From assembly GCA_030835125.1 (NCBI GenBank), contig JAUQWM010000012.1:62001-126000 (forward strand): a stretch of 64,000 nt of DNA, in the 5' to 3' direction. The notes under the pieces are model-generated. The model was given only the letters and a program-made list of their open reading frames with translations, was not told the origin of the DNA and searched no databases. How positions within the stretch are numbered: position 1 is the first letter of the stretch; each line of letters begins with the position of its first letter. The position numbers and the translations under genes were made by a program. This document shows positions 1 through 64,000 of the stretch, piece by piece. The DNA is from Gemmatimonadaceae bacterium. Its GTDB lineage: Bacteria > Gemmatimonadota > Gemmatimonadetes > Gemmatimonadales > Gemmatimonadaceae.

Positions 1-695
1 GCGCGCGTGTCGCGGCGCCCGGTCTGGCGATCGAACGTGACGACCTGGTACTGCGGGAAGGCGGCGTTGTACTCCCACGCCCCCTGCCGCTGGGCGAACC
101 AGATGTAGCGATCGTCCTTCCCGAACGCGGCGCCGACGAGGCTGAGCGGACCGTTGGCCGGCACCGGCGTGGGATCACGCACGAGCTGGACGCCGCTGCC
201 GCCGTCCTTGTGGTACATCCACGGCTTGGACGGCCCGATCGGCGCCGCCGCGCGCGACACGACGATGTAGTCGCCGTCGGGCGTCCATTCGGGTGACCGG
301 TACCGCGCCGTTTTGCCCTTGGTGACCTGCCGGGCCTTCCCCGTCGCCACGTCGATGGTCCACACGTTGTCGCCGCCATCGCGGTCCGAGGTGAAGACCA
401 CGGACCGCCCGTCCGGCGAGAACCGGGGCTGGGCGTCGTACATCATACCCTTCGTGAGCTGGGTGGCCGTCCCGCCGGCGATGGGCAACGTGTAGAGGTC
501 GCCCAGCAGGTCGAAGACGATGGTGCGCCCGTCAGGACTGACATCGAGTGAGATCCACGTCCCTTCGTCGGTGTCGAGGGCGATGGTGCGCGCCCCGACC
601 ATCGGCAGGTCGGGTTTCGGCGGAGCGGCCTGGGCGTGCAGCGAAGCGGGCGCGAGCAGGACAGCGAACGCGGGCAGGGCGAGAGACAGGCGCAT
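1..695 (-). CDS. Secreted TolB-like beta-propeller protein, N-terminal part (runs off window)
   Basis: Reading the minus strand from the ATG at 695 gives about 231 residues open to the window edge. The protein starts with a clear Sec signal peptide (MRLSLALPAFAVLLAPASLHAQ). Repeated TolB/WD40-like blades follow, with the motifs SPDGRTIVFD, FSPDGRSVVFTSDRDG and WTPDGDYIVVSR. Such propellers form the N-terminal half of long periplasmic amidohydrolase or tricorn/S9-type proteins. The C-terminal enzyme domain, if any, lies outside the window, so the activity cannot be named. It is divergent from the regulator gene at 856, with about 160 bp between them. Confidence 0.8.
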   Translation of the reverse strand, partial: MRLSLALPAFAVLLAPASLHAQAAPPKPDLPMVGARTIALDTDEGTWISLDVSPDGRTIVFDLLGDLYTLPIAGGTATQLTKGMMYDAQPRFSPDGRSVVFTSDRDGGDNVWTIDVATGKARQVTKGKTARYRSPEWTPDGDYIVVSRAAAPIGPSKPWMYHKDGGSGVQLVRDPTPVPANGPLSLVGAAFGKDDRYIWFAQRQGAWEYNAAFPQYQVVTFDRQTGRRDTR

Positions 696-833
696 GGGAG
701 TGTCGGGGGAAGGTCTGGAACCGGCGCGCAGCAGGCCCAAGGATGAACGCGAACCGCCGGCTTCGCCATCCCGCGGGGGCGAACCGAACGGCGACGCCAC
801 GGCCCGCTGGACTTCGCCGCCGGCACCGATTAG

Positions 834-853
834 CGTTCAGTCCGTACTGAACG
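834..853. promoter_or_regulatory. Palindromic operator upstream of the efflux regulator
   Basis: CGTTCAGT and ACTGAACG are perfect 8-bp inverted arms around a CCGT spacer. The site ends 2 bp before the ATG at 856. Its position and symmetry fit an autoregulatory operator for the winged-helix regulator it precedes, and it could also control the divergent gene. Binding is inferred. Confidence 0.6.
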
Positions 854-855
854 TT

Positions 856-1356
856 ATGAATCACCGTGCCGCCCCCCACCCGCCCGTGCACCCGAAGGCC
901 CGCCAGTTCATCGAGCGCGTCGGCGTCCTGACCGAAGCGGAGGGGCTGCCCCGGATCGCGGGCCGGATCTACGGGCTCCTGCTCATGACCCCGGGCGCGT
1001 GTTCCCTCGACGAGATGGCGGAGTCGTTAGGCGTCAGCAAGGCCAGCATCAGCACCGATGCCCGCCGCCTCGAGATCGCCGGCATCGTCGTCCGCTCCAG
1101 CCGGCCGGGCGACCGGCGCGACTATTACGCCATCGCCCCGGATGCCCTCCGCCAGTCGCTCGAGCGGAAGCTCCGCGGGCTCCGCCAGTTCCGGGAGATC
1201 CTCCAGGAGGCCCGCGCGATCCCCGGTGCCCCCGAGGTCCGCGACCGGCTCGACGAATGGGACGCCTGGTACGAGGACGCCACCGAGATGATCACCCTCC
1301 TCCTCGAGAAGACGACACGCAGCCGAACGCGGCGACGCGCACCGGCAAAGCCATGA
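856..1356 (+). CDS. GbsR/MarR-family winged-helix transcriptional regulator
   Basis: 166 residues, about the usual size for GbsR-type regulators. The region KARQFIERVGVLTEAEGLPRIAGRIYG followed by LDEMAESLGVSKASISTDARRLE and a wing RPGDRRDYYAI is the family's winged HTH signature, and the C-terminal part looks like a dimerisation helix. The ATG at 856 is chosen because the reading frame upstream shows no conserved sequence and a palindrome abuts it. Its stop overlaps the ATGATG of the tolC gene, so regulator and efflux pump are translationally coupled. The likely role is local repressor of the RND operon. Confidence 0.85.
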   Translation: MNHRAAPHPPVHPKARQFIERVGVLTEAEGLPRIAGRIYGLLLMTPGACSLDEMAESLGVSKASISTDARRLEIAGIVVRSSRPGDRRDYYAIAPDALRQSLERKLRGLRQFREILQEARAIPGAPEVRDRLDEWDAWYEDATEMITLLLEKTTRSRTRRRAPAKP

Positions 1357-1391
1357 TGCCCCCAATTCCCTCCCCCTCACCGGGCCGTCCC

Positions 1392-2864
1392 ATGCGCAAG
1401 CTCCTCGCGCTCGCCGTGTCCCTCACCGCCGTCCTGCCGGCCATCGGCAACGCGCAGGTTCGGACGGCCGATACGGTGCGTCTCGCCCTCGAGGACGCCG
1501 TCGCCCTCGCCGTTGGCCAGAGCGAGGACGTCCGCCTCGCCCGCTCGCTCGTGCAGCTCGCCAGCGCCCAGGTCACGTTCGCGCGCTCGGAAGCCCTGCC
1601 GCAGCTCGACGGCAACATGTCGTACACGCGCACCTTCGACTCGCCGTTCCGCTCCACCGGCTTCACGCTGCCGGACTCCCTCAAGTTCGAGCCCGACACG
1701 CTGGCGTCCATCGAGGAACGGGTCCGGTACCTGGAACGTCGCGCCCCCTCGGCCGGTCTCGGCGGGCTGGGTTCGCTGTTCGGCAACCTCCCGTTCGGCC
1801 AGGCCAACTCGTATGTCCTCTCGGGGACGCTTCAGCAGCCGCTGTACTCGGGGGGACGCCTCGGCGCCGGCATGGCCATCGCCCGGGAGTACGAGGCCGC
1901 GGCCCGGCTGGGGCTCGAGGAGTCCCTCGCCGACATCGAGTTGCAGGTGCAGGGCGCGTACTATCGCGCGCTCCTGGCGACGGAACTCGAGGCGATCTCC
2001 CGCGCCGCGGTCGCGCAGGCCGAGAGCTTCCTGCGACAGGAGCGGCTACGCCTCGAGGCCGGTGAGGCGTCGGACCTCGACGCCATGCGCGCGGAAGTCG
2101 ACCTCGAGAACCTCCGGCCACAGTTCGTCCAGGCGGCGAACGCCGCCTCGCTGGCCGCGCTCGACCTCAAGCGGCTCATCGACATCCCGCTCGAGCAGCC
2201 GATCGCGCTCACGACGGCGCTCACAGCGCCTGACGCGTCCGCGCTCGCGGTGGATTCCTCCGACGCCGGCGGGGTCCTGTCGCGACGGGCGGCGGTGCAG
2301 GCCGCCGAGCGCCAGGTGGAAATCCGCCGTCAGCAGGTGCGGATCGCCCGGTCGGGGCTCCTGCCATCGGTGTCCGTCCGCATGAACTACGGCAAGCAGA
2401 TCTTCCCGTCGACGCCGTTCAAGTTGAGCGGCCAGGACTGGCGCACCGACTGGACCGCGAGCCTGAACGTCTCGGTCCCGATCTTCAACGGGTTCCGCAA
2501 CCAGGCGGCGATCGACGAGGCCCGGATCACGCTGCAGCAGGAGCAGCTCCGGCTCGGGCAACTGCGCGAGACGGTGCAGATGCAGTACGAGCAGGCGCGC
2601 GGGGAGCGTGCCCGCGCCGCCGCCACCATCGCGGCCCGCCAGCGCACGATCGAGCAGGCCCAGCGGGTCCACGACCTGACCGTGCTGCGCTACGAGCAGG
2701 GCCTGGCCACGCAGCTCGAGGTATCGAACGCGCGGCTCGCGCTCCTCCAGGCACGCACCTTCCTCGCCCAGGCGATCTCCGATTTCCGGATCGCCGATGC
2801 GGGCGTCACACGATCGCTCGGCGGTTCGCCACGCACGCAAGCCGAGTCCAGGAGAATACGATGA
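1392..2864 (+). CDS. TolC-family outer membrane efflux channel
   Basis: 490 residues from the ATG at 1392, which gives a good signal peptide (MRKLLALAVSLTAVLPAIGNAQ). An upstream ATG at 1353 overlaps the regulator stop and could also be used. The protein has the two TolC repeats: LEDAVALAVGQSEDVRLARSLV near residue 25, long coiled-coil helices (QAESFLRQERLRLEAGEASDLDAMRAEVDLEN) and the second half NVSVPIFNGFRNQAAIDEARITLQQEQ. This is the trimeric outer membrane duct of a tripartite pump. Its stop overlaps the next start (ATGA at 2861). Confidence 0.92.
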   Translation: MRKLLALAVSLTAVLPAIGNAQVRTADTVRLALEDAVALAVGQSEDVRLARSLVQLASAQVTFARSEALPQLDGNMSYTRTFDSPFRSTGFTLPDSLKFEPDTLASIEERVRYLERRAPSAGLGGLGSLFGNLPFGQANSYVLSGTLQQPLYSGGRLGAGMAIAREYEAAARLGLEESLADIELQVQGAYYRALLATELEAISRAAVAQAESFLRQERLRLEAGEASDLDAMRAEVDLENLRPQFVQAANAASLAALDLKRLIDIPLEQPIALTTALTAPDASALAVDSSDAGGVLSRRAAVQAAERQVEIRRQQVRIARSGLLPSVSVRMNYGKQIFPSTPFKLSGQDWRTDWTASLNVSVPIFNGFRNQAAIDEARITLQQEQLRLGQLRETVQMQYEQARGERARAAATIAARQRTIEQAQRVHDLTVLRYEQGLATQLEVSNARLALLQARTFLAQAISDFRIADAGVTRSLGGSPRTQAESRRIR

Positions 2865-4108
2865 CACGCAGGGTCGAGGGTCGAGGGTCGAGGCTCGAGG
2901 TCGCGCCGCGAATGGGTGTCGCCGTCCGCCTCCTCCGGACGACGCGAGCGGCTGCTGTCCTTGTGGCCACCGGCATCGGGGCCGCCTGCGGCGGGGCGAG
3001 CGGGGACGGCGCGGCGGCGGACAGTGCCGCCCCCGGTCCCGCCATGACGTTAGGCCTCCAGGACGTGGCCATCGCGCGCACGACGGAGCTCGGCAACACC
3101 GTCTCGCTCCGCGGCTCGCTGGAACCGGCGCGGACCGTGATCGTGCGGTCGCAGGTCGGCGGCACGGTGCGGAACATCCGCGTCGACCGGGGCTCGGACG
3201 TCGCGCGCGGGCAGGTGATGGCGACGATCGAGGCCGCCGGCGTGCAGGGCATGGCGGCGGGGGCGCGGGCACAGGTGGCGGCCGCCGAGGCCGCGGTCGC
3301 GCTGGCGCAGCGACGGCTCGAGGGCGCCCGCACGCTGCGCCAGGCCGGGGCAATGTCGGAGATCGATTTTCGCAGCGCGGAGGCGACCTTCGCGGCCGCG
3401 CAGGCCCAGCTCGCGGCCGCGAAGGCACAGGCGGCGACGACCGAGGAAGCCGCGCAGCGCGCCACCGTCACCGCGCCCCTCACCGGGTCGGTGAGCGACC
3501 GCATCGTCGAGGAGGGCGAGGCCGTCGGCAACAACGACGACCTGTTCACGGTCGTGGACACGCGGGTGCTCGAGCTGGCCGGGCAGGTCGGCATCGAGGA
3601 CGCGCAGAAGGTGCGGGCCGGGCAGGCCGTGGTGTTCTCGCTCGAGGCCGATCCCGAGAAGGAGTATCGCGGCCGGGTGACGCGCGTGGACCCGCGCGCC
3701 GACCCGGGGACGCGCCAGGTGGGCGTGTATGTCCAGCTGCCTAACCAGGACCGGCGGATCGTGGCCGGCCAGTACGGCCGCGGGCGCGTGGTCACCGGCG
3801 CGTCGCGCCAGCAGCTCGCCATCCCCGAGGCGGCGGTGCGGGACACCGGCGTCGCGTCCTACGTGTTCCTGATCGAGAACGGGCGCCTGACGAGACGGGT
3901 CGTCTCGCTCGGGGCGCACGATGAGTCGCGCGGACTCGTCGCCGTCAGCGCCGGCCTGCAGGAGGGTGAGCGGATCCTCGCGTCGCCGGCACCGGGGACC
4001 ACCGAGGGATTGCGCGTGACCATCCTGTCCGACACCAGTGCGGGCACCAGGCCGGCGCCGGCCGCCGACACCTCGGGCGCCGTGCGTCCGGGGTCGGGAG
4101 GCAACTAG
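2861..4108 (+). CDS. RND efflux membrane-fusion (periplasmic adaptor) protein
   Basis: 415 residues from the ATG at 2861, which overlaps the tolC stop. Alternatively translation starts at 2912 (MGVAVRLL), which leaves a lipoprotein-like leader ending in GIGAAC and removes the peptide encoded by the heptamer repeat; I favour 2912 for the mature protein but cannot prove it. The fold is that of HlyD/AcrA: lipoyl halves around VRSQVGGTVRNIRVDRGSDVARGQ and ATVTAPLTGSVSDRIVEEGEAV, an alpha-hairpin rich in Ala and Gln between them, and a beta-barrel with GRVTRVDPRADPGTRQV. It links the inner-membrane pump to TolC. Confidence 0.9.
   Translation: MTRRVEGRGSRLEVAPRMGVAVRLLRTTRAAAVLVATGIGAACGGASGDGAAADSAAPGPAMTLGLQDVAIARTTELGNTVSLRGSLEPARTVIVRSQVGGTVRNIRVDRGSDVARGQVMATIEAAGVQGMAAGARAQVAAAEAAVALAQRRLEGARTLRQAGAMSEIDFRSAEATFAAAQAQLAAAKAQAATTEEAAQRATVTAPLTGSVSDRIVEEGEAVGNNDDLFTVVDTRVLELAGQVGIEDAQKVRAGQAVVFSLEADPEKEYRGRVTRVDPRADPGTRQVGVYVQLPNQDRRIVAGQYGRGRVVTGASRQQLAIPEAAVRDTGVASYVFLIENGRLTRRVVSLGAHDESRGLVAVSAGLQEGERILASPAPGTTEGLRVTILSDTSAGTRPAPAADTSGAVRPGSGGN
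2867..2900. repeat. Heptamer repeat (GGGTCGA/GGCTCGA) across the start of the membrane-fusion gene
   Basis: About four consecutive copies of a 7-bp unit, GGGTCGA drifting to GGCTCGA. It lies between the overlapping ATG at 2861 and an internal ATG at 2912. Related copies are at 7315-7353. Confidence 0.75.
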
Positions 4109-4109
4109 C

Positions 4110-7100
4110 ATGGCCAGGACTCCGAACGACGCCGGGCCGGCACGCCACGAGCGCCTCGCCCCCGATTCGCACGGTGGCGGGCTGAGCGCGGTCGCCATCC
4201 GCCGGCCGGTCTTCACCACCATGGTGATGCTCGGCCTGGTGGTGCTCGGGTGGTTCAGCTATCGCGGCCTCGCCATCGACCAGTTCCCGTCGATCGACAT
4301 CCCGGTCGTGACGGTGCAGACCATCTACCCGGGCGCGAGCTCCGAGACCGTCGAGCGCGAAGTCACCCGGCGGATGGAGGAGTCGTTCAATCCCGTGGAG
4401 GGCGTCGACCGCATCACGTCGGTGTCGCTCGAGGGCGTCTCGCAGGTGGTCGTCGAGTTCGAGCTCGGTCGTCCGGTGGACGCGGCGGCGCAGGACATCC
4501 GGTCGAAGATCGAGGCCATCCGGCGCGACCTGCCGGCGGACATCGACCCGCCGATCGTGCAGAAGCTGGACTTCGCGGCGCAGCCCATCGTCTCCCTCGC
4601 ACTGTCCTCGGCGACCCTGCCGCTGGTGGAGCTGACACAACTGGCCGACCTGACGCTTCGCCGGCAGCTGGAGTCGGTGCCGGGAGTAGGCGAGATCCGG
4701 ATCGCCGGTGGCCTCGACCGCGAGATTCGCGTCAACCTGGTGCCGGCCCGGCTCGAGGCGATGGGCATCACCGTGCCCGAGATCATGGGGGCGCTCCAGC
4801 AGCAGAACCTCGAGGTGCCGGCGGGCCGCGTGGAGCGCGGCGCCAACGAACGCCTCGTGCGCGTGACGGGCCGAATCACCGAGCCGCGCCAGTTCAACGA
4901 CGTCATCGTCGCCACCCGGAACGGCCAGCCGGTCCGCCTGAGCGACGTCGCGTCCGTGGAGGAAGGCACCGAGGAGGAGCGCTCGGTGGCGCTCGTCAAC
5001 GGCGAACGGGCCGTCTCGCTCGACATCCTCAAGGTGTCGGGCGCCAACACCGTGGCGGTCGCCGATGAAGTGCGCGCCGCCGTCGCCGCGCTGGAGAGGG
5101 ACCTGCCGCCCGGCACCACGCTCCAGGTCGTGCGCGACAACTCGGTGTTCATCCGCAACTCGGTGACGGACGTGATCCACGAGCTGGTGATCGGCGCGTT
5201 GCTCACGGTGCTGATCGTCATGCTCTTCCTCAACGACTGGAAGGCGACCGCGATCACCTCGCTGGCGCTCCCGGTGTCGGTCATCTCGTCGTTCATCCTG
5301 ATGGCGATCCTCGGCTTCACGCTCAACGTGCTGACGCTGATGGCGCTGTCCCTCTCGATCGGCATCCTGATCGACGACGCCATCGTAGTGGTGGAGAACA
5401 TCGTCCGGCACCGGGAGCAGGGTGAGGACCACTTCACCGCGGCCAGCGCCGGGACGCGCGAGATCATCCTGGCCGTCATGGCCACCACGCTGTCGATCAT
5501 CGCGGTGTTCGTGCCGGTCGCCTTCATGAAAGGCATCATCGGCCGGTTCTTCTTCGCGTTCGGCATGACCGTGGCCTGGGCAGTGCTCGTGTCCCTGTTC
5601 GTGTCATTCACGCTCACGCCCATGCTCGCCGCCTGGTGGGGTGTGAACCCGCACGAGGGCGTCGGCGGCAACGTGCTCACGCGCGGTATCGGCCGGTTCA
5701 ACCAGTGGTTCGACCGCCAGGCGGAGAAGTACCGAGGCGTGATCCGCTGGGCCCTTGGCCACCGCAAGTCGACGCTCGCCCTCGCCGCCGCCAGCTTCGT
5801 CGGGGCGCTGGCGCTCTTCCCGTTCATCGGCGGCAGCTTCTCGCCTGACGTGGACCAGGGCGAGTTCGTCGTGCAGTTCGAGACGCCCGAGGGTTCGAGC
5901 CTCGCGTACACCCGCGACAAGTCCGACCGCGTCAACGAGATCGTGCGCTCGATGGAGGAGGTGGACTACACGTACACCACCATCGGGTCGGGCCCGACCG
6001 GCACCGTCACCAACGGCGAGGCGTTCGTGAAGCTGGTCGCCACCGATGAGCGCTCGCGGTCGCAGCAGGAAGTGATTGCGGACACCCGGGCGCGACTCGC
6101 CGACATCTACGGCCTCCGGGTGTCGGTCCTCGAGGCGTCCGGGCCGGGTGGCGCGCAGGCGCCGATCCAGGTGCAGGTGCGCGGGCCAGAAGTGAACGAG
6201 TTGCAGCGTATTTCCGCGCTGACGCTGGCCCAGTTGCGGCAGATCCCGGGACTGGTGGACCTGCAGTCGTCGCTCGGCGACCCGCGGCCGGAGATGCGCA
6301 TCGACGTGAATCGCGACGTCGCGAACCGCGTGGGCGTGGACATCGGCCAGGTGGCGGCGACGATCCGGCCGCTGATGGCCGGCCAGACGGCGACGCGCTG
6401 GGAAGACCCGACGGGCGAGGAGCGCGACGTCGTGGTCCAGGTGGCGCCGGAGTACCGGCAGTCGATGGAGGATGTGGCGATGATCCCCGTGCCGACGGCG
6501 ACCCGCGGGCCGGCCGGCAGGATGACCGTGCCGCTGCGCGACGTCGCCCGGATCACGCAGGGCACCGCGCCGGCACAGATCGACCGGCAGGACCTGGCGC
6601 GGGTGGCGACGATCACCGGCGGGACCGATGCGAGCCTGTCGATCGCGGAGGCGTCGGCGCTCATCCGTGATCGCCTGACGCGGGTCGCGCTGCCGGCGGG
6701 CTACTCGATCCGGCTTGGCGGCGAGACCGAGCAGCTCGAGGAGACGGCGGGCTACGTCGTCGAGACACTGTTCCTCGCCGTCATCCTGATCTTCCTCATC
6801 CTGGCATCACAGTTCGAGTCCTTCACGCAGCCGTTCGCGATCATGCTGTCGCTGCCGCTGTCGCTCGTGGGCGTGCTCCTCGCACTCCTGATCACGGACG
6901 TGACGCTCAACATCATGTCGATGATCGGGGTGATCATGCTGATGGGGCTCGTCACCAAGAACGCGATCCTGCTGGTGGACAACGCGAACGAGCGTCGCGC
7001 CGCGGGCACGGAGCGACTGGCGGCGCTGATCGAGGCGGGCGCGGTCCGGTTACGCCCGATCCTGATGACGACACTCGCGATGATCTTCGGCATGCTGCCG

Positions 7101-7313
7101 GTGGCGCTGGCGATGGGCGAGGGCGGCGCGTTCCGCGCCCCGATGGCGCGGGCGGTGATCGGGGGCCTGATCACATCCACCATGCTCACGCTCGTCGTGG
7201 TGCCAGTTGCCTACACCTACTTCGACGACATGGGCGCGTGGGTCCGCCGGCGCCTGGTGTCACCCACTCGCGCGCGTGAGATGGCCGAGGAGGCACGGCA
7301 GGCGGGGTTGTGA
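4110..7313 (+). CDS. RND multidrug efflux transporter, HAE1 type
   Basis: 1067 residues from the ATG at 4110, one base after the adaptor's stop. It shows the full AcrB/MexB architecture: TM1 VFTTMVMLGLVVLGWFSYRG, first porter domain (FPSIDIPVVTVQTIYPGASSETVE), TM4 with the proton-relay acidic pair in GILIDDAIVVVENI, a second loop and a second TM bundle with the conserved MLMGLVTKNAILLVDNANE. Length is typical. It takes substrates from the periplasm or inner leaflet and drives them out with proton influx. The substrate cannot be told from sequence. Confidence 0.95.
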   Translation: MARTPNDAGPARHERLAPDSHGGGLSAVAIRRPVFTTMVMLGLVVLGWFSYRGLAIDQFPSIDIPVVTVQTIYPGASSETVEREVTRRMEESFNPVEGVDRITSVSLEGVSQVVVEFELGRPVDAAAQDIRSKIEAIRRDLPADIDPPIVQKLDFAAQPIVSLALSSATLPLVELTQLADLTLRRQLESVPGVGEIRIAGGLDREIRVNLVPARLEAMGITVPEIMGALQQQNLEVPAGRVERGANERLVRVTGRITEPRQFNDVIVATRNGQPVRLSDVASVEEGTEEERSVALVNGERAVSLDILKVSGANTVAVADEVRAAVAALERDLPPGTTLQVVRDNSVFIRNSVTDVIHELVIGALLTVLIVMLFLNDWKATAITSLALPVSVISSFILMAILGFTLNVLTLMALSLSIGILIDDAIVVVENIVRHREQGEDHFTAASAGTREIILAVMATTLSIIAVFVPVAFMKGIIGRFFFAFGMTVAWAVLVSLFVSFTLTPMLAAWWGVNPHEGVGGNVLTRGIGRFNQWFDRQAEKYRGVIRWALGHRKSTLALAAASFVGALALFPFIGGSFSPDVDQGEFVVQFETPEGSSLAYTRDKSDRVNEIVRSMEEVDYTYTTIGSGPTGTVTNGEAFVKLVATDERSRSQQEVIADTRARLADIYGLRVSVLEASGPGGAQAPIQVQVRGPEVNELQRISALTLAQLRQIPGLVDLQSSLGDPRPEMRIDVNRDVANRVGVDIGQVAATIRPLMAGQTATRWEDPTGEERDVVVQVAPEYRQSMEDVAMIPVPTATRGPAGRMTVPLRDVARITQGTAPAQIDRQDLARVATITGGTDASLSIAEASALIRDRLTRVALPAGYSIRLGGETEQLEETAGYVVETLFLAVILIFLILASQFESFTQPFAIMLSLPLSLVGVLLALLITDVTLNIMSMIGVIMLMGLVTKNAILLVDNANERRAAGTERLAALIEAGAVRLRPILMTTLAMIFGMLPVALAMGEGGAFRAPMARAVIGGLITSTMLTLVVVPVAYTYFDDMGAWVRRRLVSPTRAREMAEEARQAGL

Positions 7314-7314
7314 G

Positions 7315-7353
7315 CGGCGAGGCTCGAGGCTCGAGGCTTGAGGCTCGAGGCTA
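7315..7353. repeat. Heptamer repeat GGCTCGA between convergent genes
   Basis: Five tandem GGCTCGA/GGCTTGA units fill the gap between the RND stop and the converging gene's stop. It is the same unit as at 2867-2900, so the two copies bracket the adaptor and pump genes. No T-tract follows, so this is not an obvious intrinsic terminator. Confidence 0.75.
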
Positions 7354-7743
7354 CGGTTTCGGTCGTCTGGCGTCGAACTCCTTGACCAGGGAGCGGGGGG
7401 CTTGGCAGCGCCAGGCGTCGACGAGCAACTGTCGCAACTCGGGGGCCCGGATCTCGGCAAGGCGCACCAGGATCGCCGGGTACCCGTTGTAGTGCGGTTC
7501 CGTGAAGAACTTGCGCGGATCGCTCGCGAGGAGGAGGTCCTTGTCGGTGAGGGAGGCCACCCGGATGGCGAGGAACTTCGGGTTGGGGACCCGCGACCCG
7601 CCTGACGCGGGTCGCTCGAGCCAGACCCACGCAATCCCCTTCTGCTTTCCTCGATTCGCAACCGAGAACGCGAAGCGATCCGGCGACTCCTCGACGTCAG
7701 GAAGCGCCAGCGCGATCCGTCGCACGTCAGCCTGCGTGGCCAT
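7351..7743 (-). CDS. MmcQ/YjbR-like protein
   Basis: 130 residues with the MmcQ/YjbR pattern: an N-terminal ADVRRIALALPDVEES, the central KGIAWVWLERP, FLAIRVASLTDKDLLLASDP, and the diagnostic FFTEPHYNGYPAILVRLAEI, where His-Tyr-Asn-Gly-Tyr is strongly conserved. Family members are small cytoplasmic proteins with a CyaY-like fold, and some are said to bind DNA; no reaction is established. It stands alone, converging on the RND operon. Confidence 0.85.
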   Translation of the reverse strand: MATQADVRRIALALPDVEESPDRFAFSVANRGKQKGIAWVWLERPASGGSRVPNPKFLAIRVASLTDKDLLLASDPRKFFTEPHYNGYPAILVRLAEIRAPELRQLLVDAWRCQAPRSLVKEFDARRPKP

Positions 7744-7821
7744 CTGTCCGGAACCTCGCGTCAGGTCCCGGCAATTTCTCGCCTCGGAACGCGACCCGAA
7801 AGCCCGGCGACCCTCGCGGTC

Positions 7822-8244
7822 TCAACCTGTCGCGGTTGAGCGCTGAAGTTCCCTGACGGCGCGCTCGATGCGCGCGTGTGCGTCCGCGGCCACCTCGACC
7901 AGCGCCGGCAACAGGCCGCCGGGCGCCGCGCCGAGCATCGCGCGGGGATCGACGAGGCGCACGAGGGTGCTCCTGGCGCTGACCTCCTCCACCGTCACGT
8001 TGCAGGGGAGCAGCAACCCGATGGCCGGATCGGCGGTCACCGCGGCGAACGCGAGCGGTGGATTGCAGGCACCGAGGATCGTGTAGCGCCGGAACTCGCG
8101 TCCGAGCTTCTCCCGGAAGGCTGCCTTGAGGTCGATCTCGGTGAGGACACCGAACCCCTCGGCCTTGAGGGCGGTGCGGGTCTTCTCCATCGCCGCGTCG
8201 AACGGCAGCGGCATGGTGACGTCATAGCCGAGTGTGCCGGGCAT
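7822..8244 (-). CDS. DUF302 protein
   Basis: 140 residues. The arrangement AMEKTRTALKAEGFGVLTEIDLKAAFREKLG, then YTILGACNPPLAFAAVTADPAIGLLLPCNVTVEE, is the DUF302 signature, including the conserved Cys-Asn-Pro and LLPCNV. The family binds small ligands or metals in some members, and its reaction is unknown. No signal peptide is seen, so it is probably cytoplasmic. Its neighbours give no functional hint. Confidence 0.85.
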   Translation of the reverse strand: MPGTLGYDVTMPLPFDAAMEKTRTALKAEGFGVLTEIDLKAAFREKLGREFRRYTILGACNPPLAFAAVTADPAIGLLLPCNVTVEEVSARSTLVRLVDPRAMLGAAPGGLLPALVEVAADAHARIERAVRELQRSTATG

Positions 8245-8356
8245 GTCTCCTCCCGCCCGCGATTGAATGCTGCGCCGCGAACACCTTCACGATGGTGTGA
8301 GTATCGCCCCTGGCGCCGTCAGCACGCGCACGCGCCGACCGACAGGGTTCCCCCGA

Positions 8357-9109
8357 CTACGCGCTGCCGAAGACCGCGATCACGGGGCCATGGTCGCTCG
8401 TGCCGAACTCACGCTGGACGACGCACGATTCGACCCGGTCCGCCACGGTGGTGCTGGCGAGGATGAGGTCGAGCCGCCATCCGATGTTCCGCGCCTTGAG
8501 GTTGCGCCACGGGGCCCACCAGGTGAACAGGTCCGGGTTGTCGGGCTCGACCTTCCGGTGCACGTCGACCAGGCCGCGCCCGATCAGCCGTTGCATCAGG
8601 GCGCGCTCGTCCGGACGCTGGCCGATGACGTTCGCCTTCCGCTCCCTGGGGTGCACGTCGAGGTCGGTGAGGGCGACGTTCATGTCGCCGCAGAGCACCA
8701 GCGGCTGGCGGTCGGCCTCGTATCCCGCGGCGAAGGCATCGAGGGCCTCGATGAACCGGATCTTGGCCTCGTAGTCCTTCCCGCCGTTAGGCACATAGAT
8801 CGAGGCGACGGTGAAGTCCGGGAGCCTGGCCGCCACGATCCGGTGCTCGTGGTCGAACTCTGGATGGAAGAACGCCGGCCGCTCCGGCACCGCGGCCTGG
8901 CGCACGTGGAGCGCGACGCCGGAGTATCCCTTGCCGCCATGCCAGTAGCACGAGTACCCCTCGATCTCGCACAGCCACATGGGGATCTGCTCGATGGAGG
9001 CCTTGATCTCCTGCAGGCACAGCACGTCGGGCTGCTCCCGCGCGATGAACTCCTGGAGCTGCGCCTCACGCGCCCGCACGCCGTTCACGTTCCAGGTGGC
9101 GATCTTCAC
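8357..9109 (-). CDS. xthA: Exodeoxyribonuclease III (AP endonuclease)
   Basis: 250 residues, normal for the family. It opens with MKIATWNVNGVRAREAQLQEFI and carries QPDVLCLQEIKAS (metal-binding Glu), SIYVPNGG, LVLCGDMNVALTDLDV and the terminal WRLDLILAS...SDHGPVIA with the catalytic Asp-His. It is a Mg-dependent 3'-5' exonuclease and AP endonuclease of base-excision repair. Confidence 0.95.
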   Translation of the reverse strand: MKIATWNVNGVRAREAQLQEFIAREQPDVLCLQEIKASIEQIPMWLCEIEGYSCYWHGGKGYSGVALHVRQAAVPERPAFFHPEFDHEHRIVAARLPDFTVASIYVPNGGKDYEAKIRFIEALDAFAAGYEADRQPLVLCGDMNVALTDLDVHPRERKANVIGQRPDERALMQRLIGRGLVDVHRKVEPDNPDLFTWWAPWRNLKARNIGWRLDLILASTTVADRVESCVVQREFGTSDHGPVIAVFGSA

Positions 9110-9217
9110 GTTGGGAGGAGCGATAAGCTGGGGACGGTTTCGCGATCACGCGACGACGCGGCGTTCACGACGGGCGCATCCGTCATGCGGCAGGCTGCTG
9201 CGGAGCTACCTGGTGCG

Positions 9218-11092
9218 TCAATACCCTCGCGGCCTCCCGTCGTGGCGCGGATCGGCGACGCCGACCCACACGTTGCCACGGCGCGCGATCAGGTAGAGTC
9301 GGGCATACCCGGCAGCCTCGGCAACCGGCTCGTACCCCATCGCCCGGATGTCCCGCAGCAACTCGGGCGCGAAGCCGTGCTCGAGCTGCACCTGCGGGTT
9401 CCGCGCCGAAGTGAAGATCCGTGGGAGCTTCACCGCCTCCAGCGGATCGAGCCCGTAGTCCAGGACATACACCATCACCTGCAGGATCTCGGTCGGGATA
9501 CGCCCGCCACCCGGGGCACCGATCACGAGCTGGACCTGCCCGTTCTTCATCACGATCGTGGGCGCGATCGTCGTGTTGCGAATGCGCCAGGGCATGCGCG
9601 TCGGGGCGTTGATGTTCTGGTCAGTGAATCGGAACCCCGAGTTGTTGAGGAAGAATCCCTCCGCGAACCCGCCGGAGCCCCACACGCTGCTGTTGGTGAT
9701 GGTCAGGGACACGGCGTTGCCGTCCTTGTCGACCACGGAGAGGTGGGTGGTTTCGCCATCGGTTTCCTCCGACCGTTCCCCCACGTCGTCGAACGCGTCC
9801 GGCCCTGGTCCGGGGGCCCCCGGAATCGGTGCGGCCGCGCCGTACGGGTCGTACTTCCCGCACTCACCAGCCGGGAAGGCGCTGTCGAAGCGCGCGGGAT
9901 CGTCCGTCGGTATGCTGTCGGCCGCGACTCCGGTGCCGATCAGTGCCTTGCGGGTCGCGGCGAATGCCGACGATGACAGTCCGTTGGCGGGCACCGCCAC
10001 CCAGTTCGGGTCGCTGTTGTAGCGCGTCTGCGCCTGGCCGGCCCTCAGCGCGGACACCATCACGTCGAATGCCTTCGCCGACTGCGTGGGAAGGCCTAAC
10101 GTCTTGAGGTTGAAGGGCTCCAGCAGCTCGAGGGCGTGGAGCACCTGGTAGCCGGTCTGCGGTGGAGCCGCCGTCACGATCGTGTAGCCGCGGTAGTCGG
10201 TGCAGAGCGGTCGCTTCCACTGGGGCTCGTATGTCGCGAAGTCCGTCGAGCGAACCGGATTGCCGCCGGCATTGAGCACCGCGACGACGCCTGCCGCCGT
10301 GGGACCCTCGTAGTAGCCCTTGCGTCCTTCGGCGGCGATTCGCCTGAGGCTCGTCGCCAGGTCGGGGTTCCTGAGCATATCCCCCGGCACGAGCGCCTTG
10401 CCGCCCGGGAAGTACAGCGCGAGCGCCTTCGGATACGGCCGCATCCGGTTCTCGGCGCCGGCGATGAACCCGGCGAGGATCTGCCCGACCGGGAATCCTT
10501 CCTCGGCGACCCGGATGGCGGGGGCAAGCACCTGTGCGCGAGGGAGCGCACCATACTTCTCGTGGAGGGCGAGCAGGCCACCCACGCCGCCGGGAACGCC
10601 GACCACAGTCATGTCGCCCGCGACGCTCGCGGCGCCTTCCTCGGAGGGTGCCGCGCCTCGGCCTTCGCGGCCGCCACGGCCCTCAGGTGGTGCGCCGCGA
10701 CCACCACGGCCCGACTGGGTATGGCCCCGCCACGCCTCGACGGGCTGCGCCGCGTAGAAATCGATATACGCCGGCTTTCCTTCGCGCTTCATCCAGACCG
10801 TCGCCGACCCGCTGCCGCCGAGTCCCGACATCTGCGGCTCCACGACACCAACGGTGAATGCCGCGGCGACGATGGCATCGACGGCGTTTCCGCCCGCGCG
10901 GAGCATCTGCACGCCGGCGTCGCTGGCGATGCCGTTGGCCGAGGTGACGACGCCGTTCCTGGCTTCGACGCGCTTGCCTTCGTCGGCCGGTGAGACGCGG
11001 GTGCCGGAGCCCTGCGCGCTGAGGTCCGACGACAGGGCGACGGTCGCCGCCAGGGTGCAGAGGACCGAGGTCGTGAAGTGCCGAATGCGCAT
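9218..11092 (-). CDS. ggt: Gamma-glutamyltransferase, periplasmic
   Basis: 624 residues with the signal peptide MRIRHFTTSVLCTLAATVALSSDLSAQ. Conserved blocks are RNGVVTSANGIASDAGVQMLRAGGNAVDA and GLGGSGSATVW near the N terminus, and ETTHLSVVDKDGNAVSLT at about residue 450. There the Thr after ETT is the autoprocessing nucleophile that becomes the N terminus of the small subunit. The family hydrolyses or transfers gamma-glutamyl groups of glutathione. An odd Gly/Arg-rich insert (RGGRGAPPEGRGGREGRG, around residue 130) is not part of the usual fold. Confidence 0.93.
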   Translation of the reverse strand: MRIRHFTTSVLCTLAATVALSSDLSAQGSGTRVSPADEGKRVEARNGVVTSANGIASDAGVQMLRAGGNAVDAIVAAAFTVGVVEPQMSGLGGSGSATVWMKREGKPAYIDFYAAQPVEAWRGHTQSGRGGRGAPPEGRGGREGRGAAPSEEGAASVAGDMTVVGVPGGVGGLLALHEKYGALPRAQVLAPAIRVAEEGFPVGQILAGFIAGAENRMRPYPKALALYFPGGKALVPGDMLRNPDLATSLRRIAAEGRKGYYEGPTAAGVVAVLNAGGNPVRSTDFATYEPQWKRPLCTDYRGYTIVTAAPPQTGYQVLHALELLEPFNLKTLGLPTQSAKAFDVMVSALRAGQAQTRYNSDPNWVAVPANGLSSSAFAATRKALIGTGVAADSIPTDDPARFDSAFPAGECGKYDPYGAAAPIPGAPGPGPDAFDDVGERSEETDGETTHLSVVDKDGNAVSLTITNSSVWGSGGFAEGFFLNNSGFRFTDQNINAPTRMPWRIRNTTIAPTIVMKNGQVQLVIGAPGGGRIPTEILQVMVYVLDYGLDPLEAVKLPRIFTSARNPQVQLEHGFAPELLRDIRAMGYEPVAEAAGYARLYLIARRGNVWVGVADPRHDGRPRGY

Positions 11093-11216
11093 GGGACTCT
11101 CAGCGAGTTGGTGATGTCGCGTGTTGCAATCTTGCGATCACACTACAGGTCCACGCCCCTCATCGCCAGCACCGCGGGCTGGCGAGGCGCGCGACGCGGT
11201 CGTAGGATTGACGCCC

Positions 11217-12227
11217 ATGCGCCGCCTCGCCCTCACGCTCGGCCTGACCTGCGTCGCGACGCTCCGGGCCACCGCGCAGTCCGCCTCCACCGAAGGCGGT
11301 CCGGTGCGCCTCGGAGCCACGTCTGCTTTCTCCGCACCGGCGTGGGCGTTCCCGACGGCGCTGCCCGCGGCCCCTGACCCGTTCCCCACCGCGGACAGCA
11401 CACATCAGCACCGCATCCCGGGCGCAGGCCGGAGCTTCACGCAGAAGCAGGCCTTCAACCGCCACGCGCCGATCGACTGGTTCCCCGGTTCCCATCCCGC
11501 GGCGCCGCGCCCGGTGATGCTCGGCCGGCGGCCGGACGCATGGGCCTGCGCCTTCTGTCATCTCCCGGACGGTGCCGGTCGCCCGGAGAACGCGGTGCTT
11601 GCGGGGTTGCCCGCGGAGTACATCGTGCGGCAGGTGCGAGCCTTCCGCGACGAGACGCGACGCTCCGCGAATCCGGTCGCGCCGCTCACGAGCATGCATC
11701 GGCTGGCGAAGCTCTACACCGACGGCGAGGTGGCGGAGGCGGCGGCGTACTTCGCGCGGCTGCAGCTGACGCGACGGAACCGGATCGTCGAGTCGGACTC
11801 GGTTCCACGGCACCACGTCGCGGGAGTGATCTACACGCGAGACGGCACGGGACAGGAACCGATCGACGGCCGGCTGATCGAGATGCCTGACGACTTCGAG
11901 CGACACGAACTGCACGACCCGACGGTGCGGTACACGACCTGGGTGCCGAAAGGAAGCCTCGCGCTCGGCCGGCGCATCGTGACGCAGGGACCGGCAGGGA
12001 TCGCGACCGCCTGCGCTACTTGCCATGGGCCGTCGCTGCTCGGCGTGGGCCCGGTGCCGCCGATCGCGGGGCGGTCGCCGCAATACCTCCTGCGGCAACT
12101 GATCAGTTTCCGCACCGGTGCGCGCGCCGACAGCGCGAGCACGCCGATGCTGGCTGTGGTGCGAGGCATGACGCTTCAACACATGGTCGCGGCGGCGGCG
12201 TATGTGGGGTCGCTCGAGCCGCGCTGA
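11217..12227 (+). CDS. Di-haem cytochrome c, periplasmic
   Basis: 336 residues from the ATG at 11217, which gives a signal peptide MRRLALTLGLTCVATLRATAQ. Two class I haem sites are visible: WACAFCHLPDGAGRPENAVLAGLP about a third of the way in, and ATACATCHGPSLLGVGPVPPIAGR near the end. Each is followed by the LP or AG-Y-L/I-RQ pattern seen in cytochromes of the c4/c553 type. It is probably an electron carrier or a dehydrogenase partner. No oxidoreductase partner gene is adjacent. Confidence 0.85.
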   Translation: MRRLALTLGLTCVATLRATAQSASTEGGPVRLGATSAFSAPAWAFPTALPAAPDPFPTADSTHQHRIPGAGRSFTQKQAFNRHAPIDWFPGSHPAAPRPVMLGRRPDAWACAFCHLPDGAGRPENAVLAGLPAEYIVRQVRAFRDETRRSANPVAPLTSMHRLAKLYTDGEVAEAAAYFARLQLTRRNRIVESDSVPRHHVAGVIYTRDGTGQEPIDGRLIEMPDDFERHELHDPTVRYTTWVPKGSLALGRRIVTQGPAGIATACATCHGPSLLGVGPVPPIAGRSPQYLLRQLISFRTGARADSASTPMLAVVRGMTLQHMVAAAAYVGSLEPR

Positions 12228-12261
12228 AGCACTGCCACGCTTTCACCGTTGGCCGGCTTCC

Positions 12262-12768
12262 TCACAATTTCCGGCTGTCGTAGGCCCAGTGGAGGAGTGC
12301 CTGGCGTTGTCGGCGCCGGCAGTCGTGGTCGCGAGGACGGCAGCCCTGCGTGACCTGGGCGACGTGGCGGGTCATCTGGCGCCAGCGGTGGACCTGGCGA
12401 TCGTCGTCGAGACATCGCCTGCCGAGGTAGTAGCGGCAGTACCACTGGAACCATCCTCGCGGGTCTTCGTGGTAGATCCAGCCGTTCTTCCGCCAGACGG
12501 CAAGCGGCTGCGACGCGTTCACGCCGAAGAAGTTCATCGTCGGGTCGTGTCGGTCGGGACTGAGCCTCGCGCGCCGGAACCAGCTCGCCGGGAACTCATC
12601 ACGGCAGTCGGTCATGTATTTCCCGCCGAAGACACCGAGTGCCAGCAGCTCGGCCGGCGTGAGCTCGGGGCGGAAGTCGGGATGGAAGTTGCGACCCGTT
12701 GGCTCGGTGAGCCGGTAGCTGTAGTCGCGCTGCATGCGGTCATTGACCGTGATCATGCGCGCGATCAT
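12262..12768 (-). CDS. Conserved uncharacterised protein
   Basis: About 168 residues. The ATG at 12768 overlaps the upstream GNAT stop (ATGA). The protein is rich in aromatic residues and has the blocks YRLTEPTGRNFHPDF, ELLALGVFGGKYMTDC, FFGVNASQPLAVWRKNGW, DPRGWFQWYCRYYLGRR and RRQRQALLHWAYDSRKL. I recall this as a widely conserved but functionally unknown bacterial protein, without a known fold. There is no signal peptide or TM segment. Translational coupling to the acetyltransferase may only reflect operon packing. Confidence 0.75.
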   Translation of the reverse strand: MIARMITVNDRMQRDYSYRLTEPTGRNFHPDFRPELTPAELLALGVFGGKYMTDCRDEFPASWFRRARLSPDRHDPTMNFFGVNASQPLAVWRKNGWIYHEDPRGWFQWYCRYYLGRRCLDDDRQVHRWRQMTRHVAQVTQGCRPRDHDCRRRQRQALLHWAYDSRKL

Positions 12769-13325
12769 CCGTGGTCTGGCCGCCGGAGAGTTCGCGTGAA
12801 GGCGAGAACATCCTGGGTCATCGCGGGCTCGAGGTTCGGAAAGCCTGACGTCCGCGCGCGGCGCTCGACGAGGTGAAACCCGCCTTTCTCGAGCACGTGC
12901 ACCGACCGCGCGTTTTCCGGGTGACAGCCCGCCGTGAGTTCCTGGACGCCGAGCGACTCGCCGAGCGCGACCATCGCGAGCAGGGCTTCCGTAGCGTAGC
13001 CCCTGCCCCACGCGTCGTGGGCGAGCACGTAACCCGTTTCGGCTCTTACCGGTGACTCGAAGTCCAGCCCTGTGCCGCCAAGCAGGAGGCTGTCCTCGCT
13101 CCGGATGATGAGGTATGCGGCGGCCCCCCAGCGTTCCCAACCGGCGTCGCTGAATGCGAGGAACCCTTCGGTGTCGGCGAGCGATCGGTGTGTCGGCCAG
13201 GCCATGAACCTGGTGACGCGCGGATCGGACGCGTAACGACGGAAGATGACTTCCGCATCTGCGGGCCGCGGCCGACGCAGCGTCAGGCGTTCTGTCGACA
13301 GGGACTCCGGGGCTGGCATTGGCAT
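12765..13325 (-). CDS. GNAT-family N-acetyltransferase (RimJ/RimL-like)
   Basis: 186 residues from the ATG at 13325, which shares a base with the preceding stop (TGATG). The start ESLSTERLTLRRPRPADAEVIFRRYASDPRV, the central GTGLDFESPVRAETGYVLAHDAWGRGYATEAL (acetyl-CoA loop, R-G-Y-A) and CHPENARSVHVLEKGGF match acetyltransferase type 3 (RimJ/RimL group). It transfers acetyl to an N-terminal or small-molecule amine; the substrate is not predictable. Confidence 0.85.
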   Translation of the reverse strand: MPMPAPESLSTERLTLRRPRPADAEVIFRRYASDPRVTRFMAWPTHRSLADTEGFLAFSDAGWERWGAAAYLIIRSEDSLLLGGTGLDFESPVRAETGYVLAHDAWGRGYATEALLAMVALGESLGVQELTAGCHPENARSVHVLEKGGFHLVERRARTSGFPNLEPAMTQDVLAFTRTLRRPDHG

Positions 13326-14284
13326 CAGTTCCCCGCCGAATACCAGTTCAGGACTCGCAAGGCGCGGAGGGTGATCCACCGGCTCGGCCGGCCCTCGCCC
13401 CCGTCGGTCGCGATGGGCATCCGTCCGGGGTACTGCGTATCGAGCCACCACCGTCCGTCGTCGTCGCGCTTCGACCTCACCAGCTCGATCGCCCCGGAGA
13501 CACGCTCGTCAGGCGCGACGCCGGCACTGCGCAGGTAGTCGAGTCCCCGCAGCACGTCGTAGTGCCACCACGTCGGGAAGGCGAAGCGCGTCCACAAGGC
13601 GCCGCCCTTTCGATCGCGCTCGATCCACTCGCCGGTCGACTTCCGGCGAGCCAGACGTCGTTCGAGCAGGTACTCCTGCCCGTCGAGGCGTGCCCTCGTC
13701 ACGTCAGGGCGAGGTCCGACCACCTGTTCGTATTCGAGCAGGGCCTCGAGCACGCAGATCGTGGTGTTGAACGACGAGCGGGTCGAGCCGTTCGCCGCTT
13801 CGCAGTTCCAGCCGCCATCGGGCAACTGCTCGGCCAGCAGCCGGTCAACGATGCCGCGGACGTCCTGGCCGAAGTACGCGCCAGCGGCGCCGACCTGCCC
13901 GTTGATGCAGGGCTCGACCTCGCCCGCGAAGAACGGGTTGTCGTCCGCTTCCGGTGGACCGCACCCCTTCCACGTCACGTGGTCGCGGACGAGTCCCACC
14001 GCGCGCCGGGCCTCGGGGGCCGCGGGGTCGAGGCCCAGGTCACGCAGGAGCCAGAGGACGTGCATGGTGGAGTCCCATCCGCGGTTCCACGCCGCACCGC
14101 CCCACCGCCCGTCGGGTGCCTGGCGGGCGAGCAACCCGGCAGCGGCGCCTTCGGTCGCGACCCGTGCCCGTTCGGCCATGACCGCTCCCGCCGGCGCGCC
14201 GACCAGGTCGCGCATCACCTGCCATCGGATGGAAGGATCGGCATCGAGCAGCCAGTCGATGACTGCGTCCTGTGACGTCGGCAT
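13325..14284 (-). CDS. Prenyltransferase/squalene-oxidase-repeat protein
   Basis: 319 residues of alpha/alpha-barrel repeats: ARQAPDGRWGGAAWNRGWDSTMHVLWLLRDLG, AEQLPDGGWNCEAANGSTRSSFNTTICVLEALLEYE and SKRDDDGRWWLDTQYPG. These are QW-like motifs of the terpenoid-cyclase toroid. It lacks the cyclase DxDD motif and is half-length, so catalysis of cyclisation is unlikely. It is first in a small operon with the GNAT and the uncharacterised protein downstream, all joined by overlapping stop/start codons. Confidence 0.75.
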   Translation of the reverse strand: MPTSQDAVIDWLLDADPSIRWQVMRDLVGAPAGAVMAERARVATEGAAAGLLARQAPDGRWGGAAWNRGWDSTMHVLWLLRDLGLDPAAPEARRAVGLVRDHVTWKGCGPPEADDNPFFAGEVEPCINGQVGAAGAYFGQDVRGIVDRLLAEQLPDGGWNCEAANGSTRSSFNTTICVLEALLEYEQVVGPRPDVTRARLDGQEYLLERRLARRKSTGEWIERDRKGGALWTRFAFPTWWHYDVLRGLDYLRSAGVAPDERVSGAIELVRSKRDDDGRWWLDTQYPGRMPIATDGGEGRPSRWITLRALRVLNWYSAGN

Positions 14285-14315
14285 GACCCGTCGTTATGCA
14301 GGCGCCGCGGCTGGA

Positions 14316-14717
14316 TCAGCCAGCCGCCGGCTCGGACGGCGCCTTGCAGATCGTGAGCAGCATGCTGCTCGCCTCGAGCGCGCGGACCGCATGCGGCTGG
14401 CCGGGCGCCAGCGAGACCAGCACCCCGGGGCCGACCTTCGTCGCCTCGGCGCCGTGGGTGACCTCGAGCGTTCCACTGAGCACATGGATCGTCACTTCTC
14501 CCTCGGTCTGGTGCTCCTTGAGGAAGCCGTCGGGCTCGAACGCGAACAGGATCAGCGAAACCGGCCCATGACGAACGAGGGCCACCTGGCGATGACCGGA
14601 GACCGACGCATGCGTCTCGGCGCGGAGCCGCGCGGTCGCTTCGGCCAGGTCGATCCGCTGGACGGGCGATGCGAGACGTTCCCTGGGATGCGGCCGAAGC
14701 CGGTCTTCAGTGCTCAT
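14316..14717 (-). CDS. Cupin-domain protein
   Basis: 133 residues. A single cupin barrel is indicated by VALVRHGPVSLILFAFEPDGFLKEHQTEGEVTIHVLSGTLEV and VGPGVLVSLAPGQPHAVRALEASSMLLTICK; the usual metal-binding His and Glu of motif 1 (H-x4-E) and the His of motif 2 are present. Its role, regulatory or enzymatic, cannot be inferred from sequence or neighbours. Confidence 0.8.
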   Translation of the reverse strand: MSTEDRLRPHPRERLASPVQRIDLAEATARLRAETHASVSGHRQVALVRHGPVSLILFAFEPDGFLKEHQTEGEVTIHVLSGTLEVTHGAEATKVGPGVLVSLAPGQPHAVRALEASSMLLTICKAPSEPAAG

Positions 14718-14762
14718 GGCGGTGAATCAGAGGTGGTCAGCAGGTGCCTGGCGATGGGGAAT

Positions 14763-15326
14763 CTAGACCCTGAGCGAGCACCGGAATCCCCGGGCGGCAT
14801 AGTACGATTCGGCGCCGTTGTGGTACACGAAGATGGTGTCGTACCGGCGATCGCAGAACAGGGCGCCGCCGAGTTTCCGGATCTTCGCGGGGGTGAGGAC
14901 CCAACTGGAGGTCGTCGTATCGAACGGACCGAGCTTCTGGAGCGTCCGGTATTCGTCCTCGGTCAGGAGCGTGGCGCCCATGGCGGCGGCCATCTCGACC
15001 GCGCTGCTCTTCGGCTTGTGCTCCTTGCGTGACTCGAGGGCTTCGCGGTCGTAGCACACGCTGCGGCGGCCTTTTGGGCTCTGCGCGGAGCAATCCATGA
15101 AGACGACTTCGCCAGAGGCCTTGTGGACCCCGACCACATCGGGCTCACCTCCGGACTCCTCCATCTCGTGGAGTGTCCAGAGCGCGGTTTTGTTCGCCAC
15201 CAGTCTCGTTTGCACCTTGGCCCAGTCGAGACCCGGATGACGCGGCCCATGCGCCTCGAAGCGGGCCTTCAACGTCGCCAGCACGTCGTCGCGCTGCCTG
15301 GTGGTGATCTCCTTGGCTTTCGGCAT
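14763..15326 (-). CDS. DUF4256 protein
   Basis: 187 residues. The blocks RFEAHGPRHPGLDWAKVQTRL, WTLHEMEESGGEPDVVG, EVVFMDCSAQSPKGRRSVCYDREALESRKEHKP, LLTEDEYRTLQKLGPFDTTTSSWVLTP and GGALFCDRRYDTIFVYHNGAESYYAARGFR are those of DUF4256, a common soluble family of unknown function. It is full length, cytoplasmic and probably monocistronic. Confidence 0.85.
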   Translation of the reverse strand: MPKAKEITTRQRDDVLATLKARFEAHGPRHPGLDWAKVQTRLVANKTALWTLHEMEESGGEPDVVGVHKASGEVVFMDCSAQSPKGRRSVCYDREALESRKEHKPKSSAVEMAAAMGATLLTEDEYRTLQKLGPFDTTTSSWVLTPAKIRKLGGALFCDRRYDTIFVYHNGAESYYAARGFRCSLRV

Positions 15327-15329
15327 CGT

Positions 15330-15390
15330 TCAGGGGCTTGGCTTGTGGAGCAGGAAGCGCTTCATGACAAGCGCGGGGATCGGGTCATGG
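15330..15390 (-). pseudogene. Remnant of a DUF1569 gene 3' end
   Basis: The minus-strand translation here (DPIPALVMKRFLLHKPSP) closely matches SPIPAPIMKFFLIHMPWP in the intact DUF1569 protein at 17013-17456, and the DNA is also visibly similar. It overlaps the end of the DoxX-like gene, so an old recombination seems to have joined that gene to a DUF1569 tail. Confidence 0.45.
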
Positions 15391-15700
15391 GCCCGTACGC
15401 CATCACCAACCAGACGCCGGCCGCATAGACGAGCAGCTGGAGTTCCCATTCGCCCCGGGTCAGGTGAACGACGAAGCCGGGTACCAGGACCACGAGCAGG
15501 GCAAGGCCACCCACCTTGAGCGTGCGCGGGATGAGCAACAGGATCGCGCCGACCATTTCCAGGGCAGCGACCAGCGTCAGGTGACTCACGCCCTGTTCGT
15601 GCAGGGCATGGAACAGGGTATTGTGGCTCATGACGAGCAGCGCGCCGCCAAGCACGGCGTGAAACACCATGAAGGCGCGACGGATGGCCGGCTCTGGCAT
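15362..15700 (-). CDS. Small four-helix membrane protein, DoxX-like
   Basis: 112 residues with about four hydrophobic segments: FMVFHAVLGGALLVMS, LTLVAALEMVGAILLL, VGGLALLVVLVPGFVV and LLVYAAGVWLVMAYG. Size and the AALEMVGAILLLIPRT segment resemble DoxX-like membrane proteins. The last residues (MTRSPRLS) read through sequence derived from a DUF1569 gene remnant, so the natural C terminus may have been lost. Confidence 0.55.
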   Translation of the reverse strand: MPEPAIRRAFMVFHAVLGGALLVMSHNTLFHALHEQGVSHLTLVAALEMVGAILLLIPRTLKVGGLALLVVLVPGFVVHLTRGEWELQLLVYAAGVWLVMAYGPMTRSPRLS

Positions 15701-15878
15701 GGGACTCCCACGAATGTGACACGGTCGGCAGCTGCCGGAAGACTAGCCCGTTGCCGCCGCCTCGACCAGAAGCGGGATCGCGACACTGAGGGCGCGGCGG
15801 CTTCGCCGCAGGCTCCGCCACTTGAGGGCTCGCGGGGTCACCGCACCGGGAGGCTGCCGCCGCCCGCGGTCGTACTGC

Positions 15879-16352
15879 TCAGTGAGCGACAGGGAGAATG
15901 ACGCGAGCGATCACGCCTCCGTCTTCCGGACTCTCCAGACGAAGTGCTCCGCCGTGCGCGGCCGCGATTCGGGTCGCGATCACCAGGCCGAGCCCTGTAC
16001 CGCCGGGCTTGGATGAACGGAGGGGCTTCCCGACGCGAGCCAGTTGCTCCACCGTCATTCCAGGCCCGTGATCGCGAAGGCTGACCGAGATCGTCGCCTC
16101 GACTTGCGCCACGTTCAGCGTCGCCGTCGAGCCCGCGGGTGACGCCTGTGCTGCGTTGAGGAGGAGGCTGGTGAACATCTGCTCCAGCGCGACCGCGTCA
16201 CCACGGATCCCTGGCGCGGAGTCGAGTTCCGCGACGACCTGCACGCCATGGGAATGGAACTGTTCCCTCGCCCGTTCCAGGGCCGCGTCCAGGACCTTCC
16301 GAAGAGGCAACGCACCGCGCCCGCTCCCGCTCGGTCCTGATCGTCCGGCCAC
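15879..16352 (-). CDS. Histidine-kinase ATPase domain fragment
   Basis: About 157 residues consisting almost only of an HATPase_c domain: the end of a DHp helix, N box LEQMFTSLLLNAAQAS, G1 DHGPGM, G2 GGTGLGLVIATRIAAAHGGALRLES. The sensor and the phospho-accepting His are missing. It starts immediately after the stop of the RibD-like gene and has no convincing ribosome binding site of its own. I read it as the 3' remnant of a larger hybrid kinase gene, though a stand-alone ATPase cannot be excluded. Confidence 0.6.
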   Translation of the reverse strand: MAGRSGPSGSGRGALPLRKVLDAALERAREQFHSHGVQVVAELDSAPGIRGDAVALEQMFTSLLLNAAQASPAGSTATLNVAQVEATISVSLRDHGPGMTVEQLARVGKPLRSSKPGGTGLGLVIATRIAAAHGGALRLESPEDGGVIARVILPVAH

Positions 16353-16937
16353 CTACGGGGAATCGGCGCCCGACTGCCGCACTTCATAGCGGAGCGCCAG
16401 CATGCCGCTCTGGTATGCCTTCACTTCGAGCAGGTGCAAGGGAACGTCCCGGTCGAGGCGTTCGAAGAAGGCGATGCCGTCGCCGATCAGCACGGGCAGG
16501 ATGGAGTAGCGAAGTTCGTCGGCCAGCCCGAGGCGCAGGCATTCGCCCGAGACGGCCCCTCCGCCGGCAAACCAGATGTCGCGATAGGCAGGCTTCAGGC
16601 GCTCCTCCACGAGGCGCCGAAGATCGCCTGAATGGAACTCGACCGTGTTTCTGGTCCTGGGGAGCGTGCGACGGGTCAGCACGAAGGTCGGCTTGTCCCC
16701 GTAGGCCCAACCGAGTCCCCTGGCCTCGAAATCAAGGGCGGTCTCATAGGTGCGCGACCCCATGACGTAGCAGTCGATCGTCCGGAGGAATTCCACCACG
16801 GACTCCGGCGTCATCACCTCGCCGCCGTCGAAGTGGTCCGCGGTTTCCAGCCAGTCGACACTCCCGTCCTTTCGCGCGATGTAGCCGTCGAGGCTCGCCG
16901 CCATGTGAATCGTGACCCGGGAGTCCGCGTTCGTCAT
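16353..16937 (-). CDS. RibD C-terminal/dihydrofolate-reductase-like protein
   Basis: 194 residues. It has VTIHMAASLDGYIARKDGSVDWLE at the start, VVEFLRTIDCYVMGSRTYE in the middle and DIWFAGGGAVSGECLRLGLADELRYSILPVLIGDGIAFFE at the end, the NADPH-binding reductase fold of RibD and DHFR. It is of the stand-alone YwjB/YyaP type with no deaminase domain. These are probable NADPH-dependent reductases of unknown substrate. Two other members occur in this window (32070-32714 and 58754-59338). Confidence 0.85.
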   Translation of the reverse strand: MTNADSRVTIHMAASLDGYIARKDGSVDWLETADHFDGGEVMTPESVVEFLRTIDCYVMGSRTYETALDFEARGLGWAYGDKPTFVLTRRTLPRTRNTVEFHSGDLRRLVEERLKPAYRDIWFAGGGAVSGECLRLGLADELRYSILPVLIGDGIAFFERLDRDVPLHLLEVKAYQSGMLALRYEVRQSGADSP

Positions 16938-17012
16938 TGTCTCGTTCTGTGGTGGAGTGCGTTTGCCCGTTTCTCTTGCGGGCTTCCAGTATGCGGTAGT
17001 TCTACCGGGCGC

Positions 17013-17456
17013 TCAGGCGTTGAACTGGCGGAAGTGGTGATCGAGGTGCTTCGCCTGGAGCTTGCTGGCGAACGTGCCGCTCACGGGGCCAAAGCTCGGG
17101 TCCACCGGCCATTCCCCTTCCACCGGCCGGCTCACGAACTTCGCGATCAGTGCCCTGCACCGCGCGCGCTCGGCCTCCAGGTCGTGGACACCCGTCGGGA
17201 CCGCGCTCTTGTTCGTCGGCGCCGACTTCGGCCACGGCATGTGGATCAGGAAGAACTTCATGATGGGCGCGGGGATCGGGCTCCGCTGAGTGGCGAGCGT
17301 CGCTTCCCCGATCGCGGCGGCGAGGAACTGGTTCACGTGCCAGAGCATCTGGTCGACGCTCATGGTTCCCCACTGGCGGGGGGCGTCGGCCCGGATCGCG
17401 TCGAGGCGGGCTTCGAGGGAGCGGCGGACGTCGGGGTCGTGGAGCAGCGGTGGCAT
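17013..17456 (-). CDS. DUF1569 (DinB-like) protein
   Basis: 147 residues with the four-helix DinB-like pattern: LEARLDAIRADAPRQWGTMSVDQMLWHVNQFLAAAIGE, IPAPIMKFFLIHMPWPKSAPT and GTFASKLQAKHLDHHFRQFNA, with His residues placed to bind a metal. It is full length, of unknown function and likely a thiol-dependent metalloenzyme by analogy only. A decayed second copy of its 3' half lies at 15330-15390. Confidence 0.8.
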   Translation of the reverse strand: MPPLLHDPDVRRSLEARLDAIRADAPRQWGTMSVDQMLWHVNQFLAAAIGEATLATQRSPIPAPIMKFFLIHMPWPKSAPTNKSAVPTGVHDLEAERARCRALIAKFVSRPVEGEWPVDPSFGPVSGTFASKLQAKHLDHHFRQFNA

Positions 17457-17626
17457 GGGTGGGTCGTGAAGGGTCGCGTGAACTCTACGCTATGGTCGGA
17501 GTTCAATCCATATCGGGGAGACCAATGCACGCGACGACGCGGTCAGCCCATTCCGGTGCGGGGGAGTCGAAGAGCACGTCCAGGTGACACCGTCAGCAGG
17601 ACGATGAAACCATTGCCCCCGGGCCT

Positions 17627-17645
17627 CGTATGGGAACCCCATACG
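17627..17645. promoter_or_regulatory. Palindrome upstream of the DUF2306-like gene
   Basis: CGTATGGG and CCCATACG are perfect 8-bp arms around AAC. The site ends 19 bp before the ATG at 17665, just upstream of a GGGAGG ribosome binding site, so it is well placed for a repressor. The protein that binds is unknown. Confidence 0.5.
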
Positions 17646-17664
17646 GCTCTCGGGAGGTACGGCT

Positions 17665-18399
17665 GTGGATGGACGTTTGACTCTGGCGACGGCGACCGGG
17701 CTGCCTTTTCTCGCCCTCGCGTTTCACGTCGGGACCGGCCTCGTTGCCCTCGTCGCGGGATTCATGGCGGTCGCCCTGCGCAAGGGCGGGACATGGCACC
17801 GTCGCAGCGGCCGCGTCTTCGTGTATGCGATGATCGCCACCGGCATCGCCGCAACGGGGATCTCCGTCTACGAGGGGAGGCCGCTCAACACGGGCGGAGC
17901 GCTCACGGTCTACCTCGTGTTCACGGCGTACACCGCCGTCAGGCCGGTACCCGGAGCGGGCCGCCACATGGACATCGGCCTGATGCTGCTGGCATTCCTG
18001 GTCGCCGCGGTGGGATACGGCGGCGGAGTCATGGCGCTTGGCAGGCCGGGCAACCAGATCGACGGCGTCCCCGCCGGGATGCTGTTCTTCCTGGCGACGA
18101 TCGTGCTGCTCGCCGCGATCGGTGATGTCAGGATGATCCGGGCCGGGGGTATCCAGGGAGCTCGACGACTGGCACGCCATCTCTGGCGGATGTCGTTCGG
18201 CCTGTTCATCGCGTCGGGCTCGTTCCTCATTGGCCAGATGAAGTTCATTCCCGAGCCGATCCGGGTCGTCCCGCTGATCATCGCCGTGGCGGTCAGCCCG
18301 TTGGTGGTGCTCCTGTACTGGATGTGGCGAGTGCGGCTGAGGCAGAATCTGCGCGGACTCATGACCGCGAGACCGGTCGAGGCGCGAGGCACGGCCTGA
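17665..18399 (+). CDS. DUF2306-like integral membrane protein
   Basis: 244 residues with about seven hydrophobic segments and the N-terminal pattern FHVGTGLVALVAGFMAVALRKGGTWHRRSGRVFVYAMIATGI. The His residues and the Gly-rich helix resemble those of DUF2306 and cytochrome b561-like proteins. A GGGAGG sequence 9 bp upstream supports the ATG. Function is unknown; it may bind haem through His side chains, but this is a guess. Confidence 0.7.
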   Translation: MDGRLTLATATGLPFLALAFHVGTGLVALVAGFMAVALRKGGTWHRRSGRVFVYAMIATGIAATGISVYEGRPLNTGGALTVYLVFTAYTAVRPVPGAGRHMDIGLMLLAFLVAAVGYGGGVMALGRPGNQIDGVPAGMLFFLATIVLLAAIGDVRMIRAGGIQGARRLARHLWRMSFGLFIASGSFLIGQMKFIPEPIRVVPLIIAVAVSPLVVLLYWMWRVRLRQNLRGLMTARPVEARGTA

Positions 18400-18468
18400 A
18401 GGAGCAGCCCGCCACCGTGGCGGACCGGGCGAGGTATCCCTGGGCCGTGCAGGCGAGCGCGTCGACGC

Positions 18469-21123
18469 TCAGTCCGAGCGCAGCGTGATGGCTGGATCCA
18501 CCGCCGCGGCTCGGCGCGCCGGCGCCCAGCACGCCAGCGCGGCCACGCCGCCGAGCAGACCGATGACGGCCGCATACGTCGTGGGATCGGCCCGCGTGAC
18601 GCCATAGAGCAGCGTCTCCAACAGCCTGCTCGTCGCCGATGCGCCCGCCGCGCCAATGACAACGCCAGTGCCAGTGAGCAACAAGCCGTTCGCCAGCACG
18701 CCACGCACGATGTCGTGGCGTGTGGCGCCGAGTGCGGTGCGGATGCCGATCTCCCGCGTGCGCTCCGCGACGCGAGCGGAGATCACGCCGTAGAGGCCTA
18801 CCGCGGCCAGCAGCAGCGCGGCAATCGCGAACGCCGAGTACACCACCGATGCGAAACGGCGGGTCGGCGCGGACCGCGCGATCATGTCTTCCATCGTCGC
18901 GATCCGCGTGATCGGCTTGTTGCGGTTCACGCTCCACACCGCGCGGACGACAGGGGCGGTCATGGCGGCCGGGTCGCCGCTGGTGCGCACCACGAGCGAC
19001 CGCACCGCATCCACCCAGCGCCATTGCGCGGCCGAGACGTAGAAGGCGTTTGTCGCATTCGAACCGAGCCACTGCTGCTTCACGTTGCCGACGACACCGA
19101 CAACGGTGCCCCACGGCCGCGTGCCGTCGGCGTCGGGCCCGAAGCGCATTCGCTGGCCGAGGGGATCACGCTGACCGAACACGCTACTCGCGAGGCTCTC
19201 GCTGATGAGGATCGCCTGGGTCGCCCCGGCGTTGTCTGACGCGTTCAGCAGTCGCCCGCGCAGCAGGGGAATACCCATCACGCGGACATAGTCGGCAGTC
19301 ACGGCATAGCGACTCGCCGAGCCGTCCTCACCCACCTGCCTTTCCGGGAAGGCCGCGGAGACGAAACCAAACCCGTCGATGTCGCCGCTCATCGGCAGCT
19401 GGCTGGTAAACGCCGCGTCGGTCACACCGGGCACGCCACGTACGGCAGTCAATACCTGTTCGTAATACAGGAGCTGCTCCTCGTTGCCCTGGCCCTCGCT
19501 CCCGGCATTCACCACCTGCATCGTGAGCAGGCGCGGTGCATTGAAGCCGGGCGCTTCCGAGAAGAGCCGGTCAAGACTTCGCAGGAGCAGCCCCGCGCCG
19601 ACCAGCAACATGAGCGCCAGCGCCACTTCCGACACGACCAGCACCGCACCGGCGGCGCTGCGACCGCCGGTGGCCGTGCGTGACGTGCTCTGGACGCCGC
19701 TGCGCACGTCCGCCCGCGACGCGCTCAACGCAGGGAGCAACCCCACGCCGACGCCGACAACTGTCGTGACGAGCAGGCCGAACGCAAATGCAGCACCGTC
19801 CACGCGAATCGACTCGACGCGCGGGAGGCCTGGCGGGCTCAGTGCGACAAGGACGCCAACGCCGGCCTGCGCGACAGCGAAACCCATGACACCGCCGATG
19901 AACGCGAGGATGACGCTCTCCGTCAATAGCTGGCGTACAAGGCGCGTGCCGCCGGCGCCCAACGCCGCGCGCAGCGCGAACTCCGTGCGGCGCCTGCCGC
20001 TGCGGGCGAGCAACAAGTTGGCGACGTTGACGCACGCGATCAGCAGCAGCACGGCGGCGGCCCCGATGATCGCGATCAGCGATGGACGGGCGCCGGCGGT
20101 GACGTCCTCGAGCAGGCCGCGAGCCAGCACGCCGTTCTGCAACGAGGCCCACGCCGGGCGGGGAAACTCGACGCGTCCGTTGCTCGCGATGACGTCGAGG
20201 TCGCGTTGTGCGGCTTCGAGATCGACGCCCGGCCGGAGGCGTCCGACGATCCGATAGTGGTGACCCCACTCGCGCGAGTTGGGCGGCGCTCGACGCGCGG
20301 CCTGCATCGGCGCCCACACGTCGGTGGCCGGCGCGAGCACGTCGACGAACGCCTTGGGCATCACCCCGATGACCCGGAACGGCTCGCCGCCCAGCGTGAT
20401 CCATCCGCCCACGAGCGAGGCGTCGCCGCCAAAGCGGCGCTGCAGCAGCCGGTCGCTCAGGACCACGACCCGCGCCGCCCCGGGGAGGTCCTCGGCGGTG
20501 TCGAAGGCGCGCCCGACCGCCGGCATGACGCCGAGCGTTCGGAAGAATTCGGCGGTCACGCGCTGGCCGGCAAGGCGCTCGGGCTCGTCGGTGCCCGTCA
20601 GTGCCGGACGCCAGGTATCCGTCGCGCTCAACAGCTCGAAGGAGCGGCTGCGGCCGAGCAGCTCTTCATACGAACCGTAGGTCGGCTCCACCGTCGCCCC
20701 GGCGGGGCCGCGATCGGCGATCGTGACGAGGCGCTCGCCGCCGGGATACGGCAGCGCCCGAAAAAGGACCGGATTGACCGCGGAGAAGATCGCCGTCGCG
20801 GCGCCGATGCCGATCGCCAGCGTGACCGAGGCGACGATCGTGAACACCGGATCGCGACGCAGGCGGCGCAGCGCGTACCTGGTGTCGCCGATGAGAAGGT
20901 CGGTGCTGTGCTCCCAGCCGGAGGCGCGCACCTCTTCCCGCGTCGCTGTGACGTTGCCGATCTCGATCGTCGCCTGGCGCCGCGCGTCGGCGTGTGAGAG
21001 GCCGTCGCGCATCAGCTCGCGAACACGCTGGTCCACGAAATGGCGGACTTCGGCGTCGGCCTGCCGATCGGCGCGGGCGGGAAACAGCAGGGCGGCGACG
21101 CCGCGGCGGAGTGCCCGGAGCAT
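18469..21123 (-). CDS. ADOP-type ABC transporter permease (FtsX/MacB domains)
   Basis: 884 residues. An N-terminal region of about 90 residues (ADAEVRHFVDQRVRELMRDGLSHADARRQA) typical of acidobacterial duplicated orphan permeases comes first. Two MacB-PCD plus FtsX units follow: DPVFTIVASVTLAIGIGAATAIFS near residue 90, LIAIIGAAAVLLLIACVNVANLLLARS near 370, and SAFAIAALLLAAVGLYGVISARVAERTREIGIRTALGA near the end. There is no ATPase domain or adjacent ATPase gene, as usual for the group. The start overlaps the PadR stop (TGATG), so the two are coupled. Confidence 0.9.
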   Translation of the reverse strand: MLRALRRGVAALLFPARADRQADAEVRHFVDQRVRELMRDGLSHADARRQATIEIGNVTATREEVRASGWEHSTDLLIGDTRYALRRLRRDPVFTIVASVTLAIGIGAATAIFSAVNPVLFRALPYPGGERLVTIADRGPAGATVEPTYGSYEELLGRSRSFELLSATDTWRPALTGTDEPERLAGQRVTAEFFRTLGVMPAVGRAFDTAEDLPGAARVVVLSDRLLQRRFGGDASLVGGWITLGGEPFRVIGVMPKAFVDVLAPATDVWAPMQAARRAPPNSREWGHHYRIVGRLRPGVDLEAAQRDLDVIASNGRVEFPRPAWASLQNGVLARGLLEDVTAGARPSLIAIIGAAAVLLLIACVNVANLLLARSGRRRTEFALRAALGAGGTRLVRQLLTESVILAFIGGVMGFAVAQAGVGVLVALSPPGLPRVESIRVDGAAFAFGLLVTTVVGVGVGLLPALSASRADVRSGVQSTSRTATGGRSAAGAVLVVSEVALALMLLVGAGLLLRSLDRLFSEAPGFNAPRLLTMQVVNAGSEGQGNEEQLLYYEQVLTAVRGVPGVTDAAFTSQLPMSGDIDGFGFVSAAFPERQVGEDGSASRYAVTADYVRVMGIPLLRGRLLNASDNAGATQAILISESLASSVFGQRDPLGQRMRFGPDADGTRPWGTVVGVVGNVKQQWLGSNATNAFYVSAAQWRWVDAVRSLVVRTSGDPAAMTAPVVRAVWSVNRNKPITRIATMEDMIARSAPTRRFASVVYSAFAIAALLLAAVGLYGVISARVAERTREIGIRTALGATRHDIVRGVLANGLLLTGTGVVIGAAGASATSRLLETLLYGVTRADPTTYAAVIGLLGGVAALACWAPARRAAAVDPAITLRSD

Positions 21124-21458
21124 CAGGCCTCCGCCCTGAGGAGCCGGCTCATCGCCGAAACGCGCCGCTCCCACGCGGCCGTCTCGAGTTCGAGCTGCTT
21201 CCGTCCCGCGCGGGTGAGCGAATAGAAGCGACCCTGGCGGTTGTTTTCCGTCTCGCGCCATTCGGCGTCGAGCCATCCCGCGCGCTCGAGGCGTTGCAGG
21301 GCGACGAGCAGGGAGCCTGCGTTCACCTTGAAGACGCCGCGTGAGATCTGTTCCACGCGCCGCGCGATCCCGAAGGCATGCAGCGGCGCGAGGCTCAGCG
21401 TCTTGAGGATCAGCATGTCCAGCGTACCCGGCACGACATCAGTACTCTGTGCGTCCAT
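21123..21458 (-). CDS. PadR-family transcriptional regulator
   Basis: 111 residues: VVPGTLDMLILKTLSLAPLHAFGIARRVEQISRGVFKVNAGSLLVALQRLERAGWLDAEWRETENNRQGRFYSLTRAGRKQL is a complete PadR winged helix. PadR genes directly upstream of ADOP permeases are a recurring pair; here they are coupled by a one-base overlap, so the regulator probably represses itself and the permease. Note N-A-G-S instead of the common Q-G-A-L-Y in the recognition region. Confidence 0.92.
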   Translation of the reverse strand: MDAQSTDVVPGTLDMLILKTLSLAPLHAFGIARRVEQISRGVFKVNAGSLLVALQRLERAGWLDAEWRETENNRQGRFYSLTRAGRKQLELETAAWERRVSAMSRLLRAEA

Positions 21459-21473
21459 CGCGCACTCTCCCCC

Positions 21474-21518
21474 TGACAGTCAAGAGGAGGAGATAGCACG
21501 GGGACCTCTTGACTGTCA
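21474..21518. promoter_or_regulatory. Long inverted repeat, probable PadR operator
   Basis: Arms TGACAGTCAAGAGG and CCTCTTGACTGTCA match over 14 bp with a 17-bp spacer. Each arm also contains a short palindrome of the type TTGAC-x-GTCAA, so two adjacent PadR dimers could bind. It lies 16 bp upstream of the PadR start. Confidence 0.65.
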
Positions 21519-21539
21519 AGTGGAGGCGTGGCCGGCCCG

Positions 21540-22370
21540 CGGTGCCATTCCCGGGGCACAGCATCTACCACAGGGGACACGGAGGTCACGGAGGACCGGC
21601 ACCGACGGCTCGCTCCTCAGTACCCTGGATTCCATGATGGCAAGCGCTGTCGCGGCTTCCTGCAAGAACTGTGTCTCCTTGGTGAATGCTCTTGTCAGGC
21701 TTGGCCGGCTCGCAGTGCCATTCACCAAGGCACAGCAGTTCACCACAGGGGACACGGAGGCCACGGAGAACGGCACCGACAGCTCGCTCAGGACCGTGAA
21801 TGCTTTCCGTAATGGCAGTCGTGGTCGCACCTTCCTCCGAGAGGAATCGCGATCGGGACGCGGGGCGGCTCGGCACAGTCTCCGTGATCTCTGTGTCCCC
21901 CGTGGTGAATGCTCTTGTGACTTGGCGGGCTCGCGGTGCCATTCTCGAGAGACAGCATTTCACCACAGGGGACACGGAGGTCACGGAGGAACGGCACCGA
22001 CGGCTCGCTCTTCAGGATTCTGAATGCTTTGCATGATGGCAGTCGTGGGTCGCAGCTTCTGCGAGAGGAATCGAGATCGAGACCCGGGTCGGCTCGGCGC
22101 AGTCTCTGTGATCTCTGTGTCCCCTGTGGTGAATGCTCTTGTCAGGCTTGGCCGGCTCGCAGTGCCATCCACAAGGCACAGCATTTCACCACAGGGGACA
22201 CGGAGGTCACGGAGGAACGGCACCGACTGCTCGCTCTTCAGGATCCTGAATGCTTTCCATGATGGCAGTCGTGGGTCGCTGTTTCTGCGAGAAGACTCGC
22301 GAGCGAGATCCGGGCCGGCTCGGCGCCAGTCCTCGGTGATCTCCGTGTCCCCTGTGGTGAATGCTCCATG
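21540..22370. repeat. Tandem array of four large hairpin repeats
   Basis: Four units begin at 21567, 21742, 21962 and 22188. Each starts with ACCACAGGGGACACGGAGG and about 110-140 bp later has the inverted arm (at 21663-21692 degenerate, 21881-21910, 22104-22134 and 22333-22363). A constant stretch containing GGCTTGGCCGGCTCGCAGTG separates units. No open frame is conserved between copies. This explains the whole gap between the PadR and multicopper oxidase genes. Confidence 0.9.
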
Positions 22371-22386
22371 GATATGGCGCGGACTC

Positions 22387-23760
22387 TTACCGAATGACCT
22401 CGAAATGCGCCATCATGCCGGCCGCATGGTGCTCGAGGATGTGGCAGTGGTACATCCATCCGCCGGGCCGGTCATCCGCCATCCAGGCGATGCGAACGCT
22501 GCCGAAGGGCGGCACGTTCACGGTGTCCTCCCAGGACAGATGATCCGGCGCCTTGCCGTTCACCTCCAGCACCTGGAAGAAGAAGCCGTGCAGGTGGAAC
22601 GGATGATGCACCGGCGAGCGGTTGACCACCTCCCAGACCTGCAGCTCCCCGACGCGGACCGGGTCGGCGTGGTGATGCTGCTCGTGGTTGATGTTAAACT
22701 CGACGCCGTGCTTCAGCCCCAGGCCGAACCCAAGCCGCACCGTGCGATTCGATGGAACGGGACCCGTCACCAGGGGCTCGATCTCCCGCAGCCGGTCCGG
22801 GAGCTGCGTCCTGGAGGGCGCGGCGGCTCCCACCCGCAACGTGGCGAACAGCTCGGCCTTCTTGTGGGCCTTGAATGACCCGCGATTGAACGGCAGGGTC
22901 TCGATGCGAAGCGTCTCACCTTCGGCGAACGGGCCGACAGCGATCTCGGTGCGGCCCGCGGCGGGGAGCAACACTTCGGTGACGGTCACTGGCGAGGGGA
23001 TCAGGCCGCCACCGGTGCCGATGATCCGGAACGGCCGACCGCCTACCGAGAGCCGCACGTACCGCGCGCTGGCGGCGTTCACGATGCGCCAGCGCTCGAC
23101 CTGCCCCGCCGCCATCCGGATCTCGGGCTCCTGCCTGCCGTTCACGAGGCGGGTGGTCCCTTCCCGTCCGTCATGCGACTCGATCCACCCGCCGGGTGGC
23201 CTGATCTGGCCGTCCTTCTCCAGCTCGACGTCGTCCAGCACGAAGGTCCGCTCGGCATCGAACACCGGCTCATCGGGCGCGCGGACGATCAGGGCGCCAT
23301 ACAGCCCGCGCTCCAGCTGCACCGTCTCGTTGAAGTGCGAGTGGTACCAGAAGGTGCCCGCGTCAGGCACGCGAAACCGGTAGATGTAGCTCTCGCCCGG
23401 GTCGACGGGACGTTGCACCCGCTCCGTCCCGTCCATCACCGCCGGGATCCGGAGCCCGTGCCAGTGGACGACCGTCGGTTCGGGAAGGTGGTTGGTGAGG
23501 CGGATCTCGAGGACGTCACCCACCTGCGCCTCGATGGTGGGACCAGGCACCTGACCGCCGAATCCCCAGGCCCTGGTCCGCGTGCCGGGCACGAACTCCC
23601 AATCGAACTCCCTGGCCTCGAGCTCTACGCGCACGACGGTGCGTCCCTCGTCAGGCTGGGCGGACTCAAACGCCGTGTCGTAAGCCTCGGCGGGCGACAT
23701 GGTCGCGACCGATGTCGGGCCGGGTGCCGAGGTGTGGTGTTCGTGCCGATGGACTTGCAT
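22387..23760 (-). CDS. Multicopper oxidase
   Basis: 457 residues with all copper motifs: VVHWHGLRIP and FWYHSHFNETVQLERGLYG in the first cupredoxin domain, PVHHPFHLHGFFFQ and WMYHCHILEHHAAGMM in the last. That gives ligands for one T1 copper and the trinuclear T2/T3 cluster. The family oxidises phenols, metals or Cu(I) and reduces oxygen to water. The T1 axial Met (GMM) is present. The N terminus (MQVHRHEHHTSAPGP) lacks a recognisable signal or Tat peptide, which is unusual for this family. Confidence 0.92.
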   Translation of the reverse strand: MQVHRHEHHTSAPGPTSVATMSPAEAYDTAFESAQPDEGRTVVRVELEAREFDWEFVPGTRTRAWGFGGQVPGPTIEAQVGDVLEIRLTNHLPEPTVVHWHGLRIPAVMDGTERVQRPVDPGESYIYRFRVPDAGTFWYHSHFNETVQLERGLYGALIVRAPDEPVFDAERTFVLDDVELEKDGQIRPPGGWIESHDGREGTTRLVNGRQEPEIRMAAGQVERWRIVNAASARYVRLSVGGRPFRIIGTGGGLIPSPVTVTEVLLPAAGRTEIAVGPFAEGETLRIETLPFNRGSFKAHKKAELFATLRVGAAAPSRTQLPDRLREIEPLVTGPVPSNRTVRLGFGLGLKHGVEFNINHEQHHHADPVRVGELQVWEVVNRSPVHHPFHLHGFFFQVLEVNGKAPDHLSWEDTVNVPPFGSVRIAWMADDRPGGWMYHCHILEHHAAGMMAHFEVIR

Positions 23761-23792
23761 GGAAGGCTCCGATGAAGGGTGAGCTGCTTGTC

Positions 23793-24398
23793 CTACAGGC
23801 CAACGGCGAATCGCAACCCGACGAACGTGGAGCCGAACTCCGAGATCCCACCCCGATCCGATTCGCCGGAGATGTTGACCTGTTTCAGGAACACCCCGAG
23901 TTCACTCCTGCGGAAGCGATAGCCGATGTCGGCGTAGGGTGCCAGAAACAGGCCCTCACCCTTGTAGAACGACCCGGTACTGGCCCCTCCCGATGGGGCT
24001 GGGCCCTGACGGGCCATCGCGTTGACGACCAGGGCTCCCGCGTGCACGCCGCCCGAGATGAACCACTTCGCACCGTACGTGAGTTCGACGACCGGACCAG
24101 CGGCCTGGTAGTTCATCGTGGTGGCCGCGGTCTGGTCGGAGTTGGAGACGAGCGTCTCGATGCCGATTCGCAGGTACGGGCGCACCTTGTAGGTCAGGAA
24201 GTAGCCCGACATATGGGGGCCCACGAGGCCGTCGGACGTGAGATCGTCAAAGGCGGGATCCAGGCCAGACAGGTCCATCGTCCCCGTGATCAGGGCCGAG
24301 CGGATCCCCACGGTGTATTTGCGGTCACGGTCCTGGGCCGCCGCGAGAGTCGGTACGGATGCCGCCAGGAGACCGATCAGAACAAGGGTCCTTACCAC
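23793..24398 (-). CDS. Outer-membrane beta-barrel-like secreted protein
   Basis: About 201 residues from a GTG at 24398, chosen because it yields a signal peptide (VVRTLVLIGLLAASVPTLAAAQ). The mature part alternates polar and hydrophobic residues (YFLTYKVRPYLRIGIETLV, VELTYGAKWFISGGVHAGALV, GEGLFLAPYADIGYRFRRSELGVFLKQVNI) and ends in TFVGLRFAVGL, the pattern of a small eight-stranded barrel. It lies just upstream of, and on the same strand as, the multicopper oxidase, so the two may be co-transcribed. Function unknown. Confidence 0.65.
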   Translation of the reverse strand: MVRTLVLIGLLAASVPTLAAAQDRDRKYTVGIRSALITGTMDLSGLDPAFDDLTSDGLVGPHMSGYFLTYKVRPYLRIGIETLVSNSDQTAATTMNYQAAGPVVELTYGAKWFISGGVHAGALVVNAMARQGPAPSGGASTGSFYKGEGLFLAPYADIGYRFRRSELGVFLKQVNISGESDRGGISEFGSTFVGLRFAVGL

Positions 24399-24499
24399 GT
24401 GCCACCTCGTCGTTGAGTGTCTGCTACACAGGAAGGATGGCGCCGCAGGGGGGCCTGCCGATTGAACGAAAGGGCTGACTTCGGTGGCCCACCCGCCCT

Positions 24500-24705
24500 T
24501 CACCTGGGGACACGCTCCGTCAGCTGCCCCAGCTCCTCGGCGATCCCGATGAGGAGTCCTTCGGGGCCCCGGATGTAGCAGAGCCGGTACGACGCTTCGT
24601 ACTGAACCACGTCGCCGACGAACTGCGCGCCGCGCTGACGGAGCCTGTCGAGCGTCTCGTCGATGTAGTGGTTATCGAGCCAGCCGCCGATATACGACCC
24701 GGTAC
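24500..24705 (-). pseudogene. C-terminal remnant of a VOC/glyoxalase-family gene
   Basis: The minus-strand frame ending at the TGA 24500-24502 reads SYIGGWLDNHYIDETLDRLR, then GAQFVGDVVQYEASYRLCYI and RGPEGLLIGIAEELGQ. This is the last third of a bleomycin-resistance/glyoxalase protein, including the metal-ligand Glu in GPEG. No N-terminal half or start codon is found, and the upstream end runs into the 3' end of another gene. Confidence 0.6.
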
Positions 24706-25202
24706 GGAGGGTGGAAGTAGTCGGCTACCAGGAACAGCGATGTCGTTACGAGGACAACGCGTCCGGTCCTCATCCATATGTCAGAGTTCCTGGCGCATTC
24801 CCTGCATTGTGTGATTCCGCCGGCAACCACTCCGGTTGCCTTGATCGTCACCCAGGTGATGGCGCCGAAGAGCAAGCCCATGGCAACGGCACGGTCGGGC
24901 GAATGCCGTATGGCGGCGATCTCGCTCACTTCCTCGATCGGCACGACGAGCGGATCACCGATGTCGAACGCCAGTACCAGGCTGTCGCCGCGCCATCCGG
25001 CGAAGCGTACCGTCAGGTGCTCGAACCCGCGCCTCACCTTGATCGCTTCATTCTGACGGAGCGCAATCGCGGGCGGCGCGGGCGTAACCCCCACCGGCGC
25101 CGCCGCCGACTGCGCCCGTGCGCTCCGCGGCAGCCAGATCGCGCAGACTGCCGCGGCAACTGCGATGAGATGGTGTCCAGCTGTGCGTTCGCGTGTTCGC
25201 AC
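24672..25202 (-). CDS. Hypothetical exported membrane protein
   Basis: 176 residues from a GTG. There is a signal-like segment (HHLIAVAAAVCAIWLPRSARAQ), then a small beta-rich region (VRFAGWRGDSLVLAFDIGDPLVVPIEEVSEIAAI) and two hydrophobic segments (AVAMGLLFGAITWVTIKA, TGRVVLVTTSLFLVADYF) with a Cys-x2-Cys between them. The frame is open and well biased, but I recognise no family. Its 3' end overlaps the VOC remnant. Confidence 0.5.
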   Translation of the reverse strand: MRTRERTAGHHLIAVAAAVCAIWLPRSARAQSAAAPVGVTPAPPAIALRQNEAIKVRRGFEHLTVRFAGWRGDSLVLAFDIGDPLVVPIEEVSEIAAIRHSPDRAVAMGLLFGAITWVTIKATGVVAGGITQCRECARNSDIWMRTGRVVLVTTSLFLVADYFHPPYRVVYRRLAR

Positions 25203-25261
25203 TCAGGTACCTCTCGACCGTGTTGCGGGACTCGCCGGCTGCACGAGCGTCAGTGCCAGCG

Positions 25262-25575
25262 CCAAGAAGGGCGGTTGGATTCGCCCAGGGCGGCGAGGAC
25301 ATCAGACACAACGCTCGTTTCCTTTCCTCGGCGATCCTCGGCGACCTCGGCGTCCCCTGCGTTGTGCAGTTGTCGTCGCGGCCAGCCCGCATCCTCGACA
25401 TGAAACGCTCAGTCCAAGGCCCGGACGAATGATGGATGCCATGACCCTGATACCGCGCAGGTGTCAATTCCGTACAAAGGCACAACGCCGAGGTCGCCGA
25501 GGCCGCCGAGGAGCGCCGCGTACTGCGGAGCTCGAAGCAAGAAGAGCGGCCGGATTCGGCCGCCCTCTCTTCTGG
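25262..25575. repeat. Composite hairpin repeat
   Basis: An inverted pair, 25324-25368 (CCTCGGCGACCTCGGCG...GTTGTGC) and 25480-25511 (GCACAACGCCGAGG...), encloses about 110 bp. Outside it lie two related copies of AAGAAG-GCGG--GGATTCG (25264-25290 and 25539-25560). No gene is supported between 25203 and 25592. Its architecture matches the hairpins at 21.5-22.4 kb. Confidence 0.65.
25541..25572 (-). terminator. Hairpin terminator after the amidohydrolase operon
   Basis: On the minus strand GCGGCCG-AATC-CGGCCGC forms a strong 7-bp stem, extended by GAAGA/TCTTC, followed by a weak T-rich run (TCTTCTT). It lies about 20 bp past the stop at 25593 and is well placed to end the two-gene amidohydrolase transcript. 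Confidence 0.5.
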
Positions 25576-25592
25576 CAGGAAGGCTGTTGTCT

Positions 25593-26969
25593 CTACGAGA
25601 TGATCTTCAACTTCTGCCGCACCTTCTCCATGTACTTCTCGAAGAAGTGCTTCTGGATGTCGTTCATGTCGAGCTCACGTCCCTGGATGTACGCCTGCAG
25701 GATGTCGCTCGTCATGTCGATCGGCGTACCCGTCGTGATCAGGAACGTGGCCTGCTTGCCCACCTCGAGCGAACCGAGCCGGTCGGCCAATCCCATGAAT
25801 TCCGCGGCGTTGATCGTGACCGCCTTGATCGCTTCCTCCTCCGGCAGGCCGAATGCGACCGCGACGCCGGCCTCGTACGGCAGCCGATCCGTGTAGAGCG
25901 AGCCCGATCCGCCCGAGATGGCGAACTTGACGCCCGCCTTGTGCAGTTGCGCGGCTCGGCTGTACGCGGCGTCGTACCCCTCGTGGGCGCGATTCGGAGC
26001 GTCCATGGTCGACGTGAGGATGACCGGGATGTTCTCGGCTTTCAGCCGGGCGGCCACGTGGATGGCGTCGTCCCCGCCGCGGATGATGAGCCTCAGGTTT
26101 TCCTGTTTCGCCCAGGTGATGGCGTCATTGATCTGCGACGTGCCGCTCGCGGACACGACGACCGGAATCTTGCGGTCCAGGGCCGGGATCATCGCCATGT
26201 ACCGCGCATCGGTGCGAACTTGTTCGCCCGCGGCCACCGCGTCCCGATAGGCTCGCGCCTCGGCGAAGTAGTTCTTCAGCTGCTGCACGCGCTCTTCGTA
26301 TGTCGCGCGGTTGCCTTCCGGACCGCCACCGCCGCCACGGCCGCCACGGCCTCCTCCGCGCTGGCTGGGATCCGGCCAGTTCACGTTGAGGGCCGCCGCC
26401 GACTCGAGCGACATCTCCTCCCAGCTCCAGCCCTCGAGCGCCATCGCCGACGACATGCCGGAGATCAGTCCGCCGCCCGGTGTCGTCAGGGTGGTGAGGA
26501 CGCCCTGCGAACGCGACGTACCGATGTGGCGGCTCTCCGCGTTCACCGCGACGTCCGTGCGGACGTTCGGGTTGAAGTCACCGACCTCGTTCACGTCGTT
26601 CGACATGTCGACCGCGCCGATCTCGGAAATGCCGACCGTCGAATACGCATCGATCAGTCCCGGATAGATATGCTTGCCGGTGACGTCGACGATTTTTGTG
26701 CCGGCCGGGATGGCCAGGTTGGCCCCCACGGAGACGATTTTCCCGGCCTCGAAAATGATCGTGCCGTTCTGGATGACCCCGTTCGTCACCGTGTGGATCG
26801 TTGCCCCGCGCAGCGCGGTGCGCTCGCTCTGCGGCGGGACCGTCATGCGCACCTGCGCCGAAAGCGCGAGAGGCTGGCTCGCGACCAGGCCTGACGCAAC
26901 GGCGGCGAGCAGGCGGCTGAAACGCAGCGCTGTGGAAGTCGTCATGGCTTTCTGTTGGTGGGCGTGCAT
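25593..26969 (-). CDS. Secreted amidohydrolase (imidazolonepropionase-like)
   Basis: 458 residues from the ATG at 26969, preceded by GGGAGGA. A signal peptide follows (STALRFSRLLAAVASGLVASQPLALSAQ). The composite-domain start TALRGATIHTVTNGVIQNGTIIFEAGKIVSVG, then VDVTGKHIYPGLIDAYSTVG, the HVAARLKAENIPVILTS region and the C-terminal LPEEEAIKAVTINAAEFMGLADRLGSLEVGKQATFLI belong to the amidohydrolase superfamily. The expected first-metal HxH is replaced (GLIDAYST), so metal binding may be altered. It is coupled closely to the larger amidohydrolase upstream. Confidence 0.82.
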   Translation of the reverse strand: MHAHQQKAMTTSTALRFSRLLAAVASGLVASQPLALSAQVRMTVPPQSERTALRGATIHTVTNGVIQNGTIIFEAGKIVSVGANLAIPAGTKIVDVTGKHIYPGLIDAYSTVGISEIGAVDMSNDVNEVGDFNPNVRTDVAVNAESRHIGTSRSQGVLTTLTTPGGGLISGMSSAMALEGWSWEEMSLESAAALNVNWPDPSQRGGGRGGRGGGGGPEGNRATYEERVQQLKNYFAEARAYRDAVAAGEQVRTDARYMAMIPALDRKIPVVVSASGTSQINDAITWAKQENLRLIIRGGDDAIHVAARLKAENIPVILTSTMDAPNRAHEGYDAAYSRAAQLHKAGVKFAISGGSGSLYTDRLPYEAGVAVAFGLPEEEAIKAVTINAAEFMGLADRLGSLEVGKQATFLITTGTPIDMTSDILQAYIQGRELDMNDIQKHFFEKYMEKVRQKLKIIS

Positions 26970-26971
26970 GG

Positions 26972-29965
26972 TCAGTTCCTCCCGCTGGTCGCGGCTCGTT
27001 GCTGGCTCCCCGACACGGAAAGGACCGCTTGTATCAGCTGCCGGCGCTCCTTTTCGACTTCAACGCGGCGAACCGCGTCTTCTTCCAGCGAGAAGTAGCG
27101 CCGGCCGTCGACCCACGTCTGCTCCGCCTTGGTGAATTGCGAGAGCGGGTTTCCGCTCCACACCACGAAGTCGGCATCCTTGCCCGGCTCGAGCGATCCC
27201 ACCCGATCCTGGATCGCCAGCAATTTGGCCGCGTTGAGGGTGACCGTGGTGAGCGCCTGTTCCTCGGTCAGGCCGGTGCGCAGCAACTTGCCCGCTTCCC
27301 AGTTCATGCGGCTGGCGATCTGCGCGTTGTCCGAGTGCAGCGACACGGTCACGCCCGCCTCCATCAGGATGCGCACGTTGTACTTCGTCGCGTCGTACGC
27401 TTCCATCTTGAACCCGCCCCAATCGCTCCAGACCGCGGCGGCCACACCGGAAGCCGCGAGCTCGGTGGCGATCTTGTACGCTTCCACTCCGTGCTGGATC
27501 GCCTGGACCTTGAAGCCGAACTCTTCGGCGAGGCGAATGAGGGCGAGAAACTCGTCGGCGCGATACCCGTGTGACGAGATCAGCAGCTTCTGGTCGAGGA
27601 TATCGAGAATCGCGTCCATGCGCAGGTCGCGGCGCGGCGGCAGACCCTTCTTCGTCTTCTCCCACTCCTGCCACTCACGCCGGTAATCGCGCGCCGCCAG
27701 GAAATGGTCGCGGATGATTTCCTGCGTGCCCATGCGCGACCTGGGGTACCGCCCTTCGTAGCAGCAGCGCTTGGGATTCTCACCCAGCGCGAACTTCACC
27801 GTGCGGGTCCCGCCTTCCAGCTTCAGGGCCTCCGGCAGGCTGCCCCAGCGCATTTTCACGATCACGTTTTCGCCGCCGATCGGGTTGGCGGAGCCGTGCT
27901 TGATCATCGCCGTGGTCAGGCCGCCGGCGAGCTGCCGGTACATGTCGATGTTGTTGTGCGTGATCACGTCGCCCATGTAGACCTCGGGGACGATCGTGGC
28001 ACCGGTCTCGTTCACATCGCTGACGCCGGAGTGGATGTGCGGATCGATCATGCCGGGTGTCACGTGTTTCCCCGTGCCATCGATCACGGTGGCGCCGGCC
28101 GGCGCGCGCAGCCCCTTGCCCACCTCGGCAATCTTGCCGGCCCGGATCAGGACATCGGCACCTTCCAGCTTTCCCTGAGTCCCCTGCGTCCAGACCGTCG
28201 CATTCCTGACGAAGACTGCCGCGGGCTGCTGCGGCGGCGCCGCCACGCCGTAGTCCATCATCGGCCGTATGAACGGCAAGTCGAGCTTCGGCACGTTGAC
28301 GGCAACGGTGCCCACCGCGTCACCCGTGAACGGAGCGGTGCGCGTGCCCCGGAATGACGGATTCGCGCCATTCGGGAGGGACGTCCAACCGAAGAACTGG
28401 TCGCCCGTCACCGAACCCGCCAGCAAGGCCCTGCCCTCGTAACCGAGCTTCTCGCCATTGAATCGCACCTCGAGCCGGCCCGTTTCGGCAATGACCGTGG
28501 CGGATTCCAGGTCGATCCGGGCGCCCTGCGCATTGTCCCGGCCCGGCGCCACATCGAGATAACCGCGCAGCCGATTGACCGTGCCCTCGAGCACGAGCCT
28601 GGCCTCGAAGCCCCACTGATCGCTCGACGCGACCGTCCAGGTACCGCGGGGATCGATCTGCGCCGGGCGAGTCACCCCATACGCGACGCCGTGCACCCAG
28701 ACATCGCGGATGTCGGCTTCGCGGGCGAAGAGGTCGCCCTTCGCGACCACCAGGTTCGCCACCTTTCCGGCGGCGATCGTCCCGTGTGTGCGATCGATGC
28801 CGAGGTAGCGTGCCGGCGTCGTGGTCAGCGCAGCCAGCGCAGCGTCGCTCGAGAGCCCCCGGGCGACGGCGGCGCGCAGGTTCGGCAGGAAGTCATTCAG
28901 CGAGGTGAGGCCGTCCGACGTGATGGCGAATTCGACGCCGGCGGTTGCCAGCTGGCCGGCGTTCGTCGGCGCCAGGTACCAGTGGCGCAGCTCACCCAGG
29001 GACGCATTCAACGACGCTTCCGGATTGCCCACGTTCGGCGCGTCCGGGAAGTTGAGCGGAATGAAGAGGGGGGCCTTGCTGGCCTTCAGCACATCGACGA
29101 TCCGATATTCTTCGCCGTTGCCGCGGTACCAGGCATTCAGCTTGAACTGCTTCGCGAGCGCCTGACCACGGAGGATTTCCTCCTCGCTGCGGGTCTCGAA
29201 GATGACCGGCTGCGCGCCGGCGACGGCACCCTCGAGCGCCTTGAGCGCTTCGCTGGTTTCCGGCGGCAAGAAGGCGCGGCCGCTCGTTTCGTACGTCGTC
29301 CAGGCGCGCTTGTACCATTCGGCATCCATGAAGGTCTGCTTCATGAGTGCGATCACGCCCATGGACGAGTTGGGGTATCTGCCCCCCAGCTCGAAGGAGC
29401 TCTGGAAGCCGATGGACTGGGCGACGTCCGGGCGGAGTATGCGATCGCGGGCCCCGGCATCGCCCAGGCTCACGACGGCGGCGCTGCCACGGAAGATCCC
29501 CCGCTTCGGGACGACGAGCGCCGCGCCGAAGCCCTGCGAGCGGAGCCCTTTCCGGCGGTTCGCGTCATCTTGCAGGTTGGCGGTGGTGCTGAACCAGGCA
29601 CGTACCTGGGGATTCCAGTGGGTCGGCCCTACGTCCCCGCCGCGGGGCACGCTGTCTCGTCCCAGGTCGGCGTGGGCGTCGATGAACCCTGCGTAGACGG
29701 TGTGCCCGGTCAGGTCCCAGACCCGGGCGCCCGCGGGCGGCGCACCGCCCGCCTGGACGGACTGGATCAGGCCGTTCCGGATGACGATGGTGGCGTTGTC
29801 CAGCGCCTGACCGGGCGCGGTCACGACGCGGGCTTTCACCAGCGCGTGGTATCCGGTCCCATTGTCGCGGATACCCTCGACTGGCTCGGTGCGGGTGGCT
29901 TGTTGGGCACCCGCGCTCCCGGACAACAGAAGCCCAAGGCTCAGTGATGTAATGAAGGCCTTCAC
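26972..29965 (-). CDS. Secreted tandem amidohydrolase protein
   Basis: 997 residues, twice the usual length, with signal peptide (MKAFITSLSLGLLLSGSAGAQ). Two amidohydrolase modules follow in series. The first has LTGHTVYAGFIDAHADLG and ends with AALTTTPARYLGIDRTHGTIAAGKVANLVVAKGD. The second, from about residue 590, has VIDGTGKHVTPGMIDPHIHSG (an intact HxH) and EQALTTVTLNAAKLLAIQDRVGSLEPGKDADFVVWSG. Probably only the second module keeps a full metal site. These enzymes are usually periplasmic peptidase- or prolidase-like hydrolases; the substrate is unknown. Confidence 0.85.
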   Translation of the reverse strand: MKAFITSLSLGLLLSGSAGAQQATRTEPVEGIRDNGTGYHALVKARVVTAPGQALDNATIVIRNGLIQSVQAGGAPPAGARVWDLTGHTVYAGFIDAHADLGRDSVPRGGDVGPTHWNPQVRAWFSTTANLQDDANRRKGLRSQGFGAALVVPKRGIFRGSAAVVSLGDAGARDRILRPDVAQSIGFQSSFELGGRYPNSSMGVIALMKQTFMDAEWYKRAWTTYETSGRAFLPPETSEALKALEGAVAGAQPVIFETRSEEEILRGQALAKQFKLNAWYRGNGEEYRIVDVLKASKAPLFIPLNFPDAPNVGNPEASLNASLGELRHWYLAPTNAGQLATAGVEFAITSDGLTSLNDFLPNLRAAVARGLSSDAALAALTTTPARYLGIDRTHGTIAAGKVANLVVAKGDLFAREADIRDVWVHGVAYGVTRPAQIDPRGTWTVASSDQWGFEARLVLEGTVNRLRGYLDVAPGRDNAQGARIDLESATVIAETGRLEVRFNGEKLGYEGRALLAGSVTGDQFFGWTSLPNGANPSFRGTRTAPFTGDAVGTVAVNVPKLDLPFIRPMMDYGVAAPPQQPAAVFVRNATVWTQGTQGKLEGADVLIRAGKIAEVGKGLRAPAGATVIDGTGKHVTPGMIDPHIHSGVSDVNETGATIVPEVYMGDVITHNNIDMYRQLAGGLTTAMIKHGSANPIGGENVIVKMRWGSLPEALKLEGGTRTVKFALGENPKRCCYEGRYPRSRMGTQEIIRDHFLAARDYRREWQEWEKTKKGLPPRRDLRMDAILDILDQKLLISSHGYRADEFLALIRLAEEFGFKVQAIQHGVEAYKIATELAASGVAAAVWSDWGGFKMEAYDATKYNVRILMEAGVTVSLHSDNAQIASRMNWEAGKLLRTGLTEEQALTTVTLNAAKLLAIQDRVGSLEPGKDADFVVWSGNPLSQFTKAEQTWVDGRRYFSLEEDAVRRVEVEKERRQLIQAVLSVSGSQQRAATSGRN

Positions 29966-30132
29966 GGCAGTCCCCTGGATTGGTGGCAGTCCCCGCGCGT
30001 GACAGTCACCGGCGGGTCCAGAACGGTAGCGCTCGGCGCGCGCAGGCGGAACAGCTTTCGTCCCAGCAGTTCAAGAAACCGTACCGCGGCCGAACTGCGC
30101 AGCGGACGCCTGCCTGGCACCTTGCCGCCGCG

Positions 30133-30540
30133 CTACGGCAGAAGCTGAAATCCCGCCATCTCGAAGTGTCGGTCGTAGGCGAATGCCTGCGACATCCCTT
30201 CGCGTGACATCAGCTCGAAGCTGACAGCGTCCGTCAGCGACACGCGCTGATCGACGAAGCGTGTCAGCCACCGTTCCTGTGCATCACGGACGACGTCGAC
30301 CGAAACATCCAGCCATTCGTTGATATCGTCGGCGAGCAGGTGCACGAGCGCGTCTCGCGCCGCGACCGGACCGCGCAGGTACAAGAGATGACTGTGAAAC
30401 TCACCGAGTACGAGCGTTGAGCTCACAAACCGGCCACCGCCGGCGCGGTGCCGACGCGCTGCGTCACGAGCCCGCGCGTGGTACTGGTCGCGCGTATGGC
30501 TCAATGCCAGCAACGCGCTGGTATCAACGAACGCGCGCAC
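30133..30540 (-). CDS. vapC: PIN-domain toxin (VapC-like)
   Basis: 135 residues from the GTG at 30540, which gives the canonical VRAFVDTSALLALSHTRDQYH with the first catalytic Asp. It has the second acidic cluster in LVLGEFHSH and the third in VSLTDAVSFELMSREGMSQAFAYDRHFEMAGFQLL. This is a Mg-dependent endoribonuclease fold. It overlaps the antitoxin gene by 17 bp, the usual vapB-vapC arrangement. Confidence 0.85.
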   Translation of the reverse strand: MRAFVDTSALLALSHTRDQYHARARDAARRHRAGGGRFVSSTLVLGEFHSHLLYLRGPVAARDALVHLLADDINEWLDVSVDVVRDAQERWLTRFVDQRVSLTDAVSFELMSREGMSQAFAYDRHFEMAGFQLLP

Positions 30541-30844
30541 GTTTCTTCGGGACCGGCTTTTCGCGCATGATCCACTCTCGATACCCACCGCCGAACAGGT
30601 AGTAGTCGGGGCGCTCCGAAAGGTCTGCCGGACCCTTGTCGCTCGCCGTCTCAACGAGATGGTCGAACGCTGAACCGGGCGACTCGCTCGCGAGCTCCTT
30701 GCCGGCCACGTATCGGAGTCCGCGTCGCAACAACTCGGTGCGCGGCAGTCCCGTCTTCCGCGCGAGTCGCTCGAGCAGGTCGCGATCGCGAGAATCGAGG
30801 TACACCATGACGGCCTCGCGCTTCGTCTTCTTTGTCTTTGCCAT
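30524..30844 (-). CDS. vapB: Ribbon-helix-helix antitoxin (VapB-like)
   Basis: 106 residues. An RHH DNA-binding segment (REAVMVYLDSRDRDLLERLARKTGLPRTELLRRGLRYV) occupies residues 9-46. A longer C-terminal tail with many acidic and aromatic residues follows, suited to toxin binding (SERPDYYLFGGGYREWIM). It is the first gene of the pair and is preceded by a near-perfect operator at 30900-30918. Confidence 0.85.
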   Translation of the reverse strand: MAKTKKTKREAVMVYLDSRDRDLLERLARKTGLPRTELLRRGLRYVAGKELASESPGSAFDHLVETASDKGPADLSERPDYYLFGGGYREWIMREKPVPKKRARVR

Positions 30845-30899
30845 GGTCGTCTGCTCCCCTTTACTCGGCGCCGCACATGGTGCCGCGTCCCGCTAGTGT

Positions 30900-30918
30900 G
30901 CTAGTACGACGTACTAGC
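30900..30918. promoter_or_regulatory. Palindromic operator of the vapBC pair
   Basis: GCTAGTACG-A-CGTACTAGC: 9-bp arms, perfectly symmetrical around one A, in an AT-richer stretch 56 bp upstream of vapB. A further GCTAG half copy lies just before it (30892-30896). An RHH antitoxin dimer pair is the likely ligand. Confidence 0.65.
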
Positions 30919-31061
30919 AGTCTACACCTGCACGCGGGGTCGGTCAACTCGGTACGCATGCCAAATGCGAGCGTGAGAATCACGACGATCGTGAACGCCC
31001 GCGAGTGCGTCAGGCGTCGCCCCGCATGGTGAACCGTCTGCAGTCCCTGAAACCCACGCGC

Positions 31062-32048
31062 CTACCTCCACCCGTAGTGACGTTCGAGGAAGGCCGCCAG
31101 TGCGGTCGCAACGATCCCCGCCGCGCGCTGGAGATTCTCCGGCTTGTCTCCGATCACGTCCACCGGCATCTCGAGCTGCATGGCGTCCATCGGTCCGCCT
31201 TTCGCCGAGCCGTGGCGCTCCGTGTTGTACGCGCCGGTGAAGTACTCATCGGCGGGCTTCGGCGCGCGATCGCCGGGTGACGGCACGGCCGGAAGCCCGG
31301 CCGCGGAGAGGAGTCCGCCCATGCTGTTCGGACCATTATGCATTGCGGCAAACGACTCGCCGGTGCGCGAGTTCGCCGCGATCGCACTGATGCTGGATCC
31401 CAATCCCGGCGCTTCGGCAATGATCGCGTCGTCGCTCTGTCGAAACGTCTGCGCCGCCAGGAGGTATCCCACTTCCACGCGGTCAATTGCGTGCGCATGG
31501 CCGTGAAGGTCGATCACGAGTCCGCGACCGGCTTGCCGTATCGCTGCGGCCTTGGCGGTGTCGATGGACGCGTGCAGCCAGCGCCAGGTCGGCTCGAGCA
31601 CCTGGTTCCGCGCCGTCGCCTCGAGCATACCGCGATTCGCGTCGAACCTGCTCCGATGCAGGAGATTGAGCACCAGATGCGGGCGATGACCGGTGCGCGT
31701 GGCGAAGGAATCGGCAACGAGCCGCGCGAGATCCATGGTGTGCGAGTCAATTCCGCCGAAGCAGGCTTCGCACTTTCGCTTGCGGAGCCTGAATGGCGCC
31801 AGACCTCCACCGTGCGGCGCGATAACGATGAGTGGAGCGTCGCCGGGTATGTACTCGATCCAGCCATTCGCTTCGAAGACCGGGGTTCCGCTGACGAAGG
31901 GACCGGCTGGCGGTGGTGACGCAACCGGGGCCGGCCCGAGATCGCAGGCGCCTGGAGCCAAGGCCAGCAGCACGACGGCCGCACCGTACGGGCAACTCCG
32001 CGACCGCAGCTTTGGTGCGAGGTCCATGCCGGTTCCCGATTGCATCAC
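31062..32048 (-). CDS. N-formylglutamate-amidohydrolase-like lipoprotein
   Basis: About 320-328 residues; the start may be the GTG at 32048, or the ATGs at 32045 or 32027. A lipobox-like leader ends LALAPGAC. The mature protein has the zinc-hydrolase landmarks of the FGase family: LIVIAPHGGG, LHRSRFDANRG and LVIDLHGHAHAIDRVEVGYLL. So a secreted or membrane-anchored amidase or peptidase of this fold is likely. It is single, flanked by TA genes and a RibD-like gene. Confidence 0.75.
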   Translation of the reverse strand: MMQSGTGMDLAPKLRSRSCPYGAAVVLLALAPGACDLGPAPVASPPPAGPFVSGTPVFEANGWIEYIPGDAPLIVIAPHGGGLAPFRLRKRKCEACFGGIDSHTMDLARLVADSFATRTGHRPHLVLNLLHRSRFDANRGMLEATARNQVLEPTWRWLHASIDTAKAAAIRQAGRGLVIDLHGHAHAIDRVEVGYLLAAQTFRQSDDAIIAEAPGLGSSISAIAANSRTGESFAAMHNGPNSMGGLLSAAGLPAVPSPGDRAPKPADEYFTGAYNTERHGSAKGGPMDAMQLEMPVDVIGDKPENLQRAAGIVATALAAFLERHYGWR

Positions 32049-32069
32049 GTCATTTCAGCAGGATCGCGC

Positions 32070-32714
32070 CTAACCACGAGCGATGATGTAATGCACGGCC
32101 TTCTCGCCTGGCGTACTCCCGACACTGCGGTATCCCAGGCGAGGAAGATCGAGGCCGGCAAACAGGGGCTCGCCGGCACCGAGCAGGCGGGGGGACACCG
32201 CGATGTGCATCTCGGCGACGAGGCTGGCCTCGAGATACTGCCTGATGGTGGCGGCACCGCCGAGCAGCCGAATGTCCTTGTCTCCGGCAGCGGACCGTGC
32301 GCGGTCCAGGGCGGCACGAATCCCGTCGGTGACGAAGTGGAAGACGGTGCCTCCCTCCATCTCCTGTGGGGAGCGCGGGTGGTGGGTGAGCACGAACGTC
32401 GGTGTGTGATACGGAGGGTTCTTCCCCCACCATCCTCGCCACGATTCGTCGGGCCACGGGCCGCGGATCGGACCGAACATGTTGCGACCAAGAATGAACG
32501 CCCCGACGTTCGCCATGCCCCGCTCAGCGAAGTCGTTGTCGATGCCCGTGACGCCGCCCTCGCGTCCGGTCATCTGCATGAAGAACCGCGTTCCGACGAG
32601 CCACTCATGCAGTTCCTCGCCTCCCTCCCCCAGCGGGATCGCTTTCGACTGGTTCGGCCCGGCGCCGTAACCGTCGAGCGAGATGGTAAAACTGTGGACG
32701 ATCAGTCTCGACAT
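32070..32714 (-). CDS. RibD-like dihydrofolate reductase family protein
   Basis: 214 residues: LIVHSFTISLDGYGAGPNQSKAIPLGEGGEELHEW, ANVGAFILGRNMFGPIRGPW, PTFVLTHHPR, KDIRLLGGAATIRQYLEASLVAEMHIAVSPRLLGAGEPLFAGLDL. All are blocks of the stand-alone RibD-C reductases. Complete and cytoplasmic, it is diverged from the other two copies in the window, so it is not a recent duplicate. Confidence 0.85.
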   Translation of the reverse strand: MSRLIVHSFTISLDGYGAGPNQSKAIPLGEGGEELHEWLVGTRFFMQMTGREGGVTGIDNDFAERGMANVGAFILGRNMFGPIRGPWPDESWRGWWGKNPPYHTPTFVLTHHPRSPQEMEGGTVFHFVTDGIRAALDRARSAAGDKDIRLLGGAATIRQYLEASLVAEMHIAVSPRLLGAGEPLFAGLDLPRLGYRSVGSTPGEKAVHYIIARG

Positions 32715-32761
32715 GAGGCAAACTCGGGGAATCGGGATGACACGGGTAACCCAAACACCCT

Positions 32762-32793
32762 GAACGCAGAGTAGCGCCGAGGATGCGCAGAGG
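32762..32793. repeat. GCGGAG-type dispersed repeat
   Basis: GAACGCAGAG-TAGCGCCGAGG-ATGCGCAGAGG is a run of near-10-bp units. Its inverted counterpart is at 33933-33975. It belongs to the same loose family as the arms at 25480-25511 and 56901-56942. Confidence 0.5.
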
Positions 32794-32846
32794 GTATCGC
32801 GCCCGTGAACATCCTGCTGCGTTACTGCCGGAAGGTGGTTGTTTCG

Positions 32847-33110
32847 CTATCGCTCGGGGCGCGCATGGGAGCGGTCGATCCATTGCCGGTTGGCGAGCAC
32901 CACGGAGGTCTCGATCTGTCGCTCCGGAATCGACCAGTACGTTCTGAGGAGGCGGCTGGTCTCACGTTGTGGCAGCACCGTGAAGCCATTGCGGCGGTAG
33001 AAGGCGATCGCCCACGACGCGTCTGCCCACGTGCCGATCAATATGGGCTTGGTGCTGAGCGCCTCGATGTGACGCGGCAACGTGAAGCCGGCGCCCTTCC
33101 GCTGTGACGC
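32847..33110 (-). pseudogene. C-terminal remnant of a GNAT acetyltransferase gene
   Basis: The frame reads TKPILIGTWADASWAIAFYRRNGFTVLPQRETSRLLRTYWSIPERQIETSVVLA, the last third of an acetyltransferase (A-x-x-F-Y-R-x-x-G-F). No acetyl-CoA loop or start region is found upstream, and the frame upstream of about 33110 is unrelated. It looks truncated at its 5' end. Confidence 0.55.
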
Positions 33111-33309
33111 TTTGGCGGGGAAGCATCGTCCTGATGAGGCCTGCGAGGGCTGTTAGAGATCCAACACCGTGTCCACTCCGCGGTGGACCCCGACCAGGGT
33201 CGCAACGCGTCGGATGGCGAGGAGGGCGCCATCGACGTAGGGAGCCGCACTATTCCCGGCGAGGGCGCGAGCCATTCTGTCTATTTCAATCCTGCATCGA
33301 AGCGCACCG

Positions 33310-33411
33310 TCAACGGTGCTGCGTCACCGCGAGACTGACAATCCGGCACGACTCGCGGAGTAGCCGACAGCCGAGCGACTCCAGATGTCGGAGGAGATCA
33401 CCGCGCTTCAC
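33310..33411 (-). pseudogene. Truncated HicA-like toxin
   Basis: From the GTG at 33411 the frame reads VKRGDLLRHLESLGCRLLRES, the exact start of a HicA double-stranded-RNA-binding fold. It then diverges and stops after 33 residues, about half the family length. The catalytic His segment is missing, so the toxin is dead. It follows hicB on the same strand. Confidence 0.6.
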
Positions 33412-33430
33412 GCGGACCGGGTTCGCGAGC

Positions 33431-33652
33431 TTATCTGGCGAAGCCCAGCGGTTCCCGAATGACGGCCGCGCCCGCGAGGTCCTCTTCGGCGACGGCGCGA
33501 TTGGCCTCGAGCACCAGAGCGACCGCCTCGCGGAGATTCTCCCGGGCCTCATCGAGCGTGGCCCCCTGGGTGTTGGCTCCTGGAAGTTCCTCAACGAACG
33601 CGATAAAGCCTTCGGGGACTTCACGATACACCGCGGTAAACTCGACGGTCAC
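33431..33652 (-). CDS. hicB: HicB-family antitoxin
   Basis: 73 residues from a GTG with AAGGAG 7 bp upstream: TVEFTAVYREVPEGFIAFVEELPGANTQGATLDEARENLREAVALVLEANRAVAEEDL. This is the degenerate RNase H fold of HicB. It lacks a C-terminal DNA-binding extension. Its toxin partner downstream is truncated. Confidence 0.8.
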   Translation of the reverse strand: MTVEFTAVYREVPEGFIAFVEELPGANTQGATLDEARENLREAVALVLEANRAVAEEDLAGAAVIREPLGFAR

Positions 33653-33932
33653 AGGCAGCTCCTTTCATTCACTACCCTTGAATGTATGACGGACGCAGGG
33701 GCCCGGCCGGCTCCGAACAGCGCCTCTCGGGATTCCCAATCCAGCGCCCCGGACGATGAGGAATGCCTCGCTACCCGTGGTGGGGACGGCAAAGGCCAGC
33801 CGAGTGATGCCGAACGCCTGGTTGTGCTGGCGCCACTCGGCGTACCTGGTTTCGAAGGGGGCTCGAGTAGCAGCGGAGACGGTTCGGTCCCTGACGCCGG
33901 GCACCCCAGCAGGACTCCAACAGGCTGCGACG

Positions 33933-33975
33933 TCCTCTGCGCATCCTCTGCGTATCCTTAGCGCTACTCCGCGTT
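33933..33975. repeat. GCGGAG-type dispersed repeat, inverted copy
   Basis: CCTCTGCGCATCCTCTGCG followed by TATCCTTAGCGCTACTCCGCGTTC is the reverse complement, with few changes, of 32762-32793. Apart from this repeat I see nothing convincing between 33653 and 34045. Confidence 0.5.
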
Positions 33976-34045
33976 CGACGTGTTCCTGCGTACCCGTGCC
34001 GTCCCGCTTCCAGGCACGCCCGAAGCCCCTCCCGTGGTACAGGCC

Positions 34046-35227
34046 CTACTTCTGCAGGCGCCACCGGACCAGCGTCGGCACGTCGGCATCGTCCAGCTCC
34101 ACGCCCCAGACCCGGTCACCGCTCACCGTCATCGGACGCACGTTGGGCGCCAGGGACAGCGCGCCCGCGATGCCGCCGTCGGGACCGACTACGGTCCAGG
34201 TCAGGTTGCCGGCGAACTCCTCACGACGCAACCACAGGGATCCGTCGGCCGCCGCCAGCGCGCGCGTGACTGTCACCTGATGATCCGGTATGTAGACGGC
34301 CGTCCGCACCTGATCGGCCGTGAATGTCCCACGGCCCCCGCTGAAGCGTCGGATGGAGACGTTCAGGATACTGTCCGTGGTGCTGCGACTGAGCGGCAAC
34401 GGGCGATAGGGATACGGCCGGCTCCATAGTGTATCGCCGGCTGCGCTGACGGCTGTCACACGGTAGTTGCTGGTTCCCTTCCAGGCCGCGCGCTCGATAA
34501 CGTAGACGCGGGCGACGGCGGGACTAAAGACCGTCAGGGGAGCGTCTGAAATCGGCTGCGTGAAGTACATCTGCGTCGTCCCGGATTGCATCGACCCCTG
34601 CGATGTTCCGACGGGCACCCAGGCGACGGTCTCCACCACCCGCCCCGTTCTCGTCAGGCGGTACACCGGCGCACGGGTGATCTGTCCACTCGCGACGAGG
34701 TGGGACGCGTAACTGCCGGCTCCAAGCGCGGACCCGTCACGCAGGAGCACCACCGGCGATGCCCGAAAGACGACGCTGTCGGTGCGCACCGCCTCCTGCG
34801 CCTCGGCGCCGATGGTCGAGATCAGCGAGCCGTCGGCACGGAACAGCGTGATCCTGCGGAGCTGGAAGTCCGTGGTGTACAGCGTATCGCCGACAAACCC
34901 GATGGAGCCGAGTCCGGTGAATTCGCCCGGCCCTCCCCCCTTCCGTCCGATCGCGCGCACGTACTTCCCCTGGGCGTCGTAGACCCGGATCTCCTGCTCC
35001 TGGCCTTGCGTGACGAACAATGCGCCACCGGGGCCGATCGCAATGCCGCGGATCGTGGTGAATTCGTACTCCGGCGCCACCGCGTCGGCGCCGCCAATCC
35101 GCATCTCGGGCACGAGGGTCCACTGGGGCGGATTCTGGGCGGCGGCGCGTGTGACGGCCGTCGATATGAGGACGCTCACTGACAGGAGCCCCAGGGTAGC
35201 GACATGCATGCCGGCACGAGCACTCAT
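34046..35227 (-). CDS. Six-bladed beta-propeller protein, secreted
   Basis: 393 residues with a signal peptide (HVATLGLLSVSVLISTAVTRAAAQ). NHL-like blades follow: FTTIRGIAIGPGGALFVTQGQEQEIRVYDAQGKYVRAIGRKGGGPGEFTGLGSIGFVGDTLYTTD, then several weaker ones to the C terminus. The G-R-x-G-x-G-P-G-E-F motif is characteristic of 6-bladed propeller proteins common in this type of genome. It may be a sensor or scaffold; no enzyme motif is seen. Its start overlaps the stop of the gene upstream (ATGA). Confidence 0.8.
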   Translation of the reverse strand: MSARAGMHVATLGLLSVSVLISTAVTRAAAQNPPQWTLVPEMRIGGADAVAPEYEFTTIRGIAIGPGGALFVTQGQEQEIRVYDAQGKYVRAIGRKGGGPGEFTGLGSIGFVGDTLYTTDFQLRRITLFRADGSLISTIGAEAQEAVRTDSVVFRASPVVLLRDGSALGAGSYASHLVASGQITRAPVYRLTRTGRVVETVAWVPVGTSQGSMQSGTTQMYFTQPISDAPLTVFSPAVARVYVIERAAWKGTSNYRVTAVSAAGDTLWSRPYPYRPLPLSRSTTDSILNVSIRRFSGGRGTFTADQVRTAVYIPDHQVTVTRALAAADGSLWLRREEFAGNLTWTVVGPDGGIAGALSLAPNVRPMTVSGDRVWGVELDDADVPTLVRWRLQK

Positions 35228-35754
35228 CTTGCGCGGAGCTCCTTCGGTGGCTCGAGCGGTGGAGGTGTCCTGGATTCCAGCTGCCGATCCTCAGTTCCCG
35301 CCGCACGAAGCGCAAGATCGGCCAGCGCGAACTCGAGTTCGCTCACGAACTCCAAGGCATCGGCCCGGGCATCACGTGACACACGAATGTCGAACTGCGC
35401 CGGGTGCCTGAGCTGCAGACCTTCGTTGCCTGCCAGACTCTCAAACGCGCGCAAGTCCGCTCCGGTGAGGACAACGCGCAGGCGAGACCACGGCAGCCAG
35501 GACGACCGGACTTCGGCGCTGGCCAACGCCGACAGGGGCAGGCTCAACTCGCGAACCTCCTCCATCTCGTTGTCGCTGCGGATCTCCGAACCAACGCGAT
35601 CGATCGCGCGCGAAGTGCGCCACTGGATCAACACGCGTTCGCCGTCGAGACGCAGGAGACCGTGGACCGTTTCGCGGGTCGAGGTCATCTCCTTCCCGGC
35701 GATCACACCCGTATCACGCAGGATCGTGAAGGGAAGCGTAGCGTAGCGCGCCAT
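35224..35754 (-). CDS. Hypothetical protein
   Basis: 176 residues from the ATG at 35754 (MARYATLPFTILRDTGVIAGKEM). It contains a PH-like or beta-sandwich run (TVHGLLRLDGERVLIQWRTSRAID, EEVRELSLPLSALASAEVRSSWLPWSRLRVVLTGADLRAFESLAG). No signal peptide or membrane segment is apparent. It is coupled to the propeller gene downstream by ATGA. I do not recognise a family. Confidence 0.6.
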   Translation of the reverse strand: MARYATLPFTILRDTGVIAGKEMTSTRETVHGLLRLDGERVLIQWRTSRAIDRVGSEIRSDNEMEEVRELSLPLSALASAEVRSSWLPWSRLRVVLTGADLRAFESLAGNEGLQLRHPAQFDIRVSRDARADALEFVSELEFALADLALRAAGTEDRQLESRTPPPLEPPKELRAR

Positions 35755-35902
35755 GCGTGAAGCTAGTCCGCCCAGGCGTACCGGGGAAGTGACGCGCCAG
35801 TGTGGCAACCGCCACCGCACCCGCCTCATCGGCGGCAAGCGTCGTTATGTGGTGCTCGCGCCGAAGCGGTGCCGAGCCAGGGGAGGTCAGGGACAATCGC
35901 CG

Positions 35903-38602
35903 TCAGTAATCCCGCAGTGCCTCGGTGGGCTGCACGGCAAGCGCCCGGCGCGTCGGCACGAAACACGCGATCAGGCACACGACGGCCATCAGCGTCGTGT
36001 ACGCTCCGAGCGTGAGGAGTTCCTTTGCCGTCGGCCAACCGTTGTCGGTACCTCCCTGCAACGCCCATACCAGCAGGGTGCCGGCGAACAGCCCCATGCC
36101 GAGCTGCCGGAGCGGGTGGGCAAACACCGCTGTGACGATGCGCCACGGGCTCCCTCCGAGTGCGACGCGCACGCCGATCTCCCGCGTCCTGCGTGACACC
36201 GCGAACGACATCACGGCATAGATCGAGACGAGAGAAAGGACGAGCACCATCGCGCTCACGATGGTCGTCAGCCTGACCCAGAACGCATAGAACCTGACCT
36301 CGCCGTTCACGACGTCCTTCAGGGGCATCAGGTCCGCCAGCCGTAGCGTCACATCCACGTCCGTCGCGATCGCGCGCAAGCGCTGGGCAAATGCGTTGGG
36401 GTCGCCCCGGAGGTGTATGGCGGCATTCAGCGGATACATCGATGTGCGGACGAGCGGCAAATAGATCCCCGCGGGTCCCCATCCCGACTTGATACCCACA
36501 TCGGGCGCGACACCGATGATCTCGAACCACGGCTGCGGTTCGGGATCCGACACATACCGGATACGTCGGCCGATCGGGTTCTTTCCACCCATCACGCGGT
36601 CGACGAATGCCTTGTTCACGACGGCGACTCGTGCGTCGGGGCTTGCCTCGCTGGTGTTGAACCAGCGCCCCGACAGCATCGATACGCCGAGCACGTCGAG
36701 ATATTTCGGGTCGACTCTCGACGATCCCACCCGATAGCCGCGTTCGTCCAGAGGAGCGAGCGCGCCCTCGTCAACTTCGACCTGGTTGTTCGGGTGGTAC
36801 TGTCGCGGCAGGTGCTGGGCGAACACCACGCCCGTCACGCCAGGTTCCGACTCGAGTCGCATCTCGAGTTTCCGTGCCGCGGCCGCGTAGCGAGCCTCAA
36901 ACGCCGCCGCACTCGTATCGGCGCCGGGTTCGGTTGACAACCGCTCCATATCGAGCCGCACCGAGAGGTACTGCTCGACGGGGAATGGCAACGGCTGTGT
37001 CTCGATCTTCACGGCGTCCTTGCGCACGAACAACGTGACGAGGGGAAAGCCCATCGTCACGGCGAGCTGCAGGACGATCACGGCTGTCCACATTCCGCCG
37101 AATTGCGAGCCACCCGCGCCGGCGGTCGTCCCCTTGAGGCGATTCCCGAGGTTGCGCGTGATCTTGAGTCCCGGAAGGATTCCAGCCATCGCGGCGGCCA
37201 CCAGCGTGAGCAGCGCGGTGTACCCGAAGGTCAGCGGCGAGAGCCTGCCGTCTACCCAGAACGCAAAGTTGCCGCTTGCATCGGTGAGCTCTGCGCGCAT
37301 GTGATCCAGTCCCCACCGCACCCCCCATCCAGCCGCGGTCAGTCCCACAACCGCTGCCACGCCACCGAGCACCAGCGCCTCGGCGAACATCTGCATGACG
37401 ATGCGCCGCCTGCTGGCGCCCAGCGCGGACCGCACGACGATCTCGGTCTCGCGCGTAGCCGCGCGCGCGAACATCAGCAGTCCGACGTTGGCGCACACGA
37501 GTACGAGGAGCATCATGACGAAGATGTTCCCCGTCAACAGCGTCATCGCCTCGCCGGGGCCGTTGATCGCCCGGACCGATTCGGCAAACGTGAACAGCTG
37601 CGGGCGGAGGTGCTGGTGAGTCTGCGGGAAGTCTGCGGCAGCAATCCGTCCGAGGTTCGTGAGCTCCGTGCGCGCCTGCTCGAGCGATGCGCCCGGTGCC
37701 AGGCGGCCAAAGATCCGGATCGCCATTCCCTGGCGCCGGTCATATCCGGAGACGTCGATCCTGAGCGGCACCCACACTTCCTGTGTGCGCGGGAAGGCGA
37801 AACCGTCGGGCATGACGCCGACGATGGTTGCGGGGGCACCAGTCAGGCGGACCGTGCGTCCAATGACACCGGAGTCACCATTGAAGCGACTCTGCCACAG
37901 GTCATAGCCGATCACGGCGACGAGCGGCGCGTCGGACTGCTCGTCCGATTCCGCCAGCGTGCGCCCGAGCACGGGTGGAACGCGCACGACACGGAACGCC
38001 GCCGCGCTCACCTCGGCGGTGTACACCGGCTCGGCCAGACCCTCGGTGATCATGAGGTTCCGAGTGACCGTGCGGTACGCGCCAAGGTCCCGTACGGATT
38101 GTACCGAGCCGCGCCACGCCACGAAGTCGTGCGTCGCACGGAGCTCCGGACGGTTCGCCGACGCGTCCCAGTTCTGGAGCATCACGATCCGGTCAGCGTC
38201 CGGGAGCGGAATCACGGGAAACACGAGCTGCCGGATCGCCTCGAACGTACCGGCGCCCACCCAGATCGCGAAGGCCATGGAGAAGCCGCCGACGATCGTG
38301 AGCACGGGGTACTTCACGAGCATCCGCCCGCCGAGCTTCAGGTCGAGCCACGAGAAACGCATCTCGTCGAACCATGCAAGGCCGCGCGCGTTTCGCGCTC
38401 GCTCGACATGGTGTTCCACGCTCCCGAACTCGGCGCGCGCTCTCCGCGCGGCTTCGGCGGGTGTCATGCCGGCCCGGACCAGGTCTGCGGCGCGCAGCTC
38501 GATATGGAGACGGAACTCATCGTTGAGGTCAGCGTCCACCTGACGGGTGCGGACGACACCGCGCCAGAGCGAGCGTATCCTGGCCATCAGCTCGGCAATC
38601 AT
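35903..38602 (-). CDS. ADOP-type ABC transporter permease
   Basis: 899 residues, organised like the one at 18469-21123: the ADOP N terminus (QVDADLNDEFRLHIELRAADLVRAGMTPAEAARRARAEFGSVE), MacB periplasmic domain 1, a TM triplet around GNIFVMMLLVLVCANVGLLMFARAATRETEIVVRSALGAS, a second MacB domain and the final FtsX block IYAVMSFAVSRRTREIGVRVALGGS. No ATPase gene is adjacent. The sequence is well diverged from the first copy. Confidence 0.9.
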   Translation of the reverse strand: MIAELMARIRSLWRGVVRTRQVDADLNDEFRLHIELRAADLVRAGMTPAEAARRARAEFGSVEHHVERARNARGLAWFDEMRFSWLDLKLGGRMLVKYPVLTIVGGFSMAFAIWVGAGTFEAIRQLVFPVIPLPDADRIVMLQNWDASANRPELRATHDFVAWRGSVQSVRDLGAYRTVTRNLMITEGLAEPVYTAEVSAAAFRVVRVPPVLGRTLAESDEQSDAPLVAVIGYDLWQSRFNGDSGVIGRTVRLTGAPATIVGVMPDGFAFPRTQEVWVPLRIDVSGYDRRQGMAIRIFGRLAPGASLEQARTELTNLGRIAAADFPQTHQHLRPQLFTFAESVRAINGPGEAMTLLTGNIFVMMLLVLVCANVGLLMFARAATRETEIVVRSALGASRRRIVMQMFAEALVLGGVAAVVGLTAAGWGVRWGLDHMRAELTDASGNFAFWVDGRLSPLTFGYTALLTLVAAAMAGILPGLKITRNLGNRLKGTTAGAGGSQFGGMWTAVIVLQLAVTMGFPLVTLFVRKDAVKIETQPLPFPVEQYLSVRLDMERLSTEPGADTSAAAFEARYAAAARKLEMRLESEPGVTGVVFAQHLPRQYHPNNQVEVDEGALAPLDERGYRVGSSRVDPKYLDVLGVSMLSGRWFNTSEASPDARVAVVNKAFVDRVMGGKNPIGRRIRYVSDPEPQPWFEIIGVAPDVGIKSGWGPAGIYLPLVRTSMYPLNAAIHLRGDPNAFAQRLRAIATDVDVTLRLADLMPLKDVVNGEVRFYAFWVRLTTIVSAMVLVLSLVSIYAVMSFAVSRRTREIGVRVALGGSPWRIVTAVFAHPLRQLGMGLFAGTLLVWALQGGTDNGWPTAKELLTLGAYTTLMAVVCLIACFVPTRRALAVQPTEALRDY

Positions 38603-38605
38603 CGA

Positions 38606-38944
38606 TTACGCCTCCCCTGGCTTTGCTGAAAGAGCAAGCCCGATGGCATCCGAGAGTCGCTTCCAGCTCGCGGATTCCTCCCCGAGCGCACGACGCCCTG
38701 CCGTGGTCAGGCGGTAGTATTTCGCGCTGCGGTTGTTCTCCGAGGTGCCCCACTCGGCGTCGATGAGACCCCGATGCTCCAGCCGCGCGAGCGCCTGGTA
38801 CAGCGCGCCCTGCTGCACGAGGAGCGCACCGCCCGAGATCTGCTCGATTCGGAGCAGCACGCCGTAGCCGTGCAACTTGCCGAGTGACACGGCCTTGAGG
38901 ATGAGGACGTCCAGAGTTCCGGGCAGGAGCTCGGCGGTGGCCAT
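38606..38944 (-). CDS. PadR-family transcriptional regulator
   Basis: 112 residues: LLPGTLDVLILKAVSLGKLHGYGVLLRIEQISGGALLVQQGALYQALARLEHRGLIDAEWGTSENNRSAKYYRLTTAGRRAL is a textbook PadR domain including QQGALYQAL. It is 3 bp upstream of the permease start. Its ribosome binding site AAGGAG lies inside an inverted repeat, suggesting direct autorepression. Confidence 0.93.
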   Translation of the reverse strand: MATAELLPGTLDVLILKAVSLGKLHGYGVLLRIEQISGGALLVQQGALYQALARLEHRGLIDAEWGTSENNRSAKYYRLTTAGRRALGEESASWKRLSDAIGLALSAKPGEA

Positions 38945-38948
38945 GGGC

Positions 38949-38969
38949 TCTCCTTAGCTGCTAAGGAGA
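38949..38969. promoter_or_regulatory. PadR operator overlapping the ribosome binding site
   Basis: TCTCCTTAG-CTG-CTAAGGAGA has perfect 9-bp arms around a 3-bp spacer, 4 bp upstream of the ATG. The arm CTCCTT is the complement of the gene's AAGGAG. Binding there, or the RNA hairpin it would form, would block translation as well as transcription. Confidence 0.65.
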
Positions 38970-38995
38970 ACAACGATAGCGCACCCGCGCGGGTT

Positions 38996-39262
38996 TCAAA
39001 AGGGTCGAGAGCGACGGTGGTACTCCCCATCCTTCGCAAAGCAGCGAAGTAGCGGGACCCCGCGGTGGAATCTCGCCGGATGGAAGTTGACCGTTACCCG
39101 AAGTGTCGGATCGAGCGGAACACCGTGGCTACGCGCCGCCACGTAGGCGAGCGCTCTCTGCTGTGGAGAATCCGACGGCGGCAACCAGGAGTCGGTGTGC
39201 AATGTGGCGATCACACTGGGGATGATCCAGCAACCGCCAGGAGTCCAGCTGCGGCGCCATGA
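38996..39262 (-). pseudogene. Fragment resembling a DUF3626 N terminus
   Basis: The minus-strand frame includes DSPQQRALAYVAARSHGVPLDPTLRVTVNFHPARFHRGVP, which resembles the start of DUF3626 proteins (AL..V.....G.PL....RVT..FHPDR). It then loses similarity and stops. It is recognised from memory only. I see nothing else in 38970-39336. Confidence 0.35.
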
Positions 39263-39336
39263 AACAATTTGCATCTGGCGAGCAACGCGAACCAGCCGCA
39301 TTCCGCAAGAGAGGCGCTGTCAGCTACAACTCCTCA

Positions 39337-40041
39337 TCAACTCGGGCGATCCCGGTCAGCGGCTTCGCCTATCGCCTCAATCAGGCGCTCGATCGTCGCT
39401 CGGGTCCTGCCAGCGATTCGTCGCATTGCGGACCACGCCAACCCTGCGGTAATCGCCGCGCCACTCGCGAGGACCAGGTACGGATTGATGAACCCACTGT
39501 CGCCAGCCGCGACCGCAGCGTTCAGGGTTGCCACCACGCCGACGCCGCCGATCATGAATGGCAGGACCAACGCGGCGCGCCGATTGACAGTGATTTCTAC
39601 GCGAGTCTCCGCACCCTCACCGTGGGCGGACACGAAGATTTCGGGGGCTCCGCTGGTAGACCACGAGACCCCAGCGGAGCTGGCATCGCCGACGCCATGG
39701 GTCTGCATCGTCCGCCGCACCGAATTGAGGATCTGTTGGGCGCGATCATTGGTGAGCTCACCCGGCAGGTCAAAGGCTCGCCGGACTCGAAAGGCGCCGC
39801 CCGTGACGCGGCGGAGAACGGAAGGCGGGTCTTCCACCGGGATGAGGCGAGCGGCGCGCGCGATCAAATCAGGATCCAGCCCCGCCTCAGCCGCGATCGC
39901 TTTGATCTCGTTGAGGGTGAGTCCGTCCTCGATGCGGCTTACCGCATTCGGCGAGCCGGCGAGCTCCGCTGCCCTCGACAGGATCAGCGAGAACTCTCTC
40001 TCCGTGTACCTCTTCGAGGCGTCACTCAAGGCGTCCGTCAC
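39337..40041 (-). CDS. Uncharacterised membrane protein
   Basis: 234 residues. A soluble N-terminal helix-turn region (YTEREFSLILSRAAELAGSPNAVSRIEDGLTLNEIKAIAAEAGLDPDLIARAARLI) looks like a SHOCT- or SMODS-like helical domain. A beta-rich middle follows (EIFVSAHGEGAETRVEITVNR), then two TM helices near the end (LVLPFMIGGVGVVATLNAAVAAG, PYLVLASGAAITAGLAW). The promoter region carries two 11-bp direct repeats. The function is not identifiable. Confidence 0.65.
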   Translation of the reverse strand: MTDALSDASKRYTEREFSLILSRAAELAGSPNAVSRIEDGLTLNEIKAIAAEAGLDPDLIARAARLIPVEDPPSVLRRVTGGAFRVRRAFDLPGELTNDRAQQILNSVRRTMQTHGVGDASSAGVSWSTSGAPEIFVSAHGEGAETRVEITVNRRAALVLPFMIGGVGVVATLNAAVAAGDSGFINPYLVLASGAAITAGLAWSAMRRIAGRTRATIERLIEAIGEAADRDRPS

Positions 40042-40125
40042 GACCTGCTCGAAGCTCCTGGGGACCGTCTTCGCCCCACCTGGTCTCCATCATCCCGTCG
40101 CGCATCTCCATCGACCGGGCCGAAT

Positions 40126-40158
40126 CTACATCATTTTTCTCGCACTACTACATCATTT
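40126..40158. promoter_or_regulatory. 11-bp direct repeats upstream of the membrane protein gene
   Basis: CTACATCATTT occurs twice with a 22-bp period (40126 and 40148), the only AT-rich stretch nearby, 85-117 bp upstream of the start at 40041. The same face of the helix would be presented twice, so it is probably a tandem operator. Confidence 0.5.
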
Positions 40159-40275
40159 GACGCATAGACGCCGCTGACCGAGCGGTCTTACCATCGTGCC
40201 GTCCTTCACGGGAGAGCACGCATGGCAGCGCGTCACCAGGTCTCGACACCCGATCGCCGGCCAACCGAAGCATGC

Positions 40276-41024
40276 CGGCGGAGGTCCGCAACGCGCGGAG
40301 GGGCCTCCCCTGCTCCGGTCCGCGCCTTTTCGCTCGACGTCGAGGGTGGACCCGAAGATTGTCCGCGGCAGGAGGCACACTGCCGCGGGACCGCCGGTGC
40401 GAGCGAGCGGACCGAGGCACCGAGTCGCCGGACGCGTGCGGCCAGCGACGTACGCAGTGCCGCACCGGCGCGGACACTGCGCCGCGGATCGCGGCACCTC
40501 GGCGCACGTCGAGCGGACCAGGACCACACCGGGCAGGTTCCGGTCGGTGCGATCGATGGCGACGGCGCCGATCTGTCGCCGTCCCACGGCGAGGCGTCGC
40601 GGGTCAGCGGCACATGGTGGCGGGACGCCGAGTGCGCGCGGCGGGACGATGGAGCGGTGCGCCGGGTTCAGTCACCAGGGTCGCGGCACCGTGGCACTGA
40701 CTCGGCGGACCGCTTCACCCTAAGGCGCGTCTGGCACCGCCGCCTGAGCGGACCGCGCGGGCAACTCACGGGCTCGAGCGCAACGAGCCGCGGGATCAGG
40801 GCGCCGGACTCCAGGAATCGCGGCCAGGATGCCGTCATATGGTGCGCCGATTGGCGCAGCACACCGAAGCAAGGTGCCGGACGATCGCCGAGAGTCGCCG
40901 GACTACGCGCGAAAGCGATCGGACCACAGCGCAATGCCGTCGTACCTGACCGGAGTTCCATTGGACGGCGCTGGGGTGGCGCCGGACCACGGTCGAGTGG
41001 CCGCGGCGCAGCCGTGAGAGGCCC
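40276..41024. repeat. Degenerate tandem array with a ~21-bp period
   Basis: The core CGGAC or a close variant (CGGGAC, CGTAC, TGGAC, CGGCAC) recurs at 40386, 40408, 40429, 40449, 40471, 40492, 40514, then 40600, 40621, 40642, 40663, 40684, 40706, and 40878, 40899, 40920, 40941, 40962, 40983, 41004. About 36 units can be placed. Most steps are 20-22 bp, with a few of 14-31 where units have slipped. Because steps are not always multiples of 3 and no frame is conserved, it is not a protein repeat. No gene is supported in 40042-41117. Confidence 0.8.
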
Positions 41025-41117
41025 CTGAGCCATTGCAGGTGAGCGGATCCGGCGCGAAGGACGCGCGTGCCGGCTTCATCAACCTGGCGCGTCCACCACC
41101 AGTTGCGGGAGGAACCT

Positions 41118-41915
41118 ATGAAGTACCGTCAAGGCCGAGTCCTGGAAGCGCTGCGCAGCGTGCAGGTGTTCCTGGAGCGGCACGGAGAGGTCCTGGACAC
41201 GATCTACAAGTCCGGGGCGCGGGCGAACCTGGATGCGGTCGCCGCCGAACTGCACGCGTGTGCCGTGCAGCAGGACGGGGGCAGGCGGAGGGCGGTCGGG
41301 GAGACGGCGAAGCAGCGCGCGCTGCGGGTCGCGTTGCGGTTCGCCATGCGACCGATCGCGGTAGCGGCGGGCGCGGGGCTGCGGGGGACGCCGCAGTTCG
41401 CCGCGCTCCGACTGCCGTCCTATCGGCTGAAGGGGATGGCGATGGTGGCCGCGGCACACGCCATGGCGGACGCGGCGACGCCGCACACGGCCGTCATGGT
41501 GGAGGCCGGGCTCCCGGCCGAGTTCATCGAGCAGCTCCGGCGGGCGGCGGACGCACTGAGCGGGTCGTATGACGAACGGCGGGCCAGCCAGACCGCGAGC
41601 ATGGGCGCCACGCGGGGGCTGATGGAGGCGGAGCGTCGGGGCCGGGCCATCCTGCGGATCCTGGATGCGCTGGTGGTTCCCGTGCTCGGACACGACGAGT
41701 CGCTGATTACGGCTTGGCGCAGCGCGCGGCGAATCCAGGCGAAGCCGGGGCCTGTGCAGGGGCAGGCCGATGCAGCGGTGGACGGCGCGCCCGGCAACGG
41801 GTCGCCGCCAACGGCCGGCGGAACGCCGGTCGCATTGCTGCCGGCGGCACCTGGCGCTGGTACGATGGCTTCGGGTGGGGATGACAAGCGGGACGGCCAG
41901 GAGCGGGCGGCATAG
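41118..41915 (+). CDS. Uncharacterised protein next to the 21-bp array
   Basis: 265 residues, with GGGAGGA 6 bp before the ATG. The protein is Ala-rich and helical: KYRQGRVLEALRSVQVFLERHGEVL, a basic segment (GGRRRAVGETAKQRALRVALRFAMRP), DALSGSYDERRASQTASMGATRGLMEAERRGRAILRILDALVVPVLGHDESLITAWRSARRI, and a disordered Gly/Pro/Ala tail. No signal peptide or TM helix. I recognise no domain. It is the only intact gene between the 21-bp array and the Dnd island. Confidence 0.7.
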   Translation: MKYRQGRVLEALRSVQVFLERHGEVLDTIYKSGARANLDAVAAELHACAVQQDGGRRRAVGETAKQRALRVALRFAMRPIAVAAGAGLRGTPQFAALRLPSYRLKGMAMVAAAHAMADAATPHTAVMVEAGLPAEFIEQLRRAADALSGSYDERRASQTASMGATRGLMEAERRGRAILRILDALVVPVLGHDESLITAWRSARRIQAKPGPVQGQADAAVDGAPGNGSPPTAGGTPVALLPAAPGAGTMASGGDDKRDGQERAA

Positions 41916-41947
41916 TCCTGGCACTTTCAACACCGGAGGAACGCACA

Positions 41948-41980
41948 ATGCCCAAGAACGAGAAGGGCGATGGCAGGTAG
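41948..41980 (+). other. 10-residue leader-like ORF
   Basis: An ATG with GGAGG 8 bp upstream reads MPKNEKGDGR and stops. The good ribosome binding site suggests the start of a former gene, cut off a few codons in, or a short leader. The DNA downstream to 42055 holds nothing recognisable. Confidence 0.35.
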
Positions 41981-42055
41981 CGTGACGGTCCTGTTCGCGT
42001 CGTGCTGTGTGAGGTCAGGATCCACAGCACGGCGCGAGTCGGGATTCGCCCGTGA

Positions 42056-42718
42056 TTCCAGGACACCCACATCGGTCAGGCGGCTTTCTACTTTGCGACG
42101 CAGCACTGGGAGCGCTCGATCGAGTGGGCGCAGCGGGGCATCGCGCTGGGCGACCGGCACGGGATCATTGCCTGGTCGGTGAACCGGCTGCTGGCGATCG
42201 TGGCCGAGGCGGCGTGGTACGACGAGGACTACGAGCTGACGGAGGCGGCGGGGCGGCGGCTCCGGGTGGAGGCGCCCCGGCTGGGCATGGACTCGGCGTC
42301 CTGTACGCGGAGGCGGCGGAAGTCTTTCTCGCGCATCTCCGCTCCCCCAAACCTGAGACCGTCCCTGCCCTGTTTAGGCATCGCCGCACGTACCGAGTCG
42401 GTATCCTATGTGTTCCACGCGGCGCGCCTCCGTCGCTTCGCGGCCAAGATCATGCTGGCGATGGGGGACAAAGGGGGCGCCGAGCGCGAGTACCGGTTGG
42501 CGCACGAGACGTTTCAGCGTCTGGGGGCGGAGTTCGAGCTGCGGCTCACGCGGGAGCAGATGCGGGAGCAGGGGTGGCGTCCGCCGCAGAAGTTGAACGG
42601 AGCGCGTGGGGTGTTGACGCCGCGGGAGTTGGAGATCGCGACATTTGCGGCGCGGGGGCGATCGAACAAGGATATCGGGGCCGTGCTGGACATATCCTGG
42701 CGGACGGTGAGCCGGTGA
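42056..42718 (+). pseudogene. Frameshifted, truncated LuxR-type regulator
   Basis: Reading across two frameshifts gives a tetratricopeptide-like helical part (HIGQAAFYFATQHWERSIEWAQRGIALGDRHG; VLYAEAAEVFLAHLRSP in the next frame). A LuxR DNA-binding domain follows (LTPRELEIATFAARGRSNKDIGAVLDISWRTVSR) and is cut by a stop inside the recognition helix. It has no start codon and lacks the N-terminal ATPase expected of such large regulators. It marks the left edge of the low-GC island. Confidence 0.75.
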
Positions 42719-42789
42719 CCGCTACTCCAGCTTAGACCTGTCTCCAAACGGGACCAACGTCAGCACCCCGGAAAGTCTAAAGCTCAACG

Positions 42790-42814
42790 GTCGACCTGAT
42801 AGGGGAGCTTACCA
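42790..42814. repeat. Direct repeat, left copy, downstream of dndB
   Basis: GTCGACC-TGATA-GGGGAGCTTACCA. The right copy at 44804-44823 is GTCGACC-GGGGAGCTTACCA, identical except for the 5-bp insert. The pair brackets dndB and the membrane-protein gene. The rest of 42719-42888 holds no gene I can support. Confidence 0.6.
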
Positions 42815-42888
42815 ACCGACATACAATGCCCGATGAGGCTTTGACCCGGGCGCGACAGAAACTCTGCAGTCTCGGACTTAGACCCTCA

Positions 42889-44097
42889 CTAGCTTGCCGC
42901 CAAGGCTTCGTATTGGGGTCGGTCGGCCTCAGGTACTTCATCGATGTCTTCTAAGTCCAGAGTGAGCGCGAGCATGTGTTTGATCCGAACGCGGCCGTGG
43001 CCCGAAGCTTGAAAGAAGTTATCGGCAAAATCGACCGTGGACGCTTTAGCCAACAGTTTCTTAAAGCTCGCTTCTGTCAAGTCCTTCGCCGTGATTGTAT
43101 CGCGAGCGATCATAGCAAGGATGTCGAAGAGAGCCTGCACCCCAACCGTTCTGATGATATAGGACTTGGGCTTGGCCGGCTGCCAGAGCGTCGTATTGGC
43201 GGCGCCTAGAAAGTTCCTAACCAGAGTGTATATCGCCTTGTCGTTTGTCGCTCGGTACAGATCGCGCGCCGGCGTCTTGTCGTCGGGAAGTCTAGTGCGG
43301 CTGCGCTCCTCGCGAGGCACCATAAACATTGTGTTACGGTCGCTCTTTGGATCTCTTGAAAACAGCCGCAACAAACCGTCGACAACCGTGGCTGTAGAGA
43401 CGCGCCACAGACTCCCGTTCAATGTCAAGAGCTCAGAGTCCTGAGGCGCGACTGTGATGCGACCGCGGAGTGGCGAGTCGTCATCAACGTTGAGTCGTCG
43501 TGTCAAGAAGACTGCAGTCTTCTCTGGCGTCCAGGCATCCGCAGACTCTTCCTCAACGTCAAAGCCAAACAGCTCGTAGGCGAGACTTCGATCAACCTTC
43601 TTCTGATTGAAGTTGACAGTCGCGAAAACGTAGGCCTGAAAGGGATTCGGTAGGTCGAGAAACACGGAGCACACGAGCGGCATCTGCTCTCTATCGCTAA
43701 CGGTCGCTTTATCGAAACCCCAAAGGCGATGCTGTCCGTCAACCACACTCGCAAGGCGCTGACGGGATGGGATAACGAGTTCGTGACCTTCGATCATCCA
43801 CCGTGCGCTTTCTTCCTCCAACTCACCATCAGCACGATAGTTGGCCGCGATGACAATTGAGGTCGGGAAGACCGCCTCGACCGTATCAATGAACTTGCCT
43901 ATCTCCTTCAGTCGTTCAAGGCGTTGCGCGCGCTGTGTTCCACTGATCCTGTAGCTCTCCGCATTGACGTCAGACACTCTTGCTGCATCGGCATACGCCA
44001 CCTCACGCAGCAAATCGGCCGGCAGTACCGCTACATAGAATGTGCCAAACGGTTGAGTGACCGGGAGCGCAGCGGTGCGATGGGGAAACTCTGACAT
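42889..44097 (-). CDS. dndB: DndB-like DGQHR-domain protein
   Basis: 402 residues from the ATG at 44097 (MSEFPHRTAALPVTQPFGTFYVAVLPA). The DGQHR motif is at residues 120-124 in RQRLASVVDGQHRLWGF. The second family motif appears as ATVNFNQKKVDRSLAYELFG, where other members have N-x-T-Q-x-K/R. DndB is the ParB-superfamily regulator of phosphorothioate modification, known to repress dnd genes in some species. It lies at the far end of the island, 7 bp after a small membrane-protein gene, away from dndCDE, which is an unusual position. Confidence 0.88.
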   Translation of the reverse strand: MSEFPHRTAALPVTQPFGTFYVAVLPADLLREVAYADAARVSDVNAESYRISGTQRAQRLERLKEIGKFIDTVEAVFPTSIVIAANYRADGELEEESARWMIEGHELVIPSRQRLASVVDGQHRLWGFDKATVSDREQMPLVCSVFLDLPNPFQAYVFATVNFNQKKVDRSLAYELFGFDVEEESADAWTPEKTAVFLTRRLNVDDDSPLRGRITVAPQDSELLTLNGSLWRVSTATVVDGLLRLFSRDPKSDRNTMFMVPREERSRTRLPDDKTPARDLYRATNDKAIYTLVRNFLGAANTTLWQPAKPKSYIIRTVGVQALFDILAMIARDTITAKDLTEASFKKLLAKASTVDFADNFFQASGHGRVRIKHMLALTLDLEDIDEVPEADRPQYEALAAS

Positions 44098-44104
44098 GTT
44101 TGCT

Positions 44105-44581
44105 CTACGTTTGAAAGCCGGTGGTGTCGCCGGACAAAGACTGAGTATCCCCACCTGTGGCCGCTGCTGGGTTCGGGCTCCCAATGTTCGCGTTGGTACT
44201 GGCCGATAGAATCCAAAGTAGCCACGCGAAGGCAGCTGCTGGCCATAAGAGATGACCTGGTTCCAGTCCGCCGGGAGAACTAGTCCTCGTCGTCGTGGCC
44301 ATAATTGACATCGAGATCGATGCGCTACCGAGAGATATTGCAAGCATCCGCATCGAACGCGACGAACTGTCTGGAAGCACAAGCTCCACGGCGGCGGCGG
44401 CGGCGATCCCCATCGCGTAGCTGGCGAGGCTAGCGTTGAACTGTGCCGTCTCGGATAGCCACGCGCCGAGACCACCGATTCCGATGACAACAACGACGAA
44501 ATACATCAGTCGTGGGGGGTCGACAATGGCCTGCAGTCTGCGCTTAACGTCTCTCGAGAGTCCCAGCCATTCTTCACGCAT
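44105..44581 (-). CDS. Four-TM membrane protein upstream of dndB
   Basis: 158 residues. About four hydrophobic helices: LMYFVVVVIGIGGLGAWL, SLASYAMGIAAAAAVELVL, MRMLAISLGSASISMSIMA and LLWPAAAFAWLLWILSA. A basic cytoplasmic start (LSRDVKRRLQAIVDPPR) and a polar tail (SPNPAAATGGDTQSLSGDTTGFQT) flank them. I recognise no family. It is followed 7 bp later by dndB on the same strand, so they are probably co-transcribed. It may be an anchor or effector, but nothing in it proves this. Confidence 0.6.
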   Translation of the reverse strand: MREEWLGLSRDVKRRLQAIVDPPRLMYFVVVVIGIGGLGAWLSETAQFNASLASYAMGIAAAAAVELVLPDSSSRSMRMLAISLGSASISMSIMATTTRTSSPGGLEPGHLLWPAAAFAWLLWILSASTNANIGSPNPAAATGGDTQSLSGDTTGFQT

Positions 44582-44803
44582 CAGTGCACCTCCCAGGTGT
44601 CAATTTAGTCGACAAGCATCGCCTCCCTTGGGAGCGACGGAGTTGCTTGAGGCGGGCTCTCGTGTGTCTGCGCTAGGAATACAGAATGCATTGTCGGATA
44701 CCGACACAGACAGTATGGCCGATGGTGGCAACCATAATCATCGCGCTGCGTCCGGCGCGGCACGCGCGTCGGATCCGCCGCCCGCCCCTCTTGCTCGTAG
44801 TAC

Positions 44804-44823
44804 GTCGACCGGGGAGCTTACCA
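44804..44823. repeat. Direct repeat, right copy, downstream of dndA
   Basis: GTCGACC-GGGGAGCTTACCA, the partner of 42790-42814. It lies 49 bp past the dndA stop, as the other lies 75 bp past the dndB stop. The 290-bp gap 44582-44871 otherwise contains no gene I would call; it probably holds the promoter of the membrane-protein-dndB unit. Confidence 0.6.
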
Positions 44824-44871
44824 GCGAACGTCTTGTGAGCACCTTCAAACAGCCATCGACGGAGAATCTGC

Positions 44872-46062
44872 TCAGAGCGTCTCGGACGATCGCCGGAGGT
44901 CACGAAGCCTGCTCACGGCTTGGCTTACCGCTCTTGCCGCGAAATCAATCTCTGGCTCGGTATTAAATCTGCCAATCCCAAAACGAATCGCGCCATAGGC
45001 GCTCTCTTCGTCCACCCCGCATGCCCTAAGAACATAGGACGGCTCAAGGGAAGCGGAGGTGCAGGCCGATCCCGAGCTGACAGCAATATCCTTCATCGAC
45101 ATCATCAACGCCTCAGCCTCGATCTGACTAAAGGTAACGTTGAGGTTGCCCGGTAGCCGATGAGCAAGAGAGCCATTCACCCGAATCGCATCGATCGATT
45201 CGAAGAGCCTCTGCTTGAGCCGGTCTCGGAGCTGGCCCACGCGTTCCGACTCCGCAGGCATTTCCCGTCTAGAGACCTCACAGGCCTTTCCGAATCCGAC
45301 GATCAACGGAACCGGAAGGGTTCCTGACCTCAACCCTCGCTCATGGCCCCCACCGAACATCAACGGCGCAATTCGAGCTCTCGGTCGATTCCGCACGTAG
45401 AGTGCACCAACTCCCTTCGGCCCGTACATCTTGTGTGCTGACAGAGACACCAAGTCCGCATTAGCCAGCGCCACGTTGAAGGGGATCTTGCCCGCCCCTT
45501 GCACAGCGTCGACGTGAAAGAGAACGCCCTTCTCTCGGGCGATGCGACCGATCTCGACTACAGGTTGGAGGACACCGATCTCGTTGTTGGCCAGCATGAT
45601 CGAGATCAGAATCGTATCGGGCGCTATACTTTCCCGCACAGCCTCCGGATGTATCCGTCCGTCTGTGTCAACCGGTACGTACGTAACCCGATACCCCTGC
45701 CCCTCCAGATACTTGCAAGTGTCGAGGACAGCCTTGTGTTCAATCTGGCTGGTAACGATGTGTCGTCCCCTCGCCGCGTGGAACTCAGCGGCGCCTCGAA
45801 TCGCCAGGTTATCAGCCTCCGTTGCACCCGACGTCCACACGATCTCCTCGGCAGCCGCCCCGATCAAGTCTCCAACTCGCTGCCTCGCCTCACCCACCGC
45901 GCCTTCAGCCGCGAACCCAAATGAGTGGGTTCTTGACGCAGCGTTCCCAAATACACTCGTGAGGAATGGCATCATCTCCTCTAACACACGAGCGTCTATT
46001 TGAGTCGTCGCGTTGTTATCGAGGTACACCGGAAGCGTCACCGAACCGTTTTCGCTCTCCAT
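44872..46062 (-). CDS. dndA: Cysteine desulfurase (DndA/IscS-like)
   Basis: 396 residues, normal for the family. [38 protein letters not shown] opens the protein, [20 protein letters not shown] and [17 protein letters not shown] follow, and the PLP lysine is in [18 protein letters not shown]. The persulfide-forming Cys is in the mobile loop [19 protein letters not shown], a loop of IscS type. It supplies sulfur from L-cysteine to DndC. It is 9 bp after the MBL gene, in the same operon. It could also be a housekeeping-type IscS recruited to the island. Confidence 0.93.
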
Positions 46063-46071
46063 AACTTCTGC

Positions 46072-47103
46072 TTAGCAACCCCACTCGCGGCTAAAATGGT
46101 TGTTGGACGGCTGAGAACGGATTCCCAATCGTTCCTCGATGGCCTGCGAAAGTTCCACACCATGGGTTCTCGTGTTATCTGTCACGACGAACTTGGCTCC
46201 GGTCGCTGTGATGTAGTCAAGCGTCCCTTGGAAATCAGCATGATTTGAAAGGGCGACCTTATAGGCCCGGTCAGAATACTCTAAGACGGGGTCCCGATGA
46301 GGAACCATGTACGCACTCAGTGAGATCGTGGTGCCACCAGTTGAACCATCGGGAGGCCGATCACCCTTCGAATAGAGCCTGATATAGCGCTTTGTTCTCA
46401 GCGCATCCACTCCTTCGCTGGAGCGGCTCATAAGAACCGTCCCAACTGCCGCGCCATGGCCCTGGTAAACGGCAATCTCTTGACAAAGCCTTTCGCTCGC
46501 GATCACCGGAGCATTGACGTTCGTGCTCAGGAGTTGGAGAGCACGTTGAATTGTGCCTCGATGTGCATGCACGTGCACCGCGCCCGTTCGCAATTTCGCG
46601 TGAACGAGTTCTACTAGCCTCGCTTCCGCGTCCTCTTGCGAATACTGCCTGATACTTCCGGGGCTTCCATATGTGCTATCGACCACCAACTCGTCGCACT
46701 TGATAACATCCTCAGGATCAAGAGGCCATGCAAAGTCGCCCGAGTAGCCGAGCCGCTTCCCGTCCGCGCGCTCTACGAGCACCTGGACTGACCCAAGCAT
46801 GTGTCCGTTGGGCACAAGCGTTAGCTGGCTTGTCCCGACTTGAAACACTTCCCGGGGTTGAAGCGCGTGAATATTCTGCCTGACGGAGAGGTCGGCGTTG
46901 AACTCTGCGATAAGCAACTCGTGAGTCTGTGGGCTCATGACCAAGTCCTGCATTCCCTTGCTTGTCGTAAATCCAAACATGTGGTCGTCGTGCACATGCG
47001 TTTGAACACGAAGCGGGCGGTCTCGGTGAAACCCGTCACACACGACATCTGGCCCGAGCAACACGCCCCCGGTAGCCAGTACATCAACAAGTCTCTCAGC
47101 CAT
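46072..47103 (-). CDS. Metallo-beta-lactamase-fold nuclease (beta-CASP/exonuclease-like)
   Basis: 343 residues. The MBL metal site is intact: H36-V-H38-D-D40-H41 in VQTHVHDDHMFGF, then LVPNGHMLGSVQVLVE, LGYSGDFAWPL and VDSTYGSPG. The last region ends with VALSNHADFQGTLDYITATGAKFVVTDNTRTHGVEL, like the terminal His motif of SNM1/beta-CASP nucleases (COG1236-type). A metal-dependent DNA or RNA nuclease is likely. Its start overlaps the ParB-like gene's stop by 8 bp. An MBL nuclease is not a standard Dnd partner, so it may be the effector that replaces DndFGH. Confidence 0.8.
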   Translation of the reverse strand: MAERLVDVLATGGVLLGPDVVCDGFHRDRPLRVQTHVHDDHMFGFTTSKGMQDLVMSPQTHELLIAEFNADLSVRQNIHALQPREVFQVGTSQLTLVPNGHMLGSVQVLVERADGKRLGYSGDFAWPLDPEDVIKCDELVVDSTYGSPGSIRQYSQEDAEARLVELVHAKLRTGAVHVHAHRGTIQRALQLLSTNVNAPVIASERLCQEIAVYQGHGAAVGTVLMSRSSEGVDALRTKRYIRLYSKGDRPPDGSTGGTTISLSAYMVPHRDPVLEYSDRAYKVALSNHADFQGTLDYITATGAKFVVTDNTRTHGVELSQAIEERLGIRSQPSNNHFSREWGC

Positions 47104-47803
47104 CCGCGAGGCCCGTCTTCAGGTTCGCGTTAATCAGGAACTCGAGCTCATCCTTGTTGGCCCGAATCCTCTGGCCTAACTCCTCACCGCCCACTATGGT
47201 GAATCGCGACACTCCAAGTCGACCCGACGCCTTCACCGGTTTCAGAAGCGCTTTCGCGGACTCCGCCAAGAGCAAGTCCCGGTCCTTTTGGCTTAGCGCT
47301 GACAACCTTGCCTTGACAGCCTCGTCACGAACGGTTCCGATCAGTACGTGGCGGACGACCACCTGTGGTCGCATCCGGATGACAGACTGAACGCACTCGG
47401 CCATTGGCTTGCGGGACCGCTTTCGCGCCTGAACTAGCTGCCGGACCTCAGATGTCGAAAGGCCGTACTCCAACGCGGCATGAGCAGCACCTCGTTGGTC
47501 CGCCGCATCGTCAAGGCGTGAGATTTCGAAAGCCGAGCTGAATGCAATTCCCTCGTTGGCGCGACCCCACGACACAGTATGCTGAATGTCCTCTGGCAGC
47601 TTTGAGAGCGCCAAGAACCGGCTCACTTGGGTGGTCTCTACCTGTGCCGCGGAGGCGCACTCTTGAACGGAGCTGCCGGTCCGCAGAGCCTTTTCAAACA
47701 GCCCTGATACCTCCATTGGCGACAGCGCTCGTGTTCCCCGGTGAGTCCCCACAGAAACGATGAGCTGCCTTTGCTCTTCGGGACTTAGACCACTCATCGA
47801 CAT
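47096..47803 (-). CDS. ParB-related HTH protein without nuclease/CTPase domain
   Basis: 235 residues. The N-terminal half is a ParB/KorB-like helix-turn-helix: RALSPMEVSGLFEKALRTGSSVQECASAAQVETTQVSRFLALSKLPEDIQHTVSWGRANEGIAFSSAFEISRLDDAADQRGAAHAALEYGLSTSEVRQLVQ. The rest is a helical C-terminal domain without a motif I recognise. The ParB N-terminal fold is lacking, but an intact ParB gene precedes it with TAATG coupling. It may be the DNA-specificity partner of that protein. Confidence 0.75.
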   Translation of the reverse strand: MSMSGLSPEEQRQLIVSVGTHRGTRALSPMEVSGLFEKALRTGSSVQECASAAQVETTQVSRFLALSKLPEDIQHTVSWGRANEGIAFSSAFEISRLDDAADQRGAAHAALEYGLSTSEVRQLVQARKRSRKPMAECVQSVIRMRPQVVVRHVLIGTVRDEAVKARLSALSQKDRDLLLAESAKALLKPVKASGRLGVSRFTIVGGEELGQRIRANKDELEFLINANLKTGLADG

Positions 47804-48624
47804 TAGCTTCCGAAGCCTTTACCCAAGAGGCCCTCTTCGATGAGAGACGCCGCAGCGTCATCTTGGCTGGTTCCTTCATTGTCCGCGAACGTCTGAAGGT
47901 GTCGATGAGTCTCCCCGGTCAAAGTCACTACGATTTGAGTGACCTTGGATCCCGTACGCGCAGCCTCGATTGATTCATCCACAGATGCTTCTGGTTTCTC
48001 TTCTCGTTCCTGGACAAGCTTCTTCTGCTGGATTCCAGGCATGGACGCCATTTCTTTCGCGAGCTTAACGGCGTCCGCGGGGTCCGGCTTCTCCCCGCCG
48101 GCAGCGGCAGCATCTTGGGCACGGAGTGCCACTCTGATGTCCACCTCGCCACTATCGACCATGCCCTTAAGGGGCTTGATTAGCCGATCGTACTTGACGT
48201 ACTGACTGACGGTTTGCGCTTTCAATCCCGTCGCTTCTGCAACGGCCTTGATCGAACCGTACTTCTTGTACAGAGCGGTGCACGCATCGATGTACTCTTT
48301 TTGACTCACGTCGCGCCTCACAAGGTTCTCGGTAACCGAAATTGCTTTGGCGGTCTCTGCGTCCACCGGTTTGTTGAGAACCAGCGCTCGGATCGTTTTG
48401 GCCTTGTTCTTCTTGTGAGCCAGAAACCGGCGCTGGCCGGTAAGAATTTCGAATTTTCCCTTCTTCTCGCCCTCACACACCACGATAGGCTGAAGTAGCC
48501 CCTGTACGCGGATGCTCTCCGCAAGCTCATCGATGTCCTTATGAACATCTTTCACGCGAACTTGGCCCTTGCCGATTACCAAGTCATCGAGCGGAATGTC
48601 GCGGATATCGTTTGTGGTGATCAT
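47803..48624 (-). CDS. ParB/Srx-fold partition-like protein
   Basis: 273 residues. The ParB N-terminal domain is clear: IPLDDLVIGKGQVRVKD, VQGLLQPIVVC, the GQRR motif at 63-66 (TGQRRFLAHK) and the ENLVR motif near 99-103. Together these are the ParB CTP-binding positions. An HTH follows (YGSIKAVAEATGLKAQTVSQYVKYDRL), then a Lys/Glu-rich linker and an RHH-like C terminus (KVTQIVVTLTGETHRHLQTFADNEGTSQDDAAASLIEEG). No ParA is nearby. In this operon it probably slides on or marks DNA rather than partitions plasmids. Confidence 0.85.
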   Translation of the reverse strand: MITTNDIRDIPLDDLVIGKGQVRVKDVHKDIDELAESIRVQGLLQPIVVCEGEKKGKFEILTGQRRFLAHKKNKAKTIRALVLNKPVDAETAKAISVTENLVRRDVSQKEYIDACTALYKKYGSIKAVAEATGLKAQTVSQYVKYDRLIKPLKGMVDSGEVDIRVALRAQDAAAAGGEKPDPADAVKLAKEMASMPGIQQKKLVQEREEKPEASVDESIEAARTGSKVTQIVVTLTGETHRHLQTFADNEGTSQDDAAASLIEEGLLGKGFGS

Positions 48625-50069
48625 GAAACGTCCTCCGTGGACGGTTGGGAGATGCGCGGTGAAGGGTGGAGTTCAAGAATCCTCAATAGTTCCCGTTTGG
48701 TGAGCCGTTCTACATCAGGACCAGGTGCGTTCTCAATGTATTCATCGAACAACTCCTGCTTCAGTCGCAGAATCTTATCGATGCGCTCCTCGACCGAATC
48801 CTTCACCAGCAAGCGCACTGCGTGAAGGGGCCGTTTACGGGCAAACCTGTGGGCCCTTGAAATCGCCTGCGCTTCAGCGGCAGGGTTCCACCACCGATCA
48901 AAGAGGACTACTACACTTGCCGCCTCTAGATTCAGCCCTAAGCCTCCGGCGCGGAGAGACATAAGCAGGACTCTCGGCCCTTCGGCATTCTCAAATCGCG
49001 CTATCACCTCATCGCGCTCCGCTAGTGACAAGCCGCCGTGGTACAACTCGCAGTCGATAGCATCAAGCTGCTGCCCTAGCCAGGTGAGTGTCTCGACGAA
49101 CTGAGAGAAGATGATGATCTTGTCGAGCGGACCACGTGCGGATTCCACAATAGTTCGAACGAGTTCTAGCTTGGACGACGAGTTTGTCTTCGGGTCATAG
49201 TTACATGCCTGCTTCAGCTTTGTGAGTAGTGCGAAGAGGCTGGTAACCGGAATAGCATCTTCCTCATCGGACGGCAAGCCTTCCTGCCTAGCGTACCAGA
49301 GCCTGTCGTACGCGAGCCGCTGCTCATCCGTGAGTTCCAGGACAAGATCCTGGACTTGAATCGGAGGAAGCTCGCCCATGACGATGCTCTTCCTTCGGCG
49401 GAGCATGTGCGGTGCAAGACGCGAGAACAGTTCATCCTTCGTTACGGCATTCGTCAGCAACCCGGGTCTCACGAAATCGAAAACCGAGTGCAGTTCTGCC
49501 CGTGAATTCTCTAGGGGCGTCGCAGACAGTGCCCATGAAATTCTCCGGGAGAGGAGCTTGCAGGCGAAAGCCACCTGAGAGTCCGCGTTCTTGATCCGTT
49601 GGGCCTCGTCCAGGAGCACCAAGTCAAAGGTGTCGGCTGGGATATTGTCCAGCGCGTCTAGCCTCATTTGGTCGTAGGTGCCAACGACCACCTCAACAGG
49701 CAGTAGGTACAGCGAATTGCGCTCGTCGGCAGACCCCATCAAGCGCCGAACCACTAGATGGGGGGCCCATCTCGCCAATTCTCGTTCCCAGTTCAATGCC
49801 AAGGAAGCTGGGGCGACGATCAACGCCCGGCCCACATCCGGTTTCCGAAGACAGAGCGACAGGGCAATGATCGCCTGGACTGTCTTGCCAAGGCCCATCT
49901 CGTCCGCCAGCAACGCCGAGGAGTTGCGGTAAAGGAAGCTGACACCTTCCCACTGGTATTGGCGCAGCGGGGCGTGCAGAAAGCCCTTTGCTGCTTCCAG
50001 CTCCTCCTCGACAGAGGCCACGAGCCGCGACCTAAACCAGTGTTGGTGGGCGATGCACGAACTCTGCAA
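48621..50069 (-). CDS. Compact SNF2-family helicase
   Basis: 482 residues from a TTG at 50069, or 466 from the GTG at 50021, which lies after the dndE stop and avoids a 38-bp overlap; neither has a strong ribosome binding site. SNF2 motifs are complete: I in SALLADEMGLGKTVQAI (residues 56-63), DLVLLDEAQRIKN (II), ALSATPLEN (III), IIIFSQFVETL (IV), LLMSLRAGGLGLNLEAASVVVLFDRWWNP (V) and QAISRAHRFARKR (VI). It is minimal, with no extra domains. It is a double-stranded DNA translocase coupled by ATGA to ParB. Confidence 0.92.
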   Translation of the reverse strand: MQSSCIAHQHWFRSRLVASVEEELEAAKGFLHAPLRQYQWEGVSFLYRNSSALLADEMGLGKTVQAIIALSLCLRKPDVGRALIVAPASLALNWERELARWAPHLVVRRLMGSADERNSLYLLPVEVVVGTYDQMRLDALDNIPADTFDLVLLDEAQRIKNADSQVAFACKLLSRRISWALSATPLENSRAELHSVFDFVRPGLLTNAVTKDELFSRLAPHMLRRRKSIVMGELPPIQVQDLVLELTDEQRLAYDRLWYARQEGLPSDEEDAIPVTSLFALLTKLKQACNYDPKTNSSSKLELVRTIVESARGPLDKIIIFSQFVETLTWLGQQLDAIDCELYHGGLSLAERDEVIARFENAEGPRVLLMSLRAGGLGLNLEAASVVVLFDRWWNPAAEAQAISRAHRFARKRPLHAVRLLVKDSVEERIDKILRLKQELFDEYIENAPGPDVERLTKRELLRILELHPSPRISQPSTEDVS

Positions 50070-50421
50070 GATCGCTTAGGTGTTTCATACGGCTTGCCAA
50101 GAGAATGACGCCCCTATGGAGATGAGCCCTGAAAGGCCCTTCTAGCTCCGCATCCGGGTCAATCCCGTCATTTGCCAAGCGCTGGCGAAGAAGTGCAACG
50201 AACACGGTATCGTACTCTCCAAGCAAGGTGTACCGGTTGATATCACGGTCCGATTCATCGTCATACCTGTCCTCACTCGGTATCCCGGGCTCACTGAGAG
50301 AGAGGCAGAATCCTATTCGACAAAGCAGATTGGGCGTGATACCAGTCCGAGCCTTGAGAACCCGAAGCCAGTTATCAGCTTCCTTCGAGAATCGCACACG
50401 TCTGATTTCAAGCTCCGACAT
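50032..50421 (-). CDS. dndE: DndE-family protein
   Basis: 129 residues from the ATG at 50421, 14 bp inside the dndD 3' end. The conserved DndE core is LEIRRVRFSKEADNWLRVLKARTGITPNLLCRIGFCLSLSEPG; the remainder is helical. DndE is a small tetrameric protein that binds nicked DNA and is essential for phosphorothioation. Its size matches. Confidence 0.85.
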   Translation of the reverse strand: MSELEIRRVRFSKEADNWLRVLKARTGITPNLLCRIGFCLSLSEPGIPSEDRYDDESDRDINRYTLLGEYDTVFVALLRQRLANDGIDPDAELEGPFRAHLHRGVILLASRMKHLSDLAEFVHRPPTLV

Positions 50422-52453
50422 CCGCAACCTCCTCTTGATGCCAGAAGTAGCCTGGTGTTGCCTCCGTCCATCCATCAGAATGGTTCACCAGATGGAGCGA
50501 GTGTGACATGTTCGGCCGGAGCGTCTCGACGTAGGCTGCGTTGATCTCCGTATCGGTTGAGAGGATAATCACCTGATGCGAAGCAGCTGGGAAATACCTT
50601 TCAAGCAGATGCTTTCGGTGCACTGTGTCGAGTCGGCCTAGTGGCGTGTCGATGATCATCGGCAGCGCACGCCCGGACACTCTGGCTAGCCCCCAAAGCA
50701 GTGCTACGGCATAAATCTGCTTTTCGCCTGCCGATAGCAGCGCCTTGGGAAGTCGTTGATGTTCCCGATCAAATAGCGTGACTTCAAACGTCAGCGGGTT
50801 GATACTCAGGCGCTGAACGAGGTCGGACTTGCGACTCAGTGTTTGGAAGCAGTCGAGGGCGACCTTCTCAAGCTCGTCGACTTTGGCCACCGTTAGGCGC
50901 TTCAAGTACTCATCAAGTGCCTTCCGTGCCGACGCTGCCAGAGCGAGTCGTCTGGCCACCGAATGCGATTCGCTTTGCGTCTTGAGAATCCTCGCTCGCT
51001 CATTCGCGAGAATCGTGACCTGCTTTTCGAGGCGCGACCGATCCTCCGACTTCAGGGTGAGCTCCAGGGACAGTTTCGCCTGCTCCTCTTGAAGCAGTGA
51101 CAACTGCTTGACGAAGGGAGCAACCTCGTCTGCTTCTGGCGCCCGGTTCAAATGCTCCTGCACTTCTCGGAGCTCGGCAATCGTTGCCTCTAGTTCCTTC
51201 GTTAGCTCCGCTATTCGTGTCGGCGTTTCGCCCAAGGCCGATTCGAGCGTCTGGATCGCTTCGTGGCGGACGCGTTCTGAAAACTCGTGCACCGGTCGAA
51301 TAGCGGCCAGCGCGGAAGGCACTGTGCCTAGCTCTGTGGCGAGCGCTGCGATTTCAGAGGCCAGAGCGTTCCTAAGCTTCGGGGCAAGGCCGAGCCGGGC
51401 CGCGACTTCGCCGTTAATGACGCGACTTGAAACGGCGTCGAGCGCCCGTTGCGCTTCGACCCTTCCCGCGCGCCACGACTCCAGCGCGGCTTCCTGCCGT
51501 AGTTGCTCAACGAGCTTCTGGCTCAGCGCTCCGCAAATCGCAAATGGAAGGATCTTCTCACATTCATCCCTGAGAGCTCGTTCGACCTGTTCACGTCGCT
51601 CTTCCAGTTGCACTTTGCGGTTCCGCAGTTTACCGCGCTGCGCAGACAAACCCTCGCCGCGCTGCGCCAGCTGACGCTCAGTCTGCGCGATTGCATCGGC
51701 TAATTCCGCAAGGCGCGACGTTGCCGACTGCTCTGCAGTCTGAACGGACCTCACTTCGGTCTGAAGCTTCTCGTCGGTGGATTCAAGTTCTTGAAGGCGG
51801 TTGGCCAGCGCACCAGTAACAGTCTTCTTTAGATAGCGTGAGTTGTAGAGATCAAGGTCGGCCTGGAGGCGCTCGACAATATCCAGACCCAAGAGTGACT
51901 TTACGGATTCGCCGAGCGTCACAGCCTCGGTTTCCTCTTCGGCAAGCCTCATAATGCGTTCGCCATCGAAGAAGAACAGCTGCGAAACTCCGGGAGGAAT
52001 TAACGACCGGATAAACTCCGACCAGAATTGCGATTCGACGTCCGCCAAGGGCTGGCCATCGCGGAGAACACGAAGGCTTTCAATTACACTCGCGGTTCCC
52101 TTCGATTCCCAGGCACGATGGACGAGATAGGTTGACCGAACGCCTCCGTGCGCGTACTCGAACTCAAGGGCGACCGAGGCGTAAGAAATCGGTATCAGTG
52201 CAGCCTTGTTCCGATGAATCTTGTCGTGGAGAAACGACTGATACTCCGCTTCCGATGTCCTGAGACCGAGCGCTAACCGACCGTAAAGGCACACACGAAT
52301 CGCTTCAAGGATCGTCGTCTTGCCTGCACCGTTCTGGCCACCAATCAGAACTATCGGCCTCAGTCCGCCGCTTTTCGGTCGTGGCTTTAGCGAGAGCGTC
52401 TGTTCCCCCCGATATAGTCCGAAGTTCCGCAGCGTGAGTTGATTAATTCGCAT
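50408..52453 (-). CDS. dndD: DndD, SMC/Rad50-like ATPase
   Basis: 681 residues from the ATG at 52453 (MRINQLTLRNFGLYRGEQTL), which overlaps the dndC end by 11 bp. Walker A GGQNGAGKT is at 38-46. A long coiled coil, roughly residues 190-560, is predicted by heptad-like runs. The ABC signature LLSAGEKQIYAVALLWGLARVSG and Walker B ALPMIIDTPLGRLDTVHRKHL close the head. The hydrolysis is thought to drive DNA nicking or strand handling for sulfur insertion. Confidence 0.92.
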   Translation of the reverse strand: MRINQLTLRNFGLYRGEQTLSLKPRPKSGGLRPIVLIGGQNGAGKTTILEAIRVCLYGRLALGLRTSEAEYQSFLHDKIHRNKAALIPISYASVALEFEYAHGGVRSTYLVHRAWESKGTASVIESLRVLRDGQPLADVESQFWSEFIRSLIPPGVSQLFFFDGERIMRLAEEETEAVTLGESVKSLLGLDIVERLQADLDLYNSRYLKKTVTGALANRLQELESTDEKLQTEVRSVQTAEQSATSRLAELADAIAQTERQLAQRGEGLSAQRGKLRNRKVQLEERREQVERALRDECEKILPFAICGALSQKLVEQLRQEAALESWRAGRVEAQRALDAVSSRVINGEVAARLGLAPKLRNALASEIAALATELGTVPSALAAIRPVHEFSERVRHEAIQTLESALGETPTRIAELTKELEATIAELREVQEHLNRAPEADEVAPFVKQLSLLQEEQAKLSLELTLKSEDRSRLEKQVTILANERARILKTQSESHSVARRLALAASARKALDEYLKRLTVAKVDELEKVALDCFQTLSRKSDLVQRLSINPLTFEVTLFDREHQRLPKALLSAGEKQIYAVALLWGLARVSGRALPMIIDTPLGRLDTVHRKHLLERYFPAASHQVIILSTDTEINAAYVETLRPNMSHSLHLVNHSDGWTEATPGYFWHQEEVADVGA

Positions 52454-53921
52454 CAATCTCCTCGTCGATCTCGTCCGCGTCGGTCTCCGCACGCCATCCT
52501 ATTTCCTCAAACACTTCCGCTGCCGAACGCCAGTCCTTACTCAGGATTCGATCGATTCGCTCATGAACCGAGGCGCGCCTTCCCAAGCCCTGAAGGTCCC
52601 TCTCGAGATCGATCAGCTCTCGAAGAAGTGGAGCCTTCACCTCTAGTTCTGCGCAGACCTCTTCGAGGACCCTTCGATCCAAGGCACGACTGCCCGTGGT
52701 GTCTTCGCCAACCCAGTCAAGGTCCCCGCCGACCACATCTCGATACACTTCCGGCAGCGCATCTTCCCAGTCCCCTTCTTCGGTCCTCCACATGCGACGA
52801 ATCTCGTGGAGTTCGTCGACCGAAATGAGCGCAGCCTCCGGGTCCGGCCCGTTCTGTCGGACCCTCATTTGAGCCGACAAAAGCCTGCGCAGGATTTCAC
52901 GCCGAAAGGACAGCTTGTACGGGCCCCACACGATCTTGTTTTGGTCAGGCCCCCAGATTCGCACGCGACCGTCTCGCCGGCGTACCTCCCGGAATTCGTG
53001 CTTCCGGCTCGGTTCAGCGGTGGATGCCAGCCAATCTCTGAGTTCAAGGAGCGGTTCAAGCCACTCCTGGCCGCTGTCGATCATGGCTTCCATCGACTTG
53101 TCGCGCTGAACGACTGTGCAGGTCCAGCAACCAAAACGACTACCCCCGCACGACGGTGTCGTCGTATCCACTACTAACGGGCATTCACCGGCTTGGGCGT
53201 TGCGATAGAGGGTGACCAAGTCGCGGTTGTTTGCGCCCCAGGGCGACGGAATCGAAAGGAGGTAGGACCAGACGTCATCCGTGCTGAAGTGCTCGATGGG
53301 GCTATAGACCCATGCGCTCCGAAGGACGGTATGCCGCGAGAGGATCTCTCCCGGTGTCCGGTGCAGGCTCATTACTTGGGCGCGAGTGGCGCTCTCGGAC
53401 CGCCGAACACCGAGGACGAGGATGACCTCGCCATGCCGATTGACCTGCTCTTCGATGAATCGGTTCGCCGGTTGAATTTTTAGACGATCCGTGCACCAAC
53501 GAAATCGACGGTAGGGTGCGGGGTACCCCTTACCGATCATGTTCACCCAAAACGTGTCTTGTAGTCGGGGGCGCACTTTTTCCGCTTTGAACGGCATCCC
53601 GGTCCTGGAGGCGACTTCGTTGATTCGGTCAAGAGTCTTGTCGATGTAGCTCACGATCACCGGTGTCTCCACCAGCGTATCGGACGCGATCACATAGACA
53701 GTCTTCTGTCTGCTCTCAGGAGGCAGCTTCGAAAGAGCACTCCAGATCAGCTGCAACGCTGTTGTAGAATCCTTGCCGCCGCTGTATCCGATCACCCACG
53801 GACGGTCGTCAGCTGTGTAAACCGTTCGAATCTCGTTTTCGAGCTCCGGAAGCGGCCTTTGCTCTCCCGGCTTGCTCGCTATTCCGACGCTGGGAGAAGA
53901 ACGCGGTTCAAGGTCGGGCAC
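52443..53921 (-). CDS. dndC: DndC, PAPS-reductase-like sulfurtransferase
   Basis: 492 residues, the usual DndC length. The PP-loop WVIGYSGGKDSTTALQLIW (residues 42-60) binds ATP. The downstream block YRRFRWCTDRLKIQPANRFI and the Cys cluster SCGGSRFGCWTCTVVQRDKSMEAMI give the four Cys for a [4Fe-4S] cluster. It adenylates and accepts sulfur for transfer to the DNA backbone. It is the first gene of the operon; its start overlaps a possible short upstream ORF by 14 bp. Confidence 0.95.
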   Translation of the reverse strand: MPDLEPRSSPSVGIASKPGEQRPLPELENEIRTVYTADDRPWVIGYSGGKDSTTALQLIWSALSKLPPESRQKTVYVIASDTLVETPVIVSYIDKTLDRINEVASRTGMPFKAEKVRPRLQDTFWVNMIGKGYPAPYRRFRWCTDRLKIQPANRFIEEQVNRHGEVILVLGVRRSESATRAQVMSLHRTPGEILSRHTVLRSAWVYSPIEHFSTDDVWSYLLSIPSPWGANNRDLVTLYRNAQAGECPLVVDTTTPSCGGSRFGCWTCTVVQRDKSMEAMIDSGQEWLEPLLELRDWLASTAEPSRKHEFREVRRRDGRVRIWGPDQNKIVWGPYKLSFRREILRRLLSAQMRVRQNGPDPEAALISVDELHEIRRMWRTEEGDWEDALPEVYRDVVGGDLDWVGEDTTGSRALDRRVLEEVCAELEVKAPLLRELIDLERDLQGLGRRASVHERIDRILSKDWRSAAEVFEEIGWRAETDADEIDEEIDAN

Positions 53922-54144
53922 GATACTCCTCGTGGAATAGGTCTCTCAGGTCAAGCTGAGCGAAAGTACGAGCTTGCAGGAATTCTCTAGCGCTGTTTAG
54001 TGCGGCTGGGACCAAACTCGGACAGGACCAGGGCGCTGATGCGGCGTCCGCATGCTGGATCGTGAGGACGCATGGAAGGATAACGTCCTGCTCAGTACGG
54101 AGGAGCGCGTTGTTACAGCCCGGGGGGGTCGGTAACTGAGCCAC
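53908..54144 (-). CDS. Possible small gene upstream of dndC
   Basis: An open frame of 78 codons (ending AREFLQARTFAQLDLRDLFHEEYRARP) overlaps the dndC start by 14 bp, like other gene pairs of the island. The sequence is not recognised, has no clear start signal and could be the leader region holding the operon promoter. I rate it less likely than not to be a real protein. Confidence 0.3.
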   Translation of the reverse strand: MAQLPTPPGCNNALLRTEQDVILPCVLTIQHADAASAPWSCPSLVPAALNSAREFLQARTFAQLDLRDLFHEEYRARP

Positions 54145-54394
54145 GTCTGCACGTCGCAGGCGCGGGTAATACTCAGCCTAGGTCGGGAGAAAGGCTAGGC
54201 CGAGACGGATCAAGAAGCGGGGATTCGTGGCTCCGCTCCTTGTACGGTCTGGCGGGGGGAGTAACGGGATTGGCGGGCGGGGTTGGGCAGCTGCCGGAAG
54301 CGTAGCCGATGAGGAGTCGCGGAGACCACCTGATCAGAGAGGCTTCGGTCGCCTTGAACCTCGCGACGAGCGACAGCAGACGAGGATCGGCGGC

Positions 54395-54610
54395 GCCCAG
54401 GCAGTTGAAGAGCGCGGCGAGCTGGGAGGGCTTCACGGGCAATTCCCCGATCGAGACTCCGGATTCCTTGAGCCGGACCAGGACCTCGCCCATCACCCAG
54501 TTGGCGGCGACCTTGGCGTCGCCGTGGCCGCTGGCTACGGCATCGCAATCTCAGTAAACGCTGGCGGCGGGCGGCGGGGAGTTCGGGGAGGCCTGAGCGC
54601 GCGTCGACGA
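54395..54610 (-). pseudogene. Fragments of gatB (glutamyl-tRNA amidotransferase subunit B)
   Basis: The minus strand reads GLPELPAARRQRLL, then in another frame HGDAKVAANWVMGEVLVRLKESGVSIGELPVKPSQLAALFN. Both match the tail region of GatB (PSLPAARR, and GDAKTAANWVMGEL..L......I.ELPV.P..LA.L). The rest of the gene is absent and the frame shifts between the two blocks. This is debris at the right edge of the island; 54145-54394 carries nothing else I recognise. Confidence 0.6.
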
Positions 54611-54678
54611 ACAAGGCCTCGCTTTCGGAGGGTACCTGACCGATTTTCGCAGGGAACCGCATTCCCCCCGCGACTCCC

Positions 54679-55463
54679 ATGCCGACCTTCCCATCACTCC
54701 TCGGCCTCACGCTGGCCTGTGCCGCGCTCGTCGCGCCGCTCGCGCGCATCCCCGCGCAGGACGCGGACCTCATTTTCCGCAATGCCCGCATCTGGACGGG
54801 CGACTCGACGCGGCCGCGCGCCGAAGCCGTTGCCGTTCGCGGCGAGCGGCTCATTGCCGTGGGCACGAACGCCGAGGCCGACGCCCACCGCGCGGCGCAC
54901 ACACGGGTGATCGACGCCGGTGGGCGCTTCATCACGCCGGGCTTCATCGACGACCACACGCACTTCGCCCAGGCGGGCGCCTTGCTCATCGGGGCCAACC
55001 TGCTGGACGTGTGCATACCGCCACACCGTTCGCCGAGCGCGTGAAAGCCGCGGCCCGTCGCTTGAGTCCCGGCGCCTGGCTGACCGGCGGCGACTGGGGC
55101 GCCTACGAGGACAACCCGGCCAACGCCACCGGCGGCGCGGTCGCCCGCCCCGTCACGCGCTTCTCGCCGGATCGCTCGATCATCGACTCGGTGACACCAG
55201 GCACGCCGGCACTCCTCAATCGCTGGGACCGGAGCGCCTGGCTCGCCAATGGCGCGGCGTTGCAGGCCGCGGGCGCGACCTGCGACCGCCCGATGGAGGG
55301 ACTGGAATGCGTCGGTGGAAACGCCACCGGCCGCATCAGCGGGGCCGCGCTGGCGCGGGTGCGCGCGGCGGTGGCTCCACGGTTCGGGTCGGACGCGGCG
55401 GTCGCTGCGTATTTCCGGGAGCGAGGTTCACATTGCGCTTCCAGCGGGCGCGGCGGTGCGTGA
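54679..55463 (+). pseudogene. Frameshifted amidohydrolase (YtcJ-like)
   Basis: It starts with a signal peptide (MPTFPSLLGLTLACAALVAPLARIPAQ) and the amidohydrolase start DADLIFRNARIWTGDSTRPRAEAVAVRGERLIAVG with RVIDAGGRFITPGFIDDHTHF (HxH intact). After about residue 112 the frame changes; the continuation reads FAERVKAAARRLSPGAWLTGGDWGAYEDNP and LLNRWDRSAWLANGAALQAAG. It ends near 55430, at about half the length of a YtcJ protein. It is broken both by frameshift and by 3' truncation. Confidence 0.7.
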
Positions 55464-55506
55464 GGTTGTGGTGGATCCCGACGGGAAGTTGCTGATACGG
55501 CGGTAG
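55415..55506 (+). pseudogene. C-terminal tail of another secreted protein fused to the amidohydrolase remnant
   Basis: In a third frame the DNA reads GSEVHIALPAGAAVREVVVDPDGKLLIRR and stops. This resembles the end of a periplasmic hydrolase (beta-sandwich, VDPDGKLLI) and not an amidohydrolase, so two unrelated gene ends have been joined here. Confidence 0.4.
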
Positions 55507-55556
55507 AGGCTTCCCACAGGGGAGGACGGGCGGATGTCTCGCCGTGAGCGAATGAT

Positions 55557-56684
55557 CTACCGCCGGTAGCGCTCGAGATACACGAGGTCGTCCGCCGGAT
55601 CGGTGCGGGCTACATACACCGTGCCGGCGCCGAACCCGGCGACCACGGCACCGTTGCGAAGTGTGGCCGTGCCGAGCACTCGGCCTGTGGCGTCGAAGAT
55701 GTCGTACCGCCACGTGCGTTCGGCGGCGGCGTGACTGCGGCCCACCCAGATTTCCCCTTCGGGTGAGGCGAGCACAGTAGCGGCGATGAACGGGGGCATC
55801 GTGCTCGGGAACGCTTCGTCGGGAAGCTCAGGTGCTCGACTCTGCGGTCCGCTGCCGCCACCGCTTCTAAGTGCGCCAACACGGGCACCTTCGACACGCC
55901 TCCGGTACGCTGCCCGATCGGCGGCAGACACGGCGATCGGCGTGAACGCGTGGACCGCGCCGCGTCGCGGGTTCCCCGCCGCGTCGATCACGTCGATCCG
56001 GAATGGGTCGTGATGCACGATGACGACTCGTCCGTCGGGGAGCACCGTCCACGCGTCGAGGTGCGGGAACGGTGTGATGGATCTGGCGAGCGACGAGACG
56101 CCACTTGGCAGAGTGAGTCTCACGCGCCCACCGTTCGAGACGCGCGTGATCACCTCGGTACGCCCATCCGAAGGGTTCCAGCGGACGATCGCGACCGAGT
56201 CGATGAACGCGCCTCGTTCCTGATCGAACCCACTGCCCTCGAAGTAGAATCGGCCGAACCGGTCAGTTCCACGGGCCCGCGCGAGTCCGCCCGGTACGCC
56301 GCCGGTGGGCATCGCGAGCGCCGAGGGTGCAATCCGTCCGTCAGCTGACACGCTGAGGATTCGGCGCAGCGACGCGTCGACTACCCACGTGGTATCAGCG
56401 ACGCCAGGAAGTGGCGCCGTGGGAAATCGGTATTCGCCCGGACCCTCGCCTTGGCGACCGACTGGCTCTCGCGTGCCCGCACTGAAGTCGACCAGCACGA
56501 TGCCGCGGTCCATCTGATCGGTGACGAGCGCGCGATGTCCCGGGAGTTCGCGCACGCCGGCGATCATCGTGAAGGGTTCGCGGATGGTGGCATCGGGGCG
56601 ACCCGTCAAGTCAAGCCGATGCTGCGACGAGGCAGCGGCGACCGGCATCAGCACCGCGATGAGGAGCAGACGGATACTCGGCAT
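55557..56684 (-). CDS. Six-bladed beta-propeller protein, secreted
   Basis: 375 residues from the ATG at 56684, giving a signal peptide (MPSIRLLLIAVLMPVAAASSQ). Blades: FTMIAGVRELPGHRALVTDQMDRGIVLVDFSAGTREPVGRQGEGPGEYRFPTAPLPG, TTWVVDASLRRILSVSADG, GLARARGTDRFGRFYFEGSG, and LDAWTVLPDGRVVIVHHDPFRIDVIDAAG. The G-R-Q-G-E-G-P-G-E-Y motif is the same as in the propeller at 34046-35227. No catalytic motif is seen. Confidence 0.75.
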   Translation of the reverse strand: MPSIRLLLIAVLMPVAAASSQHRLDLTGRPDATIREPFTMIAGVRELPGHRALVTDQMDRGIVLVDFSAGTREPVGRQGEGPGEYRFPTAPLPGVADTTWVVDASLRRILSVSADGRIAPSALAMPTGGVPGGLARARGTDRFGRFYFEGSGFDQERGAFIDSVAIVRWNPSDGRTEVITRVSNGGRVRLTLPSGVSSLARSITPFPHLDAWTVLPDGRVVIVHHDPFRIDVIDAAGNPRRGAVHAFTPIAVSAADRAAYRRRVEGARVGALRSGGGSGPQSRAPELPDEAFPSTMPPFIAATVLASPEGEIWVGRSHAAAERTWRYDIFDATGRVLGTATLRNGAVVAGFGAGTVYVARTDPADDLVYLERYRR

Positions 56685-56900
56685 AGGCGCTCCGGCGGCG
56701 GGAGGACAGGCGGATGACGCTGCCGCGTCGATCAATGCGGTGGCGGCACTCCAATAGAAGACGGCGCCACGGAGCACGGGCAGCCGAGTAGCGGTCGTCG
56801 GTTGGACACCATCACCAAGATGAATGGTTCCTACCAGCGGTCGCGATGCGTGCATGATGGCCACAACGCCCCAGGGAACGTCTGAAGAATAAACGGCAGT

Positions 56901-56942
56901 CAACGCGGAGGGATCTGAGAGGTCGCGGGGGACGCGGAGGAA
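56901..56942. repeat. GCGGAG-type dispersed repeat
   Basis: CAACGCGGAGGGATCTGAGAGG followed by TCGCGGGGGACGCGGAGG has the 9-11-bp rhythm of the family at 25480, 32762 and 33933. I see no gene in 56685-57191. Confidence 0.4.
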
Positions 56943-57191
56943 CCCCTCACGTCGATCCGGTCGCCTCTCGGCGCGTTGTGGCCTCTCCAGTGAGCTCTTC
57001 GGGTCGCGGTAATGAGGGGCACCGCGTCGGGACCGTTCGCTGCTGACCACATACCGCGAGCGCGTGCTGTCGGAGCATGATTGCGGTTCTCCTCGCCTGG
57101 GGATTGCGCGCCGTCGTTGCCGCTTTGTCCATTCAGGTCGCCAGGATTCAGGCAGGCGTGGCATCTCTTCTTCCATCACGAGGCCGGCCAC

Positions 57192-58613
57192 GTGCTTGCC
57201 AGAAAAATCGACTCTCTCCCGGTTCGGGACGTCCTGATTCAGCTCGTGCCCGACAGCGGCGTCGCGCTGCACCGCCAGATCGAGGCATCGATCCGCGAGG
57301 GGATCCGCACCGGTCGCCTTCCACGAGACACGGCCCTGCCGTCGACGCGGACCCTCGCGCGCGAGCTCGATGTTTCGCGCGGCGTCGTGGTGGAGGCGTA
57401 TCAGCAACTCGTCGCCGAGGGGTATCTCACCAGTCGACCGGGCGGATATACGAGGGTTGCCATCGACGCCGGAACCGCATCATGTGCGGAACCGACCAGG
57501 CCCGTGCGGCGCGTGACCATCGACTTCAGCCCGTGCCGGGCCGACGGCTCCCAGTTCCCACGACGGGCGTGGCTTCGTTCCGTCAGGCGTGTCCTGAACG
57601 AGGCCACGCCGGAGGATTTCGGGTACGTGAGCGGCCGCGGCGCGCCGGTCCTGCATCGTGCGCTCGCCGGATACCTCAACCGCGCGCGGGGGACGTCCGC
57701 CAGGCCCGAGAACATGGTTATCTGCAATGGGTATGCGCAGGGCGTCGGGCTCATCATCGGCGTCCTGGCCAAGGCGGGTGCGAGGCGGCTGGCCGTGGAG
57801 GATCCGTCCGCGGACGACGACGCCGTTCCGGTCGCGCGCGCGGCCGGCCTGGAGGTGATCGGCGTGCCCGTCGGAGAGGGCGGCATCAGCATCGAGCGCC
57901 TCGAGGAAACCGAGGCCGACGCCCTGATCCTCACGCCCTCCCACCAGTGGCCGACCGGCGCCGTGATGGCCGCCGCCGCGCGCGCGGCTGCACTGCGCTG
58001 GGCGGAGCGGCGGGGTGCGTTGATCGTTGAGGACGATTACGACGCCGAGTACCGTTACGACCGTGCGCCCGTCGGCGCCATCCAGGGGCTCGCGCCGGAC
58101 CGGGTCGTCTACGCCGGTACGGCCAGCAAGACCCTCGCGCCCGGCCTGCGCCTCGGCTGGTTGGTCGCGCCGGCGCGCCTTGTGGGCGCCCTCGCCGAAG
58201 CCAAGTCGCTGGCCGACCGCGGCTCGCCCATGCTCGACCAGTTGGCCTTCGCCGACTTCGTGGAGCGCGGCGAGTTCGACCAGCACCTTCGGCGCATGCG
58301 GCCGCTGTACAGGCGTCGGCGCGATACCCTGATCGCCGCGCTCCGCGAGAAGCTGCGCGACCTCGAGCCCACCGGTATCGCCGCTGGCCTTCACCTGGTC
58401 GCCTACCTCCCGAACGATCTTCACGAGGCGGCCGTGGTGGAAGCGGCGGCCCGGCGGGGGATCGCGGCGTACGGGCTGGCACCCTACCGGATCTCGGGCG
58501 AGGGCCGCGACGGCCTGATCTTCGGCTATGCCACGCTCGGCGAGCCTGCCATCGTGGCCGGGATCGACATCCTCGCGGCCGCGATCGACGAGGTGCGATC
58601 ACAGTCGCAGTAG
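57192..58613 (+). CDS. MocR-type GntR/aminotransferase transcriptional regulator
   Basis: 473 residues from a GTG at 57192, chosen because MocR proteins begin shortly before their GntR helix and the upstream part is not conserved. The wHTH is VALHRQIEASIREGIRTGRLPRDTALPSTRTLARELDVSRGVVVEAYQQLVAEGYL. A fold-type I aminotransferase follows with the PLP lysine in YAGTASKTLAPGLRLGWLVAP and EDDYDAEYRYD. MocR proteins sense PLP or amino compounds. The target, if adjacent, would be the RibD-like gene downstream. Confidence 0.9.
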   Translation: MLARKIDSLPVRDVLIQLVPDSGVALHRQIEASIREGIRTGRLPRDTALPSTRTLARELDVSRGVVVEAYQQLVAEGYLTSRPGGYTRVAIDAGTASCAEPTRPVRRVTIDFSPCRADGSQFPRRAWLRSVRRVLNEATPEDFGYVSGRGAPVLHRALAGYLNRARGTSARPENMVICNGYAQGVGLIIGVLAKAGARRLAVEDPSADDDAVPVARAAGLEVIGVPVGEGGISIERLEETEADALILTPSHQWPTGAVMAAAARAAALRWAERRGALIVEDDYDAEYRYDRAPVGAIQGLAPDRVVYAGTASKTLAPGLRLGWLVAPARLVGALAEAKSLADRGSPMLDQLAFADFVERGEFDQHLRRMRPLYRRRRDTLIAALREKLRDLEPTGIAAGLHLVAYLPNDLHEAAVVEAAARRGIAAYGLAPYRISGEGRDGLIFGYATLGEPAIVAGIDILAAAIDEVRSQSQ

Positions 58614-58753
58614 CGCCGGTCCGGGTGATGGTCCCGGGGCGAATTGGACCCGTCCCCGAGTCCGGAATTGGCTCTGGTGTCTCGTCTTCGGAAGGGCGAG
58701 CGTCCCTTTTCCTGGATGGACCAGATCCGATTCGCGGCAAGGAGAACCCGGGC

Positions 58754-59338
58754 ATGGGCAGACTGGTGGTCACCGAGTACATCTCACTCGACGGCGTCGT
58801 CGAGGGACCGAGCGGTACCGAAACCTTCGAGCGCGTTGGCTGGACCGACGATTTCTCCCGTGGCGCCGAGGGAGACCAGTTCAAGGTGGACGAGACCCTG
58901 GCGTCCGATGCCCAGCTGCTCGGGCGCGTCACCTATGAGGCCTTCGCGGCCGCCTGGCCGCATTACCAGGGCGAGTTCGCCGACTACTTCAACACGATGC
59001 CGAAGTACGTCGTCTCGTCCACGCTGAAAGCTCCCGAGTGGACGAACACGACCGTGCTGGGGGGCGACCTGGTCGACGAGGTCACCCGCCTGAAGCAGCG
59101 GTATTCACGCGACATCCTGGTACACGGCAGCCCGCAGCTCGCGCAGGCGCTCCTTGAGCACGACCTCGTGGATGCGCTCCACCTGCTCACCTATCCTGTG
59201 ATCGTTGGGGCGGGAAAGCGGCTCTTCGCCGGGACCAGCGCGACGAAGGGCTTCAGGCTCGCGGAGGCGAGGACCTTCGGCGACGGGGTCCACCTGCTGG
59301 TCTACCACCGGACGCCGACGTCGAAGGAAGACGCATGA
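58754..59338 (+). CDS. RibD-like dihydrofolate reductase family protein
   Basis: 194 residues from the ATG at 58754 (MGRLVVTEYISLDGVVEGPSG). Blocks DAQLLGRVTYEAFAAAWPHY, DYFNTMPKYVVSSTL and YSRDILVHGSPQLAQALLEHDLVDALHLLTYPVIVGAGKRLF are diagnostic. NADPH-dependent reduction of a pterin-like substrate is inferred from the fold only. It overlaps the truncated VOC gene by 4 bp (ATGA) and lies downstream of the MocR gene. Confidence 0.88.
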   Translation: MGRLVVTEYISLDGVVEGPSGTETFERVGWTDDFSRGAEGDQFKVDETLASDAQLLGRVTYEAFAAAWPHYQGEFADYFNTMPKYVVSSTLKAPEWTNTTVLGGDLVDEVTRLKQRYSRDILVHGSPQLAQALLEHDLVDALHLLTYPVIVGAGKRLFAGTSATKGFRLAEARTFGDGVHLLVYHRTPTSKEDA

Positions 59339-59440
59339 AGCCGCGGATCACCGTCGTCACCATCGGCGTGGACGACCTGGAGCGTGCGGTTCGGTTCTAC
59401 CGCGATGGGCTCGGCTTCGAGAGCTCGCCCGTCTGGTGCA
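59335..59440 (+). pseudogene. N-terminal stub of a VOC/glyoxalase gene
   Basis: KPRITVVTIGVDDLERAVRFYRDGLGFESSPVW is the first beta-alpha-beta unit of a glyoxalase-like protein. Similarity ends abruptly at about 59438, after which the frame continues into unrelated sequence to 59658. The break coincides with the left limit of the cassette-like block. Confidence 0.65.
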
Positions 59441-59823
59441 GCGTTCGTTATGCCGCGCTCACGGTCTATGACGCTGCGCGACGGCGAGAGCGGAATCGAG
59501 AAGCGGCGCGTAAAGGGCCCACTGAGCATCCTCTTGGAGGCAGACCAGAGAATAAGGCGCTCGATCGCGCGGTCGGAAGCCTGCTCGACGGCGGCCGGCA
59601 AGCCACCTCCTCGCTGGCTGCGAAAGCGCTGCGCATGCGCATCGAGAGCTTGCTCTAGTAAGATCATGAGGGAGTGGTTAGTCGTCTACGGCGGCAAAAC
59701 GGATAGCGTTCAGCTGCAGCGGATCTAACGACACCGCGCGCTGGACGTGAGCGCCAGCGAACGCCTGCGCGCGTTCATAGCTCCGCCGTCTGCTGCAACG
59801 CACGTCAGGTCGCCCGCGATTCG

Positions 59824-60147
59824 TCAAGCGGCTTGTGCACTGGCTATTGCCTTGCCTACTTGCGCTGGCGTTGAGCCAAGAACAAAGAGTGATCGCAGGA
59901 GCAAGTCTACTGACACCGACGGGTCTGCCGCTTCCATTTTGGCCACCCGTGATTGGCTGGATCCCAGTTCGGTTGCGACAGCGGCTTGAGATAGCCGTCG
60001 GTGCAGTCGCTGTTGTCGAAGCACACGCGCCAGCGTAACGCGAACCTCAATCACCGCACTCTCCGCGTCACTAAGGCCGAGAAACTCTTTTGCACTTCCA
60101 ACCTGCCAGCCAGCCTTGGCAAGGCGCTCCTTCTTTGCTTTCCGCAT
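59824..60147 (-). CDS. higA: HigA-like XRE antitoxin
   Basis: 107 residues: an N-terminal basic part (RKAKKERLAKAGWQVGSAKEFLGLSD), then an XRE helix-turn-helix (VTLARVLRQQRLHRRLSQAAVATELGSSQSRVAKMEAADPSVSVDLLLRSLFVLG). The order is toxin first, then antitoxin, as in higBA loci, with an 18-bp gap after higB. It should repress via the ATATGTC/GACATAT sites upstream of higB. Confidence 0.85.
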   Translation of the reverse strand: MRKAKKERLAKAGWQVGSAKEFLGLSDAESAVIEVRVTLARVLRQQRLHRRLSQAAVATELGSSQSRVAKMEAADPSVSVDLLLRSLFVLGSTPAQVGKAIASAQAA

Positions 60148-60165
60148 ATCACTCCTCCGTACCGC

Positions 60166-60498
60166 TTACGCAGCGTCGTATTCCTTGAGGCGTTTCTTTG
60201 ATGACTCGATTACCAGTTTCGGTGTCTTGCGATCCTTCTTCTCGAACATTTCAGCAATCACAATTGCATCTGGATCGACCCGGTAGACAATTCGCCACGT
60301 GAGGCTCTCGTCAGTAATCCGAAGCTCATGGCATCGAGGCCCGATGGGTGTTATTGGACGCGAGTGAGGCATCCCGAGCTTCTCCCCTTTCTGAAGCATC
60401 CTTAGCAAGTAACCTGCCTCCAAGCGTGCTTTAGCCGAGAATGGCGGCGTCTTGACCCGACCCTTCAGCCAAACCAGCGGTTTGTCCGTTGGTGCCAT
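60166..60498 (-). CDS. higB: HigB/RelE-superfamily toxin
   Basis: 110 residues, RelE/phage Gp49-like: PLVWLKGRVKTPPFSAKARLEAGYLLRMLQKGEKLGMPHSRPITPIGPRCHELRITDESLTWRIVYRVDPDAIVIAEMFEKKDRKTPKLVIESSKKRLKEY. The basic C-terminal half and the HELRI-WRIVY strand are those of ribosome-dependent mRNA interferases. It lies in the cassette-like block, and TA pairs are frequent cassette genes. Confidence 0.87.
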   Translation of the reverse strand: MAPTDKPLVWLKGRVKTPPFSAKARLEAGYLLRMLQKGEKLGMPHSRPITPIGPRCHELRITDESLTWRIVYRVDPDAIVIAEMFEKKDRKTPKLVIESSKKRLKEYDAA

Positions 60499-60507
60499 GG
60501 ATCAAGT

Positions 60508-60543
60508 ATATGTCGGCTCGGACATATGTCAAGACTGACATAT
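60508..60543. promoter_or_regulatory. Overlapping operators of higBA
   Basis: ATATGTC-ggctcg-GACATAT (60508-60527) and ATATGTC-aagact-GACATAT (60524-60543) are both perfect inverted repeats with 6-bp spacers. They share the central GACATATGTC, so two antitoxin dimers could sit side by side. The first site begins 10 bp upstream of the higB ATG. Confidence 0.7.
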
Positions 60544-60867
60544 ACCCTTCCAGAGCACGGCGTTTGTTGGGGCTCCCTAACGCCAAGGACACCGGTCCAC
60601 CCGAACCGGTTTCGTACAGTCCGCGGCGAACCGCTTCAGGTCGGGCCGGACAATCCAGTTTCGGCCACCCCACAGTACCGCGCTTAGGTGGGACATCGCC
60701 AGCAACTCAGACTCGCATCCAAGCCGCCTTTGGCAGAAACGTCCTTCCCCACCCTCACCCAGTCACTCGACCCGCCAGCAACTGGTTCACCTTCTTCGGG
60801 TCCGCCTTCCCGCCTCTTCTGCTGCAGTGGACACGACAAGATCGCGCCCAGGCCACAGAAGCTCCGT

Positions 60868-61362
60868 TCAACTTCGGCGAACCACCTGTAACTTGCCCGA
60901 TCGTGACTCGGTGGTTTCGTATGTCTCGGTCCTGTTGCGAACACACACCTCTCGTCCGTTCTGGACCGCGTACTGTGCACACACTTCCCGTTGCCGTCGT
61001 ACCAGGAGTCCGGCGTACCATTTTGAGGACTGGACCGGGTTACGACGGTCGAAGTCCAGCACCACCCCGTTGCAGCTGTAGCGAACGAAGTTGCGATCGT
61101 GCGGAGCTACGAACGGACCCGGTGCCGTAAGCTTCGAGCTGCAGTCGTTGCTCTGGTCAAAGACGATCGTGTCCGCAACGACATGGAATTTGCCCACCAC
61201 GCGCTGTCCCCCGGGGACGCTCGCGAAGAACTCATAGACCCCCTCGACGGGTCCCGGTGACGCGCGACCGGCGGCGGTGTTCCCGGCGCTCGCGCATGCT
61301 GTAAGCGTCGCGAGCGTGGCAACGGTGAACAAAGGTCTGCGACGGCCGTAGCGCATTGGCAC
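60868..61362 (-). CDS. Hypothetical lipoprotein
   Basis: 164 residues from a GTG at 61362 or 162 from the ATG at 61356. A lipobox ends the signal peptide (LFTVATLATLTAC). The mature part looks beta-rich (GVYEFFASVPGGQRVVGKFHVVADTIVFD; FVRYSCNGVVLDFDR) with four Cys. I do not recognise a family. It is a single gene between two attC-like sequences, consistent with an integron cassette. Confidence 0.6.
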   Translation of the reverse strand: MPMRYGRRRPLFTVATLATLTACASAGNTAAGRASPGPVEGVYEFFASVPGGQRVVGKFHVVADTIVFDQSNDCSSKLTAPGPFVAPHDRNFVRYSCNGVVLDFDRRNPVQSSKWYAGLLVRRQREVCAQYAVQNGREVCVRNRTETYETTESRSGKLQVVRRS

Positions 61363-61506
61363 CCTCGGATTCGTTCGTGACAGGCTCTGCTACGCCATCG
61401 CATCCGCGTTGTTCCGCCCGAGTGGCTCGGGCGAGCCAGGCCTGCACGCTCCGTCGACATCGAGACGTACGCCTGGGATTCGCCCACTTGGTAACCGAGC
61501 GCCGAG

Positions 61507-61588
61507 CTAACCTGCGGGCGAGTCAATAGAAGAGCGAGCGAAGCTCGCGCAATCCTCAGATCGCCCGTCAGGTTCAACGATCGTTAGG
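61507..61588 (-). other. Degenerate attC-like site
   Basis: On the minus strand the left part is CCTAAC-GATC-GTTGAACCTG then ACGGGCGA, and the right part TCGCCCG-CAGGTTAGC. The inner arms pair (AACCTG-A-CGGGCGA with TCGCCCG-CAGGTT) with one unpaired A in the left arm. The right end has lost the spacer between its inner and outer boxes. The loop holds a second hairpin (GCGAGC-GAA-GCTCGC). It is probably a decayed attC. Confidence 0.5.
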
Positions 61589-61629
61589 GGGCGCCCCGCC
61601 AACGCGCACCCTGACTTCACACAACGGGG

Positions 61630-62523
61630 TCACCGAGCGCGACATGCGTCGGGGATATCCCGCGCAAACATCTTGCACAATCCTACCGGCGTCGAGAGCA
61701 CTGCATTGGTCCGGTGCCGGCCGCCAACGGAGAGATCCGAGCGCCACACGAGCCCGACTGGCGCGTCGCGCTCGAGGACGCGAACGGCGTGAGTGAAAGC
61801 CGCCATCATTTGCTCGCTCTCATCGGCGCCCAGGCTGAGGTAGAGGAATCCAGGCGGCAACGACTCCTTCCGGAGCGCGGTTTCGAGACGGTCGACCATG
61901 GCCTCGTTCTCCGGCCAGAGCGCTGGGCTGTGCGCGAACCGTCCGTCGAAGAGCGCCGGGTCGGCAATCTCCGAGTAGACGACAAACAGCCCACCTTGCG
62001 AAACACCGGCGAGCATCCGGGGACGCGTCGTCCGATAGTCCCGTTCGATGCGGCCGATCAGCTCGTCCCGAAGGTAGGAGAGAAACCGATCCCCTCCCCC
62101 CATTGCACTCGGCGATTCGCCGATGTCGAGCCGCATATCCGGCGGCGTGTAGTCGCGATTCCTCGTCTTCCCATCGACGCCTGGGACACCGACGACGATC
62201 ATTTTGGGAACGACCCCGATGCGGGCGAGGAGCGACGCGGTCGCTGCGGTGTGGCCCGATTGCCATTCACCATCGAGCACGTAAAGGATGGGATAGCGCG
62301 CCATCGTGTCCGACGCGTAGGCCTCGGGCAAGTGAACGAAGTACTCTCGCGTCTCGCCAAGAGCCGCGGATTGTAGTGTGGCAACGATGGCGCTCGCCAC
62401 GGGATTCATGTCGCGCGTCAGCCTCTGAGCTTTCTCCTCGAGGGCGATTCGCGCGACGATAGTGCCGGCGACTGAGAGGATTGCCGTTCCTGCGAGCGCG
62501 AGGAGCCATCGCTTTGTCGTCAT
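61630..62523 (-). CDS. Esterase-D-like alpha/beta hydrolase, membrane-anchored or secreted
   Basis: 297 residues with an uncleaved-looking N-terminal hydrophobic segment (WLLALAGTAILSVAGTIVARIAL). The hydrolase part has ETREYFVHLPEAYASDTMARYPILYVLDGEWQ, VGVPGVDGKTRNRDYTPPD, the nucleophile elbow AGVSQGGLFVVYSEIADPALFDGRFAHSPALW and a late GGRHRTNA His region. This is the Fes/esterase D group. The substrate could be an ester of a siderophore or small acid; it cannot be told here. Confidence 0.82.
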   Translation of the reverse strand: MTTKRWLLALAGTAILSVAGTIVARIALEEKAQRLTRDMNPVASAIVATLQSAALGETREYFVHLPEAYASDTMARYPILYVLDGEWQSGHTAATASLLARIGVVPKMIVVGVPGVDGKTRNRDYTPPDMRLDIGESPSAMGGGDRFLSYLRDELIGRIERDYRTTRPRMLAGVSQGGLFVVYSEIADPALFDGRFAHSPALWPENEAMVDRLETALRKESLPPGFLYLSLGADESEQMMAAFTHAVRVLERDAPVGLVWRSDLSVGGRHRTNAVLSTPVGLCKMFARDIPDACRAR

Positions 62524-62784
62524 GCCGCCTGGTGACTCCTCGTGAGCGGGAGGCCTGCCATGAGAATCGTTTCAGTTCCTACGCGGCGATCCGGCGCACG
62601 TTTCGGCGGCGGCTGACCCTTGGCTGTGGCATGGAGCCATCACTCGCGCAGAGGCAGCACGAACACGTGCACCGAGCCCGACCTGTGAGATAGACCAGGC
62701 GCGAAGCGTGACTTGGTCAGCTGGTCAAACGAATCGTCGGTCGCGCGCGCAGCCGTTGCCCCCGGTTGGTCGCGCGACTTGTCC

Positions 62785-62890
62785 CCCTAACGCCGAAGTT
62801 GAGCTGCGAGCGAACGATGCCAAGGTGGCAGCGAGCGGCGCGAGCGGCCACGGTCCGACCGACCGCTCGTCAGCTCCAACGATCGTTAGC
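62785..62890 (-). other. attC: attC recombination site
   Basis: In the + orientation: CTAAC (62787) - GCCGAA - GTTGAGCTGCGAGCG (62798-62812), a 51-nt centre with its own hairpin, then CGCTCGTCAGCTCCAAC (62864-62880) - GATC - GTTAGC (62885-62890). Inner arms pair except for exactly two extra bases on one arm (GTTG-AGCTG-CGAGCG against GTTGGAGCTGACGAGCG). The outer CTAAC/GTTAG boxes pair, with an unpaired spacer between. Two extrahelical bases and an unpaired spacer are attC hallmarks. The extra bases put the top strand on the minus strand, like the genes. Confidence 0.8.
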
Positions 62891-63601
62891 TCGCGTTCGA
62901 GTCGGTCTCTCGGCACCCAAGGAATTGCGCGCAGCATCTATCGGCCAGCGATCAACCTCGTGGGAGACGAAAAGCAGAGCGGTGAGCGTGACTACGGCGG
63001 CGACCTTCTGTGCGATGACCTGAGCGACGAGGCCGTGAGCCGTTGTCAGGCTCGGCCCCCAGGTAAGAAACGCGGCGTAACCCGCGAGGAGGAGCGCCAT
63101 GATGAGCCACGCCGGCCCCACGCGGGCCCGCAGGCCCGGAATGCGAAACGAGGCGAGCGCCAGGAGTGCAGCACCGATCGGCATGATTCGCCAGCCCCAC
63201 AGGGTGAACGCCACGTGGACAGTCATGACCCGGTTCTCGGGCGTCACCGCTACGCCGGCGAACGCGACACAGGCGAGCAATCCGGACAGCGCAGCGGCGC
63301 GCGCCCAGCCCCGTGCGGCGGGATGATCGGCCAGGCGGCGTACAATCCGCACGACCGCGTGTCCCAAGCCGATGACGAGCAGGAGGAGACTGATAACGAA
63401 CAGCCCGGCGCCAAGTCGGTTGGGGCGATGATCGTAGGCGACCGTCATCCCGAGGTCGCTCAGGAAGTTCTCCGACAAGGAATAGCCGACCGTCGTGGGA
63501 TCGAGTGCCGTTCCACCCGGATATCGGACCATCGCGCCGATGCTCAGCACGAAGGCGATACCGACGGTCCATCGTGTGCGCTCGGAGAGGCCGGACGACA
63601 T
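62870..63601 (-). CDS. DUF998 membrane protein
   Basis: 243 residues with about six TM helices: VGIAFVLSIGAMVRYPGGTA, AGLFVISLLLLVIGLGHAVV, AALSGLLACVAFAGVAV, VAFTLWGWRIMPIGAALLALASF, AWLIMALLLAGYAAFL, VIAQKVAAVVTLTALLFVSHEVD. SLSENFLSDLGMT matches the N-terminal DUF998 pattern (N..SDLG). Its stop lies in the attC: the last residues (ANDRWS) are encoded by the outer and inner boxes of the site, as often happens for integron cassette genes. Confidence 0.8.
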   Translation of the reverse strand: MSSGLSERTRWTVGIAFVLSIGAMVRYPGGTALDPTTVGYSLSENFLSDLGMTVAYDHRPNRLGAGLFVISLLLLVIGLGHAVVRIVRRLADHPAARGWARAAALSGLLACVAFAGVAVTPENRVMTVHVAFTLWGWRIMPIGAALLALASFRIPGLRARVGPAWLIMALLLAGYAAFLTWGPSLTTAHGLVAQVIAQKVAAVVTLTALLFVSHEVDRWPIDAARNSLGAERPTRTRANDRWS

Positions 63602-63605
63602 GTGT

Positions 63606-63636
63606 GTGGTCTACCGCTTGTTAGAGTCTAGACCAC
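63606..63636. promoter_or_regulatory. Inverted repeat between the SDR and DUF998 genes
   Basis: GTGGTCTA (63606-63613) and TAGACCAC (63629-63636) are perfect arms around a 15-bp spacer. The site starts 4 bp upstream of the DUF998 ATG and covers the SDR stop. It may be an operator or a weak hairpin; no T-tract follows. Confidence 0.4.
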
Positions 63637-64000
63637 AGTGAATCAGGAACGCCCCTCATCAACCAAGCGACGAGCCGCCAGCGCCTGGTGACGTATACAT
63701 GTTTCTTGCGCCCGCGAATGGCCGCCCCGATCTGCCGGGCCGCCGTCTCCGGAGTGGCCATCCAGAAGTCTCCGCCCGCCATGCGTGTATCGACGAAGCC
63801 GGGTTGCACATCCGTGACGACAATCGGGAGCCTCAACTTCTTGAACCGGTACCGCACGCCTTGGAGGTAGTTCGACACGAACGCCTTGGACGCAGCGTAG
63901 GCTGGCGCTCCTCCGAACCCTCGCAACGCGGCCAGAGATGAGATCCCGACGAGATGACCAGATCCTCTTTCTTGCAGGTGCGCCGCAGCGACATTGACCA
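63621..64000 (-). CDS. Short-chain dehydrogenase/reductase, C-terminal part (runs off window)
   Basis: About 125 residues are visible up to the window edge: VNVAAAHLQERGSGHLVGISSLAALRGFGGAPAYAASKAFVSNYLQGVRYRFKKLRLPIVVTDVQPGFVDTRM. This has the SDR catalytic Ser (ISSLA) and Tyr-x3-Lys (YAASK) and the PGFVDT motif. The N-terminal Rossmann part lies beyond the end. The tail (IRGRKKHVYVTRRWRLVAWLMR) resembles that of membrane-associated SDRs. Substrate unknown. Confidence 0.88.
   Translation of the reverse strand, partial: VNVAAAHLQERGSGHLVGISSLAALRGFGGAPAYAASKAFVSNYLQGVRYRFKKLRLPIVVTDVQPGFVDTRMAGGDFWMATPETAARQIGAAIRGRKKHVYVTRRWRLVAWLMRGVPDSLWSRL

What the first reader, a model, noticed from the sequence alone, without database searches (positions are those of the whole stretch)
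40276..41024. About 36 degenerate repeats spaced two helical turns apart
A CGGAC-type core recurs every 20-22 bp for about 750 bp. Uninterrupted runs include seven cores from 40878 to 41004 with exact 21-bp steps, and six cores from 40600 to 40706 at 21, 21, 21, 21 and 22. 21 bp equals two turns of B-DNA, so all cores would face the same side. The rest of each unit is poorly conserved, unlike a young VNTR, suggesting selection on the core and spacing. Not a coding repeat, since steps vary by one base. A binding array for a polymerising or nucleoid protein is the simplest idea; the orphan gene at 41118 may encode it or its partner.
Basis: partly seen in the sequence, partly recalled or inferred. 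Interest (0 to 1): 0.68.

Follow-up and report, generated by a model that had tools for sequence, protein, structure and literature searches.

The report
Conserved 21-base repeat array with partner gene
Upstream of an unstudied gene in a Gemmatimonadota-type bacterium lies a long non-coding run of imperfect repeats whose 21-base spacing, but not whose sequence, is kept beside relatives of that gene in many species, and in one family it ends in a conserved RNA knot, so it looks like an undescribed RNA-plus-protein system.

Summary
Window 40222-41030 fits 37 degenerate units, mostly 21 bp apart (score 225; 100 shuffles mean 59, max 97; neighbouring periods 36-85). The array is non-coding.

The 'orphan' gene at 41118 belongs to a patchy, multi-copy family (36 of 298 genomes searched in the phylum). 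Upstream of 50 of 61 family members the strongest period from 8 to 40 is exactly 21. About 90% of steps are exactly 21, although over a third of unit positions differ from their column majority. Unit sequences differ between loci and between blocks of one locus: the period outlives the sequence.

Two features point to RNA. Between array and gene most loci of one family carry an H-type pseudoknot (window 41049-41094) whose arms covary. The other end has a conserved promoter-like block, next to ECF sigma genes in some relatives. The protein is basic, confidently all-helical and without known relatives.

Best explanation: a transcribed repeat RNA serving as a multivalent platform for the helical protein, laid out like a type III toxin-antitoxin locus but not a member. 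Transcription and binding are inferred. No Rfam, Pfam, PADLOC, TIGR-Tas or CRISPR family fits.

The parts
40148..40220 (+). Conserved promoter-like block directly 5' of the array
   Evidence: 84% identical over 74 bp to the block upstream of the paralogous array in the same genome, whose array does not align. Promoter function is inferred.
40222..41030 (+). Non-coding array of about 37 degenerate units, mostly 21 bp apart
   Evidence: no codon-position GC signature (0.74/0.71/0.73); strand taken from the pseudoknot and gene
41049..41094 (+). H-type pseudoknot: stem 1 41049-41055 with 41067-41073, stem 2 41059-41066 with 41087-41094
   Evidence: also found by the sequence-only model R1 at 41049-41097, E=1.4e-6 (the window is one of the model's own sequences)
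41107..41113 (+). Likely ribosome-binding site GGGAGGA
   Evidence: read from the sequence; similar AGGAGG-type sites in relatives
41118..41915 (+). Partner gene: 265-aa basic all-helical protein of unknown family
   Evidence: homologues; structure model; pI 10.3; codon-position GC 0.77/0.56/0.86

Best explanation
Most likely this is a two-part ribonucleoprotein module. The array is transcribed in the sense of the gene from its own promoter into a non-coding repeat RNA of n x 21 nt, closed at its 3' end by a pseudoknot just before the ribosome-binding site of the helical protein. The RNA serves as a multivalent platform that loads about one protein (or dimer) per 21-nt unit, and so titrates, stores or organises the protein, as type III antitoxin repeats hold their toxin or CsrB holds CsrA. 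The pseudoknot marks the end of the RNA and/or controls expression of the gene. Shown: the period, its conservation beside the gene, the non-coding nature, the covarying pseudoknot, the conserved 5' block, the basic helical protein model. Inferred: transcription, RNA-protein binding, one protein per unit, titration as purpose.
For: Exact 21-bp period upstream of 50 of 61 family members; 814 of about 896 steps exactly 21 although 7180 of 19677 unit positions differ from the column majority. Non-coding. Pseudoknot 3' of the array in most f1 loci: own arms pair 98.9% and 99.3%, swapped arms 57% and 60%, maxima 72% and 77%; stem 2 covariation above all 500 shuffles and all slid controls. Conserved block 5' of the array, in some loci beside ECF sigma genes. 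Sense strand C over G in 30 of 41 arrays. Protein basic in f1 and all-helical. Unit consensus found only in its own array, so the partner is likely local.
Against: No transcript or binding data. Unit sequences are locus-specific, share no motif, and L069, L077, L080 and L087 carry two unrelated unit families in one array, which is awkward for one sequence-reading protein. 21 bp is also two DNA turns. Some f2 proteins are near neutral. The pseudoknot is tested only in f1. Ten or so loci show no clear upstream array.
Confidence: 0.42

Rival explanations
1. DNA-level phased array: the protein, or a partner, binds the double-stranded array once every two helical turns and polymerises along one face, as an operator, partition or nucleoid site.
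For: The unit equals two turns of B-DNA; 20 and 22 are tolerated; the protein is basic; whole-unit gaps between orthologs keep the helical phase.
Against: No enrichment at lags 10-11; no motif shared between loci; unit not found elsewhere in three genomes; phase drift in the window copy; the pseudoknot and 5' block mark the array as part of a transcription unit.
Confidence: 0.25
2. Array without its own molecular partner: a leader that grows and shrinks by whole-unit duplication (concerted evolution), its period fixed by the duplication mechanism and tolerated, or used only to tune expression of the gene through leader length.
For: Whole-unit indels between orthologs; near-identical neighbouring units and higher-order repeats in some arrays; unit sequence drifts freely between loci; truncated gene duplicates occur.
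Against: Neutral arrays should change period over such protein divergence (20-40% identity), yet the fitted strong arrays all have 21; two unrelated blocks in one locus share it; period 21 but no unrelated period is enriched upstream.
Confidence: 0.18
3. Guide-RNA array: units are processed into short guides used by the helical protein or a partner, as in TIGR-Tas or CRISPR systems.
For: Array plus single protein; locus-specific unit sequences at constant length; some arrays alternate two unit types (L078, L080, L092), as TIGR arrays alternate edge and loop repeats (PMC12045711).
Against: In the arrays printed, variable positions are scattered or only about 7 contiguous, not unrelated spacers; no Nop domain, nuclease or Cas family found; no second site for three consensus units in their own genomes.
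Confidence: 0.08

Closest known systems
Type III toxin-antitoxin loci (ToxIN, CptIN)
   Same: Promoter, tandem repeat RNA, structured RNA element, then one protein gene, as listed in PMC8860590; multi-copy, patchy.
   Different: Repeat 21 nt instead of about 36 nt; 10-44 units; no pseudoknot in each unit but one after the array; all-helical protein instead of the ToxN RNase fold.
TIGR-Tas systems
   Same: Short repeats of locus-specific sequence and fixed spacing beside one helical protein gene; two alternating units in a few arrays.
   Different: No Nop domain found, no clear spacers, no edge/loop repeat plan in most arrays.
Sponge RNAs such as CsrB/RsmZ (own knowledge)
   Same: Many short imperfect protein-binding repeats on one non-coding RNA that titrates a small protein.
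   Different: CsrB motifs are GGA in hairpins at irregular spacing; here the period is strict and no unit hairpin is found. Gene is adjacent and downstream.
Helical bimodular (HBM) sensor domain, McpS
   Same: Best global overlap of the f2-family model: TM about 0.56, Foldseek probability 0.99-1.0; one member hits Pfam HBM at E=0.016.
   Different: Foldseek E above 0.1; no signalling parts; basic protein with disordered tail. Probably a shared bundle shape only.

Membership tests
Type III toxin-antitoxin | promoter, tandem repeats and hairpin element before the protein gene | tested here: met
   conserved 5' block, array and pseudoknot/hairpin upstream of the gene; criteria from PMC8860590. 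Promoter activity itself not tested.
Type III toxin-antitoxin | each repeat folds into a pseudoknot that binds the toxin | tested here: not met
   no systematic covariation within units; the only pseudoknot follows the array
Type III toxin-antitoxin | toxin of the ToxN-like RNase fold | tested here: not met
   no Pfam match in 24 members; all-helical model
Type III toxin-antitoxin | protein toxic, neutralised by the RNA | not testable with these tools
   needs expression assays
TIGR-Tas | Nop-domain protein | tested here: not met
   no Nop match in Pfam for 24 members; no PDB fold match with E<0.001
TIGR-Tas | two alternating 8-12 nt repeats separated by 9-nt spacers | tested here: not met
   units of one 21-mer kind in most arrays, scattered variable positions
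CRISPR array | identical repeats with unrelated spacers, cas genes | tested here: not met
   units are degenerate throughout; no cas-type family seen among the neighbours scanned
Known Rfam RNA family | covariance-model hit above the gathering score | tested here: not met
   window 40000-42000 and 12 loci, none
Coding repeat (heptad protein) | one open frame through the array | tested here: not met
   15 of 41 arrays have stops in all six frames; frame-breaking steps in 20 of 41; no codon GC signature in the window
VNTR/satellite | period free to change, units related by recent duplication | tested here: inconclusive
   whole-unit indels and block repeats exist, but the period is constant across loci

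The most novel reading that the evidence does not exclude
A previously undescribed class of bacterial repeat RNA, tens of 21-nt units with freely changing sequence but fixed period and, in one family, closed by a pseudoknot, that works with its own family of helical proteins, in some genomes beside ECF sigma/FecR-type genes.
Probability: 0.5. Interest if true: 0.9.

Novelty: categorically new. Interest (0 to 1): 0.77.

Why it matters
A repeat whose period is conserved across a large evolutionary distance while its sequence is not is rare; it implies a constraint on geometry. If it is an RNA, it is a new type of bacterial ribonucleoprotein with a readily testable stoichiometry (protein per 21 nt). 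It has many natural variants, and its relatives' neighbours (ECF sigma, FecR-like, DUF2188, small membrane proteins, peptidoglycan hydrolases) suggest a signal-controlled function.

Tried and rejected
Coding repeat: rejected. Hairpin in each unit: no systematic covariation. Excess RNA folding of arrays: none overall (mean sense z -0.9). DNA bending at 10-11 bp: no signal. A motif shared by all arrays: joint alignment no better than with half the arrays reverse-complemented. Dispersed targets or operators of the unit: none in three genomes. An early impression that 81%-identical proteins L077/L079 use unrelated units was withdrawn: L077 has two blocks, and its 5' block resembles the L080 array. 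Several of the 5' blocks listed are probably coding genes with codon periodicity and were not counted. Phage, plasmid and viral homologues: none found. NCBIfam PQLLE_fam (NF052641): weak, nearly full-length co-linear hits in several members (best E 9e-4, far below the cut-off); the family was found in none of 200 genomes of the phylum nor in the control genomes, so unresolved. Fold matches: none with E<0.001 in PDB or BFVD. Degenerate-pattern scans with broad alignments failed; one with a subfamily found only two named records, both of one uncultured Gemmatimonadetes MAG.

Full report
OBSERVATION. The array is real. Autocorrelation of 40276-41024 peaks at 21, 42, 63 and 105 (z 6.7, 4.2, 3.7, 3.3). 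A unit profile with small free steps finds 37 units from 40222 to 41030 with score 225, against a shuffled maximum of 97 and 36-85 for neighbouring periods. It is one of the most degenerate copies of its kind, with some 22-23 bp steps, and by a plain statistic it would not stand out in the window; the decisive evidence is comparative.

THE GENE AND ITS FAMILY. The 265-aa product of 41118-41915 has no Pfam, PADLOC or clear NCBIfam match. Related genes occur in 17 of 99 near relatives and 36 of 298 genomes sampled over the phylum, scattered and often multi-copy (up to 10). The phylum is taken as Gemmatimonadota because the only two named records found for the family belong to an uncultured Gemmatimonadetes MAG; this is an inference. 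The same genome holds a truncated paralog at C68 with its own array. Truncated duplicates are common: in G020 several contigs pair up with identical first 141 bp, and in two of the three pairs one gene copy breaks off. AlphaFold2 gives a confident all-helical fold (pLDDT about 97 over most of residues 1-200, low-confidence tail), with the same layout in the distant f2 subfamily. No structure in PDB or BFVD matches with E<0.001. The domain is basic in f1 members and most proteins end in -AA, a possible protease signal (inference).

THE ARRAY TRAVELS WITH THE GENE. In 61 loci with enough upstream sequence, the best period from 8 to 40 is exactly 21 in 50. At a fixed threshold, 110 kb of upstream DNA gives 49 windows at period 21, and otherwise only 14 and 28, which share the 42- and 84-bp multiples; 278 kb of downstream DNA gives 5 at 21. 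Fitted arrays have 814 of about 896 steps at exactly 21, 32 at 20, 10 at 22, and most of the rest at 42 or 63. Pooled autocorrelation shows 21, 42 and 63 and nothing at 7, 10 or 11; 7180 of 19677 unit positions differ from their column majority. So spacing is held far better than sequence. Loci without a clear upstream array include L071, L073, L085, L095, L104, L115 and L123-L125; in L094 the array lies downstream.

SEQUENCE TURNOVER. Units are about 50% identical within an array (background 28%), nearly flat with distance in most arrays; some alternate two unit types. Close relatives can share the unit (L083/L088, L070/L086, L079/L080), and orthologs L083/L088 (proteins 77% identical) differ mostly by whole-unit gaps. 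Distant loci share no motif: joint alignment is no better than with half the arrays reversed. L069, L077, L080 and L087 carry two consecutive blocks of unrelated units, both with period 21. Three well-kept consensus units occur, apart from background-level partial matches, only in their own array in their own genome.

WHY RNA. First, between array and gene most f1 loci have an H-type pseudoknot with regular geometry: stem 1, a short loop, stem 2 of the GGACGC/GCGTCC type, then the ribosome-binding site. Own arms pair 98.9% and 99.3%, swapped arms about 57% and 60% with maxima 72% and 77% in 1000 swaps (the arms were chosen by pairing, so the contrast with swaps is the evidence). Stem 2 alone has a covariation score above all 500 shuffles and above all slid controls. 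Some f2 loci have other compact structures (L101, L105; similar hairpins in G075), not tested further. Second, a conserved block lies directly 5' of the array: 84% over 74 bp between the window and its paralog while the arrays do not align, and a GGAATC...TGTATnAGTA block in genus g23, in five loci doubled as an inverted repeat. Third, sense strands have C over G in 30 of 41 arrays. Fourth, arrays are non-coding. No Rfam family matches.

NEIGHBOURS. ECF sigma genes lie beside eight loci, FecR-like genes beside several (Pfam FecR in L084), DUF2188-type small proteins downstream in eight, small membrane proteins downstream in at least five, and peptidoglycan hydrolases (Muramidase, Amidase_2) in a few. 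In the window the downstream DNA is a Dnd-type phosphorothioation island, which may be chance.

MECHANISM. The layout promoter-repeats-pseudoknot-RBS-protein and the basic helical protein fit best a repeat RNA that carries many copies of its protein. Transcription, binding and purpose are inferred. The main difficulty is that unrelated units in one locus keep the same period, which suggests weak sequence reading or a duplication mechanism with a 21-base step. The DNA-phasing model remains open because 21 bp is two turns.

COMPARISON. It works like a type III toxin-antitoxin locus or a sponge RNA, but fails their defining features where tested (unit structure, protein fold). TIGR-Tas shares locus-specific short repeats but needs a Nop domain and a dual-repeat/spacer plan, which were not found (PMC12045711). 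No paper found in the library describes it; that library is incomplete.

Noticed in passing
window 42889-53921 (-): Dnd-type DNA phosphorothioation island (DndB/DpdB-like, DndA, two ParB-like genes, an SNF2 helicase, DndD, DndC) with lower third-position GC than its surroundings, so probably acquired.
   Followed up: partly
window 42179-42718 (+): LuxR-type regulator fragment: only about 35 of 57 positions of the GerE domain match, next to frame-broken sequence; probably a pseudogene.
   Followed up: no
window 21669-22366: Tandem repeat of a 226-bp unit, 3.1 copies, 87% matches, with inverted CCCCTGTGGTGAA-type segments in the unit.
   Followed up: no
window 2870-2900 and 7318-7352: Two short 7-bp tandem repeats (AGGGTCG, CGAGGCT) at gene ends.
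   Followed up: no
L077, L078, L079, L080, L084, upstream of the array: The promoter-like block is duplicated as inverted repeats (arms 13-25 bp), in several loci facing a divergent ECF sigma gene; may be a pair of divergent promoters.
   Followed up: partly
L127, L162, L091, L093: Peptidoglycan hydrolases, with small membrane proteins in some, downstream of the partner gene, resembling a lysis cassette.
   Followed up: partly
L167-L172 (genome G020): Pairs of contigs start with identical 141 bp inside or at the start of the gene; two copies then break off, showing recent duplication and truncation.
   Followed up: yes
L096, L097, L104: A short hairpin element (CCCCCTCTCC...GGAGAGGGGG in L104) recurs in several loci and twice within L097, like a REP-type repeat.
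   Followed up: no

Follow-up and report, generated by a model that had tools for sequence, protein, structure and literature searches.

A SNF2-ParB-ParB-MBL cassette recurs in DndC gene clusters and is a candidate partner of DNA phosphorothioation

Several kinds of partner genes have been described for loci of phosphorothioate (PT) modification. The available text of a survey of Dnd loci lists nucleases of the HKD, HNH, REase, URI, HEPN and PIN types; the combination of DndD/CxC with DndE is there termed an 'obligate pair' that forms the conserved core of modification operons (PMC10853773). In the Salmonella IscS-DndBCDE-DndI system the nuclease DndI is reported to restrict on its own with IscS-DndBCDE, and the text available for this system does not mention a SNF2-ParB-ParB-MBL gene set (PMC11662687). 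Here we compare these and other described systems to a Dnd operon found in a 64,000-nt stretch of DNA (the window; all coordinates are positions within it). The operon contains four additional genes, termed the cassette, coding for a SNF2-family ATPase, two ParB-related proteins (ParB1 and ParB2) and a protein of metallo-beta-lactamase fold (MBL). The cassette looks like a so far undescribed partner of the PT mark with, probably, a role in antiviral defence. A literature search covering mainly titles and the starts of abstracts returned no description of the cassette, and a published one may exist.

The operon consists of eight genes on the minus strand (53921-44872) in the order DndC, DndD, DndE, SNF2, ParB1, ParB2, MBL and desulfurase. 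The initial annotation had described them as close-packed on one strand, which was borne out at the positions it gave, with junctions of -11, -14, +10, -4, -1, -8 and +9 bp in gene order and no internal stops. DndC (52443-53921, 492 aa) is full length and scored 570.7 bits with TIGR03183 (cut-off 290.4, profile positions 2-447), and its C-terminus contains an Sp-DndD/PbeB-like region (residues 415-460, PF20306). The ABC-type ATPase DndD (50408-52453, 681 aa) scored 503.6 bits with TIGR03185 (cut-off 245.85) and DndE (50032-50421, 129 aa, PF08870 E 1.1e-26) scored 91.2 bits with TIGR03184 (cut-off 71.85), placing all three above their NCBIfam cut-offs. The DndE start was taken as the ATG at 50421; an alternative ATG at 50475 gives 147 aa. 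At the other end of the operon the cysteine desulfurase (44872-46062, 396 aa, PADLOC DndA E 3.2e-165) passed the IscS-subfamily model NF010611 (569.5 vs cut-off 548) and fell below both the IscS model TIGR02006 (547.5 vs 643.2) and the DndA equivalog TIGR03235 (447.9 vs 480). The PADLOC scores for DndA and SspA were about equal (548.0 and 544.4), and by these profiles the gene is DndA/IscS-like.

The operon is located in an island of about 11.5 kb (42719-54200, right edge approximate) with about 57% GC in DNA of 66-70% GC, and by this GC content the island is of foreign origin. At its left edge a LuxR-type gene ends short, with GerE matched only over profile positions 2-35 of 57, up to 42718. 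No exact direct repeat of 10 to 30 bp is shared by 42500-42950 and 53900-54700, the window contains no tRNA gene, and promoter and terminator scans did not rise above shuffled sequence. Two satellite genes, also on the minus strand, share the island. The first codes for a DGQHR/DndB-like protein (42889-44097, 402 aa; TIGR04172 437.2 bits, cut-off 450; PF14072 33.0, cut-off 29.1) and had no separate tblastn match in the 19 other cassette loci. The second, a 158-aa ORF (44105-44581) with hydrophobic stretches by eye, had no Pfam, PADLOC, NCBIfam or PHROG match and is probably island cargo.

The window operon resembles DndBCDE-DndFGH in its modification genes and differs from it in the partner genes, which are of other families. 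A complete dndFGH just outside the window had been a concern of the initial annotation, and the genome yielded no DndH: the profile PDLC02681 matched none of 20 genomes at E<=1e-10, the window genome included, while the control Sulfolobus acidocaldarius matched (TIGR03236 was silent in 18 of 18 genomes and in the control as well). Like the available description of IscS-DndBCDE-DndI, loci with the cassette can pair a GmrSD nuclease (DUF262/DUF1524) with genes for PT (PMC11662687). However, this applies to the arrangement called layout A below, which lacks DndD and DndE; no such gene was matched in the window operon, where none of the ten proteins of operon and satellites has a GmrSD domain and the GmrSD protein of locus L012 gave no separate tblastn match in the window at E<=1e-5. 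The PbeABCD/CxC-ABC-ATPase systems, in the text available, also place a helicase-family motor beside DndC-DndD-DndE-DndA (PMC10853773). The window DndD scored 652.5 bits with PADLOC DndD vs 644.9 with PbeC, and the C-terminus of DndC has a weak PbeB match. Unlike PbeABCD, the window has one ABC ATPase, which passes the DndD equivalog cut-off, and one DndE, and its SNF2 protein, for which the best 25 of 41 PADLOC matches were covered, has helicase domains only, with no HKD/PLD nuclease domain. The CxC motif was absent from all three DndDs checked, including that of the window. SspABCD-SspE and type 4 BREX share a desulfurase and a PAPS-reductase-type sulfurtransferase, and with layout A also a GmrSD-type nuclease, but the sulfurtransferase at the cassette loci is DndC (364.5 bits in L029 vs 26.0 for SspD and 44.1 for BrxP). 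The Dpd 7-deazaguanine system shares the DGQHR and SNF2 helicase families. With PADLOC the SNF2 domain scored 215.1 bits for DpdE and 217.8 for ZorD, and the DGQHR protein 74.5 bits for DpdB, but the curated cut-offs for DpdE (66.9 vs 500) and DpdB (77.1 vs 300) were failed. By these profile scores the gene set, taken as a whole, differs from PbeABCD, DndFGH and Dpd, which supports the initial annotation.

To assess recurrence we collected 21 MBL orthologues including that of the window, 19 of which had readable surroundings (L023 and L137 are at contig edges). DndC, DndD or DndE was present in the same gene cluster in all 19 readable loci, from nine phyla. The order SNF2-ParB1-ParB2-MBL was kept in 17; L135 has the order ParB1-ParB2-MBL-SNF2, and in L021 the contig ends with no SNF2 before its end. 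Cassette junctions were 50 bp or shorter in 49 of the 52 measured (L021-L038). Three of the 19 loci have the DndCDE-cassette arrangement, 14 have layout A and two are other mixtures. Quick trees of MBL, SNF2 and ParB1 agreed in separating the window and L037, joined by L021 in the trees that include it, from the layout-A loci and L030. Among the loci inspected the four genes were never found together without dnd genes, and a lone MBL homologue with 30% identity (L136) was the only one outside a Dnd context, upholding the view of the four genes as a module of PT loci. Because the scan for orthologues started from two Dnd-linked proteins and used two narrow patterns, it may under-represent relatives that lie outside Dnd loci. 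With the window MBL as the sole query, the phylum sample gave one hit in 298, the window itself. Plasmid records contained three MBL matches of 26-28% identity and no ParB2, and phage records contained no MBL. Viral contigs searched with the narrow patterns yielded no MBL or ParB2 relative and 92 ParB1 relatives, the best 80 of which matched part of the protein at 43% identity or less.

Defence genes cluster, and on an island of foreign GC the cassette could be cargo functionally unrelated to PT. Co-occurrence gave P 7.7e-5 with the window counted; once the window is excluded, a single cassette genome falls among the 3 DndC genomes of 394, which gives a P of about 0.008. Because the linkage recurs in 18 further readable loci, we do not ascribe it to chance; the presence in all 19 loci across nine phyla, the order kept in 17 and the short junctions make unrelated neighbours hardly credible.

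The MBL protein (46072-47103, 343 aa) had no Pfam match at E 0.01 and its NCBIfam matches were all below cut-off. Its AlphaFold2 model (pLDDT 88.0) aligned over nearly its whole length with KH-CPSF, CPSF73, RNase J, Artemis and SNM1A (Z 25-28.5), and the HxHxDH, H, D, DxTYG and HAD motifs were intact in all 20 MBL proteins. By profile and fold searches MBL belongs with the beta-CASP nucleases; its metal-ligand motifs are intact and it is predicted to be an active nuclease. Beta-CASP folds act on RNA as well as DNA. The top-ranked folds were RNA enzymes, with CPSF, FttA, RNase J and Cas14 among the top matches, as would be expected if the enzyme acted on RNA once ParB and SNF2 sensed foreign DNA, in an antiviral control of expression. 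A preference for DNA or RNA could not be read from the fold, however, and the other cassette parts come from families that usually act on DNA; we regard RNA control as very improbable.

The best NCBIfam model for MBL was the ligase-associated DNA damage response exonuclease TIGR04122, with which it shares fold and metal motifs, though there is no ligase gene in the operon, and the repair enzymes Artemis (Z 26.1) and SNM1A (Z 25.7) resemble it too. This raised the question of whether the cassette leaves invaders alone and instead repairs or clears damage (breaks and nicks) at PT sites. Against this, the TIGR04122 scores are far under the cut-off of 325 (57-70 bits, with 69.8 for the window protein). 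PT loci without the cassette also exist: the phylum sample to which the window belongs has four genomes with DndC, and G143 and G347 among them had no MBL match, and in G143 DndE is followed directly by DndA. A maintenance role is therefore improbable.

The SNF2-family ATPase is the first cassette gene (48621-50021, start taken at 50021, 466 aa; PF00176 E 8.9e-44, PF00271 E 7.8e-21). It had no nuclease domain in Pfam at E 0.01, and nuclease families other than MBL were not matched in the ten operon and satellite proteins. SNF2 orthologues matched at about 50-53% where the gene is whole and at 37% in L135. ParB1 (47803-48624, 273 aa) has a CTPase-type ParB N-domain and an HTH (PF02195 E 6e-16; TIGR00180 80.9 bits, cut-off 58.45), with Noc and ParB as closest solved relatives. 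GQRR and ENxxRR, which we take to be the CTP motifs, were found in 17 of 17 orthologues; 15 of the 17 also keep the Q of GLLQP, which is E in L021 and L037. With N-domain and motifs present ParB1 fits the ParB CTP-clamp family and is predicted to use CTP. A ribbon-helix-helix tail of ParB1 was considered as a stand-in for DndE, and as the tail profile found no solved relative at E<=10 the idea was dropped. ParB2 (47096-47803, 235 aa; PF17762 24.8 bits, cut-off 22.6) gave a model with pLDDT 92.9 and best Foldseek matches to Spo0J, ParB and Noc (best E 1.5e-3). The initial annotation of a ParB pair therefore stands for ParB1 and in part for ParB2, which by its model is a ParB/Noc HTH domain without the N-terminal CTPase domain.

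Layout A consists of a desulfurase, a short DndC, a GmrSD nuclease (DUF262/DUF1524) and SNF2-ParB1-ParB2-MBL, with no DndD or DndE adjoining the cassette. DndD was absent genome-wide in 12 of the 13 layout-A genomes searched (E<=1e-30), the sole exception being G401, where it belongs to a separate DndCDE locus. DndE had no match at E<=0.001 in the same 12 genomes, while G000 and G403 matched. With 14 of 19 readable loci of this kind, the cassette is neither a simple DndFGH substitute nor tied to DndCDE, and the original wording 'in place of DndFGH' proved too narrow. All 14 layout-A DndC proteins retain FRWCTDR and FGCWTC, and 13 of them also SGGKDS (the exception, L035, is cut by the contig start), and a desulfurase gene adjoins it in 12 of 14. 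About 100 C-terminal profile positions were missing in all 12 short proteins aligned; the two tested end at TIGR03183 positions 347-349 of 447 and full-length proteins reach 446-447. The missing part is where the window DndC has its Sp-DndD match. The layout-A nuclease had GmrSD_N and GmrSD_C above cut-off in both proteins scanned, and all 12 proteins compared share DGQQR (74-78), H487 and N516. Its nearest solved structure was DndI (9JFL, E 2.1e-26; SspE 2.8e-14), and PADLOC ranked HEC-06 (217.7 bits) above Orf5 (176.0) and SspE (61.6). By its domains, DGQQR and HNH residues, layout A would have an effector of the DndI/SspE type.

These features suggest the main rival explanation, that the cassette belongs to the modification side. 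SNF2, ParB1 and ParB2 would scan DNA and load DndC, taking the place of DndD and DndE in layout A and helping them in the window operon, and MBL would trim or open DNA for sulfur insertion. The loss of DndD and DndE from 12 of 13 genomes beside a DndC with its motifs kept and a desulfurase adjoining would fit such a role better than an effector, as would the absence from the short DndC of the region holding the Sp-DndD match, given that a direct interaction of DndC with DndD is described for Salmonella in the text available (PMC4611135). However, DndDE and the cassette occur together in the window, L037 and L135, which argues that the cassette is no plain substitute, and the same source has IscS and DndCDE as enough for PT in E. 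coli. We consider a modification role unlikely. A related and tentative proposal, also rather unlikely, is that layout A is a separate PT machinery with no need of DndD/DndE or SspB/SspC, in which a CTP clamp and SNF2 deliver DndC and sulfur stops the beta-CASP nuclease, the window operon being its DndDE-equipped relative.

As the best explanation we infer that the cassette is a PT-gated DNA-degradation effector, with a probability of roughly 0.5. The desulfurase and DndC, here with DndD and DndE, would insert sulfur into host DNA. ParB1, of CTP-clamp type, and the DNA-binding domain of ParB2 would load onto DNA, the SNF2 motor would travel along it and MBL would digest it from ends or nicks. 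Sulfur-marked host DNA would escape, perhaps through resistance of the PT linkages as such to the nuclease; a PT block of MBL is a guess, and the available text of PMC4611135 says, in the context of gene therapy, that nucleotides with phosphorothioate withstand decay by nucleases. An attack on unmodified DNA, as the initial annotation proposed, is likewise a hypothesis. Such an effector could act alone or alongside a separate endonuclease (GmrSD or HNH), and this independence would explain a constant cassette with varying other partners. The layout-A GmrSD nuclease might restrict on its own, as is reported for DndI, which counts against this reading.

A recurrent ParB/SNF2/beta-CASP partner would extend the list of nucleases in the survey of Dnd loci, and DndC operons in genomes without DndD and DndE would contradict the 'obligate pair'. 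The route of DndC to DNA becomes testable, and the cassette would connect CTP-clamp ParB proteins with a DNA backbone mark.

All eight genes that the initial annotation had assigned to a single phosphorothioate (PT) modification operon (dndC, dndD, dndE, SNF2, ParB1, ParB2, MBL and dndA) were borne out on the minus strand in that order, with 0 internal stops and junctions of -14 to +10 bp. DndC, DndD and DndE each scored over the curated cut-off of their NCBIfam models. The desulfurase scored over the cut-off for one IscS-subfamily model and under it for two equivalogs (IscS and DndA), and the PADLOC DndA and SspA models scored it about equally. Downstream of the operon, a 158-aa ORF produced 0 hits in family model searches and a DGQHR/DndB-like gene fell just below the cut-off of TIGR04172, which passages of PMC3226654 describe as a satellite family whose first seven members all adjoin PT genes. 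GC content was ~57% from 42719 to about 54200 and 66-70% in the flanks. The left edge of the low-GC stretch is a LuxR-type regulator gene (42179-42718) with its HTH broken off at profile position 35 of 57 (GerE matched at 2-35), and it seems that the island was inserted into this gene. The GC contrast and the cut gene together indicate an acquired island. A genome of the same family, G143, encodes DndB-DndC-DndD-DndE-DndA without the SNF2-ParB1-ParB2-MBL cassette (its DndB was recognised by eye), and the four window genes were therefore placed between DndE and DndA. Beside this cassette-free operon (locus L009, 11295-15751) a PADLOC MzaB match (E 1e-24) follows two ORFs without PADLOC hits.

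The SNF2 protein of the window consists of the helicase pair alone, and no nuclease domain was matched in a domain search. ParB1 combines a ParB N-domain with an HTH, its nearest solved proteins being Noc and ParB, and its GQRR and ENxxRR motifs were conserved in 17/17 sequences. The ParB2 model (pLDDT 92.9) resembled the DNA-binding domain of ParB/Noc; two strands and then a long helix come after it, and no CTPase domain is predicted. Foldseek E-values were modest (best 1.5e-3, probability 1.00). The MBL model (pLDDT 88.0) matched beta-CASP enzymes across nearly its full length, with Z scores of 28.5 for KH-CPSF, 27.2 for CPSF73, 26.1 for Artemis and 25.7 for SNM1A, a predicted fold that does not discriminate between DNA and RNA as substrate. 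The motifs HxHxDH, H, D, DxTYG and HAD were present in 20/20 MBL sequences (the window, L021-L038 and L135). Neither MBL nor ParB2 of the window had a PADLOC model hit at E 0.01.

In the window's phylum, 4 of 395 genomes matched the DndC model (E<=1e-40). An MBL profile matched strongly in two of the 395 (G000 and G299), both with DndC, and weakly and partially near E 1e-9 in four more. A single-protein MBL search had the window as sole match among 298 genomes, and a second cassette was found in G299. Scanning the species genomes for two narrow patterns derived from the MBLs of the window and G299 detected 18 loci (L021-L038; MBL identity 49-56%), one of which, L028, is identical with the G299 locus. 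Further profile searches, among relatives of known carriers, matched 5/297 Acidobacteriota genomes at E<=1e-15 (two known carriers, the new full set L135, the lone homologue L136 and L137, frameshifted at a contig start) and, at E<=1e-30, 1/265 Planctomycetota and 1/279 Pseudomonadota, each an already known carrier. By these counts the cassette is rare, with a scattered distribution. Isolate names (RHO..., SB06...) of L028, L032, L034, L036 and L037 hint at a marine sponge symbiont lifestyle for many carriers. The MBL homologue in L136 (9999-11003) is distant (30%), and its neighbours are a further MBL-like ORF and ordinary genes; no dnd, ParB or SNF2 hits were found around it, and it is possibly near the family's origin.

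Excluding L136 as distant left 21 MBL orthologues including the window, and L023 and L137 are truncated at contig ends. DndC, DndD or DndE was in the same gene cluster at all 19 loci with readable surroundings, in a scan that may miss relatives outside Dnd loci. Across L021-L038, 49 of 52 cassette junctions were at <=50 bp, the remaining three being 111, 128 and 3959 bp. The readable loci fell into several layouts. Layout A (14/19: L022, L024-L029, L031-L036 and L038) has the order desulfurase, short DndC, GmrSD nuclease, SNF2, ParB1, ParB2, MBL; no desulfurase was detected next to DndC in L038. L035 (1064-11023) is a decaying copy in which the contig starts in DndC, GmrSD and SNF2 are fragmented and ~4 kb of other ORFs separate ParB2 from an open MBL. 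In layout B (3/19: the window, L030 and L037) DndE or DndCDE precedes the cassette; L037 had no desulfurase hit, and the L030 contig begins at DndE, leaving only DndE and desulfurase visible as modification genes. Two of the 19 are divergent. In L135, DndBCDE faces an opposite-strand set of ParB1, ParB2, MBL, SNF2 and GmrSD, with a desulfurase near the edge, and L021, whose contig stops before any SNF2 gene, has DndB-DndC-DndD and an HNH nuclease gene (2989-3945, PF13391) adjoining ParB1-ParB2-MBL. This nuclease is possibly a restriction enzyme that reads sulfur. Quick trees with midpoint rooting, built for MBL, SNF2 and ParB1, separated the window and L037 (with L021, absent from the SNF2 tree) from the layout-A loci and L030 with SH-aLRT of 99, 96 and 96, L027 being omitted from all three and L035 from SNF2, and unreadable L023 labelled A by default. 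The deepest branching order is unsure because the window and L037 end branches are long. Directly past MBL on the opposite strand, L032 has a second GmrSD nuclease gene (10670-12571; 46% identity to the GmrSD of L012), and L012 has a phosphoribosyltransferase-like ORF (Pfam below cut-off) and a DprA gene (11903-13259).

Among 13 layout-A genomes (that of L024 not included), the sole DndD match at E<=1e-30 was in G401, in a separate DndCDE locus, and DndE at E<=0.001 was matched in 0/12 of the others; G000 and G403 did match DndE. Because these genomes are metagenome-assembled, with completeness not stated, any single absence is weak, but twelve in combination are not. An example of such a gap is G403, which likewise gave no DndD match and whose L030 contig begins at DndE. 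The short DndC scored over the TIGR03183 cut-off and, in two tested proteins, ended at position 347-349 of the 447-position profile; the end point was the same in 12/12 aligned (L027 and L035 not in the alignment). The missing part is the site of the Sp-DndD/PbeB-like region in the window DndC. In the Salmonella system, DndC binds DndD directly according to passages of PMC4611135, and the missing part is a putative DndD docking site. In the main rival explanation of the cassette, clamp and motor would act in sulfur insertion, replacing DndDE in layout A. The layout-A nuclease carried GmrSD_N and GmrSD_C in 2/2 scanned, with DGQQR and HNH residues invariant in 12/12. Its nearest solved structure was DndI, and in PADLOC the HEC-06 models ranked above Orf5 and SspE.

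Some results complicate this picture. On the window ATPase the PADLOC PbeC models scored 644.9 bits, nearly equal to the 652.5 bits for DndD; unlike Pbe, this ATPase is over the NCBI DndD cut-off and without the CxC motif. PADLOC ZorD and DpdE matched the window SNF2 domain at 215-218 bits, among the 25 of 41 matches listed, which is a generic helicase match. The control that matched the DndH model is an archaeon for which we know of no proven DndFGH. In the titles, abstract openings and passages covered (without supplements) no description of the SNF2-ParB1-ParB2-MBL set was found, including passages of PMC10853773, PMC11662687, PMC12839542, PMC3226654 and PMC4611135. The main text of PMC10853773 has 0 words beginning with 'mbl', 'metallo', 'lactamase' or 'DUF262', and 'mbl' and 'lactamase' likewise occurred 0 times in PMC12839542. 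Within the text covered, the four-gene cassette thus appears to be an undescribed addition to the PT-based systems; of the readings, that of layout A is the boldest.

The cassette stayed constant while its partners varied, both for modification (DndDE or none) and as endonuclease (GmrSD, HNH or none). Because of this constancy amid changing partners, a general PT-linked step of DNA surveillance and digestion was ranked first, ahead of a part in sulfur insertion. In such a step the ParB clamp, the SNF2 motor and the beta-CASP nuclease would survey and digest DNA, and sulfur in the host's own DNA would spare it from digestion.
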